This document shows positions 1 through 64,000 of a stretch of DNA of 64,000 nt, piece by piece (positions within the stretch are counted from its first letter, which is position 1; every line of letters starts with the position of its first letter). The stretch comes from Butyricimonas faecihominis (GTDB taxonomy: Bacteria; Bacteroidota; Bacteroidia; Bacteroidales; Marinifilaceae), in NCBI RefSeq assembly GCF_033096445.1, contig NZ_AP028155.1, positions 811,880 to 875,879 of the forward strand, given 5' to 3'. Below the pieces are notes generated by a model that had not been told where the DNA came from, ran no database searches, and was given only the letters and a program-made list of their open reading frames with translations. The position numbers and the translations under genes are program-made.

Positions 1-2687
1 ATGCCAAATCGTGGAGCGTGAAGAGTAAGATCGCGGAGCTGGGGAAGGAGTTGTTTGGAGAGAGTTATATGCTTTTCGACAAGGATGTGAGGGACAAGTT
101 TAACGATCGAGGATTCCTGAAAGGTTATAAGATGTTCTTGCAAGGTGTGATCTCCCGTTTCGAGGATCGCATGGAGATGTTCGGTCAGTCTGCTTGCCGG
201 AATATCGAGGAGAATGGATTGCACGCGGAAGATTTTAAAGGAGGGAAACGAAGTTTTATAAATTATTTTTACAAATTGCGGGATAAAAGTCTGGATAAGA
301 TTCCCGATTCTGCCCGAAAAGCAATAGATAATCCGGATGAATGGGTGACCAAAAAGCATGATTCGTCGATCCGGACATTGATTGAGCATATCTACCCGGA
401 ACTGAATACGAACTTGCGGGAAAGTGTTGAGTATTATGACGAGAATTTTCGGGATTACGTGTCTGCGGTTTTGCTCTCGAAGAATCTTTACCAATTGGGG
501 ATTCTGAATGACTTGTACGGGGAGGTGAGAGATTATTGTGACGAAAAAGGGCTCATGTTACTGAGTGACACCACCCGGTTACTTAACATGCTGATTGCCG
601 GGAATGATACTTCTTTCCTGTTCGAGAAAACAGGGAATTTCTACAAGCATATCATGATTGACGAGTTTCAAGACACCTCGACCATGCAATGGGGAAACTT
701 CCTGCCACTTGTCGTGAACACGCTTTCAGAGGGAGGAAGGGCTATGATCGTGGGGGACGTGAAACAAAGCATCTATCGATGGCGTAACGGGGACTGGCGT
801 TTGTTGGCGGAAGGGGTAGAGCGTGATTTGGCTACTTTCGGTACGGATAACGTGATTCTGGAGCATAATTGGCGGAGTTACAAGGAGGTGGTGGAATTCA
901 ATAACCAGTTCTTTATCCTAGCTGCACGGCAATTAAAGGAGTTGTATGACAATGAATGTGGAGAAGAGAATGTTTATTCCCGTTCGATCACCGAAGCCTA
1001 TTCCCGGCCGGAGCAACTTGTGAGCCGTTCGGGAAGTGGGTACGTGGAGATCCGTTTCAGTGGGGAAAAACAAGAAGAGGGGAGTGATGCGGAGATCATG
1101 GACTCTGTCGTGGATGTTGTCAATGACACGATGCACCGGGGTGGAGAACTGAAAGACTGTGTGATTCTTGTGCGTAACGGTAAGGAAGGTGCTTTCGTGG
1201 CTGATTACTTGATAGAATATAACAAGCGGGAGAATATTCCTTTTCCGATACCTTTTATATCTAATGATTCGCTATACGTTTCCTCGTCGCCTTACGTGGA
1301 ATTAATTATTAACGTGCTACGTTACATGGTGGAACCGTATGATGCGGTGAATCGAACGGTGTTGCTTTATAATTACCGAACTTTTGTCAGGGGTGAAGAT
1401 ACTTCACGGGAAGATGTTCTTTTCAAGGCCGGTAGTACGGACGAGAGTTTTCTTGACACGATCGACTTGCCGTTTTTACGGGAGCCGGAGAAACTGACAT
1501 TTAGTTCCTTGTTCGAGATCACGGAGACGATTATTGAGGCTTTCGGTTTACGGGCTAGGATGGAAGAATTGCCTTACTTGATCGCTTTCCAAGATATTCT
1601 CTTTGATTACGAGAAAAACAACACGAACAGTATTCCTATTTTCCTTGAATGGTGGGAGAAGGAAAAGGATAAAAAAGTGTTATCTACCTCGGAAGAAGTG
1701 GATGCCGTGCGAATTCTCACGATACATAAATCCAAAGGGTTGGAATTTAAAACGGTTATTATTCCTTTCTGTGCTTGGGAGCTTGATGATATCCGTCACG
1801 GGCGCCGGATATGGTGTAAGAACCGGGAGGAGGGGTTTAGGGATTTGGAGTATGCACCATTGAACTATTCCTCTAAACTGGCAGATAGTCATTTCCGGGA
1901 GGATTACCTCAGTGAACACGTGAAGGCTTATGTTGACAACTTGAATCTGCTTTACGTGGCGTTCACGCGGGCGGAACGGGAGTTGTATGTTCTGCCTTAC
2001 GCACCCAAGATAACGAAAGAAGGGAAACCGTCAGATATTGGTGCTTTTCTCTTTCAAGTTTTGGAGGCAAGCGGGATGCCAGAATGGAATTCCGAGGATT
2101 CGAGCTTGATCATTGGGGAGAAACAGTTGATAGCCGGTAAGGAAAAAATAGAAGACGATGATACATTAAGTCTGGCGGAATATCCGATTTATGAATTGAA
2201 CGAGCGAGTGAGTGTCCGCTATAAATATGAAGATTACACGGACCCGGAGACAACAGAGATTTCTGCCGTTGACGAGGGGAAGATGTTACATGAGATATTC
2301 CGTCGTATCGAGACGGTGGATGATGTCGATCGGGCGGTAAATGATATGTATCATTCGGGTTTACTTACCTTGGTGGAAAGGGAGGAATACCGGGAGCAGG
2401 TGGTGTCTTATTTGAATAACCCAGTCCATTCGGCATGGTTTGATGGTCGATATAAGGTTATTAATGAACGGGATATACTTTTCTGTAACTCGGGAAAAGC
2501 TCGTCCGGACCGGGTTATGGTTGATGGGAAAAAAGCCATTGTTGTGGATTATAAATTCGGTCAGAAAGAAGAAAAATCGTATATCCGGCAGGTTGGTTTT
2601 TATTGTAAAACATTACGACAGATGGGCTATACCGATGTGGCAGGTTATATTTGGTACGTTCCCTTGGGGAAAGTAGTGTCCGTGTGA
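1..2687 (+). CDS. UvrD/AddA-type DNA helicase-nuclease (5' end outside window)
   Basis: C-terminal ~890 residues of a superfamily 1 helicase fused to a RecB-type nuclease, as in AddA/RecB double-strand break repair enzymes. The reading frame is open through the left edge, so the Walker A part lies outside; the GTG at 18 is not a likely start. Numbering from it, the Walker B motif DEFQDT is at 215-220, followed by the motif GDVKQSIYRWR, the motif TIHKSKGLEF and, further on, the motif VAFTRAERE. The C-terminal nuclease keeps its acidic pair and lysine (D831, then D844-Y-K846). The gene is expected to work with an AddB-like partner, probably upstream. It ends at a strong bidirectional terminator facing the next gene. 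Confidence 0.9.
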   Translation, partial: AKSWSVKSKIAELGKELFGESYMLFDKDVRDKFNDRGFLKGYKMFLQGVISRFEDRMEMFGQSACRNIEENGLHAEDFKGGKRSFINYFYKLRDKSLDKIPDSARKAIDNPDEWVTKKHDSSIRTLIEHIYPELNTNLRESVEYYDENFRDYVSAVLLSKNLYQLGILNDLYGEVRDYCDEKGLMLLSDTTRLLNMLIAGNDTSFLFEKTGNFYKHIMIDEFQDTSTMQWGNFLPLVVNTLSEGGRAMIVGDVKQSIYRWRNGDWRLLAEGVERDLATFGTDNVILEHNWRSYKEVVEFNNQFFILAARQLKELYDNECGEENVYSRSITEAYSRPEQLVSRSGSGYVEIRFSGEKQEEGSDAEIMDSVVDVVNDTMHRGGELKDCVILVRNGKEGAFVADYLIEYNKRENIPFPIPFISNDSLYVSSSPYVELIINVLRYMVEPYDAVNRTVLLYNYRTFVRGEDTSREDVLFKAGSTDESFLDTIDLPFLREPEKLTFSSLFEITETIIEAFGLRARMEELPYLIAFQDILFDYEKNNTNSIPIFLEWWEKEKDKKVLSTSEEVDAVRILTIHKSKGLEFKTVIIPFCAWELDDIRHGRRIWCKNREEGFRDLEYAPLNYSSKLADSHFREDYLSEHVKAYVDNLNLLYVAFTRAERELYVLPYAPKITKEGKPSDIGAFLFQVLEASGMPEWNSEDSSLIIGEKQLIAGKEKIEDDDTLSLAEYPIYELNERVSVRYKYEDYTDPETTEISAVDEGKMLHEIFRRIETVDDVDRAVNDMYHSGLLTLVEREEYREQVVSYLNNPVHSAWFDGRYKVINERDILFCNSGKARPDRVMVDGKKAIVVDYKFGQKEEKSYIRQVGFYCKTLRQMGYTDVAGYIWYVPLGKVVSV

Positions 2688-2693
2688 GAACAT

Positions 2694-2732
2694 AAAAAAT
2701 GGGAAGTTTGCATTTGAAACTTCCCATTTTTT
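2694..2732. terminator. Bidirectional rho-independent terminator
   Basis: A perfect 16-bp inverted repeat (A6 TGGGAAGTTT, 7-nt loop, then its complement ending in T6) sits between two convergent genes. It has an A-tract on one side and a T-tract on the other, so it can serve both strands. Confidence 0.9.
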
Positions 2733-2747
2733 ATATCCGGAGATTTA

Positions 2748-4136
2748 TTATCTACGATAGTCTAATCTCTTTTTGCCAAGAGGAACACTAACACCTAAGT
2801 AGGCATTTACCCGGTTGGCGTCACCTGCTGATTTGGTCATCAAATAGTCGGAACCGATGAAAACAGGGCCTAATTTCAAGCCTATTCCCAGCGTTTCGAA
2901 GTCACTATGTAAGAAAGAGTAACTTAATGTTGCCCCGAACCAGTTTCTCGGACGATAGTTTGCTGAAAGTGTCAATTCGGAGTAAGCTTTAGGCTGAGTG
3001 AATTGAGTAGAGGACAACAGACCGAATCCGAGCTTGTTATTCAAAAGGGTATATTCTGCTCCAAGGTTCAAGGTTGAACGAAGACTGGTACTCCGGCTTT
3101 TGGTTTTCTCTTCCGTTTGGAATTGGATCAAGTCGAAGTCGAACACGTCTCCAGCCTCGTAATTTTCAGGATGTTCAGGGTCTATATTCACGAAATCACC
3201 GTAATCGTGTTCACTGTCAGTCGTGGCAATCGTGGTGGATGATTTTGACCAGCTAATGAATCCCAAGTCGAGAATGGCAGCTGATACATTAATACAACCA
3301 AGAAAATTATAACTTGCCCCTAAGTCGATGCCGAATCCATAACCGGATACACCGGGCGAATCGAAATCAATATCATCAATATATCCACCATCTGAACTAT
3401 ACCCAAATTCTAATCCTTTCATGGAAGTTTCCAAACGTCCTTTGGTTTTTACTTTCCACGATTGATAGCTTGAAATATCGCTGGTATTTACATTTGCGTA
3501 GATTTGGTCAATTTTAGCGTCTAGATTACCTAGTCCAACCAAAACTTTCACACGTCCCCCGATAGTCAAATCCTTTGTTACCGGACGTGAATATCCCAAT
3601 CCTATTTCAGTGAAAATATCTGCGTGGAGTTCCATATCCCGAATGTCGTATTGTGTGTTAAGTTCTTCGAATGAATCCGGATCAATATTAGCGTAACGGG
3701 CAAATTCGAACATCTTCTTCGGGATGGAGGCGCTAATGATGGACCGGGCACCCAAATTTACAGTCCAGAATCCTTTCCCGCTGTAAAAACCGAAAGAAAT
3801 AATGTCCACCGTCAAGTCGATATTCATCGTGTTCTTGTTGTCCAGACGACTGATGAACTTATCGCTATTCAAAAAGTCATTCTCGTTTTCGATAATGTCG
3901 ATAAAATCATCGATACTCAATTTGTTGGAAGAAGCAGATAACCCGATGGCACCGATAGCCGGGATATTAAAATATCCTCTGGCGGGTTGCAAGGCAGGGT
4001 TCATTTTAAGTCTGGCCGGAACGTTGTCCATGAAATAAGAAGTTCTAAGTCCTTGTGCAAGACCCTCAGAAATTCCCATAATAGACAAAAGTATAGCCAC
4101 ACAGATAACTTTCAAAAAGGTAAAACTTTTTTTCAT
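2748..4136 (-). CDS. DUF5723 family outer-membrane beta-barrel protein
   Basis: A 462-residue protein with a signal peptide (cleavage likely after the GLAQ at about residue 28) and alternating hydrophobic strands to the end, as in outer-membrane barrels. The segment after the signal (RTSYFMDNVPARLKMNPALQ) has the typical start of the DUF5723 family, which is common in Bacteroidales and of unknown function. Glycine-rich repeats of the form LGLGYSRP and FGIDLGASY fit a barrel of the FadL/PorV-like kind. It is transcribed alone and converges with the helicase gene across a shared terminator. The start codon is the only good one, directly before the lysine-rich signal sequence. Confidence 0.8.
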   Translation of the reverse strand: MKKSFTFLKVICVAILLSIMGISEGLAQGLRTSYFMDNVPARLKMNPALQPARGYFNIPAIGAIGLSASSNKLSIDDFIDIIENENDFLNSDKFISRLDNKNTMNIDLTVDIISFGFYSGKGFWTVNLGARSIISASIPKKMFEFARYANIDPDSFEELNTQYDIRDMELHADIFTEIGLGYSRPVTKDLTIGGRVKVLVGLGNLDAKIDQIYANVNTSDISSYQSWKVKTKGRLETSMKGLEFGYSSDGGYIDDIDFDSPGVSGYGFGIDLGASYNFLGCINVSAAILDLGFISWSKSSTTIATTDSEHDYGDFVNIDPEHPENYEAGDVFDFDLIQFQTEEKTKSRSTSLRSTLNLGAEYTLLNNKLGFGLLSSTQFTQPKAYSELTLSANYRPRNWFGATLSYSFLHSDFETLGIGLKLGPVFIGSDYLMTKSAGDANRVNAYLGVSVPLGKKRLDYRR

Positions 4137-4271
4137 AAATAGTGTCGTTTATAAATCTGATTTGATATTTATTACGACACAAAATTGTCATTTTATTTTA
4201 GAATAGACAAGGATTATTATTAATTATTTGTTTCATTTTAATGTAGTGAAAGCATAATTTATCATCTGATA

Positions 4272-4303
4272 TTTGGAAATGTAAAATAGATACTCTATCT
4301 TTG
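4272..4303 (+). promoter_or_regulatory. Promoter of the first initiator tRNA-Met
   Basis: TTTG (4272-4275), 20-nt spacer, TATCTTTG (4296-4303): a near-consensus Bacteroidota -33/-7 promoter, 32 bp upstream of the mature tRNA. Confidence 0.75.
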
Positions 4304-4335
4304 CACTCGCAAAACGAAAGAAGTTCTGCTTATAT

Positions 4336-4408
<73 letters not shown>

Positions 4409-4415
4409 CAAAATG

Positions 4416-4444
4416 AGGATCGATGAAAGTCGATCCTTTTTTTT
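4416..4444 (+). terminator. Terminator of the tRNA-fMet gene
   Basis: Stem AGGATCGA / TCGATCCT with a 6-nt loop, followed by a run of eight T. The stem sequence is shared with the terminator of the second tRNA-fMet copy. Confidence 0.85.
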
Positions 4445-4576
4445 ATTCAACATACAAAGCTAACACGTTTGAGACCTACCCTCCTAATTTTTCACGTGAG
4501 ACAATATATAGAGAATAGATAATTGTTGTATTTGCTATATAGTTACATTTTGGAATGTATAAAATACGCTATTTTC

Positions 4577-4607
4577 TTTGTTGTGTGGATGAATAGTCAT
4601 ACCTTTG
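4577..4607 (+). promoter_or_regulatory. Promoter of the LruC-type lipoprotein gene
   Basis: TTTG (4577-4580), 19 nt, TACCTTTG (4600-4607). The transcript would begin near 4614, which rules out upstream in-frame starts and supports ATG 4631. Confidence 0.7.
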
Positions 4608-4630
4608 TAAAAATAAATAATTCTTTGTGT

Positions 4631-5637
4631 ATGAAAAAGGTGGTGTATATTTTGAGTTGTATTTCTCTGTTTTTATCATGTAGAGGTAAAGACGTGTATA
4701 AAGCTCCGGAGGCAGATTTGAATCTGTTGAAACCATATGAGGATATGGAGGTCATCGTTCCGGAGGGGTATGCCTCGATTGTCAAGTTATATGATGATAC
4801 CTTGGCAATTTGTACTTATTCAACAACAATTTCGATCCCTACTTTCTGGGCGTCTAAATTGGGTCGGGCATCTGAAAATAGTCCGATCACAATTGAAAAT
4901 GTAAAGAATGAGAATAATTATTATCAGGGTGTGTTAAATACTTGGCAGGTCGTGGCCTTTGAGGATAGTCGGGAAGGAGATTATGACTATAATGATTTGA
5001 TCATACACGTGAACTGGAGCATTCGGGAAAATAATTACACGATATCCGTTCAGCCAATTGCTTTAGGATTTCCAAGAAAATTAAGCTGGGATTCGAGAAA
5101 ATGGATGGTAATATTTCGAGTGTGAACGAGGTAATCGTGGCCGAAGATTGTCGGAAAGATTTATTTGAGGGGAGAGAGGGATTTATCAATACTTTTTCCG
5201 GCAAAGAAAAGGTGATTATTAATAATGGTAAATATAAATACCAGAAAGAGTTGGCGAAACAGAGTAATGATCTTAGATGTGCCGTGAATTGGTTCATTGA
5301 AGTAGATGGCGGGACAAGATTATATGCTATTACGAATAACCCGATATGTCTTAATCAAGAGGGAAGACCTTACGGATTGATATTCACTAGAATCTATGAT
5401 AAGTATATTTATTGTAACGAGAAAGGGGAGCGTTGTGGAGTTGACTGGTTTCTATATCCCCAAGAGCTTGTGAATATATCTGATATTTATGATTTCGACG
5501 GCTATATGAAAACAGGAGATATTTCTATTTTCCGAACTCCCAAAGAAGGTTTTTATGACGCCATAGGGAAAGGTGAACCGATGGGAAAAGAGGGGCTGAT
5601 ATATTGTCCGAATTCGTTGTATAACGTGAAACTATAA
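4631..5637 (+). pseudogene. LruC/DUF4842-type lipoprotein gene, frameshifted
   Basis: One gene is split into two overlapping frames. The first part starts with a lipoprotein signal (LFLSC, Cys17) and contains the motif EDSREGDYDYNDL, typical of the LruC/DUF4842 domain found in Bacteroidota surface proteins. Around 5069-5071 the sequence GGATTTCC lacks one base. Restoring a T gives the continuous reading SKKIKLGFEKMDGN and a 335-residue protein, with the rest (EDCRKDLF..GFINT) matching the usual family C-terminus. As it stands, the first frame stops at 5125. It has its own promoter and terminator. It is either a real inactivating deletion or a sequencing error. Function of the family is unknown. 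Confidence 0.75.
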
Positions 5638-5646
5638 TGGTAGGTT

Positions 5647-5673
5647 AAAACGGGGAGTTTTCCCCGTTTTTTT
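5647..5673 (+). terminator. Rho-independent terminator after the LruC-type gene
   Basis: Perfect stem AAAACGGGG / CCCCGTTTT with a 6-nt loop, followed by further T residues (seven T in a row). Confidence 0.85.
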
Positions 5674-5706
5674 ATTCCTTTTCTCGTTATTTTTCAGTGC
5701 ATTTTG

Positions 5707-5737
5707 TTTGGTGGGTTGATATTTATTTGTACTTTTG
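5707..5737 (+). promoter_or_regulatory. Promoter of rpsA
   Basis: TTTG (5707-5710), 19 nt, TACTTTTG (5730-5737). The -7 element overlaps the first in-frame ATG at 5735, so translation cannot start there. Confidence 0.75.
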
Positions 5738-5797
5738 CGCCCGTGTTATAAAAACATAATGTCTAATTTATTAGGAGATAAGCATTTATTATTTATT

Positions 5798-7660
5798 ATG
5801 GCAGAAGAACAAAAAGAAATGCAAGTAGAACTTGCACAAGAAGAAACCAAGAAAGTTGCTCCCGTAGCAACAACAAGCGCTGAGGCTGACGAGAATTTTG
5901 ACTGGGAAGCTTATGCAAATGATGATGTAATCCCCGCATCTGAAAAAGAAGAATTGGCTAACAGATACGCCGAGACTCTTTCATCTGTAGTAGAGAAAGA
6001 AGTTGTTGAAGGTACTGTTATCTCAATGAACAAGAGAGAAGTCGTTGTAAACATCGGTTACAAGTCAGACGGTATCATTTCATTGAACGAATTCCGTTAC
6101 GATCCGGAATTAAAAGTGGGAGATAAAGTAGAAGTTTACGTTGAGACTCAAGAAGACAAGAAAGGTCAATTGACTCTTTCTCACAAAAAAGCAAGAGCTT
6201 TACGTAGCTGGGATCGTGTTAACGCGGCGTTGGAGAACGACGAAATTATCAAGGGTTACGTTAAATGTCGCACGAAGGGCGGTATGATCGTTGATGTATT
6301 CGGTATCGAGGCATTCTTACCGGGTTCTCAAATCGATGTTAAGCCGATTCGTGATTATGATATCTATGTTGGCAAGACCATGGAATTCAAAGTGGTTAAG
6401 ATCAACCAAGAATTCAAAAACGTTGTTGTATCTCACAAAGCTCTTATCGAGGCTGAATTGGAACAACAGAAGAAAGATATCATCTCTAAATTGGAAAAAG
6501 GACAGGTACTTGAAGGTACTGTTAAAAATATCACCTCTTACGGAGTATTCATTGACTTGGGTGGCGTAGATGGATTGATTCACATCACTGACCTTTCTTG
6601 GGGTCGCGTAAATCACCCGAACGAAATCGTTGAGTTGGATCAGAAGTTGAACGTTGTTATTCTTGACTTCGATGACGAGAAAAAACGTATCGCTCTTGGT
6701 TTGAAACAATTGACTCCGCACCCGTGGGATGCTTTGAGCGCAGACTTGAAAGTGGGTGACCGCGTGAAAGGTAAAGTAGTGGTTATGGCTGATTACGGTG
6801 CTTTCGTTGAGATCGCTCCGGGTGTAGAAGGCTTGATCCACGTATCTGAAATGTCATGGTCTCAACACTTGCGTTCAGCTCAGGACTTCATGAAAGTGGG
6901 AGACGAAGTAGAGGCTGTTGTTCTAACTTTGGATCGTGACGAAAGAAAGATGTCTTTGGGTATCAAACAATTGAAAAACGACCCGTGGCAAAATATCGAA
7001 GAGAAATATGCTGTTGGCACGAAACACAAAGCTATCGTGCGTAACTTCACGAACTTCGGTGTATTCGTAGAGATCGAAGAAGGAGTTGACGGATTGATCC
7101 ACATCTCTGATTTGTCTTGGACGAAGAAAGTAAAACACCCGGCAGAATTCACTCAAATCGGTGCTGAGATCGATGTTGTAGTTCTTGAAATCGACAAGGA
7201 TAACAGAAGATTGAGCTTAGGTCACAAACAATTGGAAGAGAATCCGTGGGATGTATTCGAAACGATCTTCACCGTTGATTCTATCCACGAAGGAACGATC
7301 ACTGAAATCTTCGACAAGGGTGCTGTTATCGCATTACCTTACGGTGTAGAAGGATTTGCTACTCCTCGCCACTTGGTAAAAGAAGACGGAACTCAGGCTA
7401 AGGTTGACGAGAAATTACCGTTCAAGGTGATCGAGTTCAACAAGGGTGCCAAGAGAATCATTCTTTCTCACTCTCGTATTTTCGAAGACGAGCAAAAGGC
7501 GGTTGATAATGCCAAGAAGAAAGATGAGGCTAGCGCTACTAAAAAAGCAGTGAAGAAAGTGAAAGAAAAATTGGAAAAAACAACGTTAGGTGACATCACC
7601 GAGTTGGCTGCTTTGAAAGACCAAATGGAAGCTAAAGAAGAGGAAGAAAAGAACAATTAA
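5798..7660 (+). CDS. rpsA: 30S ribosomal protein S1
   Basis: A 620-residue protein made of six S1 RNA-binding repeats between about residues 65 and 560. Repeats 3 to 5 are the most regular, with the pattern GVFIDLGGVDGLIHITDLSW and close variants. S1 helps the small ribosomal subunit bind and unfold mRNA. An acidic N-terminus and a lysine/glutamate-rich C-terminal tail flank the repeats. ATG 5798 is chosen because the promoter overlaps an earlier in-frame ATG; the in-frame ATG at 5759 would add 13 residues and is less likely. Codon use is typical of a highly expressed gene (many AAA, GAA, GGT). RNase Z follows after 3 bp, probably in the same transcript. Confidence 0.95.
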   Translation: MAEEQKEMQVELAQEETKKVAPVATTSAEADENFDWEAYANDDVIPASEKEELANRYAETLSSVVEKEVVEGTVISMNKREVVVNIGYKSDGIISLNEFRYDPELKVGDKVEVYVETQEDKKGQLTLSHKKARALRSWDRVNAALENDEIIKGYVKCRTKGGMIVDVFGIEAFLPGSQIDVKPIRDYDIYVGKTMEFKVVKINQEFKNVVVSHKALIEAELEQQKKDIISKLEKGQVLEGTVKNITSYGVFIDLGGVDGLIHITDLSWGRVNHPNEIVELDQKLNVVILDFDDEKKRIALGLKQLTPHPWDALSADLKVGDRVKGKVVVMADYGAFVEIAPGVEGLIHVSEMSWSQHLRSAQDFMKVGDEVEAVVLTLDRDERKMSLGIKQLKNDPWQNIEEKYAVGTKHKAIVRNFTNFGVFVEIEEGVDGLIHISDLSWTKKVKHPAEFTQIGAEIDVVVLEIDKDNRRLSLGHKQLEENPWDVFETIFTVDSIHEGTITEIFDKGAVIALPYGVEGFATPRHLVKEDGTQAKVDEKLPFKVIEFNKGAKRIILSHSRIFEDEQKAVDNAKKKDEASATKKAVKKVKEKLEKTTLGDITELAALKDQMEAKEEEEKNN

Positions 7661-7663
7661 TTT

Positions 7664-8596
7664 GTGAAATTCGAATTGACTATATTAGGGTGCGGTTCTG
7701 CCGTACCCACGCTTCAAAGAAATGCTGCCGCTCAGGTACTCAATGTACTTGAGCGGTACTTTCTTATTGACTGTGGCGAGGGTACTCAACAACAGTTGAG
7801 ACGCTTTAAAGTGCCATACAATAAGATCAATCATATTTTTATTTCCCATTTACACGGGGATCATTTTTTCGGACTAATTGGTCTATTATCCAGTTTTTCA
7901 TTACAGAACCGTCGGGCTGAATTACATATCTATTCAGACAAGCGTTTGGAAGAGATCATCGAGTTCCAACTGAAAGTGATGAACTCTCGGCTGAATTACC
8001 CATTGATATTTCATTACCTAGACCGTGAACCCGGTTTAATATACGAGGACCGTATGATGACGGTTCATGCTTTCCCACTGAAACACCGTTACGAGGCTCC
8101 CGTGACGGGATTCCTATTTGCCGAGAAAGAGAAGGAGAGAAATATTAAGCGGGAGATGACTGATGCTTTCTGTGTTCCCGTGGCCTTCATGCACCGTTTG
8201 AAGAAGGGGGAGGATTTTATCACGCCCGAGGGGGAAGTGATCGCGAATAGTCGTTTAACAACGGCTCCGCCAGCTCCTCGTTCATATGCTTATATGACAG
8301 ACACGCTTTTCCGAGAATCTTTTGCTGAATACGTACAAGGTGTTGATTTACTCTATCACGAATCTACTTACGGGAACGAGTTTGAAGGATTGGCCAAAGA
8401 AACTTTTCACAGTACTGCAGGACAAGCAGCGCGAATGGCAATGCTTGCCGAAGCAAAACACCTTCTGCTGGGACATTTTTCGTCCCGTTATCCCGATCCG
8501 CCCCCTTTACTGGAACAAGCACGGGAGATTTTTCCAAATACGGATTTGTGTTATGATGGGGCGGTATTCGAATTACCTGCGGTGAAACGGGGGTAA
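7664..8596 (+). CDS. rnz: Ribonuclease Z
   Basis: A 310-residue metallo-beta-lactamase-fold nuclease that trims the 3' ends of tRNA precursors, needed here because the tRNA genes in the window do not encode CCA. The zinc-binding motif SHLHGDH is at about residues 62-68, with later ligands in YHESTY and LLLGHFSSRY. Length and the N-terminal LTILGCGSAVPT are typical of bacterial RNase Z. The start is a GTG 3 bp after the rpsA stop, with no room for an independent promoter, so the two are probably co-transcribed. Confidence 0.93.
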   Translation: MKFELTILGCGSAVPTLQRNAAAQVLNVLERYFLIDCGEGTQQQLRRFKVPYNKINHIFISHLHGDHFFGLIGLLSSFSLQNRRAELHIYSDKRLEEIIEFQLKVMNSRLNYPLIFHYLDREPGLIYEDRMMTVHAFPLKHRYEAPVTGFLFAEKEKERNIKREMTDAFCVPVAFMHRLKKGEDFITPEGEVIANSRLTTAPPAPRSYAYMTDTLFRESFAEYVQGVDLLYHESTYGNEFEGLAKETFHSTAGQAARMAMLAEAKHLLLGHFSSRYPDPPPLLEQAREIFPNTDLCYDGAVFELPAVKRG

Positions 8597-8878
8597 TGTT
8601 GTCATGACTTACCTCGCTTTTGGGCTAAGGCTTGTCTAGTCTTTAGTATGATTCCTTTTACATTTAATTGATAGTTCATTTAGATCACGGAGCATTCATC
8701 CTGTATTCATGTTGCATTTATCCTCGATAAAATAGATATTTGAGACGATTTTGTTTGGATTCGGGGTAAGGGGTGAAGTATATTTGTTATAGGGTGAGAT
8801 ATGCTTGAGTGATGGGAGACTAGGGCGTAGGGTTAGTTCAATATGGGGGGAAGTAAAGCCGCGAGGTTATTATTTATG
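8597..8878. other. Intergenic stretch before locus A, no gene seen
   Basis: About 280 bp between RNase Z and the sigma-factor promoter. No plausible small gene, RNA or clear terminator was found. The sequence is AT-rich with several TTCAT-type words but no ordered repeat. Confidence 0.5.
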
Positions 8879-8908
8879 TTTGATTTTTAATCTTATTTCG
8901 TATATTTG
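8879..8908 (+). promoter_or_regulatory. Promoter of the locus A sigma factor
   Basis: TTTG (8879-8882), 18 nt, TATATTTG (8901-8908). Transcription near 8915 excludes the long upstream reading and supports ATG 8937. Confidence 0.65.
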
Positions 8909-8936
8909 CTTTCTGGGTGATGAAAATTTAGATGAA

Positions 8937-9488
8937 ATGATAGATGAGGAGTTGATTTTATCCGGGGTAAATCGCAAGAACGAAAAGGCTTGGGCAAGTC
9001 TTTACGATCATTATTATGCGGCATTGTGTGCATACGTGAACCGGATATTGAAAGGCTCCGAGAGTACTGAGGATTTAGTGCAGGAGGTTTTTATTGCCAT
9101 CTGGAGGTCTGAAAAAAGATTTGCTTCCATGCAAGATTTGACTCGTTACTTGTATCGGGCTTGCTATAATAATGCGTTGGTGTTTGTGCGGAATAACCAG
9201 ATTCATGATACGATATTGAACTCAATAGGAGCAGAAAGTGATTTTACGGCTGACGATGTGTATGCTCAAACGGTTCGGGAGGAAGTAACCCGGCAGTTGT
9301 ACGTGTATATTGAAGCGTTACCTTCGGAACAGAAAAAGGTTATATTAATGAGTATTGAAGGGTATTCATGGGATGAAATTGCAGAAAAATTGGGGATAAG
9401 TGTAAATACGGTCAAGACTCATAAAAGTCGTGGATTCAAATCTTTACGTTCAAAACTGCAAGATTCCGTGTGTTTATTTTTAATTTAA
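8937..9488 (+). CDS. ECF sigma-70 factor of locus A
   Basis: A 183-residue ECF sigma factor. Region 2 is seen in LYDHYYAALCAYV and LVQEVFIAIW (about residues 22-60). Region 4 is a helix-turn-helix with GYSWDEIAEKLGISVNTVKT near the C-terminus. It would direct RNA polymerase to its target genes when released by the FecR protein encoded next. The open frame extends back to 8805, but the promoter lies inside that extension, so ATG 8937 is used. FecR, SusC and SusD follow in the same direction, the classic order for a sigma/anti-sigma/TonB-transducer switch. Confidence 0.9.
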   Translation: MIDEELILSGVNRKNEKAWASLYDHYYAALCAYVNRILKGSESTEDLVQEVFIAIWRSEKRFASMQDLTRYLYRACYNNALVFVRNNQIHDTILNSIGAESDFTADDVYAQTVREEVTRQLYVYIEALPSEQKKVILMSIEGYSWDEIAEKLGISVNTVKTHKSRGFKSLRSKLQDSVCLFLI

Positions 9489-9564
9489 TTGAAAAAAAGA
9501 GCCTCTTCGTGTCATCTGAAATCAAGAGTTGTGTATTATGAGTATACAATGTGGAAGATAACAG

Positions 9565-10725
9565 ATGATGAAAAAGAAAAACATATATGATGATGCGTCT
9601 TTGATCAAAAAGTCGTTGATAAAAGATTTAAGTGATAAGGAGCAAAAGGAATTAGATCAATTGCTGGATGACCAATCCTTACAAGATGTATACAAGGAGT
9701 TGAGTGATCGTGGTTATTTGAAAAAGCAATTTATGGAATACGAGAAGTATTCTTCCCAAAAAGCTTATCGCGAGTTTAAGGAAAGAAGAGGACATTCCGG
9801 ACGAATCAGAATCGTACGTTGGGTTGCTGTGGTTGCCGCCGTGTGGGTGTTGGCATTGGGTGTTACATTATGGATGACTTTTGGGAAGAAAGAAAATGTC
9901 GCTCCACTTCCGGTGGCCTCGAAGATTATTCCGGCTGGGGAGAAAAAAGCTACATTGACGTTAGCGGATGGAACGGAGGTTCACGTTGAGGAAATAACCG
10001 CACAAATATTGCAGGAGAAGGGGATGAATATTGAATATAGGAATGGGGAGATTGTTTATCACAAAAGTGAAGAAAAAACGACAGAGGTTGTTTATAATAA
10101 ACTTGAGGTTCCCCGGGGGGGTGAATGTATGATTAAACTAGATGACGGGACGAAGGTATGGGTAAATGCGGAGACGAAGTTGAAATATCCGGTAACCTTT
10201 GTCGGTGACCGTCGGGAAGTGGTTTTGGAGGGTGAGGCATTTTTTGATGTGGCAAAAAACGAAAAACCTTTTATCGTGAAAACTTCTTTTGGAGATGTAC
10301 GGGTGTTGGGAACAGCCTTTGGAATAAGTGCTTATGCGAGTGAACCGGAAAGTTATACTACTTTGGTAAGGGGTAAAGTGAGCGTTGAGAGAGAGGGGAT
10401 AAAACCTGTTGTTATTTTACCGGGAGAACAGGTAGTGACTTCTAAAGATGGGAAGATGATCAAACAGCAGGTGGATGTTGAAGAGTTCGTGGGATGGAAA
10501 GATGGCATTTACGTGTTCAAGGAGAAGAGTTTGGGTGAGATTATGAAAACTTTGGAAAGATGGTATAACATATCCGTGGATTTCCAAGAGAAGAGTTTGG
10601 TTGATTTGCCATTTACGGGTAATTTGAAACGTTATGATGATATAAATGTATTTTTCGATGCTTTGACTCGTACCGGGGATATGAAGTATCGAGTGGAAGG
10701 AAATCAAGTGATCCTATTTAAATAA
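9565..10725 (+). CDS. FecR family anti-sigma factor of locus A
   Basis: A 386-residue inner-membrane regulator. Residues 1-85 are cytoplasmic and should bind the sigma factor; one membrane helix spans about 86-106. The periplasmic FecR domain (about 172-265) has the patterns VPRGGECMIKLDDGTKVWVN and EGEAFFDVAKNEKPF. The C-terminal DUF4974 domain (about 315-386) probably contacts the STN domain of the SusC protein. It lies 76 bp after the sigma gene and 73 bp before SusC. A second ATG at 9568 is an equally good start. Confidence 0.92.
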   Translation: MMKKKNIYDDASLIKKSLIKDLSDKEQKELDQLLDDQSLQDVYKELSDRGYLKKQFMEYEKYSSQKAYREFKERRGHSGRIRIVRWVAVVAAVWVLALGVTLWMTFGKKENVAPLPVASKIIPAGEKKATLTLADGTEVHVEEITAQILQEKGMNIEYRNGEIVYHKSEEKTTEVVYNKLEVPRGGECMIKLDDGTKVWVNAETKLKYPVTFVGDRREVVLEGEAFFDVAKNEKPFIVKTSFGDVRVLGTAFGISAYASEPESYTTLVRGKVSVEREGIKPVVILPGEQVVTSKDGKMIKQQVDVEEFVGWKDGIYVFKEKSLGEIMKTLERWYNISVDFQEKSLVDLPFTGNLKRYDDINVFFDALTRTGDMKYRVEGNQVILFK

Positions 10726-10729
10726 AAAC

Positions 10730-10774
10730 GAGATAACGGACTACAAATTTCTCAGGTTCGATGTCCATTATCTC
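10730..10774 (+). promoter_or_regulatory. Long hairpin between FecR and SusC
   Basis: Inverted repeat GAGATAACGGAC / GTCCATTATCTC, 12-bp arms with one mismatch and a 21-nt loop, followed by ATTT. It could attenuate or process the transcript between the low-level regulator and the high-level transporter. Nothing shows which. Confidence 0.45.
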
Positions 10775-10798
10775 ATTTAACAAGTAATTTACAAATCT

Positions 10799-13700
10799 AT
10801 GAAAAAAAATCCATTCTTGAGGTGGAAAAGGCTTGTAAAATGTAGAAGCTTTTTTCACGTGATGAGTTTAACACTTATCTTGACATTGAGTAGTTTGTCG
10901 GGATATGGAGCGAAAGCCGTGCGAGACACTATTTCTTTGAATTTGCAAGAAGTGAAATTAGAGAGGTTCGTGGAAGTGATGAAACAAAAGACAGGATTGA
11001 ATTTCCTGTATAATTCATTGCTGTTTAAAGATGCGAAACTAATTTCCGTGACAGCAAACGGGGAGAATTGGGAATCCGTGTTGAGGAAAGTTCTAGAGAA
11101 GGAAGGTTTCACGTATGACGTGAAGGATGAGATTGTAGTGATCAAACGGAAGGTTGAGAATGATCATGACAAGTTGGTCATTGTTAAGGGACAAGTTGTT
11201 GATTCAAAGAAAGAACCACTTCCGGGAGTAACCGTGTTATTGAAGGGAATGACCATCGGAACTGTGACGGATTCCAAAGGAAATTTTTCAATTCGGGTTC
11301 CTCAAGGTGTGGATTCTTTGATTGTCAGTTTTATCGGTATGCAGACCGAATATCTGAAACTTGAAAAAGATAAGTTGGAATACACGGTTGTTATGAAGGA
11401 AGATGTGACTCAGTTGGGAGAGGTTGTTGTGACTGGTTATCAGGAATTTGATAAGACCAGAATGGCTGGTTCTGTTTCTTCTATTAAAGCAGAAGATTTG
11501 CATTTCAGTGGAACTAATACGTTGGAACAGGCATTACAGGGGCGATTACCGGGTGTTGTTATCACAAATACAAGTGGACTGGTCGGGGTACGGCAAAAAA
11601 CAAGAGTTCGGGGAACTTCGACGTTGTTAGGTAGCCAGGAGCCGATTTGGGTCGTGGATGGGATTATTCAAGAAGATCCACTTCCGTTTGATGCGCAAAC
11701 CTTTAATAGTGTAGGAGAAATTAATTCAGATAACTTTGATTATATCCGGAATTTTGTAGGTAGTTCAATTTCGTGGTTGAATCCTAGTGATATCGAGAGT
11801 ATTACAGTCTTGAAAGATGCTTCTTCTACTGCAATTTATGGGGTCCGGGCAGCTAATGGTGTAATTGTCATTAAGACAAAACGAGGAAAAACGGGAGCCG
11901 CTTCAATTTCTTATTCTGCTTCTTTGAATGTGGCAGAACAAGTTACTTACGATAAATTGGAACTGATGAATTCTAAAGAACGAGTTGCGGTGTCTCGTGA
12001 AATATTTCAAAGAGGTTTAACAGCTTCTTGGACAAATAATAATATTGGTTATGCCGGGGTATTAAAGCAGTATTTGGATAAAGAAATTTCTGGAGATGAG
12101 TTTGAGCGGCGTGTTGCTAAGTTGGAAACAACAAATACGGATTGGTTTGATATTCTTTTTCGTAATCCATTCAGTCACAATCACTCGATTTCTGTTTCCG
12201 GTGGTAGTGAAGATATACGTTATTATACATCTTTATCGTATAATTCCACCAAGGGAACTGCTGTCGGAAATGATTCTGAGTCTTATGGAGCGAATGTGGG
12301 GTTGGATATGACGGTAACGAATAAATTTAGGGCTTCTTTCTCGTTGTCTGGATCTCATGGAACGACAAAAGGTTTTACTATCGTTAATCCTTATGAATAT
12401 GCCACTAAGACAAACCGAGCAATAGCGGCTTATGAAGATAATGGAGATTTGTCTTATTACCAAAAAGAAAGTGGTTATTTGTTTAATATTATTAATGAAA
12501 GAGATGAATCGGGAACTTCTAATAAAACTTTTTCTCTTAACTCGAATTTGAATTTGAATTATGATTTTACGGAATCTTTGAAGTTTCAGATGCTAGGAAG
12601 TGTGAATGTAGCTTCAGTTATAGGAGAAGCTTGGGCTACGGAAAGAACAGAATATATAGCTAAAATTCGGTGGTATGATTATGGCGTTTACAAGGCTGTT
12701 GATGCTGAATATAAAAATTCACAACTTCCTGTGGGAGGTGAGTATAGTCAGGATGAGAACAAATCGGTATCTTGGAATTGGAGAAATTCTCTTTCTTATG
12801 ATAAAGTATTTAATGGGAAACACGCTTTAACAACCATGTTGGGAGTTGAATTAAGTAGTACAAAGAATACAGGTTATTCTTCAACAACATATGGTTATTT
12901 AAAATATAGGGGAAAATCATTTGCCCAAGTTCCGATAGTTCGGACTAATCCGTATGGTAATACTCAATCTGCAAATGAGTTATTGGAAAAATTTACTCGT
13001 AAGATTACAGATAAGAAAACTAATCAATTTGGGGCCTATTTAACAATGAATTATGCTTATGATGGAAAGTATGTGGTTAATTTTAGTGTACGATTAGATG
13101 CATCCAATCGTTTTGGCCGTTATGCCAATGAAAATTTTAACCCAGTATGGGCAGGAGGACTTCGTTGGAATGTTTCTAGGGAGACTTGGTTTAACAAGCA
13201 AAATATCGTGTCAGATTTAAGTTTACGTTTTAGTTATGGTTATCAAAGAAATATGGCAACTAATTATAGTCCATCTTTGATTGTAAAGGTTCCTACTGGG
13301 TCTGCTAGTGAAATCACAGATCAAAATACAGGAGATGATTTACTTGAAATTAGTTCTCTCCCGTATGAAGATTTGCGTTGGGAGAAAACTTCTTCGTACA
13401 ATTATGGGGTAGATATGGGCTTGTTTCAGAATAAAATTCGTGTTGGTTTTGAATATTACTTGAAGAAAGGAAAAGATATGATTACTTCCTTATTAGTACC
13501 TCGGGAATATGGTATAGAGAATATGCCAGTGAATGGTGGGAGCATGAATAATTCTGGTTGGGAATTAAGTGTAAGTTTTACCCCTGTACGAACAAAGAAT
13601 TTTACTTGGGATATGGGACTGAATACATCCAAGAATAATAATAAGATCACGGAAGTCGGGATACAGAATCTAACCTGGAGAACGGTTGTAGGTGGAGAGT

Positions 13701-14374
13701 ATTACAAAAAGGGTTATCCTGTTTCTTCATTTTGGGCTTTTGACTGTGAGGGGATAGATCAACAAACTGGTTATCCAATTATTAATTTGGACGTACACGA
13801 TGGAAGTGACCCATTGAATGATCCTACTGCTTATATGAGGTATGCCGGGAAATTGGATCCGGATTTTACGGGGGGATTAACTATGTCTTTTAGATACAAA
13901 CAATTATCTTTATCCACCAATTTTTATTTACAAGTTGGAGGTAAAAAGTTTTTAATGACTGCTTATGAGTCACAAACACTTCCTTCTGAATATGAGAATC
14001 TATCTTCTGAGTTGAATAATCGTTGGAAACCGGGGGATACGAATGCAAAATTCCCGGGATTGCCAGATAAAAATGTTGTAAATTCTTTGCTTCCGGATAC
14101 TAAGACATACACAAATGTTTACGAGATGTATAATTACAGTAATGTACGGGTAGTGAATGCTTCGTCATTAAAATGTAATAGTATTGCATTGAATTATTCT
14201 TTCCCGGAGCAATTAGCAAAACGTTTTGGAGTAAAATATATTAGTATGGGTGCAAGTATGTCTAACCCTTTTACTATTGCTAGTAAGGATTTCAAGGGAC
14301 GGAATCCCGAGGTTGCAACGGGAGCACAACCGGTGACCAGTTCGTATTCGTTTAATCTTAGTGTAACTTTTTAG
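10799..14374 (+). CDS. SusC/RagA TonB-dependent transporter with STN domain (locus A)
   Basis: A 1191-residue outer-membrane transporter. In order it has a signal peptide (to about residue 38), an STN signalling domain (about 45-115), a carboxypeptidase-regulatory-like domain (about 127-202, VKGQVVDSKKEPLPGVTV), a plug beginning at EVVVTGYQ, then a 22-strand-type barrel ending in NLSVTF. SusC proteins import large ligands, gated by a SusD lid and powered by TonB. The STN domain implies that it also signals to the FecR protein just upstream. The four secreted peptidase-like proteins that follow suggest peptides as ligand; this is inference. The barrel part is more AT-rich than the flanking genes. 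Confidence 0.93.
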   Translation: MKKNPFLRWKRLVKCRSFFHVMSLTLILTLSSLSGYGAKAVRDTISLNLQEVKLERFVEVMKQKTGLNFLYNSLLFKDAKLISVTANGENWESVLRKVLEKEGFTYDVKDEIVVIKRKVENDHDKLVIVKGQVVDSKKEPLPGVTVLLKGMTIGTVTDSKGNFSIRVPQGVDSLIVSFIGMQTEYLKLEKDKLEYTVVMKEDVTQLGEVVVTGYQEFDKTRMAGSVSSIKAEDLHFSGTNTLEQALQGRLPGVVITNTSGLVGVRQKTRVRGTSTLLGSQEPIWVVDGIIQEDPLPFDAQTFNSVGEINSDNFDYIRNFVGSSISWLNPSDIESITVLKDASSTAIYGVRAANGVIVIKTKRGKTGAASISYSASLNVAEQVTYDKLELMNSKERVAVSREIFQRGLTASWTNNNIGYAGVLKQYLDKEISGDEFERRVAKLETTNTDWFDILFRNPFSHNHSISVSGGSEDIRYYTSLSYNSTKGTAVGNDSESYGANVGLDMTVTNKFRASFSLSGSHGTTKGFTIVNPYEYATKTNRAIAAYEDNGDLSYYQKESGYLFNIINERDESGTSNKTFSLNSNLNLNYDFTESLKFQMLGSVNVASVIGEAWATERTEYIAKIRWYDYGVYKAVDAEYKNSQLPVGGEYSQDENKSVSWNWRNSLSYDKVFNGKHALTTMLGVELSSTKNTGYSSTTYGYLKYRGKSFAQVPIVRTNPYGNTQSANELLEKFTRKITDKKTNQFGAYLTMNYAYDGKYVVNFSVRLDASNRFGRYANENFNPVWAGGLRWNVSRETWFNKQNIVSDLSLRFSYGYQRNMATNYSPSLIVKVPTGSASEITDQNTGDDLLEISSLPYEDLRWEKTSSYNYGVDMGLFQNKIRVGFEYYLKKGKDMITSLLVPREYGIENMPVNGGSMNNSGWELSVSFTPVRTKNFTWDMGLNTSKNNNKITEVGIQNLTWRTVVGGEYYKKGYPVSSFWAFDCEGIDQQTGYPIINLDVHDGSDPLNDPTAYMRYAGKLDPDFTGGLTMSFRYKQLSLSTNFYLQVGGKKFLMTAYESQTLPSEYENLSSELNNRWKPGDTNAKFPGLPDKNVVNSLLPDTKTYTNVYEMYNYSNVRVVNASSLKCNSIALNYSFPEQLAKRFGVKYISMGASMSNPFTIASKDFKGRNPEVATGAQPVTSSYSFNLSVTF

Positions 14375-14379
14375 TTGAT

Positions 14380-15843
14380 ATGATTATGAAAAATAACTTA
14401 TATGTATGGCTTTGGGGAATTTTATTTATCTGTTCTTCTTGTCATGATTTCTTTAAAGAATCAAGTCAAGATGAGATAAAACCGTCTACGGTAGAAGATT
14501 TACGCTCCGTGATGTACAAGGAGGCTTATCCTTATCAGTTTGCATCAGATAGTTATTTGATGTTATTGACAGATGAAATACAATGTAATGGTTCTTTGAA
14601 TGAAATGTATGCAACAAAACATGAAAACGGAACTCCTGTGTTTACTTTTAATCCAATGATGTTTGACGGGGGAGAATCGTTTCCGGATGATGTAAACTCG
14701 TGGAAAGTGTATTACGAGAAGATTATGGGATGTAACGTGATTATTGATTATATTCCAGAGGTGTCCGGAACTGAGCAGGAAAAGAATGCGTTACTTGGGC
14801 AAGCAATTTTATTACGAGGATTTTATTATTTGAAATTAGCAATGATTTATTGTCAAGCTTATAATGCGGAAGGTGTTGATCCCAAAACGGCATTGGGAGT
14901 ACCTTTGATATTAACGATGGACTTGACTGATGATTATCCTGAACGATCTTCATTAGAGACCTTGTATGGACAGGTAGAAGAGGATTTGTTAACAGTAACT
15001 TCTTTATTAGAAGAAAATTATGAGCCGGATAATGTTTACCGGGTAGGAAATATAGCTGCTTACGTATTACTTTCTCGTTTTTATTTGTTTCGTGGAAGTG
15101 ATGAAGATTTGGATAAAGCGATTCAGTATGCCCAAATGGCAATAGAACAAGGTCCGATGTTAACACGTTTGTCTATGTTGGTAGGAACAGACAAAAGTAT
15201 TTATGATAGTGATGCTAGTTCAGAAGTTGTTTGGTGTTATGGGGGTAAATCTTTTTATAATTCTAGTTCTCCCTATTTTTTCACCCAATCTTATCAAGAG
15301 ATTGTTCCTTGGGATGTATCGTCTCAATTGTTGGGTGCATATGGAACAAATGATTTAAGGGATGATGTTTATTTTAGTACAGACTTTGTTAGAGGAACTT
15401 ATGGAAGTAAGATCGGTTATAATTCTTCATATGGTGGTGACCACGGTATTCGTATGGCTGAAGCTTATTTAAACCGGGCAGAAGCATTAACCCGTCGTTT
15501 CATGACAAAAGGCGATGAAAATGATCGGGTACAGGCATTGAATGATTTGAATACATTGAGAGAGACTAGATATGTTGCCGGGACTTATGTAGATGAAGAG
15601 ATTACGAATGCGCAGGATTTATTGGATTTTTGTGTGAATGAACGTAGATTGGAGTTATGTATGGAGGAAGGCTTCCGTTGGTTTGATATTAAACGTTTTG
15701 GTTTATCTGTGACTCATAGATATATTGATAGTGAAGGAACAGAACGGGAATATGTATTGGAAAGTAACTCTTTATTGTATGCTTTACCTATCCCGTATGA
15801 TGCAATGGAACGAAATTATAAATTAAAACAAAATCCCAGATAA
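14380..15843 (+). CDS. RagB/SusD family surface lipoprotein (locus A)
   Basis: A 487-residue lipoprotein with a lipobox ending in Cys21 (ICSSC), which should sit on the cell surface as the ligand-binding lid of the SusC protein encoded 5 bp upstream. Typical SusD features are helical TPR-like segments (RGFYYLKLAMIYCQAYN, AEAYLNRAEAL) and the C-terminal motif NERRLELCMEEGFRWFDIKRFGL, here split as NERRLELCMEEG and RWFDIKRFG. The in-frame ATG at 14386 is an equally possible start. The lipoprotein gene that follows begins 3 bp after its stop, so the genes are co-transcribed. Confidence 0.92.
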   Translation: MIMKNNLYVWLWGILFICSSCHDFFKESSQDEIKPSTVEDLRSVMYKEAYPYQFASDSYLMLLTDEIQCNGSLNEMYATKHENGTPVFTFNPMMFDGGESFPDDVNSWKVYYEKIMGCNVIIDYIPEVSGTEQEKNALLGQAILLRGFYYLKLAMIYCQAYNAEGVDPKTALGVPLILTMDLTDDYPERSSLETLYGQVEEDLLTVTSLLEENYEPDNVYRVGNIAAYVLLSRFYLFRGSDEDLDKAIQYAQMAIEQGPMLTRLSMLVGTDKSIYDSDASSEVVWCYGGKSFYNSSSPYFFTQSYQEIVPWDVSSQLLGAYGTNDLRDDVYFSTDFVRGTYGSKIGYNSSYGGDHGIRMAEAYLNRAEALTRRFMTKGDENDRVQALNDLNTLRETRYVAGTYVDEEITNAQDLLDFCVNERRLELCMEEGFRWFDIKRFGLSVTHRYIDSEGTEREYVLESNSLLYALPIPYDAMERNYKLKQNPR

Positions 15844-15846
15844 AAT

Positions 15847-16812
15847 ATGAAATGGAGTTATTTTTATATCGAATTATTGTTTTTGTCAATATTGACAGTT
15901 TCATGTTACGATGAAAAGGATTTGGAACCTTCAAATATAGTTTCCAGTTATTCTGTTCCTCAAGGGACACATGATTATGATGATGTAATTGTAGATATTT
16001 ATGATCAATATAGTAGTTGTTTATTATATAAGTTTACAGACAAGGATACTTATTGGACTCCTTCCGGTTGGATGAATGGAAGTTTGGGAGAAGAGGGAAC
16101 AAATGGTTACATTGTAACTCCGGCAGACGAGAATTATGTTGGTCAACAAGTAGATTTACTTCAAAATGCATGGTTTTCTTTCTATTCGGATGAGTTTTTG
16201 AAAGAATTCTTACCCGTAAAAATTATGCTTTGTTCTAATATAGACTCTGTATATGCAGAATATGATTTTTCTGAAGGTTTTAAAGTGATATACAAAGGAA
16301 AGGGAGTAAATGCTTGGTATAATTACGATAATATATGTGTATCTTATGGTAATGAAACTGTGATACAGATGACGAAAGAGGATACTTTAGCTTTCCGGAG
16401 GAAAATAAATCAGATTTTTATAGAGAGTATGATTGGGAGAGGTAAAACTTCACCTACGAAAGAATTTGAGGAAGTTACAAACTATAAAACAGATGGTATC
16501 AATAGTATGAGTCCTGTGGAATTATGGAAATTAGGAGTTCCGTGTGCTAGTCTGAAGACCTATAGTGTTTCGGTTGAAACAGATTGGACGAGTTTCTTGA
16601 TGATGATGATAACTTTTAGTGAGGAATTTTTAACAAGAACTCCCGAATATTTCAATGAATGGGATCATTCTATGGCGAACTGGGATGGTATCTTGAATCC
16701 GGCAAAAGATGTAAACGGTCTTTTGAAAAAGCGGTATGATATGGTGCGGGATTATTTTATCGAGAATTATAACATGGATTTGCAAAAAATAGGCAATGAA
16801 TTAAATCGTTAG
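15847..16812 (+). CDS. Peptidase_Mx1-like lipoprotein lacking zinc ligands
   Basis: A 321-residue lipoprotein (LTVSC, Cys20). Its plan resembles the putative zinc-binding metallopeptidase lipoproteins (Peptidase_Mx1 type) usually found next to SusCD pairs. The resemblance is clearest in the C-terminal KKRYDMVRDYFIENYNMDL and in the PTKEF-VT pattern at 203-211. Where such proteins carry an HExxH-type site before that pattern, this one reads INQIFIESMIG (187-197) with no histidine, so it is probably not a peptidase but a binding or scaffold protein. The family match was made from memory without an alignment. It sits between SusD and an intact zincin, 3 bp and 1 bp from its neighbours. Confidence 0.6.
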   Translation: MKWSYFYIELLFLSILTVSCYDEKDLEPSNIVSSYSVPQGTHDYDDVIVDIYDQYSSCLLYKFTDKDTYWTPSGWMNGSLGEEGTNGYIVTPADENYVGQQVDLLQNAWFSFYSDEFLKEFLPVKIMLCSNIDSVYAEYDFSEGFKVIYKGKGVNAWYNYDNICVSYGNETVIQMTKEDTLAFRRKINQIFIESMIGRGKTSPTKEFEEVTNYKTDGINSMSPVELWKLGVPCASLKTYSVSVETDWTSFLMMMITFSEEFLTRTPEYFNEWDHSMANWDGILNPAKDVNGLLKKRYDMVRDYFIENYNMDLQKIGNELNR

Positions 16813-16813
16813 T

Positions 16814-19231
16814 ATGAAATATTTGTTGATTATATTGTTTTCCCTGTACGTATTAAGTAGCGGGGCTGAGAATCGTGTGGTTCAGAAAGAGGATGAGAAA
16901 GAGGTGTCTATAGATGAATTTATTCATAAAGATACCCCGAAAGATGCCGGGTTCTTTCATGTTTATGTACAGGATGGAAGATATTATCTGGAAGTACCGG
17001 ATGATAAACTTGAACGGGATATTCTGGTGGCCGTAACGATCATAAAGGGAACGGCACAGAAAGAGCGGAGTACGGATGCTCGTTTCGGGTATGGCGGGGA
17101 CTCCGTGTATGATCGGTTGATTCGTTTTATCAAGAATCAGGATAGAATTGAAATTGTATCTCCTCAGGTATTTTACCTGGGAGATACTCCCGCCTTGTAT
17201 GATGATTATATTAAAAATGTGATCTCTCCCGTGATGTATTCTTTGGAGATTAAAGCCAAATCTGCCGATAGTTATTTGGTAGATATTACCGATTTGTTTC
17301 TGAGTGATTGTGATTTGTTTTCCTTGAAAGGAGCGAAGGTAGCCTTAAAATTAGGCGGTTATCAGCAGGAGCAGTCCTATGCTTTGGATGTAAAAGCTTT
17401 TCCGGAAAATATAAATTTCCGTTCCATGCGTGGTTATGCTGTTGACGGGGAAGTGAAGGATGGTGGGTACACTTCTTCTCTTTGGGAGGTGGGGGCGTCA
17501 TGGTTTCTTTTACCGGAGAAACCGATGAGACAAAGAATGTTTGATGATCGGGTGGGGTATTTTACCTTCGTGTTGGATGGGATGACGAAACGGAATGACC
17601 AGATGGAAAAAGCGGCATTTGCAACTCGTTGGCGTTTGGAGCCGAAACCGGAGGATATGGAAAAATATTTGCGTGGAGAACTTGTGGAACCCGTGAAACC
17701 GATTGTTTTCTATATTGATCGGGCAACCCCGGAATATTTGGTGCCTTATTTTATAAAAGCGGTAAATGCGTGGCAGGGTGCTTTTGAGAAAGCCGGATTT
17801 AAGAATGCGATTTACGGAAAGTTAGCCCCCTCGCCGGAGGAAGACCCTGAATATAGCGAAGGTGATATTCGTTATCCGTTAGTATCGTACAAAGCCTCCC
17901 CGATTCCGAATGCTTACGGTCCGATGGTGTTTGACCCTCGATCCGGGGAAATTATCACCTCGCATATTGCAATATTTCATTCGGTTCTGGATTTGTTACA
18001 ACGTTGGTATTTCGTGATGTGTGGGGCGGTTGATTCCCGTGCAAGAGAATACCCTCTAAGCCATGAGGTAATGGGAGAACTGGCGGCAACCGTGTTGACT
18101 CATGAAGTGGGACATACGTTAGGACTTCGGCATAATTTTATCGGTAGTACGGCCTATCCGGTGGATAGTTTGCGTAGCAAGGCTTTTATCCGTGAACATG
18201 GTTTGGGAACTTCCATTATGGATTATCAACGTTTTAATTATTTGGCACAACCGGAAGATGGTTTGGAACCGCAAGATTTATTGCCTCGTATCGGGATATA
18301 CGACGAGTTTGCGATAGAATGGGGGTATCGTTGTTTTCAGGAGACAAATAATCTGGTGGAAAATGATTTGAAGTTACGTGCTTGGGTGGATGAAAAGCGG
18401 AAGGACCCGAAGATGTTTTATATCGTGGAAACGGATTATAGTGATCCCCGAGTACAATCTGAAGATAGTGGGGATGACATCATCAAGGCGAATCGCTTGG
18501 GAATGAAAAATTTGAAATATATCATGGAGCATCTGGAAGAATGGACAAAAACGAGTGATCCGGATTATTACGCTTTACGAAGACGCTATCTTTCCGTGTT
18601 GAGTCAGTACCAGAATTACGTGAACCACGTGATCCGTTACGTGGGTGGTAGTTATACGGATAACCCGACGAGGGAAGAAGAGAGTTTAACGGTGTATCAA
18701 CCTGTACCTAAGGAAAAGGAAGAGGAGGCACTTGCTTTCTTGGAAGAATACGTGTGTCGGGAACCGGAATGGCTTTTTCGGCCCAATTTAATGGAAAAGA
18801 CCGGTATTAATTTTGAATATTATGAGCAGGAACCGGCCAATAGTATGATAACTAAATTGTTATTAAAGTATTCGATATTACATAAAAACCGGCAATTAAA
18901 CCCGGATGGTTTGACTATTGACGAGTTGCTGGATCGTATGTACGTGACTCTCTTTGAAGAAAAGGGTAGGAGTGGAGAATTATCCCGGTATGACAGGGCA
19001 TTGCAAAAGGGATTTGTGCAGGATCTTGTCGTGAACGGGGAGAATCCGACGACTTTATTTAACGGGGTTGGAGTTCGTATCAAGCAACTGGTTTCGAAAA
19101 TAAAACAATATGTGTTGACCGCCTCGGGGGAGGGACAAGATGCGTTGACGGTCAGTCACTACAAAACACTTTATAATTTTATTACTCTGTGGGAGAGCGG
19201 AAAGAATAAGTCATTGATTGAATTGAACTAA
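16814..19231 (+). CDS. Zinc-dependent metalloprotease, DUF5117/DUF5118 type (intact)
   Basis: An 805-residue secreted zincin with signal peptide (to about residue 18). The catalytic motif HEVGHTLGLRH begins at H430, giving three zinc histidines (430, 434, 440) and the base E431. The Met-turn follows in SIMDY. The N-terminal half matches the DUF5118/DUF5117 domains found in Bacteroidota proteases, and the length fits. It probably cuts proteins or peptides in the periplasm or at the outer membrane. The start lies 1 bp after the preceding stop. A paralogue without the catalytic residues follows after 11 bp. Confidence 0.9.
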   Translation: MKYLLIILFSLYVLSSGAENRVVQKEDEKEVSIDEFIHKDTPKDAGFFHVYVQDGRYYLEVPDDKLERDILVAVTIIKGTAQKERSTDARFGYGGDSVYDRLIRFIKNQDRIEIVSPQVFYLGDTPALYDDYIKNVISPVMYSLEIKAKSADSYLVDITDLFLSDCDLFSLKGAKVALKLGGYQQEQSYALDVKAFPENINFRSMRGYAVDGEVKDGGYTSSLWEVGASWFLLPEKPMRQRMFDDRVGYFTFVLDGMTKRNDQMEKAAFATRWRLEPKPEDMEKYLRGELVEPVKPIVFYIDRATPEYLVPYFIKAVNAWQGAFEKAGFKNAIYGKLAPSPEEDPEYSEGDIRYPLVSYKASPIPNAYGPMVFDPRSGEIITSHIAIFHSVLDLLQRWYFVMCGAVDSRAREYPLSHEVMGELAATVLTHEVGHTLGLRHNFIGSTAYPVDSLRSKAFIREHGLGTSIMDYQRFNYLAQPEDGLEPQDLLPRIGIYDEFAIEWGYRCFQETNNLVENDLKLRAWVDEKRKDPKMFYIVETDYSDPRVQSEDSGDDIIKANRLGMKNLKYIMEHLEEWTKTSDPDYYALRRRYLSVLSQYQNYVNHVIRYVGGSYTDNPTREEESLTVYQPVPKEKEEEALAFLEEYVCREPEWLFRPNLMEKTGINFEYYEQEPANSMITKLLLKYSILHKNRQLNPDGLTIDELLDRMYVTLFEEKGRSGELSRYDRALQKGFVQDLVVNGENPTTLFNGVGVRIKQLVSKIKQYVLTASGEGQDALTVSHYKTLYNFITLWESGKNKSLIELN

Positions 19232-19242
19232 ATATATTAGGG

Positions 19243-21573
19243 ATGAAAGTATTGAATGTATGTTTGTTACTGATAGTAACTTTATTGATGTCTCGTCCGG
19301 TTGTTGCGCAAAATAATGCAGAACCGATGACATTCAGTCAATTTAAGGAACAGAAAGATTTACAAATAAATAACGGTTTTTACACGGTTTATCGTTTAGG
19401 AGATAAATATTACTTGGAGATTCCAATGGAAGGAATGGGAAAAGAGGTTTTGATCACGACACAAGTGGTGCGGGGATATTCGGCTTTTCTTTCCGAGACT
19501 TCAGGAGTTGTCCGGTTTTCGATCGGGAAAAACAATCGAGTTCAAGTGGTTCGTAACCGGGTTACGGATGTTGCTGCGGATTCAACTGATTTTTGTATGG
19601 CGAATGCGATTCGAAAATCAGGACTTGTACCGGTGGATTTTACCTTGCCGATAGCGGCTTGGGGAGAAGATAAGCAGTCGGTGATTATTGAGTTAACGAA
19701 CGAATTGAATAATCCCGGAAGTGGGTTATTTAAGGTGAGTTCTTATAGTTTATTAAGCCATCCGGATCCTAATCTTTCTGGAATTGACGGTTTCCGGATG
19801 TTGAATCAAGGGGTTGTTTTTTCGGTGACACGTACCCAGTCGGATTTTTATGCAAATCCTCAAATGCAACAGGGATCGGATGTCGCCTCTACTTTTGCAT
19901 TGGAAATGGTTATTCAGCAACTGCCAGAACATTCCGTGACCTTGAAAGCCAGTCATCCGGCTTATGGTTTTGAAACAATCGGGATTACCGAATATGATAC
20001 CAAGAGATACGTGGCCCGTAAAAAAGAGTATATACAGAGGTGGCATCTTTCGGCTCCCGTGAAGGAGTTGCGAAAACAGAAGAAAGGTTTGACTATTGAA
20101 CCGGAAAATCAGATTTGCGTGTACATCGATCCGATCACCCCGGCCCCTTTTGTCGAGAGTATCAAGAAGGCCATGCAACAATGGGAAAAAGCATTCGAGA
20201 GTGCCGGATGGAAGAATGTCTTCCGTTATAGTTCGGAGGCGAAAGATGCAGCCTTGACTTACCGGACGATTCTTTTTCGTTGGGGAAATGCTTTTAACGA
20301 TGTTAATTTTTCCATGATTGCCAATCCTGTGAATGGTGAAATATTATGTGCCCGAATTAACGTGATGGATGCCATGGCAGATGAATTGTTAGGCACTTAT
20401 TTCTTGCAATGTGGGTGGCTGGACGGGAGAATCCGGAAGGATCTTCATAGCTTGGGGGTACGGCAAGATGTGTTGACCGTTCAACTGGCATCGATTTTGG
20501 CCAAGGTATTGGGAATGAAACCTAATAAAGCCGGAAATACCGTTTTTACCCCGGATAATATTCGTTCCGAGAAATGGTTGAATAAATATGGAATATCGGC
20601 ATCAATTACTTCCGGTATGGTGTTTAATTATCTCGCTCAACCGGGTGACCGGGTAAGTGTCAAGAATCTTTTTCCTCGTGTTTCCATGTATGATTATGAT
20701 GCGATTAACTATGCTTATGGCAATAGTGATGCCTTACCTTCCATGCAGGCGGCTTTCTATGCCCCGGAGGATAAATGGGACCCCTATGCTCAAGACGGTT
20801 TCTTGTCAAATGATATTTTGTCGGCAAGTGTGAAAGGCATCGAATCGGTACGGGAGATTTATCCTCAACTGGGAGAATGGATGAACCAGTTACCGAAAGA
20901 TCAGAATACATGGAAAAGTGTATCCGATTTCTCGCTGAAAGTGCTTGCACTATACCAGACTTATCTGACTCAGATTGTGAAATTGGTGGGAGGTCGTTCT
21001 ATTCGTCCGGTCATAAAAGGAGTGAATGAATCTCCGGTTATTTATGTCCCGAGAGAACTTCAGGAAAAGGCTTTACAATATTTAGAGACAGAAATTTTGA
21101 CACAACGTCCGGAGTGGGTTCATTCCAAAGAAATGCAACAAACGGGGACATACGATATAAACCATATGATGGTAGGATTGGCCGAGAAAATCACGCAACA
21201 TTTTATAGATCCGAAAGTCATCACTTCCCTCGTGGCGGCAGAAAGTGCATACGGGGAGAATGCGTTCACGGCGAAAGAATTATTCGCGTATGTTGATCGG
21301 GTTATTTTTGAAAATTTTGATACCCGGAAGGCTGTTACTACCTATAAACAAGGAATACAGGCTTGTTTTATTTCGGATTTTGCCCGAACAATGGCACAGA
21401 ATAACATCTCTTTTGGCTTGGGAAACGAGTCTGCGGGAGTCCTTCATGCCTATTTCGTGGAACTGGCGAGAAAAGTGAAGGAATTGAGTGAAACTCACCA
21501 AGATTCCCTTACCCGGGAAAACTACCGGGTGATGCTGATGCGAATGAACCGAGAGTATTTTGATAAACAATAA
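19243..21573 (+). CDS. DUF5117-type metalloprotease homologue without active site
   Basis: A 776-residue secreted protein (signal to about residue 23, VVAQ) homologous along its length to the zincin just upstream. Shared landmarks include the pattern PxxFNYLAQPxD and LxPRxxxYDxxAI. At the catalytic motif it reads SILAKVLGMKP (417-427) in place of HEVGHTLGLRH, and the Met-turn SIMDY is replaced by SITSG. All three zinc histidines and the glutamate are gone. The frame is intact, so it is a maintained pseudoenzyme, not decay. It may pair with the active copy as partner, inhibitor or substrate adaptor; that is inference. Confidence 0.85.
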   Translation: MKVLNVCLLLIVTLLMSRPVVAQNNAEPMTFSQFKEQKDLQINNGFYTVYRLGDKYYLEIPMEGMGKEVLITTQVVRGYSAFLSETSGVVRFSIGKNNRVQVVRNRVTDVAADSTDFCMANAIRKSGLVPVDFTLPIAAWGEDKQSVIIELTNELNNPGSGLFKVSSYSLLSHPDPNLSGIDGFRMLNQGVVFSVTRTQSDFYANPQMQQGSDVASTFALEMVIQQLPEHSVTLKASHPAYGFETIGITEYDTKRYVARKKEYIQRWHLSAPVKELRKQKKGLTIEPENQICVYIDPITPAPFVESIKKAMQQWEKAFESAGWKNVFRYSSEAKDAALTYRTILFRWGNAFNDVNFSMIANPVNGEILCARINVMDAMADELLGTYFLQCGWLDGRIRKDLHSLGVRQDVLTVQLASILAKVLGMKPNKAGNTVFTPDNIRSEKWLNKYGISASITSGMVFNYLAQPGDRVSVKNLFPRVSMYDYDAINYAYGNSDALPSMQAAFYAPEDKWDPYAQDGFLSNDILSASVKGIESVREIYPQLGEWMNQLPKDQNTWKSVSDFSLKVLALYQTYLTQIVKLVGGRSIRPVIKGVNESPVIYVPRELQEKALQYLETEILTQRPEWVHSKEMQQTGTYDINHMMVGLAEKITQHFIDPKVITSLVAAESAYGENAFTAKELFAYVDRVIFENFDTRKAVTTYKQGIQACFISDFARTMAQNNISFGLGNESAGVLHAYFVELARKVKELSETHQDSLTRENYRVMLMRMNREYFDKQ

Positions 21574-21577
21574 GGAT

Positions 21578-24500
21578 ATGAGAAAGATTTTATTTTTGCT
21601 TGTAGGACTGTTGGCATACTGTCAGGCAGAGTCACAAAACAGGGAAATCGAGTTTGAAAAGTCCACTTTGCAGGATGCTTTAAATAAGGCTACTGCCGCG
21701 GGAAAAATGGCTTTCGTGGATTGTTACACGGAATATTGCGGCCCTTGTAAGACAATGGCGGCGTTGGTTTTCACGTTGGATAGTGTTGCCGACTTTTTTA
21801 ATTCCAATTTTGTAAATGTTAAATTGGATATGCTGTCGGAAGATGGGAAACAATATGCGGATAAGTACAAAATCGGGGCCTATCCTTCTTTCCTACTTTT
21901 GAATGGTAAGGGTGAGTTGCTTTATAAGTTTGTCGGGGGAAAATCGGCAGATGTGTTTATGGCCGAAATTAGAAAGGGGATGAAACCTGATAACCGGGTG
22001 AAATCAATGGATGATACTTACGCCACGGGTAAGTATTCCAATGATTTTTTACGGGAGTACGTGCAGTTGAAATTGCAGTTGCTTGAGAAAGGGGAAAGCC
22101 TTAGATTGGGGAAGGAGTATTTCGATAAAATTTCGCCAGAAGAACGTTTACAACCGGAGAACTGGTTCTTGTTTGCGGATCGGACTCTGGGCGGGATCAA
22201 TAGTACGAATATGCGATACTTGCTTGAGCATTGGCAGGATTTCGTGAGGGTACAAGGAGAAGAAAAAGTGTATGAACGAATTACAGCTTTCTACCGGGAT
22301 ATGACGGAATGGGTGTTACAAGGTTGGTATTTCCGGGATTTTGAACGTAATCCGGAGGATTTCGTGTACTATCGGCAACGGATTTCGGCAATTCCTCTGC
22401 CTTGTCAGAATGATTACTTGGTTATGATGGACGTGGCGAAAGCGGTCACCTTAAATGATTCCTTGACGGTTCGGGGACTTTTGGAAGATCATGTTGCCGA
22501 TTTTAGCAATGAAAATCAACAAATCATGTTCGGTGGGATGGGATGGTTCCCTTCCTATAACGGGGTATATCATGAACAGTTACTGGAAATTGCCCGAAAG
22601 GTGGTTCAAGGTGGTTCAACCTCTAATTTGGCCAACTATTTAAAGACTTTACTTAATCCGGATGAGGCATACGTGGGCGAGAAATATGACGTGCAGAATC
22701 TGAAGGATAAGATCGGTTCCACGATGATTGTACCTTTCTTTCACCCGGCGAAACCATTGTTTTGGTACTCTTACGAGAAACAACCGGGCGAGAGAGCGTA
22801 TTATGCCTATGACCCGAAGGAGGGGAAACGAGAGGTGTATAACTACCGGATTATAGATAGTTTGGTCCGGGAGATATTGCCGGGGGAAGAAGAGAGAATA
22901 TATTATAACCCGGAATTTGATGATAACGGGTTGGTGGCTAAATTAGAGGTCGGGGGAAAGATATTCGTGTATGATGCCAAGAATAAGGCTTTGATTCCTT
23001 CTGAACGCAAGAAATATCCTTCTATTCGTCCGTATGGGGTTTCTCCCGATCTGAGATACGAGCTAATCGTGAAAGAGTATAATCTTTGGTTGGAAGATAA
23101 AGAGCAAAAGAAACAGGTACAACTGACTTTTGACGGGGATAAGGATTACGAGTTTGAAACGGCAAATACCGAATGGTTGTCGGATGACGGGACTTTTTAT
23201 CTCACGAGAGAAGACAAACGAAATATCCGGACGTTTCCTCTGGTGTATTCACTTCGGGAACCGGCACCGACAGTCAGCGAGTACAAATATGAATTACCGG
23301 GAGATACCGCTGTTTTAAAACAAGAGTTGTTTATCGGGAACGTAAAGACGGGGATGTTTAAAAAGGTGGATGTGGTGAAATGGCGGGGGCAGCTATTGGA
23401 AGTGCTGAAAGTGGCAGATGTACAGGATCGGGTCTTTTTCATCCGTAAAAAGGGGACCCGAAATGAATTTGAATTATGCTCGGTCGATGCGAAAACAGGG
23501 GAGGTAAAGGTGATTTTGCATGAAGTGAGTAAACCATATCTGAATGAAGAGTTATTTAGTTGCCGGGTATTGAATGGAGGAAAGGATATTCTTTTGTGGT
23601 CCGATCGTTCCGGGTGGGGGCATTATTATCACTATGATGGTAATGGCAAGTTGCTGAATGTGGTGACTTCCGGGGAATGGACAGCGGGACGCATAATGAA
23701 GATTGACACGGTGAAAAAACAGATTTATCTGTACGGGTTCGGTAAGGAAAAGGGGAGAAACCCGAATTATACTTATTTGTATCGTGTAGGTTTTAATGGA
23801 AAACGATTGACCTTGTTAACCCCTGAAAATGCAACACATAGCACGTTTGTTCATCTGGGAGGAGGTCTGATCGTGGATAATTTTTCCCGTGTAGACACGG
23901 TACCACAAATTTCCGTACGTGATATAAACGGGCGCTTGCTGACTATTTTGGAAAAAGCGGACGTTTCTCATTTGTTGGCGTATGGTTGGAAGTACCCGGA
24001 ACAGTTTACCGTGAAGGCGGCTGACGGGAAAACGGATCTTTACGGAATTATGTGGAAACCTTATGATTTTGATCCTAGCAAGAAATACCCGATCGTGTCG
24101 CAAGTATATCCGGGGCCACAAACGGAAACCGTGTGGACGGATTTTACCGTGCTGGATCGTTATAATAATACGGCTTTGGCACAAAGGGGGATTATCGTGG
24201 TGTGTTTCGGACATCGGGGCGGTTCTCCCTTCCGGGACAAAGCGTACGCTACCTACGGGTACGGGAATTTACGGGATTATGCGTTAGCGGATGACAAGGC
24301 GGGATTGGAACAATTGGGACGTAAATATTCTTTTATTGATACGAATCGGGTAGGTATTTTCGGACACTCGGGGGGTGGTATGATGGCTTTTGCTGCAATC
24401 TGTACTTATCCTGATTTTTACAAAGTGGCTGTGGCCTCATCGGGTAATCACGATAATCGTATTTATAATCGTACGTGGGGAGAGACTTATCAAGGAATCG

Positions 24501-24763
24501 GGGACGATTATAAGTTTACCGTGAAAACAAATCAGAAACTGGCAAAATACTTGAAAGGTCGTTTACTTCTGGTGACAGGAGAGGTGGATAATAACGTGCA
24601 TCCGGCTAACACGTACCGGGTGGTGAACGAGTTGATTTTGCAAGGAAAGGATTTCGATTTGTTGATCTTACCGAATCAAGGTCATGCTTTTGATGGGCCT
24701 TATAAATCTTATTTCGAAAAGAAGAAAAGGGATTATTTCACGAAATATTTACTGGCTGAATAA
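21578..24763 (+). CDS. Thioredoxin-like domain fused to S9 (prolyl oligopeptidase/DPP-type) peptidase
   Basis: A 1061-residue secreted protein. A signal peptide (about 1-18) is followed by a thioredoxin-like domain with CGPC at 54-57, a linker of about 250 residues, a beta-propeller region of the DPP4 N-terminal kind and an S9 catalytic domain. The triad is visible: S931 in GHSGGG, D1004 in GEVDNN and H1036 in NQGHAF. S9 enzymes release dipeptides or cut after proline. ATG 21578 follows the previous stop by 4 bp and has a TAAGGAT ribosome site; an in-frame start at 21560 would overlap the previous gene. It is the last gene of locus A, ended by a terminator. Fusion of a redox domain to S9 is uncommon and may allow reduction of disulfides before cutting. 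Confidence 0.9.
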   Translation: MRKILFLLVGLLAYCQAESQNREIEFEKSTLQDALNKATAAGKMAFVDCYTEYCGPCKTMAALVFTLDSVADFFNSNFVNVKLDMLSEDGKQYADKYKIGAYPSFLLLNGKGELLYKFVGGKSADVFMAEIRKGMKPDNRVKSMDDTYATGKYSNDFLREYVQLKLQLLEKGESLRLGKEYFDKISPEERLQPENWFLFADRTLGGINSTNMRYLLEHWQDFVRVQGEEKVYERITAFYRDMTEWVLQGWYFRDFERNPEDFVYYRQRISAIPLPCQNDYLVMMDVAKAVTLNDSLTVRGLLEDHVADFSNENQQIMFGGMGWFPSYNGVYHEQLLEIARKVVQGGSTSNLANYLKTLLNPDEAYVGEKYDVQNLKDKIGSTMIVPFFHPAKPLFWYSYEKQPGERAYYAYDPKEGKREVYNYRIIDSLVREILPGEEERIYYNPEFDDNGLVAKLEVGGKIFVYDAKNKALIPSERKKYPSIRPYGVSPDLRYELIVKEYNLWLEDKEQKKQVQLTFDGDKDYEFETANTEWLSDDGTFYLTREDKRNIRTFPLVYSLREPAPTVSEYKYELPGDTAVLKQELFIGNVKTGMFKKVDVVKWRGQLLEVLKVADVQDRVFFIRKKGTRNEFELCSVDAKTGEVKVILHEVSKPYLNEELFSCRVLNGGKDILLWSDRSGWGHYYHYDGNGKLLNVVTSGEWTAGRIMKIDTVKKQIYLYGFGKEKGRNPNYTYLYRVGFNGKRLTLLTPENATHSTFVHLGGGLIVDNFSRVDTVPQISVRDINGRLLTILEKADVSHLLAYGWKYPEQFTVKAADGKTDLYGIMWKPYDFDPSKKYPIVSQVYPGPQTETVWTDFTVLDRYNNTALAQRGIIVVCFGHRGGSPFRDKAYATYGYGNLRDYALADDKAGLEQLGRKYSFIDTNRVGIFGHSGGGMMAFAAICTYPDFYKVAVASSGNHDNRIYNRTWGETYQGIGDDYKFTVKTNQKLAKYLKGRLLLVTGEVDNNVHPANTYRVVNELILQGKDFDLLILPNQGHAFDGPYKSYFEKKKRDYFTKYLLAE

Positions 24764-24789
24764 ATTGTAATACGAATCGTGTAAGTGTG

Positions 24790-24826
24790 AAAGGAGATTT
24801 CCGGTAAAGCGGATTTCTCCTTTTTT
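24790..24826 (+). terminator. Terminator of locus A
   Basis: AAGGAGA / TCTCCTT outer stem and TCCG / CGGA inner stem separated by a short internal loop, followed by six T. Confidence 0.75.
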
Positions 24827-24861
24827 AATATCGTGGGAAAGAAAGGTTCTTGAAATAATTC

Positions 24862-24869
24862 TATCTTTG
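24862..24869 (+). promoter_or_regulatory. -7 element of the TSCPD gene
   Basis: TATCTTTG at 24862-24869; no clear TTTG lies 19-20 nt upstream. It overlaps the most upstream in-frame ATG (24867) and so supports ATG 24894. Confidence 0.55.
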
Positions 24870-24893
24870 CAGCGTCAAATTCAGATGGTCATT

Positions 24894-25148
24894 ATGGCAA
24901 GAAAAGAAATTACATATACTCCCTCGGCAGAGGTTTGTTCGAAAGAGATTCATATTGTGTTGGAAGACGATGTGATCGTGGAAGTCGGTTTCAAGAAGGG
25001 ATGTGCCGGGAATACGCAAGGGGTGTCGGCCTTGTTGAAAGGAATGAAAAAAGATGAGGCCATCCGTCGGTTGCGGGGAATATGCTGCGGACGAAAGTCA
25101 ACTTCATGTCCCGATCAGTTGGCTCAAGCCTTGGAGAATATGGCGTAA
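24894..25148 (+). CDS. TIGR03905-type TSCPD domain protein
   Basis: An 84-residue cytoplasmic protein with four conserved cysteines, in the motifs EVCSKEI, KGCAGN, GICCG and TSCPDQLA. The TSCPD motif is also found at the C-terminus of some class II ribonucleotide reductases, but the free-standing protein has no established role; metal binding is likely from the cysteines. The N-terminal ITYTPSAEVCS and the length fit the family. It has its own promoter and lies between loci A and B without evident link to either. Confidence 0.88.
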   Translation: MARKEITYTPSAEVCSKEIHIVLEDDVIVEVGFKKGCAGNTQGVSALLKGMKKDEAIRRLRGICCGRKSTSCPDQLAQALENMA

Positions 25149-25197
25149 TTTAACCGTGTTTCTACCGATATAATTGGCAGAACGTTGAACAAAGCCG

Positions 25198-25249
25198 AGA
25201 TAAAGACGACACAAAGCTGAGATACAGCCGAGTTGTGTCGTCTTTATCT
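25198..25249. repeat. 17-bp perfect inverted repeat with inner hairpin
   Basis: AGATAAAGACGACACAA (25198-25214) and its exact complement (25233-25249) flank a loop that holds a smaller GCTG/CAGC hairpin. It lies 50 bp after the TSCPD gene and ends in CTTTATCTTTT, so it may act as its terminator, though the stem is unusually long for one. Confidence 0.7.
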
Positions 25250-25312
25250 TTTGGGGATGTCTTGGATGTGCATCGCCTAAGCCCTAAACAGGGATAAATA
25301 AGGGTAGAAAAT

Positions 25313-25339
25313 AGTACCGTTTTCTATTTCAGGTATTCT
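25313..25339 (+). promoter_or_regulatory. Candidate ECF-sigma promoter of the ABC operon (locus B)
   Basis: AGTACC (25313-25318), 14-nt spacer, GTATTCT (25333-25339), 49 bp before the ATPase start. The same arrangement occurs at 30943-30969 and, with one or two changes, at 39748-39774. No TAnnTTTG element is seen here. Confidence 0.55.
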
Positions 25340-25388
25340 ATAAAGTGTAAGTAAAACGTGTGGTAATATTTATTCAAAACTATACTTT

Positions 25389-26321
25389 ATGGAAGAATCA
25401 ATTGTTAAGGTAAAGCATTTATCTCATCGTTACAGTGTACAATGGGCGATTCGGGATATTAATTTTGAGATAACGGAAAACGGTATTTACGGTTTATTGG
25501 GTTCTAACGGGGCGGGTAAATCGACGACGATGAACATTATGTGTGGGGTGTTGAAACAGACAGAAGGGGAGGTTTTCATCAAGGGAGTAAGTATGAGAGA
25601 GAACCCGGTGGAGGCCAAACGCTATATCGGTTTTTTACCCCAGAAACCACCCCTGTATAATGATTTAACCGTGGAGGAATTTTTGGCTTTCACGGCTAAT
25701 ATTCGTCGTATTCCCACGGGAGAGGTGGCCGAGGCGATTAAGGTGGTGATGGGACGATGCGGGTTAAGCCATTTCCGCAAACGGTTGGTTCGCAATCTAT
25801 CGGGAGGGTATCAGCAACGTTTGGGGATAGCCCAAGCGATTATTCACAACCCGGCATTTGTCGTGCTGGATGAGCCGACCAACGGGCTGGACCCGAATCA
25901 GATCGTGGAGATTCGGCATTTGATTAAAGAGATTGCCGAGGAACGTACGGTGATTCTCTCCACGCATATCTTGTCGGAAGTACAGGCAACGTGTGATTAT
26001 ATCCGGATGATCGAGGAAGGACAGGTCGTTTTTGCCGGAACGGTGGAAGAGTTTGATAATTATATCGTACCGAACACGATATTCGTGAGTCTGGCATCGG
26101 CCCCGCCGGTGGACGAGTTGAAGATGCTTTCCGGTGTGGAGGATGCGGTGAGCATGGGAGGCATGGATTACCGGGTAAACTTTTCGGATTCCCGGGAGGC
26201 GATTACCCAGATCGTGGAGGCAAGTGTGACCCGGAATTGGCAATTGTTGGAGATACGTATGGAGAAGAGTTCCATGGATAGCGTGTTTGCCGAATTGTCG
26301 GCCAAGAGTAAGAACCGCTAA
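25389..26321 (+). CDS. GldA-like ABC transporter ATP-binding protein
   Basis: A 310-residue ABC ATPase. Walker A is GSNGAGKST (38-46), the signature LSGGYQQRLG begins near residue 137, and Walker B plus D-loop is VVLDEPTNGLDP. The switch histidine is in LSTHILSE. The type resembles GldA of gliding bacteria and other ABC-2 exporters. The two GldF-GldG fusion genes that follow (12 bp and 18 bp spacings) are its likely membrane partners. No other gliding or type IX secretion genes are in the window, so a motility role is not supported here. Confidence 0.9.
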   Translation: MEESIVKVKHLSHRYSVQWAIRDINFEITENGIYGLLGSNGAGKSTTMNIMCGVLKQTEGEVFIKGVSMRENPVEAKRYIGFLPQKPPLYNDLTVEEFLAFTANIRRIPTGEVAEAIKVVMGRCGLSHFRKRLVRNLSGGYQQRLGIAQAIIHNPAFVVLDEPTNGLDPNQIVEIRHLIKEIAEERTVILSTHILSEVQATCDYIRMIEEGQVVFAGTVEEFDNYIVPNTIFVSLASAPPVDELKMLSGVEDAVSMGGMDYRVNFSDSREAITQIVEASVTRNWQLLEIRMEKSSMDSVFAELSAKSKNR

Positions 26322-26333
26322 AAAGGAGAGCTT

Positions 26334-28622
26334 ATGAAAATGATATTCAAGATAGCGAAGACGGAGTTACAGTCTTTGTTTTATTCACCAATTGCTTGGT
26401 TACTTTTGGTGGTGTTTGCTTACCAAGTCGGGATGATTATGTCCGGGATGCTGGAAGATATTGTGGTTCGGCAGGCCATGGGATATGAATCGTGGAGGGT
26501 AACAACCATTTTTGGAGAACTTTTCGGGAATGTACAGGGAACCCTGTATTTTTATATTCCCTTGCTCACGATGAACATGATTAGCCGGGATTTGAGTGGC
26601 GGGACGATCAAGTTGTTGCAATCGGCTCCTTTGCGTAATGCCGAAATCGTGTTGGGTAAATACTTGGCATTGATGGTATTCGGGTTGGCGATGATGGGTG
26701 TTTTGTTATTTTACGTGCTTTTCGGGGTGTGTACGATTCAAAATATAGATTTCCCTTACGTGTTGACGGGAATGTTGGGGCTTTACCTGTTGTTATGTGC
26801 ATACGCGGCGATCGGTTTGTTCGTGTCGAGTTTGACTTCTTATCAAGTGATGGCGGCTTTCGGGACGTTGTTCATTTTGGCCATGTTTAATTACGTGGGT
26901 GGTGTGTGGCAGGATTACGAGTTTGTGCGGGATATTACCTACTGGTTGTCTATACGGGGACGGACGGAAGAGTTTATTTACGGGTTGATTTGTAGCGAGG
27001 ATGTGTTGTATTTCCTGATCGTGATTTTCCTGTTCCTGACGTGGACGGTCTATCGCCTCATCAACCGGGTGCAGAAACGGAGTTGGACTACTCGCTGGGG
27101 GATTTATCTAGGCGTGTTCTTGGTGTCGATGATGTTGGGGTACATGAGTTCCCGCCCGGCATTGATGGCATATCATGATTCTACCCGTACCAAGAGTAAT
27201 TCATTGAGTAAAAGTAGTCAGGAGATCGTGGCATTACTGGATGGAAAAGTGAAGATCACGACTTACACGAACTTGTTGGATCGGGACTTTTGGAGTACGT
27301 TACCCGATCATATTAATTTTGATAAAGAGACTTTCCGGCCTTACACGCGGTTTAAACCTGACATGAAAATCCGGTATGTTTATTTTTACGATAATGCGAA
27401 TAATCCGGAGTTGGAGGAACAGTATCCTGATATGAGTGACGAGGAACGGGCCAAGCAAATCAGTGAAAATTATGGTGTGCCGTTCTCGATATTTCTGGCC
27501 CCGGAAAAGATGCGGGAGATAGAAGATTTGAGTGCCGAGGGCAACAAGACCATCCGTGTTATTGAATTGGAAAATGGTCAGAAGGCGTATTTGCGTTTCT
27601 ATTTCCACGGTGGTTGGAAAGAGTCTCCGGGAGAGGCCGAGATTTCGGCTGCGTTCAAGCGGTTGGTGTCGGAAGTCCCCACGATCGGTTTCCTTGCCGG
27701 ACATGGCGAACGGAATATTTACCGGGAGGGGGATCGGGAATACAAGCGGATTTCCAGTGATAAAAATACCCGCTCGTCAATGATTAATCAAGGGTTTAAT
27801 ATTGAAGAGGTTTATTTACATTCATCCCTTCCGGATAGTATTGATATTCTGGTGATATCCGAGTTGAGATCACCGTTATCGGCAGGAGAGATGAACTATT
27901 TGCAGGAGTTTATCGGTCGGGGAGGAAGTCTTTTCGTTTTGGGTGGACCCGGACGTCAGGAATTGATGAACCCGATTATTGAACAGTTTGGTGTTCGTTT
28001 TATGCCGGGCCAACTGGTGCAACCCACCCCGTTACTTCAGGCGGATTTGATTCAGTCCGTCCCGACGGATGAAGGTGTTGCGTACTGGTCCGATCTGGAT
28101 TATATCCGGAAGAATGAAGGGTGCGTGGCTATGCCGGGGTGCGTGGGATTAGAATATACTCCGATAGAAGGGATAACAGTTGTTCCGTTATTTTCAACCG
28201 ATACGGCGGGGTGTTGGAATAGAATCGTGGCGACGGATTTCGTGCGGGATTCGGTGTATTATACTCCAGAAACAGGAGATCAAGCGGGAATTTTCACGAC
28301 GGCATTAGCGTTGACCCGTGATGTGAACGGTCGAGAACAACGGGTTCTCGTTGCCGGAAACACGGATTTTCTTAGTAACGGGGAGTTTGCCACGGGACGG
28401 AGAGAGGTTCGGAATTTTAACGGGATATTGAAACATGCCGCTTTTTACTGGTTGTCACATGAAGAGTTACCCGTGAATACGGCAGGAGATAGCCCTATCG
28501 ACCGGAAATTGTATATCGGTGAGGCCGCGATGGAGGTTTGGTCTATCGTGTTTATGGTCGTGATACCTGTTATACTGGCTCTTGCCGGGATCATTATATG
28601 GGTACGTCGTCGCGGGCGTTAA
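26334..28622 (+). CDS. GldF-GldG fusion: ABC-2 permease with auxiliary domain, copy 1
   Basis: A 762-residue membrane protein. The N-terminal 250 residues are an ABC-2 permease with about six helices (GldF type; opening KMIFKIAKTELQSLFYSPIAW). Another helix near 255-275 leads into a large extracytoplasmic GldG-like domain (ABC_transp_aux) with the motifs GFLAGHGERN, FIGRGGSLFVLGGP and LVAGNTDFLSN. The protein ends in one last helix and RRRGR. It follows the ATPase after 12 bp. The in-frame ATG at 26340 is an alternative start. The next gene is a full-length paralogue. Confidence 0.87.
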   Translation: MKMIFKIAKTELQSLFYSPIAWLLLVVFAYQVGMIMSGMLEDIVVRQAMGYESWRVTTIFGELFGNVQGTLYFYIPLLTMNMISRDLSGGTIKLLQSAPLRNAEIVLGKYLALMVFGLAMMGVLLFYVLFGVCTIQNIDFPYVLTGMLGLYLLLCAYAAIGLFVSSLTSYQVMAAFGTLFILAMFNYVGGVWQDYEFVRDITYWLSIRGRTEEFIYGLICSEDVLYFLIVIFLFLTWTVYRLINRVQKRSWTTRWGIYLGVFLVSMMLGYMSSRPALMAYHDSTRTKSNSLSKSSQEIVALLDGKVKITTYTNLLDRDFWSTLPDHINFDKETFRPYTRFKPDMKIRYVYFYDNANNPELEEQYPDMSDEERAKQISENYGVPFSIFLAPEKMREIEDLSAEGNKTIRVIELENGQKAYLRFYFHGGWKESPGEAEISAAFKRLVSEVPTIGFLAGHGERNIYREGDREYKRISSDKNTRSSMINQGFNIEEVYLHSSLPDSIDILVISELRSPLSAGEMNYLQEFIGRGGSLFVLGGPGRQELMNPIIEQFGVRFMPGQLVQPTPLLQADLIQSVPTDEGVAYWSDLDYIRKNEGCVAMPGCVGLEYTPIEGITVVPLFSTDTAGCWNRIVATDFVRDSVYYTPETGDQAGIFTTALALTRDVNGREQRVLVAGNTDFLSNGEFATGRREVRNFNGILKHAAFYWLSHEELPVNTAGDSPIDRKLYIGEAAMEVWSIVFMVVIPVILALAGIIIWVRRRGR

Positions 28623-28640
28623 TCTTTAAAAGTTTGTTTT

Positions 28641-30926
28641 ATGAATATGATATATAAAATAGCAAAGACCGAGTTACAGATGTTGTTCTATTCGCCTGTG
28701 GCTTGGCTGGTTTTGATTATATTTACGTTTCAATCGGGGATGATTTTCTCCGGGATGATTGAAATGATCGAGCGGGAACAGGCTATGGGGTATGACCCGC
28801 TATTTATCAGTTCTTCGCTTTTCAATCGACTGTTCTATAGCGTGCAAGATTATCTTTTCCTGTATATTCCTTTGCTGACGATGGGATTGGTCAGTCGGGA
28901 TCTGTCGGGTGGAACGATCAAGTTACTACATTCTTCGCCCATGACGAACACGCAGATTATTTTGGGAAAATTTCTTTCCATGATGATTTTTGCCTTGTTG
29001 TTAGTGGGGATATTTGTCGTTTACGTGATTTATTGCCTGTTCGTGGTGGAGAATTTCGATGTGTGCTATATTCTTACGGGGATTCTGGGCATTTATTTGC
29101 TGATATGTACGTATGCCTCGATCGGGTTGTTCATGTCGACGATTTCTTCTTACCAGATTATCGCGGCGGTGGGGACCTTTGTACTTTTGACTTTCTTGAA
29201 TTTCGTGAACGGCATTTGGCAGGATATTGATTTCGTGCGGGATGTTACGTTTTGGTTATCTCTTCGGGGACGAGCGGAGAGTTTCACGGGAGGATTGATT
29301 TCCAGCGAGGACGTGATTTATTTTATAATGGTTCCGGGGATGTTCCTTTGGTTCTCGATCATAAAGTTATCGTCCCGGGTAAGTCATAGTTCCAAGGGGC
29401 GGAATGCCATGAAGTACGTGGGTGTGTTTTTGGTGGTGGCTGTTGTTGGTTACTTGAGTTCCCGTCCTCATTTGATGGGATATGTTGACACGACTAGGGA
29501 AAAGAGCCGAACGTTGACCCCGAATAGTCAGGAGATCGTGAAAAAGTTGGAGGGAGGTCTGACAATTACAACTTATAGTAACTTGCTGGATGATGATTTT
29601 ATGAAAGCCATCCCCCGCTACCAGAATTACGATAAGAGTAATTTCCGGGAGTATATTCGTTTCAAGCCGGAAATTAAGATGGAATACGTGTATTACTATG
29701 ATTCGGTTCAAAACACGAGGAGAAGGGGATTTTTGGCTGATCTTCCTTTGGAAAAGAGGGCCCGGCAAATTGCTCACTCCCACAAAATCAAGTTTTCGAG
29801 GTATTTAAGTCCCGATCAGATTAAACAGGTTATTGATTTGACTCCGGAGGATAATCGTTTTGTCCGTCAGGTAACGAGGGAAAGTGGGGAGAAGATGTTC
29901 CTGAGGCAATTTGATGACATGATGCGTGATCCTTCCGAGGGGGAGATTTCGGCAGCCTTTAAACGGATGGTGATGGAGCTGCCCACGGTCGGGTTCCTGA
30001 CCGGACACGGGGAACGGGATATGAATCTTTATAGGGACCGGGATTATGCCTGTTTCGCACGTGATAAACGGTTTCGGTATGCTTTGTTGAACCAAGGGTT
30101 TGAGGTTCAAGAGGTGAACTTGAACGAGGATATTCCGACGTTAGTTAATATTCTGGTGATTGCCGATATGGCAAAATCCTTGACCGGGGAAGAGATGGAA
30201 CGTTTACAGCGGTATATTGACCGGGGTGGAAATTTGTTTATCGTGGGTGATCCGAATAGCCGGGAGTACATGAACCCGTTGACGCAACTCTTCGGCGTGG
30301 AGTTCATGGAAGGGGTACTGGTGAAACCGACGGAGAATTTCCAGCCTGATTTGGTTATGTCCCGGCCGACAGCTGGAGCTTTGGAATTATCGTATTTCTA
30401 CGAGACAATGGATAGCTGGAAAATGAGTGCTGTTATGCCGGGTGTTGCCGGATTGAAATATGCCGAGGATAAGGGGTTCAAGGTGACCCCGGTGTTGCAA
30501 ACCGATACTCTTGGAGTGTGGAACGAGTTGGAAACGACGAACTTTATAGATGATACGGTTCGCTTTAATCCCGCAGTTGGGGAGGTAGAACAGTTATACA
30601 CGACGGCAGTAGCTCTGGTCCGTCCGATGGGAGGTCGGGAACAAAAGATCGTGATACTGGGTGATGCGGATTGCATCAGTAACGTGGAACTTTTCAAATC
30701 CCGCGAAGAGATTGAATCCGGTAATTTTTACATTATCCTAGGTTCTTTTGCTTGGCTTTCAGACGGGGAGGCTCCCGTGGATGTGCGTCGTCCGAAGTCG
30801 ATTGATAACCGTTTGTTCTTGGGAAAGACGGGGGTAAAGGTGACGGATATTTTATTCAAATGGTTTATCCCGATTGTTCTGCTGATAGGTGCGATTTTCG
30901 TGGCCATCAGGAGAAGAGGAAGATAA
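28641..30926 (+). CDS. GldF-GldG fusion: ABC-2 permease with auxiliary domain, copy 2
   Basis: A 761-residue paralogue of the preceding protein, sharing the opening IYKIAKTELQMLFYSPVAW, the permease part, GFLTGHGERD, YIDRGGNLFIVGDP and the end IRRRGR. The pair most likely forms a heterodimeric exporter with the GldA-like ATPase. The two copies have diverged considerably in the periplasmic half, so the duplication is old. A candidate sigma-dependent promoter begins 17 bp after its stop, before the FecR gene. Confidence 0.87.
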   Translation: MNMIYKIAKTELQMLFYSPVAWLVLIIFTFQSGMIFSGMIEMIEREQAMGYDPLFISSSLFNRLFYSVQDYLFLYIPLLTMGLVSRDLSGGTIKLLHSSPMTNTQIILGKFLSMMIFALLLVGIFVVYVIYCLFVVENFDVCYILTGILGIYLLICTYASIGLFMSTISSYQIIAAVGTFVLLTFLNFVNGIWQDIDFVRDVTFWLSLRGRAESFTGGLISSEDVIYFIMVPGMFLWFSIIKLSSRVSHSSKGRNAMKYVGVFLVVAVVGYLSSRPHLMGYVDTTREKSRTLTPNSQEIVKKLEGGLTITTYSNLLDDDFMKAIPRYQNYDKSNFREYIRFKPEIKMEYVYYYDSVQNTRRRGFLADLPLEKRARQIAHSHKIKFSRYLSPDQIKQVIDLTPEDNRFVRQVTRESGEKMFLRQFDDMMRDPSEGEISAAFKRMVMELPTVGFLTGHGERDMNLYRDRDYACFARDKRFRYALLNQGFEVQEVNLNEDIPTLVNILVIADMAKSLTGEEMERLQRYIDRGGNLFIVGDPNSREYMNPLTQLFGVEFMEGVLVKPTENFQPDLVMSRPTAGALELSYFYETMDSWKMSAVMPGVAGLKYAEDKGFKVTPVLQTDTLGVWNELETTNFIDDTVRFNPAVGEVEQLYTTAVALVRPMGGREQKIVILGDADCISNVELFKSREEIESGNFYIILGSFAWLSDGEAPVDVRRPKSIDNRLFLGKTGVKVTDILFKWFIPIVLLIGAIFVAIRRRGR

Positions 30927-30942
30927 TTTTCTTGGAAAAAGT

Positions 30943-30969
30943 AGTACCAATTTGTGTTTCAAGTATTCT
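30943..30969 (+). promoter_or_regulatory. Candidate ECF-sigma promoter before the locus B FecR gene
   Basis: AGTACC (30943-30948), 14-nt spacer, GTATTCT (30963-30969). The spacer shares TTTCA before the -10-like element with the copy at 25313. Only 10 bp separate it from the FecR start codon. Confidence 0.55.
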
Positions 30970-30979
30970 TTAAATAGTT

Positions 30980-32167
30980 ATGAGTATAGATAGCATACAT
31001 ATCATATTGGATTTGATTCTGAAATCTTGGGCAGGGACGCTCACGCAACCGGAAGAAGAACGGTTGAACGAGTTGCTGGAGGACCCGGAGTGGGCACGGC
31101 TGAAACAGGATTTGGAAGATGATCGTTTTATCATGGGACGTTTTAAAGAATACGAGAAATACGATAAGATTGCCGATTTTTCATGTTTCTTGAAACGAAT
31201 CCGCAAACATAAGAAACGGAGGGTGTTGACCGCAAGTGTCCGCCGTACGATTTACGTGGCGGCCTCTTTACTTGTTTTTGTCATGGCCGGTGGCGTGTGG
31301 TGGTCGGAACGGACAGCGATGATTTCCCCGGAAGAGGGGCGGGAAATCGTGATAGAGACGACGATTGATCGGAATAGTGTACGGTTAATTTTGGGGGATA
31401 ACCGGATGATTCCGTTGACTCATAAAAACGAGGCTATCGTGTTAGGCATGAGGGGTATATTACATTCTGAGGGCCTGAGAACTTTGAATTACAAGTACGT
31501 GAAGAGTGATTCTCTCGAAAACGTGTCCGAGTACCACACGTTGATTGTGCCGAAGGGAGAAAGGCAGAAGGTTATTTTTTCTGATAGTAGCTGGGTGATA
31601 CTGAACGCGCAGTCAACCATGAAATACCCGGTGGCGTTCCGTGGGGAAGAGAGAAAAGTGTACGTGGAGGGAGAGGCCTATTTTGAGGTGACAAGAGATG
31701 AGGAACACCCGTTTATCGTGTCGGTCAAGAATTTTGACGTGCGGGTGCTGGGAACCAGCTTTAACGTGATGAGTTATGATGATGAATTTGCATCGAGTGT
31801 TACTTTGTTATCCGGGAAAGTGGAAACGACTTCCGGGCATGATACGGTTCGGTTGTCACCGGGCGAGCAAGTGTCGATAACAAGTGATAACCGGATGACG
31901 GTTCAAAAAACAGATATAAATGTCGTAGTGTCATGGATGGATGGAAAATTCGGTTTTAGTAACGAAAGACTGGATGTGATCATGAGGAAGATTTGTCGTT
32001 GGTACGATGTGGAAGTACTGTATGCGGTTCCGGGAATCAGAGAACGTCGCTTTACCGGGGCGCCTGCAAATAATATGCCGTTGAAAGAGCTGTTGGAGGC
32101 ATTAAGTACCACGACAAATCTACAATTCTCTTTACAGGATGGAGTGATAACCATTAAACAAAATTAG
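30980..32167 (+). CDS. FecR family anti-sigma factor of locus B
   Basis: A 395-residue inner-membrane regulator. A cytoplasmic part (1-85) is followed by a membrane helix (about 89-107), then a periplasmic FecR domain with VPKGERQKVIFSDSSWVILN and EGEAYFEVTRDEEHPF, and a C-terminal DUF4974 domain ending in GVITIKQN. No sigma gene lies directly upstream; the likely partner is the sigma factor at the far end of the locus (39987). If the motif at 30943-30969 is the promoter, the mRNA would start almost at the ATG, so it could be leaderless or the motif could be an operator. The next in-frame Met is far inside the protein. Confidence 0.9.
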   Translation: MSIDSIHIILDLILKSWAGTLTQPEEERLNELLEDPEWARLKQDLEDDRFIMGRFKEYEKYDKIADFSCFLKRIRKHKKRRVLTASVRRTIYVAASLLVFVMAGGVWWSERTAMISPEEGREIVIETTIDRNSVRLILGDNRMIPLTHKNEAIVLGMRGILHSEGLRTLNYKYVKSDSLENVSEYHTLIVPKGERQKVIFSDSSWVILNAQSTMKYPVAFRGEERKVYVEGEAYFEVTRDEEHPFIVSVKNFDVRVLGTSFNVMSYDDEFASSVTLLSGKVETTSGHDTVRLSPGEQVSITSDNRMTVQKTDINVVVSWMDGKFGFSNERLDVIMRKICRWYDVEVLYAVPGIRERRFTGAPANNMPLKELLEALSTTTNLQFSLQDGVITIKQN

Positions 32168-32210
32168 AACACGTAAGAAATTAACATTTAAACATGAATT
32201 AATAGAATCA

Positions 32211-32240
32211 TAGGTATTCTAAATGGGAGAAGTATACCTA
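32211..32240 (+). promoter_or_regulatory. TAGGTAT / ATACCTA dyad before SusC of locus B
   Basis: Perfect 7-bp arms 16 nt apart, in the 173-bp gap between FecR and SusC. The left arm includes GTATTCT as in the two candidate promoters of this locus, but no AGTACC lies 14 nt before it (ATGAAT instead). Confidence 0.4.
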
Positions 32241-32340
32241 CTAACTAATCTACGAACTGTGGTGAAACCCGTGCGGGAGATCGTAATGGGATATGATGTC
32301 AAGCAAGGTTTCATCCTTATGAAAATTAAAACTGATCTAT

Positions 32341-35300
32341 ATGAAAAAGAAGAAGTCTAATCTATCTGCAAAACGCGGGAGAGTTGGCACGTTGTTGATG
32401 CTGGTGATCCTGTTGCAGTCCTTTGGAATCGGAGTCAGTCGGGCGCAGTCGAACGATGAGCCGAGATTGACCGTGGAGTTCAACGAAACTCCCTTTATAG
32501 ACGTGATCAATTACATTAAGCGTCACACGAAGTTTGATTTCCTTTATAATAACGAGGAGGTGCAGAAGATTCCGGCCGTGACACATTCTTTCAAATCTGT
32601 TCCGGCGTCACAGGTGCTTCAAGCCTGTTTAGAGGGAACGGAATATACTTTCCGCTTGTTTCAGAATATGATCGTGATCCAAAAGCGGCAGAAGACATTA
32701 GAGCCTGTTAGTGTTCGGGGAAAGGTGTTGGACGAGAAGGGAATGACTTTACCCGGTGCCACGGTAATCGTGAAGGGAACGAGTATCGGGGGAAGCACAA
32801 ATGATCAGGGAATGTTCGTGTTCAGTTTGCCCAAGATGGATACGATTTATCTGTTGGTGAGTTTCGTGGGAATGGAAACTCAAGAGGTTGCGATCACGAA
32901 CTTTACGCGGGAAGTAGTGGTACGCATGAAATTTGACACGAAAGAGGTGGAAGAAGTGGTCGTAACCGGTTACGGTAATGTACGGAAAACGAGCTTCACG
33001 GGTAATTCGGTGACGGTTTCCCGGGATGAACTGTTGAAAGTTTCCAAAACGAATGTCATGAAGGCTTTGGAGGTGTATGATCCTTCGTTCCGGGTGAAGA
33101 CCAATAATCAATGGGGGTCCGACCCGAATGCCTTGCCGGAAATGCAGATCCGGGGACAATCGAGTATCGGGGTGAAGGATTTGGACCGCAACACGCTTTC
33201 CAAATCTGCCTTGGAGAATAATCCCAACCTACCGATTTTTATCATGGATAATTTCGAGACCACGATACAAAAAGTGTATGACATGGACCCGAACCGTATC
33301 GAGAGTATAACGATACTCAAAGATGCGGCGGCGACAGCGTTGTACGGTTCTCGGGCAGCCAATGGCGTGGTGGTCATCACGACGGTAGCCCCCAAATCGG
33401 GGGAAGTGCGGGTGACTTACAACATGGTTGGGACAATCTCAATGCCTAACTTGAATGATTATAACCTGATGAATGCCCGTCAGAAACTAGAGGCAGAAGT
33501 GGCATCCGGCATGTACGATGGGGAAGGAGAGGATTTTTGGATACAAAAAATGAGAATTGAAGAATACCAAGGGAAACTGAAAAACGTACGGGAAGGAGTA
33601 AACACCTATTGGTTGGCGAAACCCTTGCGTACGGAATTTAACCATAAACATAGTTTGTATCTAGAAGGGGGAAACGAGGAATTCCGTTACGGGATTGATT
33701 TAGGGTGTAATAACGAGAACGGGGTCATGAAAGGATCTTACCGGGATCGTATCGATGCCGGATTCTCGATTTACTACACGACTTCGAAAGTACAGGTGAG
33801 TAATTATATCAGTTATGGCGTGACAAAAGAGAAGGAATCACCTTACGGGGAATTTTCGCAATATACCAAGATGTTACCCTACGAGCGCTACAAGGATGAC
33901 GACGGTAAAATGTTGCGTATTTTACAATGGTCGCGGGTATTGGATTTCGAACCGTACAACCCATTATACGAGGCCGATTTGGGTAATTTTGACAAGGGGC
34001 AAACTAACGTGCTGGTCGAAAACTTGAGCGTGAACTGGTTTATCAAGCCTACTTTCTGGGTAAAAGGAGAGTTGGGTATCAGTCATTCAACGGGTAAGCG
34101 GGAGGCTTTTATTGATCCTTTATCCGTTAAAAATAACTTGGAATATGGTGATGACCGAACTAATGTGGGGAGTTTAACATTAACGAACACGGAATATACC
34201 TCGTGGGAGGGGAAACTGGCTATTTCCTATAATGAATCGATCAATAATCATAACATCAATGTCGGGGGTGGATTGGAAGTAAAAACGACACGCAGGCGCA
34301 CGAATACCGGAACTTATAAAGGGTTCCAGTCTGCCGAATTTTCTTCACCCGAATTTGCCCGGTCGATGCCTTATAAACCTAGTTTTCAAGAAGTGCAAAC
34401 TCGTCTATTCGGTATGTTCGCTCGCTTGAACTACTCGTATCAAGACATATACCTTCTGGATGCATCCCTTCGAATTGACGGTTCTTCCGAGTTCGGTTCC
34501 GACAAACGTTACGCTCCTTTCTTTTCAGGAGGTTTGGGATTGAATATTCACAAGTACGATTTCATGGAGAAATACGGTTTTATCAATCACCTGAAAGTGC
34601 GTGGTTCCTTCGGGCAAACGGGTAAGGTGAATTTCGCCCCATACGCGGCCGTTCCTACTCACGAGATTGATATTGACGAATGGTATATTTCCGGTCCGGC
34701 AGCAAGCTTGATGACAACCCGCGGGAATAGGGATCTGAAATGGGAAAAGACCAATAAATTCGATGTCGGTTTCGAGTTGGGTTTATTGAAGAATCTACTT
34801 TACCTTGAGTTTTCATGGTACAATGAAATCACGAACGGCCTGATCACCGATGTCACCTTGCCAAGTTCCACGGGATTCAAGACATACAAGAGTAACATGG
34901 GAAAAGTCGAGAACAAAGGATTCGAGATTCAATTCCGAAGCGATTTACTCAGCACGGCAGATTGGTACGTGGCCGTCTTTGCCAACTTGGCGCACAACAC
35001 GAACAAGATAAAGAAAATATCCGATGCCTTGAAGGCTTATAATGATGCGGTGAACGAGTATTACAACCAAGAAATCGAAAGTCTCTGGGACAAGGACAAT
35101 CCAAACCTGAACCGGGTGATGACGAAATACGAGGAAGGGCAATCCCTTTCCGCAAAGTACGGGTTGAAATCCCTTGGAATAGACCCTGCGAACGGTCAGG
35201 AACTCTACGTGTACCGGGATGGAACGGTAAGTTACGACTGGAGCGCGACAGAGATGCGGAATATCGGGGATGAAATGCCTTGGGGTACCGGTTCTTTCGG

Positions 35301-35733
35301 TGTGAATTTACGGTGGAAGAACATCACGTTCAGTACCAGTTTCCTGTATGAATTCGGTGGCGATTTCTATAACGAGACGTTGATAGACAAGGTGGAAAAT
35401 GCCAAGATCGAGGAATATAACGTGGATCGTCGTGCCATGAGCCAGCGTTGGAAGAAATTCGGGGATGTGGTCATGTACAAGGATATTAAGGATAATACAC
35501 AGACTACCGATCCGACTTCCCGTTTTATGCAGAGGAATAACGTGTTGAGTTGGAATTCCATGACGATTGGTTACGAGCTGGACCGGGAGATGTTGAAACG
35601 GATCGGGATAGAGAATATCCGGATTGAAGTCGGAACGAACGATCTGTGGCGGCTTTCCACGGTGAAGGCTGAAAGAGGTTTAAGTTACCCGTATGCGAAC
35701 TCGGTAAATTTTTCCGTGAATGTTAGATTCTAA
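32341..35733 (+). CDS. SusC/RagA TonB-dependent transporter with STN domain (locus B)
   Basis: A 1130-residue outer-membrane transporter with signal peptide (to about residue 36), STN domain (about 40-118), carboxypeptidase-regulatory-like domain (about 125-200, VRGKVLDEKGMTLPGATV), a plug beginning at EVVVTGYG and a barrel ending in NFSVNVRF. The STN domain should signal to the FecR protein upstream. Its barrel differs strongly from that of the locus A SusC, so a different ligand is expected. The SusD gene starts just after its stop. GC content is visibly higher than in the locus A copy. Confidence 0.93.
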   Translation: MKKKKSNLSAKRGRVGTLLMLVILLQSFGIGVSRAQSNDEPRLTVEFNETPFIDVINYIKRHTKFDFLYNNEEVQKIPAVTHSFKSVPASQVLQACLEGTEYTFRLFQNMIVIQKRQKTLEPVSVRGKVLDEKGMTLPGATVIVKGTSIGGSTNDQGMFVFSLPKMDTIYLLVSFVGMETQEVAITNFTREVVVRMKFDTKEVEEVVVTGYGNVRKTSFTGNSVTVSRDELLKVSKTNVMKALEVYDPSFRVKTNNQWGSDPNALPEMQIRGQSSIGVKDLDRNTLSKSALENNPNLPIFIMDNFETTIQKVYDMDPNRIESITILKDAAATALYGSRAANGVVVITTVAPKSGEVRVTYNMVGTISMPNLNDYNLMNARQKLEAEVASGMYDGEGEDFWIQKMRIEEYQGKLKNVREGVNTYWLAKPLRTEFNHKHSLYLEGGNEEFRYGIDLGCNNENGVMKGSYRDRIDAGFSIYYTTSKVQVSNYISYGVTKEKESPYGEFSQYTKMLPYERYKDDDGKMLRILQWSRVLDFEPYNPLYEADLGNFDKGQTNVLVENLSVNWFIKPTFWVKGELGISHSTGKREAFIDPLSVKNNLEYGDDRTNVGSLTLTNTEYTSWEGKLAISYNESINNHNINVGGGLEVKTTRRRTNTGTYKGFQSAEFSSPEFARSMPYKPSFQEVQTRLFGMFARLNYSYQDIYLLDASLRIDGSSEFGSDKRYAPFFSGGLGLNIHKYDFMEKYGFINHLKVRGSFGQTGKVNFAPYAAVPTHEIDIDEWYISGPAASLMTTRGNRDLKWEKTNKFDVGFELGLLKNLLYLEFSWYNEITNGLITDVTLPSSTGFKTYKSNMGKVENKGFEIQFRSDLLSTADWYVAVFANLAHNTNKIKKISDALKAYNDAVNEYYNQEIESLWDKDNPNLNRVMTKYEEGQSLSAKYGLKSLGIDPANGQELYVYRDGTVSYDWSATEMRNIGDEMPWGTGSFGVNLRWKNITFSTSFLYEFGGDFYNETLIDKVENAKIEEYNVDRRAMSQRWKKFGDVVMYKDIKDNTQTTDPTSRFMQRNNVLSWNSMTIGYELDREMLKRIGIENIRIEVGTNDLWRLSTVKAERGLSYPYANSVNFSVNVRF

Positions 35734-35746
35734 TCGAATTAAAACT

Positions 35747-37219
35747 ATGAACATGAAAACAATAAGATATATCATGGGACTTTTCCTGTTTTTTACCTTA
35801 ACCTCCTGTAATGATTGGTTCGAGGTAAGCCCGGAAACCCAAGTGAGTAGTGATGACCTTTACGAGAAGGGAAACGGTTTCCGGATGCAGGTGAACGGTT
35901 TGTATAAAAGTTTGGGGAGTAGTAGCCTGTATGCCCAAGAATTAACGTGGGGTTTCCTAGATGTTCTGGGGCAGTACTACATCCGGCAGAATTTAGATAA
36001 CGCTTACCAAGAGGTGAATGATCGCCAGTACGAAAATGCCAATGTCCTACCGATAATCGACGGGATTTGGTCGGGAATGTACAAGGTTATTGCCGATTGC
36101 AACAATATTATCGAACACGTGGATAAAGCCTCCAACAGTATTTTCGAGCTTGGTGAACCCGAACGGTTGAAAATACGGGGAGAGGCTCTTGCCGTGCGGG
36201 CATTTGTTCATTTCGATTTGCTTCGGCTTTTTGCCCCGGCTCCCGCGGTGAATGAAAATGGCTCGTGGATTCCTTACGTGACCAGCTCGGAGTCCGTGAT
36301 TAATAATAAATTGACCGTAAAACAAGTATTGGAAAACGTGGAGCGTGATTTACTAGAGGCTCATACGTGTATGGTTCCGTGGGATTCGGCCATCGTTTAT
36401 AGTGATTATTATGACGAGGAAGTTATCCGGATATGGCATATCATGGAACGTTTTTGGACGGATTGGAATACCGAAAGTGAAATCGCAGAATTCTTCGGTC
36501 ACCAACGTTCTCGCATGAATATGGCATCCATACGGGGAATATTGGCACGCGTGTATTCCTACATGGGAGAGAAAAAGAAAGCGTACGATGCCATCGAGGA
36601 GGCATTCGCAATGGGCGGTAAGTGGGAACCGTGGGGATTTGAGAACATGGACTGGCTTGAGCCGGGGTATGGTCGCCTGTTGAGTGATGTGGTTTTTAAT
36701 GTTTATAATACTCGTGCGGGAGATATAAATGCCCCGTTTATGACGGCCGAACGGCCGCTTTATATACGTAATGTTTATGATTTATTCCCGGCACAGCATC
36801 AGATAGACGGTCGGTTTGAGCGTTTGCTCAGTATGTTGAGCGGAAATTACTTGTCTATCAAGAGTAAAAAAGGGAATAATGATGTTGCATATCTTCCTAT
36901 TTTACGCAAGAGCGAATTGTATTACATCAAGGGTGAGTACTTGGCATCTATCGGGCAAATAAGCGAGGCCGTGGACTTGCTCAGGGAAATCAGAAGTGCC
37001 CGCGGGGATATATCTTTGGATGATCTGAACATGATCTCCACCGAAGCCGGGTACATTCAAGCCATGCTGACCGATGCCCGGAAGGAGTTCATCGGTGAGG
37101 GACAATCATTCTACTTGTTCAAACGCTTGAACCTGCCTGTTTTTGACGGGATACAGAATATTGATTTCCGTGACCAGTATGCGCTGCCTGTTCCTAAAAG
37201 CGAGGAAGTGGTCTTTTAG
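35747..37219 (+). CDS. RagB/SusD family surface lipoprotein (locus B)
   Basis: About 490 residues, with lipobox LTSC followed by NDWFEVSPETQ, the usual start of SusD proteins. Helical TPR-like parts include AVRAFVHFDLLRLFAP. The C-terminal region has ARKEFIGEGQSFYLFKRLNLP, a variant of the common SusD end motif. It should form the lid of the SusC transporter upstream. The open frame reaches back to 35720 inside the SusC gene; ATG 35747 or 35753 places the signal peptide correctly. Confidence 0.9.
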   Translation: MNMKTIRYIMGLFLFFTLTSCNDWFEVSPETQVSSDDLYEKGNGFRMQVNGLYKSLGSSSLYAQELTWGFLDVLGQYYIRQNLDNAYQEVNDRQYENANVLPIIDGIWSGMYKVIADCNNIIEHVDKASNSIFELGEPERLKIRGEALAVRAFVHFDLLRLFAPAPAVNENGSWIPYVTSSESVINNKLTVKQVLENVERDLLEAHTCMVPWDSAIVYSDYYDEEVIRIWHIMERFWTDWNTESEIAEFFGHQRSRMNMASIRGILARVYSYMGEKKKAYDAIEEAFAMGGKWEPWGFENMDWLEPGYGRLLSDVVFNVYNTRAGDINAPFMTAERPLYIRNVYDLFPAQHQIDGRFERLLSMLSGNYLSIKSKKGNNDVAYLPILRKSELYYIKGEYLASIGQISEAVDLLREIRSARGDISLDDLNMISTEAGYIQAMLTDARKEFIGEGQSFYLFKRLNLPVFDGIQNIDFRDQYALPVPKSEEVVF

Positions 37220-37242
37220 AATTTGTAAACCTAAAAAAGTAA

Positions 37243-37944
37243 ATGAAGATGAGATACATAATTATAATTCTCGTGACCATGTGCGTTTTCACGGCTTGTT
37301 CCGAGGATAAGTTCACGACTTACGATTCGACGAGGTACCTGTATTTTGCGAAAGGAATAACGGCCGATAGTATCACCGAGTCTTTTTTCTTCTACCCGGA
37401 CGAGACCACGCATGATATTCGGTTGGAGCTATTGTTTGCCGGGGATCCGGTGACGGAGGCCATGACCTACCGCGTTGACGTGGATGAGAGCCTGACTACC
37501 GCCGTGAAAGGAACGGATTTCGATTTCGAATCGGAGAGAACGTGGCCGGTGGGTAAGGAGCGGGACACGCTTGTGTTGAAATTGATCAAAACGCCAAAAC
37601 TCGATAACCAGATGTTTCGGGTAGTACTAAAAGTCACTCCGACAACTAATTTCGAAGTCGGCCCGACCAAGAATGCCCGTAGCCAGCGGGTGATTTTTAC
37701 CTCTAAGGCGATTGCCCCGGCGTGGTGGGATGCCCATATCACGCAGTACTACCTTGGTGATTATAGTGATGCAAAGTATGCCGAGTTCATCGAGGCTACC
37801 GGCATTAGCGATATGACGAACTTCGGGCCTACCGAATTAAGGTATTACGCCTTGAAATTAAAATACCACTTGCTGGAATTGAAGAATGGCGGGAATCCGG
37901 TCATGGATGGTGACGTGGAAATGAGTGTTCCTATTGTTGGATAA
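37243..37944 (+). CDS. DUF4843 lipoprotein
   Basis: A 233-residue lipoprotein (VFTAC, Cys near residue 18). It matches the DUF4843 family, in which SRYLYFAKG-like starts and the pattern VGKERDTLVLKL are usual; the fold is probably beta-sandwich. Such proteins are encoded with SusCD pairs and PKD-like lipoproteins and probably form part of the surface assembly that binds the ligand. It lies 23 bp after SusD and 14 bp before the PKD-like gene. Function is otherwise unknown. Confidence 0.82.
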   Translation: MKMRYIIIILVTMCVFTACSEDKFTTYDSTRYLYFAKGITADSITESFFFYPDETTHDIRLELLFAGDPVTEAMTYRVDVDESLTTAVKGTDFDFESERTWPVGKERDTLVLKLIKTPKLDNQMFRVVLKVTPTTNFEVGPTKNARSQRVIFTSKAIAPAWWDAHITQYYLGDYSDAKYAEFIEATGISDMTNFGPTELRYYALKLKYHLLELKNGGNPVMDGDVEMSVPIVG

Positions 37945-37958
37945 ATAAAACAAATGTC

Positions 37959-39641
37959 ATGAAGATACATAAATATATATGGTGTGCTATGGTGATGTTT
38001 TTCCTTTTCGGTTGTTTTGACGATAAGGGAAATTATGACTATGCGGGGATTCCTGAGGTGAAAGTTCTCGGTTATATCACGAATGAGGAGGAACTTGGGA
38101 GTTTCTGGGATTTAACGGTTGGTGACGTGGTGATAGTCGAACCTATTCTTGAGTACACGGGTGATTCCACGGCTCTCGCTCTGAAATTTGAGTGGATTGC
38201 CGAGAATGGGACTACTGATGAGGTGAAGACCATCGGGTTTGGGAAACAACTGGTTTGGGAAACGGATATGGGTGGTTTTATAAGAGTTTCCTTGTTTATC
38301 ACCGACACGTTGACAGGCTATCAGATCATTCACGAGGAGTTAGCGATGTGGCCCACGAACAGTGAATCCACCTCCGAGGCATGGATGGTACTTTCCGAGG
38401 TGGATGGGAAAGCTTGTTTCTCTATACTTGAAGATGCAAGTAACTGGGAGGGTACTAATTACGTGTACCGTTTCCGCGAGATGGTGGATTATTATCCGAC
38501 ACAGAACGGAGGACAGGAACTGGGCGGTCATCCGGTCAAGATTATGAATCATTGGCTGGGGGGCGGAAGTTCGTCAGCCCCCGGTATGTTACTCCTTCTT
38601 CAAAACGGGGGTATTGGTCCGATCTACATGGGGAATCAGGATTATCGTCGGGCTCTGGACTTGAAGGATGATTTCATTAATGGCGTGTTACCCAACGTGA
38701 TCTTCAAAGATGCCGTGGCGAACCAAAAGAGTCATATCCTACTCTCGGAGGACGGGGGACTATACATGAAAGCAGTCGAAAATCTGGATGTATGGTTCAC
38801 GGGTAAATACCTCGATGTCCCTGCCACGATAGAGGGAGGAATGAAAATCGATCGTTTGATACGGATGCCTTACTCCGGAAATACCACGGGAACTTTCGCT
38901 CTCGACGTGCTACATCATCGCTTGCTCTTCATCCAAGATCATAACGACTTGGAGTACGAAGGCGTGTGGGGAGATGCGAACGCAATATCCGAGATATTCA
39001 CGGAGTCTGTTCCCGGTATTACTCTCGCCTTGAATAACCTGAAAGACATTGATGTCCTGTATTGTGGCTCTTACGTGGGACAAGTCATATCGGAATGGGG
39101 AATTCCAGATCGGACATCTGATGTGTTTATGCTTTATAAAGACAACCGGGCGGGGAGTGAGACCGTCGGGCAATATTGCATCTATACCTTCCAATTTGCT
39201 TACGATTTTGAACTATGGATTAACAAGGCTATCCCCAAAATCGAGAGAGCATTTCCCGCGGCTTTCCAGTATGCGATTCGAGAGGATGGGCAATTCTTTG
39301 TTTCACCCGCCGGGCAATATGAATTTCTGTTCTTTAGTTCCGGTGCTTCCCATAGTGAATTGTGGGGATACATATTCCGGGGAACGGGAGGAACAGACCC
39401 GATCAAGTTGTTTGACTTCGGAGGTCGGAAAATAGCCCGGATCTCGTCGACAGATGCGGGAAATGGAGGTAGCTCGATGGGAATGGATTTAACTGTGGCG
39501 CTTGAAACCGGGGAAATATACATGTTCAACGTGAATAACTCCCACTTTGGCACGGGTATCACTCCGAAGTGGACGTCAACCAAGAATTACGGTAAGATTG
39601 TTGATATACGGTATGATGGCCCGGCTAAACATGCGATTTAA
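37959..39641 (+). CDS. PKD-like family lipoprotein
   Basis: A 560-residue lipoprotein (FLFGC, Cys near 19) beginning CFDDKGNYDY, the hallmark of the PKD-like lipoproteins found after SusCD and DUF4843 genes in Bacteroidales. An N-terminal Ig/PKD-type domain (about 30-140) is followed by a long beta-rich part that may be a propeller. It is expected on the cell surface next to SusCD. It is the last gene of the transcript, followed by a strong hairpin. Ligand unknown. Confidence 0.8.
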   Translation: MKIHKYIWCAMVMFFLFGCFDDKGNYDYAGIPEVKVLGYITNEEELGSFWDLTVGDVVIVEPILEYTGDSTALALKFEWIAENGTTDEVKTIGFGKQLVWETDMGGFIRVSLFITDTLTGYQIIHEELAMWPTNSESTSEAWMVLSEVDGKACFSILEDASNWEGTNYVYRFREMVDYYPTQNGGQELGGHPVKIMNHWLGGGSSSAPGMLLLLQNGGIGPIYMGNQDYRRALDLKDDFINGVLPNVIFKDAVANQKSHILLSEDGGLYMKAVENLDVWFTGKYLDVPATIEGGMKIDRLIRMPYSGNTTGTFALDVLHHRLLFIQDHNDLEYEGVWGDANAISEIFTESVPGITLALNNLKDIDVLYCGSYVGQVISEWGIPDRTSDVFMLYKDNRAGSETVGQYCIYTFQFAYDFELWINKAIPKIERAFPAAFQYAIREDGQFFVSPAGQYEFLFFSSGASHSELWGYIFRGTGGTDPIKLFDFGGRKIARISSTDAGNGGSSMGMDLTVALETGEIYMFNVNNSHFGTGITPKWTSTKNYGKIVDIRYDGPAKHAI

Positions 39642-39674
39642 AATGATATGGAGTGTCGTGCCGATAGAAGGCCG

Positions 39675-39708
39675 TTTAACCATCCGGCTATACAGCCGGA
39701 TGGTTAAA
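39675..39708 (+). terminator. Strong hairpin after the PKD-like gene
   Basis: Perfect 15-bp stem TTTAACCATCCGGCT / its complement with a 4-nt loop ATAC. A T-tract does not follow (TAAATTTATT), so termination or mRNA end protection are both possible. Confidence 0.65.
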
Positions 39709-39747
39709 TAAATTTATTAAAATCGTTTATATTTTGTGTTTTTAAGT

Positions 39748-39774
39748 AATACCTATCTCATTTTTAGGTATTTT
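39748..39774 (+). promoter_or_regulatory. Third AATACC-N14-GTATTTT motif, upstream of the sigma gene
   Basis: AATACC (39748-39753), 14 nt, GTATTTT (39768-39774). It is also a perfect dyad AATACCTA / TAGGTATT with a 9-nt centre. It would allow the sigma factor to control its own gene, with a 5' leader of about 200 nt. Confidence 0.5.
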
Positions 39775-39986
39775 TATTCTGAATACGTGGCACTAAGTGA
39801 TAGGATTTATTAGATAAACAAATTGTAACAAACGAAGAACGGGACAAAGGAAAATGTGAATTAAATTCTTCTGACGAGGGGTAGATAATCGGTGATTATT
39901 GAATCTTCGCCCCTTGGCTGTTCTTGTGTCTTCAATTGATGTTTTATCTCGATGTAAATGATATTTGACGTCTAATAGAAATAGAT

Positions 39987-40544
39987 ATGGTAAACCTTGA
40001 ATCTATTTTGTCGGGCATTAACGCAAAGAATGAAAGATGCTGGGAGCAACTCTACACGTCTTGCTATGCGGCGATGTGCGTGTACGTGGAGTCGATCGTG
40101 AAGGATATGGATTGCTCCAAGGACATCGTGCAGGACTTGCTGGTGAATCTCTGGCACTCGGATATTCGGTTCGCTTCCGGCCGGGAATTGATGGGGTACT
40201 TGTATAAATCTTTGTATAATAATTCTTTACTATATATCCGTAACAAGAGAAAAAGAGCGATGATTCTTGATAAAATAGACCAAGAGAAAGAAAACGAGGA
40301 TTTCTCGAAAGATTTCATGCTGGACACCGTGCAGGAAGAGATCGTACGTTTGCTACATCTTCATATTGGTGATTTACCGCGAGTGAGACGGCAGATCATG
40401 AAATTAAGTATCAGTGGTTTCTCCGGGAAGGAAATTGCCGATAAATTGGGCATTAGTGTGAACACAGTGAAGGTTCAAAAGAACAAAAGTATCAAATATT
40501 TGCGTGATCGGCTGATTCATTGTCGTCGGGAACTGGACTTGTGA
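39987..40544 (+). CDS. ECF sigma-70 factor of locus B
   Basis: A 185-residue ECF sigma factor. Region 2 shows LYTSCYAAMCVYVE and DIVQDLLVNLW; region 4 shows GFSGKEIADKLGISVNTVKVQKN. It is similar in size and layout to the locus A sigma factor. It lies after the operon instead of before FecR, an unusual place, but it is the only sigma gene in locus B, so it is the probable partner of the FecR protein at 30980. The sequence between the PKD-like gene and this one carries the same motif as the locus B promoters. Confidence 0.88.
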   Translation: MVNLESILSGINAKNERCWEQLYTSCYAAMCVYVESIVKDMDCSKDIVQDLLVNLWHSDIRFASGRELMGYLYKSLYNNSLLYIRNKRKRAMILDKIDQEKENEDFSKDFMLDTVQEEIVRLLHLHIGDLPRVRRQIMKLSISGFSGKEIADKLGISVNTVKVQKNKSIKYLRDRLIHCRRELDL

Positions 40545-40602
40545 GTGGCGTTTCGGAATATATTTTACATGGTGTTAAATTTGTGATTTTATTAAGAAAA
40601 TG

Positions 40603-40634
40603 TTTGGTAAATATAAAATAATGTTATATATTTA
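40603..40634 (+). promoter_or_regulatory. Candidate promoter of the 52-residue membrane protein gene
   Basis: TTTG (40603-40606), 20 nt, TATATTTA (40627-40634), one base off the -7 consensus and 62 bp before the start codon. Confidence 0.45.
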
Positions 40635-40695
40635 CAGAGAGCAATGATAGGAGCGAGAGTTTGATTTGAGTTAGTAACTTTTAAAATGAAAAGAG

Positions 40696-40854
40696 ATGAA
40701 AACTAAATGGAATCAAATGGTAATCGTAGTTCTACTACTGGTCGTCATCACGAGTATTGTTGTTTACACGTGGATAAGTTTTGCGGAGTTAATCAATTTC
40801 TTTGATCATGCTGCGAGCGAGGCATTCACGGGAATGAAAGTGGTGGGATTGTAA
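40696..40854 (+). CDS. Small single-helix membrane protein (52 aa)
   Basis: MKTKWNQMVIVV begins a 52-residue open frame with one strong membrane helix (about residues 8-28) and a short polar tail. A purine-rich AAAAGAG lies just before the ATG, and a promoter-like pair lies 62 bp upstream. No family is recognised. It stands alone between the locus B sigma gene and the restriction-modification genes, so it could belong to either or to neither. Confidence 0.5.
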   Translation: MKTKWNQMVIVVLLLVVITSIVVYTWISFAELINFFDHAASEAFTGMKVVGL

Positions 40855-41011
40855 CGGAATTAACGTTGTGAACCCGGGGATGTAAAACTTGGGGGAATTG
40901 GTTAAATGGTTGATTAACCGAGGAAGGAATAAATGGCGGATAAATTTTCCGAGCAGTGTCAATAACCCGATAAATATTGTTATTTTTGTAGGTGTAAAAA
41001 CGTACAAGTAA

Positions 41012-42286
41012 ATGGCATCTAAAACGATTCGGGTATTATCTTTATTTTCAGGTTGTGGTGGAATGGATTTAGGATTGGAAGGAGGATTCTCTATCCATAA
41101 GGGATGTATTAACGAGAAAAGTAATCCTGATTTTATTGAAAAGCAGGAGCGAGGTGAATTGGTAAAATTACATTCTACTCGTTTCCAACTTGTTTTCGCC
41201 AATGATATTTTGAAAGAGGCCCGGACGGCTTGGACCCATTATTTCGCCAAGTACGGTTACACGCCGGATGTTTACCGGGAGGAAAGTATCGTGGATCTCG
41301 TGAAACGGCACAAGGCAGGGGAACTGGTTTTCCCGGAAAAAGTAGACGTGGTTACAGGAGGTTTCCCGTGTCAGGATTTCAGTGTGGCGGGGAAACGTAA
41401 CGGTTTCAATTCTCATAAAGATCATAAGGGAAAAATTATTGATGGGGAGATTGCCTCGGAAGAAACCCGTGGTAAGTTATATATGTGGATGAAAGAGGTT
41501 ATTGAAATCACGAAACCCAAGCTGTTTATCGCGGAGAACGTGAAAGGATTGGTAAATCTTTCCAATGTGAAGGAGATTATTCAACAGGATTTTTCCCGGG
41601 CAGATGGAGACGGGTATATCGTGCTGGAACCTCGTGTTCTGCACGCCGCAGATTACGGTGTTCCCCAATCCCGTGAGAGGGTGATTTTTATCGGTATACG
41701 TAAATCTGCGTTAACACCCGCGGCCCGTGAGGCTTTGATGCGTGATGTTATCCCCGATGAATACGTGCCTTATCCGTCACCCAGTCATGCATATCATATT
41801 AAGAATAAGGGATTAATGCCCCCCCAGACGGTGGGAGGGATGTTTGCCGGACTGAAGGAACCGGAAGATAGTGATGATCCTGCACAAAAGGTCTATTCCA
41901 AAGCCAAGTTTATGGGTACTCATTGTCAAGGTCAGACAGAGGTGGATGTTAACGGGATCGGGCCGACGATTCGGGCAGAACATCATGGTAACATTGAATA
42001 TCGACGACTGTCAAAAGAACATGGCGGTATCATTGACAAGGAATTGAAAAAGGGATTGAAAGAGCGTCGTTTAACCCCGCGAGAATGTGCGTTGATACAG
42101 ACTTTCCCTCTTGATTATGAATTTGTGATTCCTCATGAGGAAAACAAACAGAGATATATTCTAAGTCCTTCGGCAGCCTATAAGATTATTGGAAATGCCG
42201 TTCCGCCTTTATTGGCTTACCATATAGGAAAACGAATTGAGAATTTGTGGGATCTTTATTTCGAACCTGATGAAGTCATTATTTAG
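41012..42286 (+). CDS. DNA cytosine-C5 methyltransferase of a type II restriction-modification system
   Basis: A 424-residue modification enzyme with the ordered C5 motifs: motif I SLFSGCGGMDLGLEGG near the N-terminus (SAM binding), motif IV GGFPCQDFSVAG with catalytic Cys120, motif VI FIAENVKGL, motif VIII VPQSRERVIFIGIR and motif X AYKIIGNAVPP near the C-terminus. The target recognition region lies between about 250 and 350; the target sequence cannot be read from it. All catalytic motifs are intact, so the host DNA is probably methylated. The endonuclease gene downstream overlaps or abuts it and is frameshifted. A -7-like TATTTTTG is at 40981-40988. Confidence 0.93.
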   Translation: MASKTIRVLSLFSGCGGMDLGLEGGFSIHKGCINEKSNPDFIEKQERGELVKLHSTRFQLVFANDILKEARTAWTHYFAKYGYTPDVYREESIVDLVKRHKAGELVFPEKVDVVTGGFPCQDFSVAGKRNGFNSHKDHKGKIIDGEIASEETRGKLYMWMKEVIEITKPKLFIAENVKGLVNLSNVKEIIQQDFSRADGDGYIVLEPRVLHAADYGVPQSRERVIFIGIRKSALTPAAREALMRDVIPDEYVPYPSPSHAYHIKNKGLMPPQTVGGMFAGLKEPEDSDDPAQKVYSKAKFMGTHCQGQTEVDVNGIGPTIRAEHHGNIEYRRLSKEHGGIIDKELKKGLKERRLTPRECALIQTFPLDYEFVIPHEENKQRYILSPSAAYKIIGNAVPPLLAYHIGKRIENLWDLYFEPDEVII

Positions 42287-43317
42287 TTTTCATATGCAAG
42301 ATGATCGTGCTTTCGAAGAGCTATTAGCAAAAGTAATAGACTTCATGAATCGGGAAGCATTGACGTTTCCGAAAATGTATACTGGTTTATTAGGTAGTAA
42401 ATTAGAAGACAAAGTCGTGGAGGTATTGCAACAATGTGCTGTCGGGACAATGTTTTGAAGATCAGATCGTGAAATATTCCGGGCAACGTTTTCCTGATAT
42501 TGTTATCGGTGGTTATTATGGGGTTGAGGTGAAAACAACGAAAGCTAATCATTGGAAGTCTACGGGAAGTAGTGTTGCTGAGGGGACTCGAGTGGAAGAT
42601 GTGGAGCGAGTATACCTTTTGTTTGGAAAAATGTGTGAACCGGTTTGTTTTGTTTGCAAGCCTTACGAAGAGTGTTTATCGGAAGTTGTGGTAACTCACT
42701 CTCCTCGTTATTTGGTAGATATGAATTTATCAAAAGGAGAAACAATTTTTGACAAGTTGGGAATTCCTTATGATGAATTGCGTTGTCAACCGAATCCAAT
42801 TCGAACCATTCTTGATTACTATCGTTCCCGGCTTAAAGAAGGTGAAGAATTATGGTGGTTGGATAATGATCATTCTAAGGTATCTAACCTTGTGATTCGT
42901 ATGTGGAGTTCGCTATCTCCGCAAGAGAAACAGAGATACCAAATTAAAGGATTTATCTTTTTCCCAGAGTTATTAAGTAATCGTTCGGATAAATTCAATC
43001 GGATGGCTGTTTGGCTTGCAACTCAAGAAGGAGTTGTTTGTCCGAATCTAAGAGATATTTTCTCGGCAGGAGGGAAGGAGTGTATTACGAAAAACGGAGA
43101 GAGTTATTCTGGTGTGTCAAAAGTGATTGGGAAACTTTACCGGGAATTATCTGCAATAAAAGAATTTATTCAGCAGGTTGATGATGCTGAATTGCAGGAG
43201 TATTGGAAATGTCAATTCAATATCGGGGAAAAATGGGAAACGTGGTGTCAATTGGCAATCAATAATCTTGAAACAATCAACACAACCGGAATCCCTTTGA
43301 AAAAATTAATCTGTTAG
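42270..43317 (+). pseudogene. Type II restriction endonuclease gene, frameshifted
   Basis: A PD-(D/E)XK-type endonuclease gene read in two frames. The first part (from ATG 42270 or 42294) runs through LEDKVVEVLQQCAVGTMF and stops at 42458. The second begins FEDQIVKYSGQRFPDIV and runs to 43317. Removing one T from the four-T run at 42453-42456 joins them into a 348-residue protein. The nuclease core is in PDIVIGGYYGVEVKTTK, followed by the conserved SVAEGTRVEDVERVYLLFGK. It overlaps the methyltransferase end, as expected for a restriction partner. Either the enzyme is inactivated or the extra T is a sequencing error. Confidence 0.8.
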
Positions 43318-43326
43318 TTTCGTTTT

Positions 43327-43809
43327 CTACAATTTTAACCGGAAAATATCGGATACTTGTTTAAAGCCGTGATGCTCGAAGAATTGATGGGCAGAATGGT
43401 TGTTGACGCCCGATTCGAGGTAACAATCCTGTATTCCTTTGTCCCGGAAACTTTCCGTCGCTCTTTGCAGGAGTTCCTGTCCGATACGCTTTCCCCGGTA
43501 TGCGGGATCGACACTGAGGTCAAAGATAACCCCGTAAGGTCTGGCTCCGTCATTCGTGATACCGAACAAAACGAACCCGATAATTGTTCCGTTTTCCAGA
43601 TAAAGCAGGAGCGTGTTGTCCGGGTTTTCTACTTGTCGATCGAGATAATTTAGCCACATTTCCTTGTAATTAGGAGCAAGCTCGTTACTCTCGAGAGCGA
43701 TTCCCATTTGTAGTTCCCCGTGGGAAATGTAGGCTTTGTGTGATTCGATAATGCGAGAGAAAAATTCGCAAAGTTGCGTCCTGTAATCGATAGAATATGT
43801 CTGTATCAT
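43327..43809 (-). CDS. GNAT family N-acetyltransferase
   Basis: A 160-residue acetyl-CoA-dependent acetyltransferase. The acetyl-CoA loop is AYRGKRIGQELLQRA (R/Q-x-x-G-x-G/A type), preceded by the beta-strand GVIFDLSVDP and followed by DCYLESGVNNHSAHQFFEHHGFK, split here as LESGVNNHSA and FFEHHGFK. The substrate is not predictable. It converges with the endonuclease gene, 9 bp away, and is itself 9 bp downstream of the next minus-strand gene, so those two may form one transcript. Confidence 0.87.
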   Translation of the reverse strand: MIQTYSIDYRTQLCEFFSRIIESHKAYISHGELQMGIALESNELAPNYKEMWLNYLDRQVENPDNTLLLYLENGTIIGFVLFGITNDGARPYGVIFDLSVDPAYRGKRIGQELLQRATESFRDKGIQDCYLESGVNNHSAHQFFEHHGFKQVSDIFRLKL

Positions 43810-43818
43810 ATACGTGAA

Positions 43819-45438
43819 TTAAATTTGATGTGATTTCATTTTACTATGCTTTTTCCGGAGATAATGAATAATTACCCGGATCATGATTTTCATGCTGAAA
43901 TATATACCAATAGAAGTGATAACAACCAGAACGACAGCCGTGAATACCCCAAATTCCTTGGAAATCATCGAGAACACGGGAGCCTCACCGTTACCTTCCA
44001 ATAATACCCCGAAAAGGGAGGCTATGGAAATGAAAAGAAGAATATTCTTCGTGCTGTTAGCCTCTTTCAGATCGGCTATATTGTTGGCATTTGTTAGGGA
44101 TTTATCCACTCTTTCCGTGATGTCCTTTAATTGCTGCTCGTCAGCGTCAATTCGTAGTCTTCGGCTTGTCTCGTGATACATATGCTTGTGAGACATATAG
44201 CGCAGGTAGCGTACCGAATCGAGTTGCAGTATTACATCGGATAAGCTGATACTTAGGCGGGCATTTTGCTCGATCATGTCTAGAATCTTGTCATTGATGA
44301 TTGTGAATCCCTGTTGGCCGTCCTTTGATTCCGGGTGACTGTTATCCTTGATCGCTTGTCGGGAATTGAAGATATATTTATTCAGCACGTAGTTGATCGT
44401 GTGTTTTTTAGCCAACAGGATTTCGACTAGCACAAGATATTCCGGCCAACTGACGTGATAACGGTCTCGTCGGGCCAAGTGTTTTTTCCAGTCGGTGGGA
44501 GCCTCTTTCCCACGGTTTCCGTACGTACCGATAACGAGACTCATGTTTTCATTTGCCAGCACAAGATCATCGGTGTCAATGGCGATGTTTTTCCCACAAA
44601 TATCTTCAAAACTGGAATCCATGCGGTAGGGCCACTCTTCGGGGTAAAGACTCATGAGGCCCACGAGTTCCGCCTTGTGACATTGTTCGATATGTTCGAT
44701 AACTTGGTCTTCCCGCATCTGGTCAAAACGGATTCGTCCCTCGTGACCGATACTTTCCCAAATATCCAGAAAGATATAATTATGCCATCCGTATTCGAAC
44801 TCTTGGGATTCTTTACTTTTTCTTGAATCGTTTTGTCTTTGCCTGTCAAAAAAATAGCGGTAGCGTTTTTGTACTTCATCGAAAGTAACGCCTTTCGTTT
44901 TCACGGTTGTCGTGTGGACGTGTGATTCTTCGTCGATGTGCAGGTCACTGATTGAAACGACTTTCAGGGAACCGTCGATTTCTTGGCCTTTCTTCTTGTT
45001 GTTGTAAACCCAATGTTCCACATGTTGCACGATCCCCGCTACGGCAATCAGTTGATCTGTGTTGAATGGAACATCTGTTTGGCAAAATTTGGTCCCGTTA
45101 ATTCTTCCCGTCGGGCTCACGATAATCCGGTAGGAGATTTCAACTGTCTTGTTGAAAAATACGGCAGCCCGCACGTGTACGTGTCCCCACAGTCTAGCGG
45201 GAGTGTTCCCGTCAATGTCAATACATATATCGAACCCTTTCAAGCGATAACGGTTGATGACTTTATCCGAATGGGTAAACAACTGGTTGTCAAAATGCCC
45301 GTCATCATCCTTCTTGATGAAGAAATTCGTTTCGGGGTTTAAGGGAATTTCAATTCCGGCAGAAGTAAAGGTCTGTATCAGAATGACGGAAAATTCATTG
45401 TAGATAAGACCGGATTCACACTGGTTGTAATTTCTCAT
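43819..45438 (-). CDS. Unrecognised protein with two C-terminal membrane helices
   Basis: A 539-residue protein that I do not recognise. The first ~450 residues look soluble and mixed alpha/beta, with aromatic-rich segments (YGWHNYIFLDIWES). A charged helical stretch at about 400-460 leads into two close membrane helices (about 465-481 and 498-516) and a short basic tail. This layout, a large soluble part with two end helices, resembles CorA-like channels, but no GMN motif is present, so the comparison stays loose. The start is ATG 45438, since a -7 element at 45456-45463 overlaps the longer frame. Confidence 0.7.
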   Translation of the reverse strand: MRNYNQCESGLIYNEFSVILIQTFTSAGIEIPLNPETNFFIKKDDDGHFDNQLFTHSDKVINRYRLKGFDICIDIDGNTPARLWGHVHVRAAVFFNKTVEISYRIIVSPTGRINGTKFCQTDVPFNTDQLIAVAGIVQHVEHWVYNNKKKGQEIDGSLKVVSISDLHIDEESHVHTTTVKTKGVTFDEVQKRYRYFFDRQRQNDSRKSKESQEFEYGWHNYIFLDIWESIGHEGRIRFDQMREDQVIEHIEQCHKAELVGLMSLYPEEWPYRMDSSFEDICGKNIAIDTDDLVLANENMSLVIGTYGNRGKEAPTDWKKHLARRDRYHVSWPEYLVLVEILLAKKHTINYVLNKYIFNSRQAIKDNSHPESKDGQQGFTIINDKILDMIEQNARLSISLSDVILQLDSVRYLRYMSHKHMYHETSRRLRIDADEQQLKDITERVDKSLTNANNIADLKEANSTKNILLFISIASLFGVLLEGNGEAPVFSMISKEFGVFTAVVLVVITSIGIYFSMKIMIRVIIHYLRKKHSKMKSHQI

Positions 45439-45455
45439 AGTACGCACGTTTCGTG

Positions 45456-45463
45456 CAAATATA
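45456..45463 (-). promoter_or_regulatory. -7 element of the unrecognised membrane protein gene
   Basis: TATATTTG read on the minus strand, 17 bp before ATG 45438. No good -33 element is seen. Confidence 0.45.
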
Positions 45464-45592
45464 AGCAAATTTTATAAATAAAACGGAGAAAGTATTTTTT
45501 CATAAAAGCTGATTTATTAGGAGATATTAAAAATATTCATTAGCTTTCCTAACTCGATAGAAATAAGTGTTTAATCAATAATAATAAAAAGT

Positions 45593-45742
45593 ATGATGCT
45601 AGGAGGAGTGGTTGGAATTTTGTATGTGGTGTTAAAACTAATACTGTTTGTCGGTTTGGTTATTTTACTTTGGAATGTTTATGTCGCATTGCGGATATAC
45701 ATCAAAAAGAATAGTGATGTGAAATGGAAAGAAAAAGACTGA
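45593..45742 (+). CDS. Small single-helix membrane protein (49 aa)
   Basis: A 49-residue frame, MMLGGVVGILYVVLKL onward, with one membrane helix over about residues 6-35 and a lysine-rich tail ending WKEKD. It lies between two minus-strand genes and on the opposite strand. No family recognised; the ribosome site is weak, as usual in this phylum. Confidence 0.4.
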   Translation: MMLGGVVGILYVVLKLILFVGLVILLWNVYVALRIYIKKNSDVKWKEKD

Positions 45743-45752
45743 CTTGTAAATG

Positions 45753-46484
45753 TCAGCCTTCTATTAATTCTTTCACGAAAGGTGTTGCCGGGGTATTCCT
45801 GATATGATCCGGGGTGTCCAGTTGCTCAACAAGCCCTTTGTTCATGACCATAACTCGGGTACCCAGTTTTAGAGCTTCTTTTATATCGTGGGTGATAAAC
45901 ACGATAGTCACTCCTAACTGCTCGTGAATGCGAATAATTTCACTCTGTAACATTTTACGTGTAATCTCATCAACCGCCCCGAACGGTTCGTCCATGAGCA
46001 GGATATCCGGGTTTGCGGCAAGGGCTCGGGCGATACCAACTCGTTGGCGTTGACCACCGGACAGTTCTGCCGGGTAACGGTCGAGCATATCCCTGTCAAG
46101 ACCGACCACATCAATCAATCGTTCCACCGCTTTGCGGGTACGTTCTTTGTCCCTGTGATTCAGTAGGCTGGGGACGTAAGCGATGTTTTTACGAATGGTC
46201 ATGTGGGGAAACAACCCGATACCTTGAATGACGTACCCGATGTTACGACGTAAAAGTGTTTGGTCCTCTTTCGAAATATCTTTCCCATCGACATAAATGA
46301 TCCCGAAAGTGGGAGAGATCAGCCCGTTAATTAACTTTAGTACGGTTGTCTTCCCAGAACCGGAACTTCCAATAATGGTTAGGAACTCGCCTTTCCGGAT
46401 CTCCAAGTTGAAGTCCTTTAATATTTCCCGGTTCCCGTATGATTTATTGACGTGTTCAAAACGAATAGCAACATTATTTTCCAT
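45753..46484 (-). CDS. Osmoprotectant (OpuC-type) ABC importer, ATP-binding protein
   Basis: A 243-residue ABC ATPase with Walker A GSSGSGKTT, signature LSGGQRQRVGIARAL and Walker B ILLMDEPFGAVD. Segment order and sequence match the glycine betaine/carnitine/choline importers (OpuCA, ProV-like). OpuCA proteins usually continue with two CBS domains that sense ionic strength; here the protein ends at ELIEG, so that sensor is absent. It is the last gene of a four-gene operon and overlaps the end of the binding-protein gene by 11 bp. Confidence 0.88.
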   Translation of the reverse strand: MENNVAIRFEHVNKSYGNREILKDFNLEIRKGEFLTIIGSSGSGKTTVLKLINGLISPTFGIIYVDGKDISKEDQTLLRRNIGYVIQGIGLFPHMTIRKNIAYVPSLLNHRDKERTRKAVERLIDVVGLDRDMLDRYPAELSGGQRQRVGIARALAANPDILLMDEPFGAVDEITRKMLQSEIIRIHEQLGVTIVFITHDIKEALKLGTRVMVMNKGLVEQLDTPDHIRNTPATPFVKELIEG

Positions 46485-47388
46485 AACTCAATTGTGGATT
46501 AAGTAAACCTTTTTTCTTTAAAAACTCCACGGCAACTTCCCGTTCCGTGCGATGTTCCACGTCGACTTTGTAATTCATGTCGGCCATTTCCTGATCAGTC
46601 AGTATACCGTTCATCTTTTCCAGTATCCTTTCCAGTTCCGGGTGTTCCTTCAATGTTTCCTCTCGTACGATTGTTGCGCAATAGTAGGAAGGGAAGAAGT
46701 GCTTGTCATCTTTTAGAACCGTGAGATTCGCGTGGCTTAACTGCCCATCCGTCGTGAAAATGTTGATTACATCAATCTTGCCGGATTTCATGGCCTCGTA
46801 CTTCAATCCAATGTCCATATCCAAGTTTTTCTTGAATTTGAGGTTATAGTAGGCGCAGAGATCCGCGTACCCGTCATTAATTTCGTAAAAGTCATATTCC
46901 GCCCCGAAAGTGAATAAAGCGGGATAAAGGGCCAGATCGGAAAATGTTTTTAAGTTATATTTTTTTGCCATTTCATTACTTACAGCCAAGCTATAAGCAT
47001 TGTTAAAGCCGTAGGGGGCAACCCATTTCAGCCCGTATTCCCGGGAATATTCTTTTTGTAACTCGGAGAATAATTGGTCGAGTGGGAGTAGCGTGTCTTT
47101 TTTCAAGATCACCAACCAGCCTGTACCCGTGTATTCCGGGTAAAGGTCGAAATCTCCCTTGACCATGGCCGGATGAATGTTGCTCGTGCCACCACCCACG
47201 CCTTTCGTGATTTTCACGTGCAAATCGGAGTTTTCTTCAATGAGCAGGGCAAGCATCTCTCCGAGAATGAATTGTTCGCTCATCGGTTTGGTGGCAATAT
47301 GGATCGTGTCCTTTTTCGACTCGCATCCCGAAAGGAGTACGAGGCCAATGAATAGTGCAAGTAGTCCGTTTTTCATGTTTTTTTTCAT
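46474..47388 (-). CDS. Osmoprotectant (OpuC-type) ABC importer, substrate-binding lipoprotein
   Basis: A 304-residue lipoprotein (LLSGC, Cys22) of the OpuAC/OsmX fold, with the typical start IHIATKPMSEQFILGEM and LYPEYTGTGW in the ligand pocket. It should bind a quaternary amine such as glycine betaine, choline or carnitine in the periplasm. The gene overlaps the permease gene upstream by 4 bp (ATGA) and the ATPase gene downstream by 11 bp, so translation is coupled. Confidence 0.9.
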   Translation of the reverse strand: MKKNMKNGLLALFIGLVLLSGCESKKDTIHIATKPMSEQFILGEMLALLIEENSDLHVKITKGVGGGTSNIHPAMVKGDFDLYPEYTGTGWLVILKKDTLLPLDQLFSELQKEYSREYGLKWVAPYGFNNAYSLAVSNEMAKKYNLKTFSDLALYPALFTFGAEYDFYEINDGYADLCAYYNLKFKKNLDMDIGLKYEAMKSGKIDVINIFTTDGQLSHANLTVLKDDKHFFPSYYCATIVREETLKEHPELERILEKMNGILTDQEMADMNYKVDVEHRTEREVAVEFLKKKGLLNPQLSYGK

Positions 47389-48026
47389 AGTAATTTACGT
47401 TTTCTTTTAATATGCTTTTCGTAGCGTCCCACACCCCAATCTGCCAGCAAGGCTAGCAGGGCTATTAATAAACTCCCGGCAATCGTCATGGCCGAATTAT
47501 TGGTTGTGATTCCCCGGTAGATGGCTACTCCTAATCCCCCGGCACCGATAAATGCGGCGATACCCGTGAGGGCGATGGTCATCACGACCATGTTACGTAT
47601 TCCCGACAGGATAACAGGAAATGCCAGTGGAATCTGTATTTTATAGAGTATCTGGAAGGTCGTGCTGCCCATTCCCCGTGCCGCCTCGATAATCTCCTTG
47701 TCGATGCCAATAATTCCCGTGTAGGTATTATGGACCATCGGAAGCAGGGCGTAAATGCTCAAGGCGATGATGGCCGTGGTGTTACCGATTCCGGAAAAAG
47801 GAATCAAAAAACCGAACAGGGCAATTGACGGGATGGTGTAAATAAAGTTCGTGAGGCCCAACACGGTGGATGAACTTTTCCGGTACATACTAATCATGAT
47901 TCCTAGTCCCAATCCAACCATCGTGGCGATCACGATGGACATCAGTGATATTTGCAGGTGCTCCCACGTGAGGTCTAGGAAAAAGTGCCAACGTTCCACG
48001 TATAGAGTGTAAATCTCTTTTATCAT
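47385..48026 (-). CDS. Osmoprotectant (OpuC-type) ABC importer, permease
   Basis: A 213-residue integral membrane protein of the OpuCB type with about five to six helices. The conserved EAA-like loop is EAARGMGSTTFQILYKIQIP. A second half with GIAAFIGAGGLGVAIYRG is typical of the family. Only one permease gene is present, so the transporter probably uses a homodimer. It lies 18 bp after the porin-like gene in the same operon. Confidence 0.9.
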   Translation of the reverse strand: MIKEIYTLYVERWHFFLDLTWEHLQISLMSIVIATMVGLGLGIMISMYRKSSSTVLGLTNFIYTIPSIALFGFLIPFSGIGNTTAIIALSIYALLPMVHNTYTGIIGIDKEIIEAARGMGSTTFQILYKIQIPLAFPVILSGIRNMVVMTIALTGIAAFIGAGGLGVAIYRGITTNNSAMTIAGSLLIALLALLADWGVGRYEKHIKRKRKLL

Positions 48027-48044
48027 TTGTATTGCGTTTAAAAG

Positions 48045-49181
48045 TTAAAAATAATAACCCACGTTCACGTTAAAACGGGCGTGCCAAGAATCACTTTCGC
48101 CACCGGTACCGAAACCATTGAAATTAGGTCCCAGCCACCCGTGATTTTTACCTAGAGCGTAATCCACGTAAATACACACGGGGCCACCGTCCAGCATACA
48201 TCCCGTGACGTTTTGGAAACTATCTTTGTAATCGTTGTTCTGTTTGTCGAGCCAACCGAAGTCGTTGTACACTTGTATTTTCTTTAGAAATTTCCTGTTT
48301 ACCGGGATCGTGTACCCGGCTCCCAACATATACACGTTTGCCTTGGCGGCTACCAGATAGGGGGCCCCGTAAGCCGTCATCGAGATCAGCTCATCGTCAT
48401 CTCCCTCGCCATTTTTAGGGTTCATGGCATAAGTTGTCAATTGTGCTTTCAGGCTGACTCTTTTCGTGGTTAGTTCATAATGTAGGGCGAAAGCGTAATG
48501 TGTACCGTTCTTGCGGGTGTCGAGGTTGTAAAGTTGTCCGAACTCTGCCGATCCGCCTAATCGTTGCCGGGTAGATTCCCCGAATTTATAAAAGGCTTGT
48601 CCGTTGATTTGATTGATCTCTTTGTTCCGTCCGGCCACGTCGTAACCGTATCGATCATCGGAAGTCTCGTTATCTGACCCGAAAAGTAGTTCATCTGCAT
48701 TCTTGAAAAAAGCGAAAGTAAAATCCCACGTGTCACCTTGATATAAATACTTGATTCCCATGTCTGAATCGTCTTCTAGTCCGATGTAATAAGCGATTTG
48801 CAGGAAGAAATTGTGCGAGGCGATAGGTTGAATACCGAAAGGCACTCCCGTTAGTCCCAGTTGCATTTGACTTTTGTCGTTGAACTGGTAGCCGATCCAC
48901 CCGTATTTCAGCATGGGACCACCGAAATCTTTGCTGTAAAAGCGGTAGTCTGCGCTTAGAATGATATTTCGGTAGGAGCCTGACAATTTGAAGTATAACA
49001 CGTCGAAACCAAAATCTCCACCCCGGTCACGATGTCCGGGTTTCCAATCGCAGAAATTGTAATTAAAACGGAGCGCTCCCCCGAGTTTGAACTTCGGTAA
49101 CACCCGTTCTTGTGCCTGACTTATCACCATCAGTAACGTTAGGCATATTCCTAGAAACAGTCTTTTATATTTCATACCCAT
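48045..49181 (-). CDS. Porin-like outer-membrane protein of the osmoprotectant operon
   Basis: A 378-residue protein with a signal peptide (to about residue 23, ISQA) and amphipathic strands throughout, ending in NVNVGYYF with a terminal aromatic residue as in beta-barrels. It is first in the operon with the OpuC-type importer, so it may be the outer-membrane channel for the same substrate. The family was not identified with certainty; phosphate- or amide-selective porins (OprO/OprP type) have a similar layout. Confidence 0.7.
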   Translation of the reverse strand: MGMKYKRLFLGICLTLLMVISQAQERVLPKFKLGGALRFNYNFCDWKPGHRDRGGDFGFDVLYFKLSGSYRNIILSADYRFYSKDFGGPMLKYGWIGYQFNDKSQMQLGLTGVPFGIQPIASHNFFLQIAYYIGLEDDSDMGIKYLYQGDTWDFTFAFFKNADELLFGSDNETSDDRYGYDVAGRNKEINQINGQAFYKFGESTRQRLGGSAEFGQLYNLDTRKNGTHYAFALHYELTTKRVSLKAQLTTYAMNPKNGEGDDDELISMTAYGAPYLVAAKANVYMLGAGYTIPVNRKFLKKIQVYNDFGWLDKQNNDYKDSFQNVTGCMLDGGPVCIYVDYALGKNHGWLGPNFNGFGTGGESDSWHARFNVNVGYYF

Positions 49182-49340
49182 TTTTATCTTTCAAGGTATA
49201 ACGGGAATGTTAAAAAATAGTTTCCTTAAATTTATCGTTTGTTAGTAAAATCAACTTGAAAGTAACCAGACGGTGGAAAAGTAGAACCTTTTTAACTTCT
49301 TGGCGTTAAAGAAAAAAGAAACGAAATAAAAAATAATAAG

Positions 49341-50249
49341 ATGAACAAGAAATTTTTAAATTATACGGATTGGCAAGGAACTGCCGACACGCTGCACATG
49401 TATCTTCAGATGTTGGGAAAAGTGAAATTGATGCGTTGTCATCAACGTCCCGAGTGGGCACACGTGCGTCTTTACTTGACGGTGGAAGGGGTATCCACGG
49501 GGATTATACCCGGTGATAATTCTCCTTTCGAGATTCAGGCAAACTTCATGAAACATCTGGTCGTTTTCCGTAACGGGAACGGGAAAGTGGTTACGTTTAC
49601 TTTACAGGACGGGCTTTCCGTGATGGAATTCTACAAACAGTTCATGAAGGGACTGGAAGAGATCGGTTCCCCGACAGCGATCAATGTCCGTGCTCAGGAG
49701 TTCTACGATCCGATTGATTTTGACAAGGACACCAAACATCATCATTACGATAAGGAGGCCGTGAAACTTTGGCATCAAAATCATCTTTTTGCGTACGAGG
49801 CATTACGGGGTTTCCTTTCCGGTTTCCGGGGAAAAGTGGATGGGCCGGCTTACTATTTCGGTACGATGGACCTCACGGGAATCGTGTATAGCGGTGAATC
49901 GGCTCCGTTTGGCATGAATAAACCGATTTCAGATCATGCTTTTGATGAACGTTATTTCGAGTGCGGTTTCTGGCCGGGAGACGTGAATTATCCTCGTCCT
50001 GCTTTCTACGGGTTGCCTTATCCTTTCATAAGTGATATAAAAGGTAATGATCATTTGATCCGTCCCGCAATGGCAATATTCAAGCCCGAGAAGAAAGAGT
50101 TTTTTCTGACACTAGAAGATGCTCTGGCTTATGATGACCCGTTTGATGCCGTCCATCAATTCCTGCAATCTAGTTTTGATATTATGCAGAAAGTACGTCC
50201 GTGGCAGCATCTGAACTGGATTACGACGCCGTTAACTTATTCAAAATAG
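49341..50249 (+). CDS. DUF5996 family protein
   Basis: A 302-residue cytoplasmic protein with no signal or membrane segment. The pattern WQGTADTLHMYLQMLGKVKL near the start and the C-terminal YGLPYPFISDIKGND match DUF5996, a family of unknown function spread in many phyla. The protein is rich in His and aromatic residues in the middle (DKDTKHHHYDKEAV). Transcribed alone; its stop codon directly abuts that of the convergent DUF3795 gene. Confidence 0.82.
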   Translation: MNKKFLNYTDWQGTADTLHMYLQMLGKVKLMRCHQRPEWAHVRLYLTVEGVSTGIIPGDNSPFEIQANFMKHLVVFRNGNGKVVTFTLQDGLSVMEFYKQFMKGLEEIGSPTAINVRAQEFYDPIDFDKDTKHHHYDKEAVKLWHQNHLFAYEALRGFLSGFRGKVDGPAYYFGTMDLTGIVYSGESAPFGMNKPISDHAFDERYFECGFWPGDVNYPRPAFYGLPYPFISDIKGNDHLIRPAMAIFKPEKKEFFLTLEDALAYDDPFDAVHQFLQSSFDIMQKVRPWQHLNWITTPLTYSK

Positions 50250-50660
50250 TTATATCTTGGGGTGAAGAGGGTGAAGTTTCTCCCTCTTCTGTTGCTTGCA
50301 ATATATGCAACCCTCGTAATGTACCGTTTGTAACTTTCCACAACCGGGACATTGGAATTTCTCCTGTTGTTGCTGTAAAAAAGCGTTTTCCCCGTACTCT
50401 TTGATAAATTCTAAATTCTCGATCATGCTCATGTTGTAATGAGTACGGTAGCGCTCGTCTAGTTGACGGAGGCGCCGACAAGGATATTGGGAACACTCAA
50501 AACAATATAACTTTCTCTTGTCACATCTTGTGATAACGCAGTTGGTACTTCTTCTTCTACATCCCGGGCAATTCTTTTTCTTGTTTTGGAACGAGTGGCA
50601 TAATTCGCAGTTCATCCCACATGGTGCTAGCGTGGTTATCATGTTTATTTGCTCTTGCAT
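50250..50660 (-). CDS. DUF3795 cysteine-rich protein
   Basis: A 136-residue protein with about a dozen cysteines in clusters such as CGMNCELC, CPGCRRR, CFECSQYPC and CPGCGK, as in DUF3795 proteins. Several zinc- or Fe-S-type sites are likely. The role is unknown. The in-frame ATG at 50642 (MITTLAPCG) is an equally good start and would remove six residues. Confidence 0.85.
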   Translation of the reverse strand: MQEQINMITTLAPCGMNCELCHSFQNKKKNCPGCRRRSTNCVITRCDKRKLYCFECSQYPCRRLRQLDERYRTHYNMSMIENLEFIKEYGENAFLQQQQEKFQCPGCGKLQTVHYEGCIYCKQQKREKLHPLHPKI

Positions 50661-50742
50661 ATTGTTGTTATCTCTTCATGCGAATATATGAATAAAAATA
50701 GAATAAATGGATTTTAATAATAGAACAATATTTGTAAAACGA

Positions 50743-50774
50743 CTTGATTTTTATAATTATTTTTCATATATTTA
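50743..50774 (+). promoter_or_regulatory. Candidate promoter of the 100-residue membrane protein gene
   Basis: CTTG (50743-50746), 20 nt, TATATTTA (50767-50774); each element is one base off consensus. Confidence 0.35.
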
Positions 50775-50798
50775 TAGTACGATATTACTAACTAAATT

Positions 50799-51101
50799 AT
50801 GAACGTCATGGGAGGCGAAGGACACGTATTTGATATGATTCGACGCACGAAACAGAATCGAAAAATGCTTCAGGAGCGTCGTGACCGGATGAAAGATCTC
50901 GTTGAGAAAATGAACGAGAAACCTTTAACGGGGTATCCGAACAAGTTGGCGGAAGGGGAAATGGAACAAATCGAAAGAGACATAAAATCGAGAGAACATG
51001 ACGAAAAGGTGTATTACACCCGTTTCATGTTTGCTTTTCTGGGAATTTTGCTATTAGTTATGCTCGTGGCATGGGGAATGTGGAGAATGCTGGGAGCGTG
51101 A
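50799..51101 (+). CDS. Small membrane-anchored protein of unknown function (100 aa)
   Basis: A 100-residue protein. Residues 10-70 are highly charged and helical (MLQERRDRMKDLVEKMNEK), possibly coiled coil, followed by one membrane helix at about 76-96 (FMFAFLGILLLVMLVAWGMW). It is a tail-anchored type layout. ATG 50808 (MGGEGHVFDM) is another possible start. No family with known function is recognised. Confidence 0.7.
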   Translation: MNVMGGEGHVFDMIRRTKQNRKMLQERRDRMKDLVEKMNEKPLTGYPNKLAEGEMEQIERDIKSREHDEKVYYTRFMFAFLGILLLVMLVAWGMWRMLGA

Positions 51102-51153
51102 AAGTATTGGACGAGATACACTATAAAGCTTGTTACACTTGTGATTCGCTGGT

Positions 51154-51194
51154 AAGTGTTCGATAAGTGTTCGATAAGTATTCGACACGTGTCG
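51154..51194. repeat. Three 11-bp tandem repeats and a 12-bp palindrome
   Basis: AAGTGTTCGAT, AAGTGTTCGAT and AAGTATTCGAC at 51154, 51165 and 51176, overlapped by the perfect palindrome CGACACGTGTCG at 51183-51194. They lie in the gap between a small membrane protein and LpxA. Confidence 0.6.
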
Positions 51195-51280
51195 TCAATT
51201 TATTCCTGATTTATCCTTGATATTTACTCATGCTATCGACGAGAGAGTGCTGGGACACCGATGGCATAAGGGGTAAATGA

Positions 51281-51317
51281 ATTCAGGGCTGCTCAATGTG
51301 AATTGGCAGCCCCGAAT
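51281..51317. terminator. Hairpin between the small membrane protein and lpxA
   Basis: ATTCAGGGCTGC / GCAGCCCCGAAT, 12-bp arms with one mismatch and a 13-nt loop. It lies in the convergent gap; neither side has a strong T-tract. Confidence 0.5.
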
Positions 51318-51343
51318 CGTTATTTGCTAGAAAAGTGTTAGTG

Positions 51344-52123
51344 TCACATGGTTGTACCGATTAATCCTTTCGTGGATTGTTCTATGAAATCAAGGATACA
51401 TTGAATTTCCGGTCCGATAGTAATGGTCTCCTTGATTCTCAGTAGGGCGTTTTCAACGCTTGTCCCACATTGATACACTTGACGGTAGGCTTTGGCTATA
51501 TCGTCAATGATTTCTTCCGTGAGTTTTTGCTCTTTACGCAGAATGTAAGCGTTGATTCCGTAATAGGCAATTGGGTTATGGGCAGCGACAATGTAAGGGG
51601 GAACGTCCTTGTTGGCCCGGCACCCGTCTTTTACTAGGGCCCAAGTGCCGATGCGACACCCGTGTTTCACGATCACTCCACTACCCAGTATCACGTTGTC
51701 ATCGACAATGCAATTCCCCGCTGTCTTGGCTGCATTTCCCAGCACGCAGTTGTTGCCGAGATGGGTGTCGTGTGCCAGATGCACGCTTTCCAGCAGGAAG
51801 TTCCCATTGCCGACAATCGTGCAATCTGTTGTGTTAGTTCCCCGATTGATGATCACCTTCTCCCGGATCGTGTTGTTATTCCCGATTTTTAAAAGGGTAT
51901 CTTCTCCCTTAAACTTGAAATCTTGCGGAGTGGCCCCGATAATGGCTCCCTGATAGACCGTGTTGTTTGTACCCATGCGTGTACCGCTCAGAATGCTGGC
52001 ATACGGCATGATTGTGCAGTTATCCCCGATCTCGACGTTCTTGTCGATATAGGCGAAAGGATGGATAGTTACATCCTTTCCTATTTTTGCATCGGGATTA
52101 ACGTAAGCTAGTGGACTTATCAT
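51344..52123 (-). CDS. lpxA: UDP-N-acetylglucosamine O-acyltransferase LpxA
   Basis: A 259-residue left-handed beta-helix enzyme that adds the first acyl chain of lipid A. Hexapeptide repeats run from residue 1 to about 180 (IGKDVTIHPFAYIDKNVEIG and onward), and the catalytic histidine is H118 in LAHDTHLGNN. The C-terminal helical part has the usual length. It lies 19 bp after the efflux outer-membrane gene on the same strand, an unusual place, since lpxA normally sits with lpxD, lpxC or fabZ. It could be an extra copy. Confidence 0.88.
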   Translation of the reverse strand: MISPLAYVNPDAKIGKDVTIHPFAYIDKNVEIGDNCTIMPYASILSGTRMGTNNTVYQGAIIGATPQDFKFKGEDTLLKIGNNNTIREKVIINRGTNTTDCTIVGNGNFLLESVHLAHDTHLGNNCVLGNAAKTAGNCIVDDNVILGSGVIVKHGCRIGTWALVKDGCRANKDVPPYIVAAHNPIAYYGINAYILRKEQKLTEEIIDDIAKAYRQVYQCGTSVENALLRIKETITIGPEIQCILDFIEQSTKGLIGTTM

Positions 52124-52142
52124 GATAATTTGTATTTAAAGG

Positions 52143-53525
52143 TTATTCGGTTCGTCCACCACCTAGGGCATGATACAAGTTAACAACGGCTTGTATGCGT
52201 TGGAACTCGTCGGATATTCCGGAGAGTTGGGCGCTGAGCAAGGACTGTTGTGCCGTGAGCACTTCTAGGTAAGTGGATGTTCCTAAAGTTAGTAATTCTT
52301 GCGTGTATTCCACGGATTTTTCTAAAGAAAATATCTGCTTTTCACGTTGTTCTATTTTATCTTGTGCCGTTTGGTACTGCACCAACGCGTTGCTAACTTC
52401 ACTTCCTGCGTTTAATATTGCCTGTTCAAAACTAATCAAGGCCTCTTCTTGTTGTGCCTTGGCAACTCTTAAACGGGCCGTGAGGGCTCCCCGGTTGAAG
52501 ATCGGTTGTGTCAGTGATCCCACAGCAGAGGCAATCATCTTACCCGGGTTCGTGATGTATGACCCGGAGCTATTGGTCCAGCCGAGCGTTCCGCTGATTG
52601 ATATTTGCGGGTAGAATGCCGAACGGGCTTGGTTCGTATTGTAAAACGTGCTGGCTAATGCCATTTCGGCCGACTTCACGTCCGGACGGTTCGATAATAA
52701 TTGAACGGGTATACCGACATTTAACAGGGTAGGCAGGGATTGATCTTCCAGCTTACCTCGTTCGATACGCTGCGGGGCTTGTTTCAGCAATAGAGAAAGT
52801 GAATTTTCCGCTTCCCGGATGCTTTTTTTCAAGTCGGGAATAGAGGCGGCAATCATGTAGCTGTTAGCCTCGCTTTGCGCGATAGCGGCCTCGTTTACCA
52901 TCCCGGCCTCTTTCATCGCTTTCATGGTTTCCACGCTTTTTTGCCATAATACGGCTGTCTCTTCCGTGATGGCCAGTTGCTTGTCCAGCATGAGCAGCGT
53001 GTAATATGTGTTGGCAATCGTCGAAATGACTTGTGTCTGAACGGCTTGCTTGTACGCCTCGCTTTGTAGTAAGGTCGCTTTTGCTCCGCGTTTGGCATTC
53101 GTTAATTTGCCGAACAGGTCAAGTTCCCAACTGGAAACGACCGGGAGCGAGTAAATCTGCGTGGCGGCAGCTTTGTCAAAACTACTTACTGTTCCCTGAG
53201 GAGATAATCCTAGGGAAGGTAAGTATGCCAAGCGGGAGGACATTAATCCTGCCTCTGCCTCTTTCACTTTCAAGATAGCAGTTTGCAGGTCACTGTTTTG
53301 TTCCAGTCCCTGACGAATTAATTTCTGTAATTGGGGGTCCGTGAATACCTCTTCCCAGGGTAAATTACCCATGTTCGTGGTATCCGATACCAGTGTGTCA
53401 TTTACAGAAACCGGGTCCCGGTACAGGCCTTCCATATCCACGTCCGGGCGGTTGTATTTCTTGTAAATGTTACAGCTGCTTAACAGGGCACCCATGCATA
53501 TCGTGTATATAACAACTTGTTTCAT
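52143..53525 (-). CDS. RND efflux outer-membrane channel (NodT/OprM type)
   Basis: A 460-residue outer-membrane lipoprotein (LLSSC, Cys18) of the TolC/OprM class. Two repeats of the outer-membrane efflux domain are visible, with LPWEEVFTDPQLQKLIRQGL at the start and the typical NRPDVKSAEMAL and QARSAFYPQISISGTLGW in the middle. It is the third gene in the order adaptor, pump, channel and follows the pump gene by 6 bp. It completes the tripartite complex that exports drugs or other amphiphilic compounds. Confidence 0.92.
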   Translation of the reverse strand: MKQVVIYTICMGALLSSCNIYKKYNRPDVDMEGLYRDPVSVNDTLVSDTTNMGNLPWEEVFTDPQLQKLIRQGLEQNSDLQTAILKVKEAEAGLMSSRLAYLPSLGLSPQGTVSSFDKAAATQIYSLPVVSSWELDLFGKLTNAKRGAKATLLQSEAYKQAVQTQVISTIANTYYTLLMLDKQLAITEETAVLWQKSVETMKAMKEAGMVNEAAIAQSEANSYMIAASIPDLKKSIREAENSLSLLLKQAPQRIERGKLEDQSLPTLLNVGIPVQLLSNRPDVKSAEMALASTFYNTNQARSAFYPQISISGTLGWTNSSGSYITNPGKMIASAVGSLTQPIFNRGALTARLRVAKAQQEEALISFEQAILNAGSEVSNALVQYQTAQDKIEQREKQIFSLEKSVEYTQELLTLGTSTYLEVLTAQQSLLSAQLSGISDEFQRIQAVVNLYHALGGGRTE

Positions 53526-53531
53526 CTTTCT

Positions 53532-56500
53532 TTATTTTGTGTATTGTTCTATTTCAGATTCAAGTTCCGTGTTATCCGTGTCATGCCATTCGATCGGTTT
53601 AATCTTCTCTTGCAGGTATTGGAATGCAACGAACATGGCAGGTACCGTGAAAATCTGGCAAATCATACCGATTAACATACCACCAATTGCTCCGGAGCCC
53701 AACGTGCTGTTACCGTTTGCACCAACACCGCTAGCGAACATCATCGGTAGCAAACCGATTACCATGGCCAAAGAGGTCATCAAAATCGGACGGAGACGGG
53801 CGGAAGCACCCAATACGGCGGCAGAGACAATGCTCATTCCGGACTGACGTCTTTCAAGGGCGAACTCGGTGATCAGGATGGCATTTTTCGCCAATAGACC
53901 GATCAACATGATCAAGGCAATCTGCATGTAGATGTTGTTTTCAACACCCATGAACTGTGCAAATATGAAACTGCCCATTAACCCGAAGGGTACGGAAAGT
54001 ATAACAACCAATGGTAGAATATAGCTTTCGTACTGGGCGCTCAGTAACAGGTACACGAACACGAGACAGAGTACGAAGATTAACGCAGTTGTACTTCCGC
54101 TGGCACTTTGTTCCTCACGGGTCATACCGGAGAATTCATATCCGAAACCGGTGGGCAATGTTTCTGCTGCCACTTCCTCGATAGCTTTGATGGCTTGTCC
54201 GGAACTGTATCCGTCGGCAGGAGAACCGTTCACGCTAATGGCCGTGAACATGTTGAAACGTTTGATGTTATCCGGACCGTATACCTTGCGTAGCGTAACG
54301 AATTGGGTAATCGGTGCCATTTCATTTCCGTTTCTAACCATGATTTGGTTTAAGGTTTCCGGGTTGGCACGGAAATTGGCATCAGCCTGAATCATGACAC
54401 GGTACAATTTTCCGAAACGGTTAAAGTTAGAGGCGTATAGACCTCCGTAATATCCCTGCAATGCAGACAGTAACACGTTGGGGGATAGTCCGGCTTCTTT
54501 ACACTTGGCCACGTCAATGTCTACCATGTATTGCGGGTAATTCGGGTTAAATGAAGTTCGTGCCGCGGCGATTTCCGGACGTGCATTTAGTTTTTCCAAA
54601 AAGTTCTGGGTGATGTTGAAGAACTCGTTCAAATCACCGCCTGTTTTGTCTTGAAGGTTGAATTCGAATCCATTCGTCAAGCTATATCCCGGAATCATCG
54701 GTGGGGCGAACAATAGTACTCGTGCATCCTTGATCAATCCTTGGGTTTGCATGTATAATTGTCCGATCACGCTGTTTACATCTTGGCCTTTGCTTCGTTC
54801 ATCCCACGGTTTCAGACGGCAGATAAACGTACCGTAAGAACTACCTTGTCCGGCAATGAAGCTATACCCGGCAATTTCAGTCCGGTCGGAAACAGCTGGA
54901 TTGTTGGCGATTAGACTGTCCACCTGTGCCAAGGCGATTTGCGTGGTTTCCAATGATGTGGCAGGTGGGAGGTCAACGATCACGAAGAAGGTTCCCGTGT
55001 CTTCATTAGGTACCAATCCCGTCGGGGTTTTCTGCATCAGGAATACAAGGACCACCATGCTGGCAACTACTGTCACGAACGTGATTACCTTGTGGTTGAT
55101 GAAGAAATTGATCCCTTTCTTGTATTTGTTCAATGTCACGTCGTAGGCGGCATTGAAGGCGGCGTGGAACCGGTTAATGAGTCCTTTTTTCTTGTGATCC
55201 TCGCTCTTGTCGTGAGGTTTTAAGAAAATGGCACACAATGCGGGACTTAATGTCAAAGCGTTGATGGCGGACAAACCGATGGAAACTGCCATTGTCAAAC
55301 CGAACTGACGGTAGAATGTACCGGAAGTACCGGTGATGAAGCTCACGGGGATGAATACGGCCATCATCACGAGGGTGATGGACACGATCGCTCCGGAAAT
55401 TTCGCTCATGGCATCAATAGACGCTTTAAGCGGGGATTTATACCCTTGATCCAGTTTCGCGTGCACGGCCTCAACCACCACGATGGCATCATCGACCACG
55501 ATTGCGATAGCCAGCACGAGGGCGCAAAGTGTTAGCAAGTTCATGCTGAACCCGATCAGGTAAAGCACAAAGAACGTACCGATCAAAGCAACCGGAATCG
55601 CTATGGCGGGAATCAACGTGGACCGGAAGTCTTGCAGGAAGATAAATACAACGAGGAACACAAGGATAAATGCTTCGATCAAAGTTTTCAACACCTCGTG
55701 GATAGAGGCGTACAGGAAGTCATTGGCACTAAGTAATATACTGTATTCAACACCGGGAGGGAAGTCTTTGGAAACATCTTCCAACAATGCTTCGATGTCT
55801 TTGATGATTTGCGTGGCATTGGAACCCGCTGTCTGGAAGATCATACTGGTGACTCCGGGGTGACCGTTTGCGTTGTTCGAATAACCGTAGCTTAATCCGC
55901 CCAGTTCGATGCGGGCAACGTCTTTCAGCCGTAAAATTTCTCCGTCGGAAGTGGCCCGGATGATTATATCCTCGAATTCCTCTGTCGTCTGGAGACGTCC
56001 TTTGTATTTCATGATATACTGGAACGATTGATCGCCACTTTCCCCGAATTGTCCGGGAGCGGCCTCGATGTTTTGTTCTGCCAGTGCAGCCGTAATATCG
56101 GAAGGCATTAACTTGTATTGTGCCATCACGTCGGGTTTTAACCAGATACGCATGGAGTAGTCCGCTCCAAATGCCATCACGTCACCCACACCGGGAACAC
56201 GTTGGATTTGCGGAATCAAGTTAATCTTCATGTAGTTTTGAAGGAACGTCTGATCAAACCGGTCATCCGTGCTGTAAACGGTAAAACCTAGCAACATACT
56301 GGTTTGACGCTTGCTGGTGATTACTCCCACTTGGGTAACTTCGGCAGGCAGGAATCCTTGCGCTTTGGCCACGCGGTTTTGCACGTTTACCGCGGCCATG
56401 TCCGGGTCTGTTCCTTGTTTAAAATATACCTCGATGGAGGCGTCTCCCGTGTTGGTAGCGGTAGAAGTCATGTACATCATGTTTTCCACACCATTGATTT

Positions 56501-56705
56501 GCTCTTCCAACGGAGCTATCACGCTGTTTAGCACCGTTTCCGCGTTTGCTCCGGTGTAAGACGTGCTTACCCGAACGGTAGGGGGGGCGATGTCCGGGTA
56601 TTGCGTGACGGGGATGGAAACCAACCCCAGAATACCCAAGATCACGATGATAATGGAAATCACCGTGGAGAGAACGGGACGTTTAATAAAATTATCTAAT
56701 TTCAT
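53532..56705 (-). CDS. RND efflux pump, HAE1 family
   Basis: A 1057-residue inner-membrane pump with 12 membrane helices and two large periplasmic loops, as in AcrB/MexB. Family landmarks include the start FIKRPVLSTVISIIIVILG, the proton-relay acidic pair in LAIAIVVDDAIVVVEAV, GFSMNLLTLCALVLAI and the C-terminal ARLRPILMTSLAMVIGLLP. It uses the proton gradient to expel hydrophobic and amphiphilic compounds. It lies 40 bp after the adaptor gene and 6 bp before the channel gene. Confidence 0.94.
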   Translation of the reverse strand: MKLDNFIKRPVLSTVISIIIVILGILGLVSIPVTQYPDIAPPTVRVSTSYTGANAETVLNSVIAPLEEQINGVENMMYMTSTATNTGDASIEVYFKQGTDPDMAAVNVQNRVAKAQGFLPAEVTQVGVITSKRQTSMLLGFTVYSTDDRFDQTFLQNYMKINLIPQIQRVPGVGDVMAFGADYSMRIWLKPDVMAQYKLMPSDITAALAEQNIEAAPGQFGESGDQSFQYIMKYKGRLQTTEEFEDIIIRATSDGEILRLKDVARIELGGLSYGYSNNANGHPGVTSMIFQTAGSNATQIIKDIEALLEDVSKDFPPGVEYSILLSANDFLYASIHEVLKTLIEAFILVFLVVFIFLQDFRSTLIPAIAIPVALIGTFFVLYLIGFSMNLLTLCALVLAIAIVVDDAIVVVEAVHAKLDQGYKSPLKASIDAMSEISGAIVSITLVMMAVFIPVSFITGTSGTFYRQFGLTMAVSIGLSAINALTLSPALCAIFLKPHDKSEDHKKKGLINRFHAAFNAAYDVTLNKYKKGINFFINHKVITFVTVVASMVVLVFLMQKTPTGLVPNEDTGTFFVIVDLPPATSLETTQIALAQVDSLIANNPAVSDRTEIAGYSFIAGQGSSYGTFICRLKPWDERSKGQDVNSVIGQLYMQTQGLIKDARVLLFAPPMIPGYSLTNGFEFNLQDKTGGDLNEFFNITQNFLEKLNARPEIAAARTSFNPNYPQYMVDIDVAKCKEAGLSPNVLLSALQGYYGGLYASNFNRFGKLYRVMIQADANFRANPETLNQIMVRNGNEMAPITQFVTLRKVYGPDNIKRFNMFTAISVNGSPADGYSSGQAIKAIEEVAAETLPTGFGYEFSGMTREEQSASGSTTALIFVLCLVFVYLLLSAQYESYILPLVVILSVPFGLMGSFIFAQFMGVENNIYMQIALIMLIGLLAKNAILITEFALERRQSGMSIVSAAVLGASARLRPILMTSLAMVIGLLPMMFASGVGANGNSTLGSGAIGGMLIGMICQIFTVPAMFVAFQYLQEKIKPIEWHDTDNTELESEIEQYTK

Positions 56706-56745
56706 AATCTTAATTCATTCAAAGTCATTTGTTCATGTTCTTCCA

Positions 56746-57921
56746 TTATCGGGCGATTGCCTGTTGGCGTTTGGCTGCCGATTCAGCCGGGGTGATTGCT
56801 TTGATGGACATACCGTCTCTCACGGATGTTCCCACTCCTTCAACCACGATGCGGTCCCCGATGTTTAGCCCGGAGGTGACAACATAGTTTTTCCCGTCGT
56901 TAATGGGTAGTATGGTGATCTCTCGGGTTTTTACAACAGAACTGTCTGTTACAACGAAAGCGAATTTCTTATCTTGGATTTCCGAAGTTGCCTTTTGGGG
57001 AATAATGATTGCGTTGTCTGATTCCTCCGGCAACAGGATAACTCCTGATCCACCGCTACGCAAGATCCCGTTCGGGTTAGGGAAGGTGGCACGCACGCTG
57101 GCAGAACCCGTCGTTTGATCAATTACCCCGCTTAACGTTTCTATCTTGCCTTTTTCGGAATAGATTGAGCCGTCAACCAATTGTAATTCCACTGCCGGCA
57201 TCTGGTTTAATACTCCTTGGGTAGCCCCGTTGCTTTGACGGGTTAGTTTGAGAAGGTCTTTCTCGTTCATGGAGAAATAAACGAACATCTTGGAATTGTC
57301 TGATACCGTGGTTAACGGTGTTGCCATACTGGGGCTAACGAGACTACCGACACGATAGGGTATCTTTCCGATAACTCCATCCGCGGGGCTGGAAACTTGC
57401 GTGTAGGACAGGTTTTTTTCAGCGTTGATTAACTGGGCTTCAGCTTGGGCCAAATTAGCTTTCTGTTGTGCTAATGTGTTTTCTGCCGTTTGTAATTCGT
57501 ACTGGCTGATAATGTTTTTTTGCGCCAGCATTTTTTTATTCTCGGCGGTGAGCGCCGCTGTTGCAACTCCTGCTTCTGCAACCTTAACAGCTGCACGGGC
57601 CACGTTCACGGCTTCCTCGTATTGTACGGGGTCAATAACAAACAGCGTTTGACCTTTCTTTACTACCGAACCCTCATCCACGCATAACTTCGTGATGAAT
57701 CCACTCACGTTCGGACGAATCTCAACGTCCTGACATCCCTTGATTGTTGCCGGATAAGAATTATTCAACTTTGATACGCTGGGCTCAATCGTGATGACTG
57801 CATATTCAGGAACTCCCGCTTGGTGTCCTGCCTGCTTGTTTTCGCAGGCAAAAAGAGCAGTTCCTAACATAATAACAATCAATCTTTGAGACAAAATAAT
57901 CATTGACTTTTTAATTTTCAT
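56746..57921 (-). CDS. RND efflux periplasmic adaptor (membrane fusion protein)
   Basis: A 391-residue lipoprotein (LFAC, Cys26) of the AcrA/MexA class. The lipoyl-like halves VSGFITKLCVDEGSVVKKGQ and SSPADGVIGKIPYRVGSLV enclose an alpha-helical hairpin (about 95-165). The beta-barrel and membrane-proximal parts follow. It links pump and outer-membrane channel. It is the first gene of the efflux operon, divergent from a Crp/Fnr-type regulator, with a CGCCTT/AAGGCG hairpin in the leader at 57965-57980. Confidence 0.93.
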   Translation of the reverse strand: MKIKKSMIILSQRLIVIMLGTALFACENKQAGHQAGVPEYAVITIEPSVSKLNNSYPATIKGCQDVEIRPNVSGFITKLCVDEGSVVKKGQTLFVIDPVQYEEAVNVARAAVKVAEAGVATAALTAENKKMLAQKNIISQYELQTAENTLAQQKANLAQAEAQLINAEKNLSYTQVSSPADGVIGKIPYRVGSLVSPSMATPLTTVSDNSKMFVYFSMNEKDLLKLTRQSNGATQGVLNQMPAVELQLVDGSIYSEKGKIETLSGVIDQTTGSASVRATFPNPNGILRSGGSGVILLPEESDNAIIIPQKATSEIQDKKFAFVVTDSSVVKTREITILPINDGKNYVVTSGLNIGDRIVVEGVGTSVRDGMSIKAITPAESAAKRQQAIAR

Positions 57922-57964
57922 ATGCTAGATTTTAATTAATTGTATTCGTGTATAACTTTAAAAA

Positions 57965-57980
57965 CGCCTTATAAAAGGCG
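57965..57980. promoter_or_regulatory. Short dyad between the efflux operon and its regulator
   Basis: CGCCTT ATAA AAGGCG, a perfect dyad 44 bp before the adaptor start. GGTATACC, an 8-bp palindrome, lies about 15-20 bp further upstream. Either could be an operator or a leader hairpin. Confidence 0.35.
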
Positions 57981-58101
57981 ACACAGAGTCGAATAGACAA
58001 AAGGTATACCAAAATTGTAAATAGAAATGTAGATTTTATTTCTTTTATAGAAAAATTATACATGTGAGCAGTTAATTTTAAGTTTCTGCTCAATTTTACA
58101 T

Positions 58102-58109
58102 TATCTTTG
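58102..58109 (+). promoter_or_regulatory. -7 element of the Crp/Fnr-type regulator gene
   Basis: TATCTTTG, 17 bp before ATG 58127. The -33 region is T-rich but has no exact TTTG. Confidence 0.55.
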
Positions 58110-58126
58110 CCGAAAAGGTTTGGATC

Positions 58127-58693
58127 ATGGAGGTTTTTATAAAGAAAATAAGGGAGGCTTACCCGTTATCGGATGAAACCGTTCGTTTATTGTTCGGTCA
58201 CACGGAAAGAGTTGTTCTTCCTAAAGGAGAATTATTGATGCGGGAGGGAACGGTTGCAAAATATACTTATTTTGTAATAAAAGGATTTGCCCGAGGATTT
58301 TTCCATAAGGAGGATAAGGATATTACGATCTGGTTTGCCTCCGAGGGTATGTCCCTTTTGTCCATGAACGGGTATATGTTTTCAACTGCCGGGTACGAGA
58401 ACGTGGAGCTGCTGGAAGAATGTGACCTGTTGAAAATATCAAACGAAACATTAAATCGTTTATTTGATTCCAATATTGAACTGGCAAATTGGGGACGACG
58501 GATGTCTGACGGGATTATATTGAAATTCGAGAAATTATTCATGGAACGTTATTTCATGTCGGCCTCGGAACGTTATCATTTATTGGTTGAACGGGAACCG
58601 GAAATTCTTAAGAAGGTTCCACTTCGTCATATCGCATCATTTTTGGGAATTTCTCAAGTGTCGTTAAGTAGGATCAGGGCGGGAATTCAGTAA
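58127..58693 (+). CDS. Crp/Fnr-type transcription regulator
   Basis: A 188-residue regulator with a cyclic-nucleotide-binding-like domain (about 20-125, LPKGELLMREGTVAKYTYFV) and a short C-terminal helix-turn-helix (LRHIASFLGISQVSLSRIR). Such proteins are common in Bacteroidota and their ligands are mostly unknown. It is divergent from the RND efflux operon, with 205 bp between them, so control of the efflux genes is the simplest guess. Confidence 0.88.
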   Translation: MEVFIKKIREAYPLSDETVRLLFGHTERVVLPKGELLMREGTVAKYTYFVIKGFARGFFHKEDKDITIWFASEGMSLLSMNGYMFSTAGYENVELLEECDLLKISNETLNRLFDSNIELANWGRRMSDGIILKFEKLFMERYFMSASERYHLLVEREPEILKKVPLRHIASFLGISQVSLSRIRAGIQ

Positions 58694-58840
58694 TTTTAGA
58701 TTTTAAATTCTGATTGTACAAATCCAATGTTTCTTAATTTTATCATGTTTTGACTCGATACTATTTTTTACATATGTAAATTGAAAAGTCGGGAATTTTA
58801 CAGACCTTTGGGGCCGTTAATTTAAAAAGCAGAAAATAAA

Positions 58841-59764
58841 ATGCGGCAGTTGAAAGGTGTATTATTAGCGATGATTTCATCATCCACGTTCGGGTTGATT
58901 CCATTGTTTGCCCTTCCGGCAATGCAAGAGGGGGTGGGATTGGACTCCGTATTGTTTTATCGTTTTGCCATTTCCGCGGTGGTCGTGGGTGCCTATTTGC
59001 TTTTACGGCGTGTGGATCTTCGGATAACTTTAAAGGAGTTTGGAACGATGTTCCTGTTAGGAGGAGCGTATGCCTCTACTTCACTTTTTCTGACAGCATC
59101 TTACCTGTACATTCCTAGTGGGGTGGCCACAACGATTCATTTTCTTTATCCGGTGTTGGTTACCGCTATCATGATTGCTTTTTTCAAAGATAAAATATCA
59201 CTCTCGGTAATCATTGCCACGGTACTGGCTATTCTGGGAGTCTATTTATTAAGCAGTGGTGAAGGGGAAGGAGTGACGAGTTTGAAAGGACTTTTCATGG
59301 TACTGTCGACCGTGGTGACTTATGCCATATATATCGTCGGGGTAAATAAATCCTGTATACAGCACATGGATGGATTAAAAATGACCTTTTATATGTTATT
59401 TTGTTGTACAATCATCTTTGGAGCCAACATTCTGTTAAAAGGGCAGGGATTGGATATGATGCCGAATGCGAATGCCGTGGTGCATATCTTTTTGCTGTCT
59501 TTAATCCCAACTCTTGTGTCCGATTTAACGTTAATATTGGCAATACAACACGTGGGATCAACCACGGCTGCTATAATGGGGTGTATGGAACCCTTGACGG
59601 CAGTAAGTATGGGAGTTTTGTTTTTGGGAGAACGTTTCGGGTTGGGGCAGATACTGGGAGTTGTTATCGTGCTGGTAGCCGTGTTCATCGTGATCCTGTC
59701 CAGTCATCCGGGACATTTTTCTATGAAACGTTTGATCCCGGCATTTATGAAAATAAGAAAATAA
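58841..59764 (+). CDS. EamA/DMT family transporter
   Basis: A 307-residue membrane protein with ten helices in two EamA repeats (about 5-140 and 155-290). The second-repeat end has GCMEPLTAVSMGVLFLGERF, typical of the family. DMT transporters export metabolites such as amino acids or take up nutrients; the substrate cannot be predicted. The GNAT gene follows after 17 bp and is probably co-transcribed. Confidence 0.88.
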   Translation: MRQLKGVLLAMISSSTFGLIPLFALPAMQEGVGLDSVLFYRFAISAVVVGAYLLLRRVDLRITLKEFGTMFLLGGAYASTSLFLTASYLYIPSGVATTIHFLYPVLVTAIMIAFFKDKISLSVIIATVLAILGVYLLSSGEGEGVTSLKGLFMVLSTVVTYAIYIVGVNKSCIQHMDGLKMTFYMLFCCTIIFGANILLKGQGLDMMPNANAVVHIFLLSLIPTLVSDLTLILAIQHVGSTTAAIMGCMEPLTAVSMGVLFLGERFGLGQILGVVIVLVAVFIVILSSHPGHFSMKRLIPAFMKIRK

Positions 59765-59781
59765 AATTAAAGATTCGTGTT

Positions 59782-60309
59782 ATGGTAAATTTGATTAGAA
59801 TAACGGAGCCGACAGATATTCGTTTACAAAAACTTATCCCACTCTATAAGGAGGCTTTCCCGGAAGAGGAGAGGCGAAATATCAAGCAATTGGAACGGTT
59901 GATTCGAGAAAAAACAGAGATGCATTTTAATGCCATAGAGACGGATGGTGTTTTGGCCGGTTTATTTATCTACTGGGATATGCGGGATTTTTATTACCTT
60001 GAACATTTAGCCGTTTTCACCCCAATGCGTAATCTGAAAGTCGGGCAACAGGTGTTGGATTATATCGCGGAACATTTAGACGATACGCGATTGTTGGAAG
60101 TGGAACCGACCACGGATGAGATGACCACTCGCCGGGTGAATTACTATCGTCGTAACGGGTATGAGATTCTCGACAAGACGTACATGCAACCTTCTTACGA
60201 TGAAGACATTGAAGTCGGTAATCTTTGGATTATGGGGAACCGGAAATCCGATCGTTTACAGGAGTTCATAGAGCGGATAAAACAGGTGGCTTATAGGGAA
60301 AATCGATAA
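59782..60309 (+). CDS. GNAT family N-acetyltransferase
   Basis: A 175-residue acetyltransferase. The core is in FYYLEHLAVFTPMRNLKVGQ and QQVLDYIAEHLDD, followed by VNYYRRNGYEILDKTYMQPSY. The acetyl-CoA loop (MRNLKVGQQVL) fits R/Q-x-x-G-x-G/A only partly. The open frame extends back to 59401 inside the transporter gene; ATG 59782 gives the correct N-terminus. The substrate is unknown. Confidence 0.82.
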   Translation: MVNLIRITEPTDIRLQKLIPLYKEAFPEEERRNIKQLERLIREKTEMHFNAIETDGVLAGLFIYWDMRDFYYLEHLAVFTPMRNLKVGQQVLDYIAEHLDDTRLLEVEPTTDEMTTRRVNYYRRNGYEILDKTYMQPSYDEDIEVGNLWIMGNRKSDRLQEFIERIKQVAYRENR

Positions 60310-60395
60310 TAATGAAACTTTCTTTAGGCGTGCTACTTATTTAATGATAACCTACACTTTCGCTAAAGTTAAACTATCCTTTCCTTTGATCACGA

Positions 60396-60453
60396 ACATA
60401 GCATGAACACATCAAGTACATAGCATGAACATTGGTGTATGTATATGCTATGT
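60396..60453. repeat. ACATAGCATGAACA direct repeat with an inverted third copy
   Basis: ACATAGCATGAACA occurs at 60396-60409 and 60418-60431 (22-bp period), and TATGCTATGT on the same strand at 60444-60453 is the inverse of its first part. It lies in the 269-bp gap before the second tRNA-fMet. No gene is seen in this gap. Confidence 0.6.
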
Positions 60454-60541
60454 TAGTGTCGTGTCTGTATTCCCTTGGTGTTTTAGTGTAAGGATAGAGA
60501 AGGGGCGGCTGAAAATTAAGTTTACTATAAGGGGAGGGAGG

Positions 60542-60574
60542 AAAAAAGATAAGGATCGATTTCTCGATCCTTAT
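60542..60574 (-). terminator. Terminator of the second tRNA-fMet gene
   Basis: On the minus strand, an 11-bp perfect stem ATAAGGATCGA / TCGATCCTTAT with a 4-nt loop, followed by CTTTTTTC. It shares the GGATCGA stem with the first copy's terminator. Confidence 0.85.
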
Positions 60575-60578
60575 TTTG

Positions 60579-60651
<73 letters not shown>

Positions 60652-60684
60652 ATATTAGTCAAAACATCTTCTGTTTTGCGTCTG

Positions 60685-60716
60685 CAAAGATAGTACATAT
60701 TTATCGTGTATGCAAG
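60685..60716 (-). promoter_or_regulatory. Promoter of the second tRNA-fMet
   Basis: Read on the minus strand: CTTG, 20 nt, TATCTTTG. The region from -7 to the tRNA (TATCTTTGCA, then CGCAAAAC) matches that of the first copy. Confidence 0.65.
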
Positions 60717-60763
60717 TATTTCCTTCTTTTTTTAGAATAAATAAAATTAGTTGTCATGAAAGG

Positions 60764-60799
60764 AAAGAAAAACGGGAGCAACCATCGTTACTCCCGTTT
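60764..60799 (-). terminator. Terminator of transketolase
   Basis: On the minus strand, stem AAACGGGAG / CTCCCGTTT with an inner AAC/GTT pair, followed by TTCTTTCC. Confidence 0.75.
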
Positions 60800-60820
60800 G
60801 ATATTTAGCGTGTTAGAAAA

Positions 60821-62851
60821 TTACTTTCCTAACATTTCACATACTTCGTTGAATACACATTCTCCGGTGAATCCGAATTTCTCATCCAATACTTTGGCAG
60901 GGGCTGAGTATCCGAAGTGGTTTACACCGTGAATACGGCCATTGCAACCAACCAAACCTTCCAAGGTAACAGATAAACCTGCTGTCAGTCCGTATTTCGG
61001 TTTGTTAGCCGGGATAACTTGTTCTTGGTATGCTTGTGGCTGGTGACGGAACAAACCTTCAGAGATCACGGACACGATCTGTGCGGTGATTCCTTTCCGT
61101 TCCTGAAGAAGTTTGGCTCCTTCCACCAAAGTAGAAACTTCAGAACCGGAAGCAACTAACACGACATCCGGGTTCTCTCCGGTTTTGCATACCACGTAAG
61201 CACCTTTTTCCGCTTGTAAAGCCTCGTCATAACGATCTGTTCCCGGAAGATCCGTGATGTTTTGTCTGGACAGGATCAAAGCGGTAGGGGTGGAGGTGTT
61301 TTCCATTGCCATCTTCCAAGCAACGGAAGTCTCGGCTGCATCGGCAGGACGCAAAGCCAACAAACTCATCTTTCCGGAATGATTCTCTAATTTCTCCATC
61401 AAACGCAATTGGGCTTCATGTTCGATCGGTTGGTGAGTCGGTCCGTCTTCTCCCACGCGGAAGGCATCGTGAGACCAAACGTATTTCACCGGAACTTCCA
61501 TCAACGCAGCCAAACGTACGGCAGGTTTCATGTAGTCGGAGAACACGAAAAAGGTTCCGCAAGCCACGAAGATACCCCCGTGAAGAGCGATACCGTTACA
61601 GATTACAGCCATGGTCAACTCTGCAACTCCGGCTTGGAAGAATGCCCCGCTGAAATCTCCTTTCACGAGGTTGCGGGCTCCACCTTTGATAAATCCGTCG
61701 GTCTTGTCAGAATTACTCAAGTCGGCAGAAGAAACGATCATGTTCTCTACCTGTTGAGCCAAGGCTACCAGCACGTCAGCCGAGGCGGCACGTGTGGCAA
61801 TGTTTGCTTTATGTTGAATTGCTTTATAGTCAATTTCGGGAGCTTTACCGGATAAGAATTTGTGCAGTTTGGCTGCTAATTCCGGGTTTGCTTTTTCCCA
61901 AGCTGCCTGCTCTGCTTTTTTAGCTTTGGCGTAAGCCCGTTTTTCATCAAGTACTTTAGCGTAGAACTCGGCTACTTCCGGGAAGATCGTGAAGGGGTTT
62001 TGCGGATCGCCACCCAAGTTTTCAATCGTCTTTTCGATAGAAGCCCCGGCCCCGGTTAAGGGTTGTCCGTGAGTGGAAACTTTGTCGGAGAAATCTTCCC
62101 CGTTAGCACCCATGGCACCTTTACCCATCAAGGTTTTACCGATAATCAATGTCGGACGTTCTTTTTCGGCATTGGCGGCTTGTAATGCTTTGATGATCTC
62201 GTCAGCGTTGTTCCCGTTGATCGTGATCACGTTCCAGCCCCAAGCCTGATATTTGGCCGCGGTATCCTCGTGAGTTACTTCATTTACACGGGTAGATAAC
62301 TGCACTTCGTTTGCATCATAGAACATGATCAGGTTGGATAATCCCAATGTTCCGGCAATACGTCCGGCTCCTTGTGAAATCTCTTCCTGTATGCCACCGT
62401 CAGAGATAAAAGCGTACGTTTTGTGGGCCATCCATTCTCCGAAACGAGCTACCAGAAAACGCTCTGCTATAGCAGCTCCGACAGCCATGGCATGACCTTG
62501 ACCGAGAGGACCGGAGGTGTTTTCCACGCCTCGTTTGAAGTCCACCTCCGGGTGTCCGGGGGTTACACTTCCCCATTGACGGAAGTTTTTCAAGTCTTCC
62601 ATGCTATACGTGCCGATCAGGCTCAACATAGAATACAACATCGGGGACATATGTCCGGGGTCAAGGAAGAAACGGTCCCGGTTTGCCCATGTCATATCAT
62701 CCGGATCGAAATTCAAGAATTGAGAATACAACACGTTAATGTAATCAGCGCCACCCATTGCACCTCCCGGATGCCCTGATTTGGCTTTTTCAACCATAGA
62801 AGCTGAAAGGATGCGGATGTTGTCCGCTGCTCGATTAAGGATCTTATCCAT
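60821..62851 (-). CDS. tkt: Transketolase
   Basis: A 676-residue thiamine-diphosphate enzyme of the pentose phosphate pathway that moves two-carbon units between sugar phosphates. It has the full set of domains: N-terminal TPP domain with SGHPGGAMGGADY near the start and the SDGGIQEEIS cofactor motif, pyrimidine-binding domain with HDAFRVGEDGPTHQPIEH (about 470-490), and the C-terminal transketolase domain. The SDGG variant of the usual GDG motif is, as far as I recall, normal for this phylum. It has a good promoter and a terminator and is transcribed alone. Confidence 0.95.
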   Translation of the reverse strand: MDKILNRAADNIRILSASMVEKAKSGHPGGAMGGADYINVLYSQFLNFDPDDMTWANRDRFFLDPGHMSPMLYSMLSLIGTYSMEDLKNFRQWGSVTPGHPEVDFKRGVENTSGPLGQGHAMAVGAAIAERFLVARFGEWMAHKTYAFISDGGIQEEISQGAGRIAGTLGLSNLIMFYDANEVQLSTRVNEVTHEDTAAKYQAWGWNVITINGNNADEIIKALQAANAEKERPTLIIGKTLMGKGAMGANGEDFSDKVSTHGQPLTGAGASIEKTIENLGGDPQNPFTIFPEVAEFYAKVLDEKRAYAKAKKAEQAAWEKANPELAAKLHKFLSGKAPEIDYKAIQHKANIATRAASADVLVALAQQVENMIVSSADLSNSDKTDGFIKGGARNLVKGDFSGAFFQAGVAELTMAVICNGIALHGGIFVACGTFFVFSDYMKPAVRLAALMEVPVKYVWSHDAFRVGEDGPTHQPIEHEAQLRLMEKLENHSGKMSLLALRPADAAETSVAWKMAMENTSTPTALILSRQNITDLPGTDRYDEALQAEKGAYVVCKTGENPDVVLVASGSEVSTLVEGAKLLQERKGITAQIVSVISEGLFRHQPQAYQEQVIPANKPKYGLTAGLSVTLEGLVGCNGRIHGVNHFGYSAPAKVLDEKFGFTGECVFNEVCEMLGK

Positions 62852-62887
62852 GCCTATATTTTTTTGATGAAAATTTTAAATTTTCGG

Positions 62888-62918
62888 CAAAGGTATGCTT
62901 TTCTGTCGGGAAATCAAA
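62888..62918 (-). promoter_or_regulatory. Promoter of transketolase
   Basis: Read on the minus strand: TTTG (62918-62915), 19 nt, TACCTTTG (62895-62888), about 37 bp before the start codon. Confidence 0.75.
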
Positions 62919-62961
62919 GTATCTAAAAATTAAAAGCGTGATGGGTATGTCGATCATGAAT

Positions 62962-64000
62962 CTACACCGTTTTTTCCCGGTTACAGGCCGTGATCAGTAG
63001 GGAAGTTGTTGCTAACACGCTGCCGATTCCCGCGACTCCGGCCCATCCGAACCAATGCCAGCAGGTTCCGGCAAGAAAGGTCCCCAAGGAGCCTCCGATG
63101 AAATAGGTCGTCATAAAGATCGTGTTTACCCGGTTGGAGGCGGAAGGGCAAAGTTCGAACAAAGAGGTCTGGTTACTGATCTGGATACATTGCATCCCGA
63201 TGTCAATCAGGATGATGCCTGCAATAATGGCAATGTACGAGTTTTGTCCGGTATAAAGGATTGACCAAGAGAGGAGAATTAACCCGCAACCGATGAAGTT
63301 AAAACGTTGGACACCCACTTGTTTCACGTATTTTCCGACAAGTGAGGCAGATAAGGCCCCGGCAATACCACATAATCCTAACATCCCGATAATATTACTC
63401 CCGGCATGAAAGGGAGTTTGTCCCATTTTGAATGCCAGACAGGACCATAGCGTTAGAAATGAACCGAAACATAAACCGGCACGAATAGGGTAGAGGCGCA
63501 CTTGCGGATAGGTTTTCAATAACGAGAAGAGGGATTTCATCAGTTCGCTGTATTTACCTTGGAAATTAGGTTGAATATCCGGTAGGACTTTCATAACTAC
63601 CACAGAGCAGAGTAACATGAGAACGGCTGCAATATAGTACATTTCTCTCCACCCGAATATTTCTCCCACAAGCCCGCTGACTACCCGTGAGGCCAGAATT
63701 CCGGTTAAAAGCCCCGACACCACGATTCCCACGTTACGCCCCTTGTGTTCGGGTCGGGAGAATTGTGAGGCTATCGGGATAAAGATTTGCGGGACCATGG
63801 AACAGATACCTGTCACTAGTGAGGCTCCTAGAATTACGTTGATCGAGGGGGCCATGGCTATGGTTAAAAGGGAGAGGATCAGTAGGGAAAAGTTGATAAT
63901 GATGATCTTTTTCCGTTGAAACAAGTCTCCCAATGGAACGATAAAGAGTAATCCTATCGCGTACCCGATCTGGGTTATCATGGCAATCAAGTTGGTATGA
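62962..64000 (-). CDS. MFS transporter (5' end outside window)
   Basis: C-terminal ~345 residues of a major facilitator superfamily permease. About ten of the usual twelve helices are present. The loop between helices 2 and 3 is visible as PLGDLFQRKKIIIINF, matching the family signature GxLaDrxGrkk only loosely. The frame is open to the edge (H-T-N-L before the first listed Met), so the first helices lie outside. Proteins of this layout in Bacteroidota are usually described as drug or sugar exporters; no substrate can be read from the sequence. Confidence 0.85.
   Translation of the reverse strand, partial: HTNLIAMITQIGYAIGLLFIVPLGDLFQRKKIIIINFSLLILSLLTIAMAPSINVILGASLVTGICSMVPQIFIPIASQFSRPEHKGRNVGIVVSGLLTGILASRVVSGLVGEIFGWREMYYIAAVLMLLCSVVVMKVLPDIQPNFQGKYSELMKSLFSLLKTYPQVRLYPIRAGLCFGSFLTLWSCLAFKMGQTPFHAGSNIIGMLGLCGIAGALSASLVGKYVKQVGVQRFNFIGCGLILLSWSILYTGQNSYIAIIAGIILIDIGMQCIQISNQTSLFELCPSASNRVNTIFMTTYFIGGSLGTFLAGTCWHWFGWAGVAGIGSVLATTSLLITACNREKTV

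Follow-up and report, generated by a model that had tools for sequence, protein, structure and literature searches.

SusCD systems have been studied mostly for the uptake of glycans, and little is known of how gut Bacteroidota take up proteins and peptides. In the levan and dextran Sus-type utilisomes of gut Bacteroidetes, SusCD and extra surface lipoproteins form one complex (PMC7618045). RagAB of Porphyromonas gingivalis is a SusCD-type oligopeptide importer whose surface alleles vary among strains, with four ragAB alleles (PMC11817032), and in the FusA/FusC system a TonB-dependent receptor is paired with a periplasmic M16 protease in which one half is active and the other inactive (PMC6071955). 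The locus described here probably resembles RagAB in linking a SusC/SusD-type transporter to protein use; unlike RagAB, its transporter unit includes a sigma/FecR pair, a peptidase-like lipoprotein without its zinc-binding motif, an active and a dead metzincin encoded side by side, and a thioredoxin-peptidase fusion.

The window, a stretch of 64,000 nucleotides from the single-contig, 4.85 Mb genome of Butyricimonas faecihominis, carries eight co-directional genes on the plus strand. They encode an ECF sigma factor (8937-9488; TIGR02985 above cut-off, Sigma70_r2/r4 domains), a FecR-type anti-sigma factor (9565-10725; FecR and FecR_C domains), a SusC/RagA-type TonB-dependent transporter with an STN-like signalling domain (10799-14374; TIGR04056, E 5e-210), a SusD/RagB-type surface lipoprotein lid (14380-15843), a surface lipoprotein with the Mx1 fold that we call pseudo-Mx1 (15847-16812; PF15890, E 1.6e-5), a DUF5118-DUF5117-DUF4953 met-zincin, zincA (16814-19231; DUF4953, E 1e-96), its dead twin zincB (19243-21573; DUF4953, E 1e-46), and a thioredoxin (CGPC) fused to an S9 alpha/beta-hydrolase peptidase, Trx-S9 (21578-24763; Thioredoxin, DPPIV_N and Peptidase_S9 domains). 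This order, the domains and the 1-11 bp spacing from SusC onward had been proposed in an earlier note on this DNA, and the ORF list (gaps of 5, 3, 1, 11 and 4 bp from SusC to Trx-S9) and the Pfam and NCBIfam scans bear them out. The same scans found no glycoside hydrolase or CAZyme in the eight genes, ruling out a glycan utilization locus; the genes encode peptidases and redox equipment instead, in support of the note. A hairpin 3' of the Trx-S9 gene (~24789-24824; dG -19.7 kcal/mol, z -5.5) and the T stretch after it (U in the transcript) form a likely intrinsic terminator (24789-24830, plus strand) that would end the eight-gene unit; it is not listed by a promoter/terminator consensus scan, whose performance is near chance level.

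Beyond the locus, positions 25389-30926 encode an ABC ATPase and two ABC2_membrane/ABC_transp_aux proteins (a gliding-type ABC system), and paralogous pairs of the ATPase and a 769-aa protein adjoin two other Mx1-like SusCD loci of the source genome (L012 and L185). A second locus, FecR-SusC-SusD-DUF4843-PKD_2, occupies 30980-40544 and ends in an ECF sigma gene. It is followed by a C-5 cytosine DNA methylase (41012-42286) and two proteins without a Pfam match (42436-43317, plus strand; 43819-45468, minus strand), and the stretch 41012-45468 is possibly a restriction-modification unit.

The sigma factor, FecR and STN-type transducer stand in the order of a trans-envelope signalling circuit, with clear assignments for sigma and FecR and an STN domain in SusC at E 0.0005, under the Pfam cut-off. 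SusC scores 700 bits against a TIGR04056 cut-off of 368, and SusD passes the cut-offs of both SusD_RagB and SusD-like_3, as expected for TonB-dependent import of the SusCD type. Pseudo-Mx1 narrowly misses PF15890 (24.9 vs 25.6 bits), falls well below TIGR04549 (23.5 vs 75 bits) and lacks HExxH, as do its counterparts in 7 orthologues and nine further Mx1-like genes examined in the source genome; it does not qualify as a zinc metallohydrolase of this family. Its model (pLDDT 75) has the Mx1 fold, matching 4l7a with a Foldseek E of 7e-7 and a VIA Z of 13.1 over 226 residues. Signal sequences, assigned by eye and with a simple pattern, place a lipid-anchor Cys on SusD and pseudo-Mx1, with acidic residues next in most loci (in the window, the mature SusD begins with Cys and then an acidic residue), and these N-termini resemble published surface export signals (PMC5080379). 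Only these two look like surface lipoproteins; zincA, zincB and Trx-S9 have plain signal peptides. The earlier description of four secreted proteins is thus too broad. Five other loci with a zincin pair (L002, L056, L057, L058 and L059) carry two lipoproteins of similar size after SusD.

The two zincins share the same three Pfam domains. ZincA has the motif HEVGHTLGLRH and a SIMDY Met-turn, and HExxHxxGxxH together with the Met-turn is kept by all 18 other aligned partners, so that zincA is, as had been supposed, an active-looking peptidase. ZincB, at ~776 aa with all three domains, has lost every zinc ligand and the catalytic Glu, and HExxHxxGxxH is absent from 22 of 22 readable dead twins; with pseudo-Mx1, this makes up the two catalytically dead proteins that had been read from the sequence. 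In the zincB model (pLDDT 83), the middle domain aligns to the catalytic domains of karilysin and MMPs with VIA-align, residues 241-497 giving a metzincin fold against karilysin 2xs4 (VIA Z 9.8, rmsd 3.4, 146 aligned). This core is visible by VIA-align only, a Foldseek search of the model against the PDB giving no match at E 0.001, and zincA has no near relative by sequence among solved structures (best E 0.08). In two dead twins (L057, 3671-5731; L059, 12051-14198) the segment around the former Met-turn is gone entirely.

The gene order recurs in two further Butyricimonas genomes and two other genera of the family (L043, L044, L045 and L046, in G001, G003, G033 and G029), and also in Mangrovibacterium lignilyticum (L098), Chitinophaga sedimenti (L099) and a further genome of the class (G767, L179). 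Outside the family it is patchy, the window's subtype being found in one of 394 other class genomes in a scan that scored two candidates per genome; searching named genomes with only the twin sequence gave no matches, and a profile search retrieved the loci. With paralogous subtypes counted, which we label a to g, 10 of the 59 family genomes carry 20 dead twins between them, and L098, L099 and L179 add three more. All 23 lie directly downstream of an HExxH zincin, with no orphan seen; the 22 intact ones all lack HExxH, the G018 copy is broken by a stop, and that of G002 (L057) is short. Of the 14 DUF4953 genes in the source genome itself, three tandem pairs (the window's, L001 and L002) account for six. 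A tree built on 19 dead twins and 19 partners groups 18 dead twins in one clade (100/99), 18 partners in another (100/99) and the eight single-copy zincins of the source genome in a third; the L058 pair has long branches and its placement is unsure. The simplest reading of this tree is a single old duplication with loss of activity, followed by co-inheritance.

The dN/dS of zincB against G003 is ~0.09, equal to that of zincA, a rough Nei-Gojobori value with dS near saturation, and it places the dead twin under the same purifying selection that acts on zincA. Pseudogene decay is ruled out by this value, by the depth of the clade and by readable copies that are all dead alike; random degeneration is ruled out as well, since in 80 loci no dead zincin occurs beyond the twin clade, save a split-frame piece in L099. 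Together, the recurrence of the gene order across genera and habitat classes and the purifying selection on zincB argue that the order is more than chance. The check that the earlier note had called for, a search for the same order in other genomes, thus finds the set conserved together and its dead proteins selected, and the conserved sigma/FecR-linked order across genera is in keeping with a single sigma-controlled gene set.

A pattern of exchange divides the locus in two. Aligned to G001, the window is mostly 94-99% identical at the nucleotide level on either flank and drops to ~58-87% between ~11,600, inside the SusC plug region, and ~16,800, the start of zincA. The dS values are 1.0-1.9 for SusC, SusD and the Mx1-like protein; for FecR, Trx-S9 and the two zincins they are ~0.1. 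The proteins of the divergent stretch are nearer to G003 than to G001, whereas the zincins are nearer to G001. This contrast in dS and the switch in nearest relative indicate that the low identity stems from recombination and not from fast evolution. Subtype b presents the same division in both directions: L054 and L055 share zincins at 97 and 94% identity, and SusC, SusD and lipoprotein at 82, 75 and 59%; L001 and L055 share SusC, SusD and lipoprotein at 94, 94 and 90%, and zincins at 81 and 79%. In two subtypes (a and b), then, genomes have exchanged the SusC barrel, SusD and pseudo-Mx1 as one cassette, bounded on one side by the beginning of the zincin; the segments concerned are 10799-16812 of the window against 4019-10049 of L043, and those among L001, L054 and L055. 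Since pseudo-Mx1 travels with the transporter and zincB with zincA, pseudo-Mx1 can be assigned to the capture complex at the surface and the zincin pair to a separate module, probably periplasmic, a division that agrees with the lipid anchors on SusD and the lipoprotein and the plain signal peptides on the zincins and Trx-S9. The four peptidase-like proteins had been taken as one mix; they are indeed conserved together, but the two dead ones part company, one belonging to the transporter cassette and the other to the enzyme pair. Selection on the surface trio by phage, antibodies or the ligand may lie behind the exchange.

The last gene product keeps its catalytic residues. The CxxC is conserved in the thioredoxin part of all orthologues, and the Ser/Asp/His triad of the S9 part (GHSGGG, D and H) is invariant in six. 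In 5yp1 and 2ecf a segment bears the Glu-Glu motif of DPP IV (S9B), which anchors the substrate N-terminus; here that segment is deleted or dissimilar. Because this segment is absent although the triad is kept, the S9 domain is unlikely to be a dipeptidyl peptidase of the classical type, which qualifies the redox-peptidase of the earlier note, whose CGPC and triad are both present. Thioredoxin and S9 are two adjacent genes in L099 (12242-15503) and L179 (3051-6423), indicating that the one-gene form is a fusion of neighbors. In four of the seven subtypes (a, d, e and f) the zincin pair is followed by thiol proteins whose CxxC is intact, which strengthens the redox part of the earlier note's interpretation, subtype d having an additional DsbD_N domain protein; none directly adjoins the pair in b, c and g, so redox function is not obligatory. 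In the source genome a thioredoxin gene follows within 7 kb after 9 of 12 Mx1-like genes (0.69 expected by shifting) and also after 19 of the 49 other SusC genes (4.4 expected), the latter enrichment indicating that redox proteins are general companions of SusCD loci here and not specific to the zincin pair.

From these parts we propose, as somewhat the likelier account, a signal-responsive system with surface and periplasmic modules that imports and digests peptides or small proteins; it is the enzymes that point to a peptide as the ligand. The SusC barrel, SusD lid and pseudo-Mx1 would capture the ligand at the surface, pseudo-Mx1 taking the position that a glycan-binding lipoprotein has in glycan systems and binding, without cutting, in its former peptidase cleft. 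Occupied SusC would signal through its STN domain to FecR and on to the ECF sigma factor, raising expression, and TonB-driven import would deliver the ligand to the periplasm, where the thioredoxin domain would reduce disulfides, zincA would cleave the polypeptide with zincB as a non-catalytic subunit that holds the substrate or serves as a scaffold, and the S9 domain would trim the products. The binding role of pseudo-Mx1 and the order of steps are what the parts suggest. ZincA and zincB may touch and act jointly as one machine: their distances correlate at 0.94, with 0.90 for zincA and SusC and 0.85 for zincB and SusC, correlations of a kind that also arises between operon partners without physical contact. 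Extended to the Bacteroidota, the proposal becomes more tentative, though still plausible: an obligate active/inactive heteromer of metzincin type, derived from one ancient duplication and fed polypeptides in the periplasm by SusCD, with a capture unit that uses a second dead peptidase as binder and is swapped by recombination as a plug-in cassette, independently of the protease pair, which remains in place.

Strict pairing, co-inheritance and purifying selection would equally be predicted if zincB were a regulator of zincA, a pro-domain-like inhibitor or a folding chaperone, and not part of a working heteromer, with import unchanged. The loss of the Met-turn segment from the L057 and L059 twins fits such a role, as substrate binding by the old active site is then not required; however, zincB retains its full three-domain length and a metzincin core, and it is encoded right after zincA, where a pure inhibitor would hold the enzyme off. 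We consider a regulator unlikely.

Two further explanations concern the purpose or the ligand of the import. Thioredoxin plus proteases under sigma/FecR control would suit the removal of antimicrobial peptides, host or bacterial and often disulfide-bonded, by import, reduction and cleavage, and surface cassettes exchanged between relatives would fit escape from phage, bacteriocins or antibodies. Against defense as the main job, the many paralogous SusCD-pseudo-Mx1-thioredoxin loci within one genome resemble a nutrient portfolio, and the conserved unit has no immunity or efflux gene, which makes this improbable. The ligand might instead be a peptide-bearing compound (a glycopeptide, siderophore or metal-peptide) from which the proteases merely free the useful part, given that ECF sigma-FecR circuits also serve iron uptake and that FusA/FusC takes up a protein to obtain the iron in it (PMC6071955); but the domain scan finds no glycosidase, siderophore or heme gene among the conserved genes, and we regard this as the least probable of the three. 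Import and digestion of peptides or small proteins remains the account we prefer.

In comparison with known systems, each part of the locus is of a known kind. Both zincins belong by profile to the DUF4953/DUF5117 'Met-zincin' family (PF16313), other copies of which adjoin SusCD in the source genome; a literature search, weak on subscription papers, returned nothing on the function of DUF4953/DUF5117 or on a conserved dead-twin clade. Pseudo-Mx1 shares its fold and its place as a SusCD-adjacent lipoprotein with the Peptidase_Mx1/TIGR04549 proteins (structure 4l7a), differing in its missing HExxH and its scores below both curated cut-offs. In the literature so searched, there is no description of the conserved dead metzincin twin, of pseudo-Mx1 as a binder or of capture cassettes being exchanged. 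The interest of the locus lies in a multiplied type with clear parts and two kinds of conserved dead peptidases, in which a natural recombination experiment parts the capture module from the digestion module. Like the utilisomes, the window encodes, as read from its genes, an extra lipoprotein after SusD; unlike them, it has no glycoside hydrolase or known glycan-binding lipoprotein, the extra lipoprotein being a peptidase fold without ligands. For an active and an inactive protease together with a TonB-dependent receptor, FusC would by analogy be the nearest precedent, and the mitochondrial processing peptidase, which is grouped with it, likewise combines an active and an inactive half, as zincA and zincB would; FusC, however, is an M16 protease with both halves in one chain, whereas the window encodes two separate proteins of the DUF4953 family with a metzincin fold.
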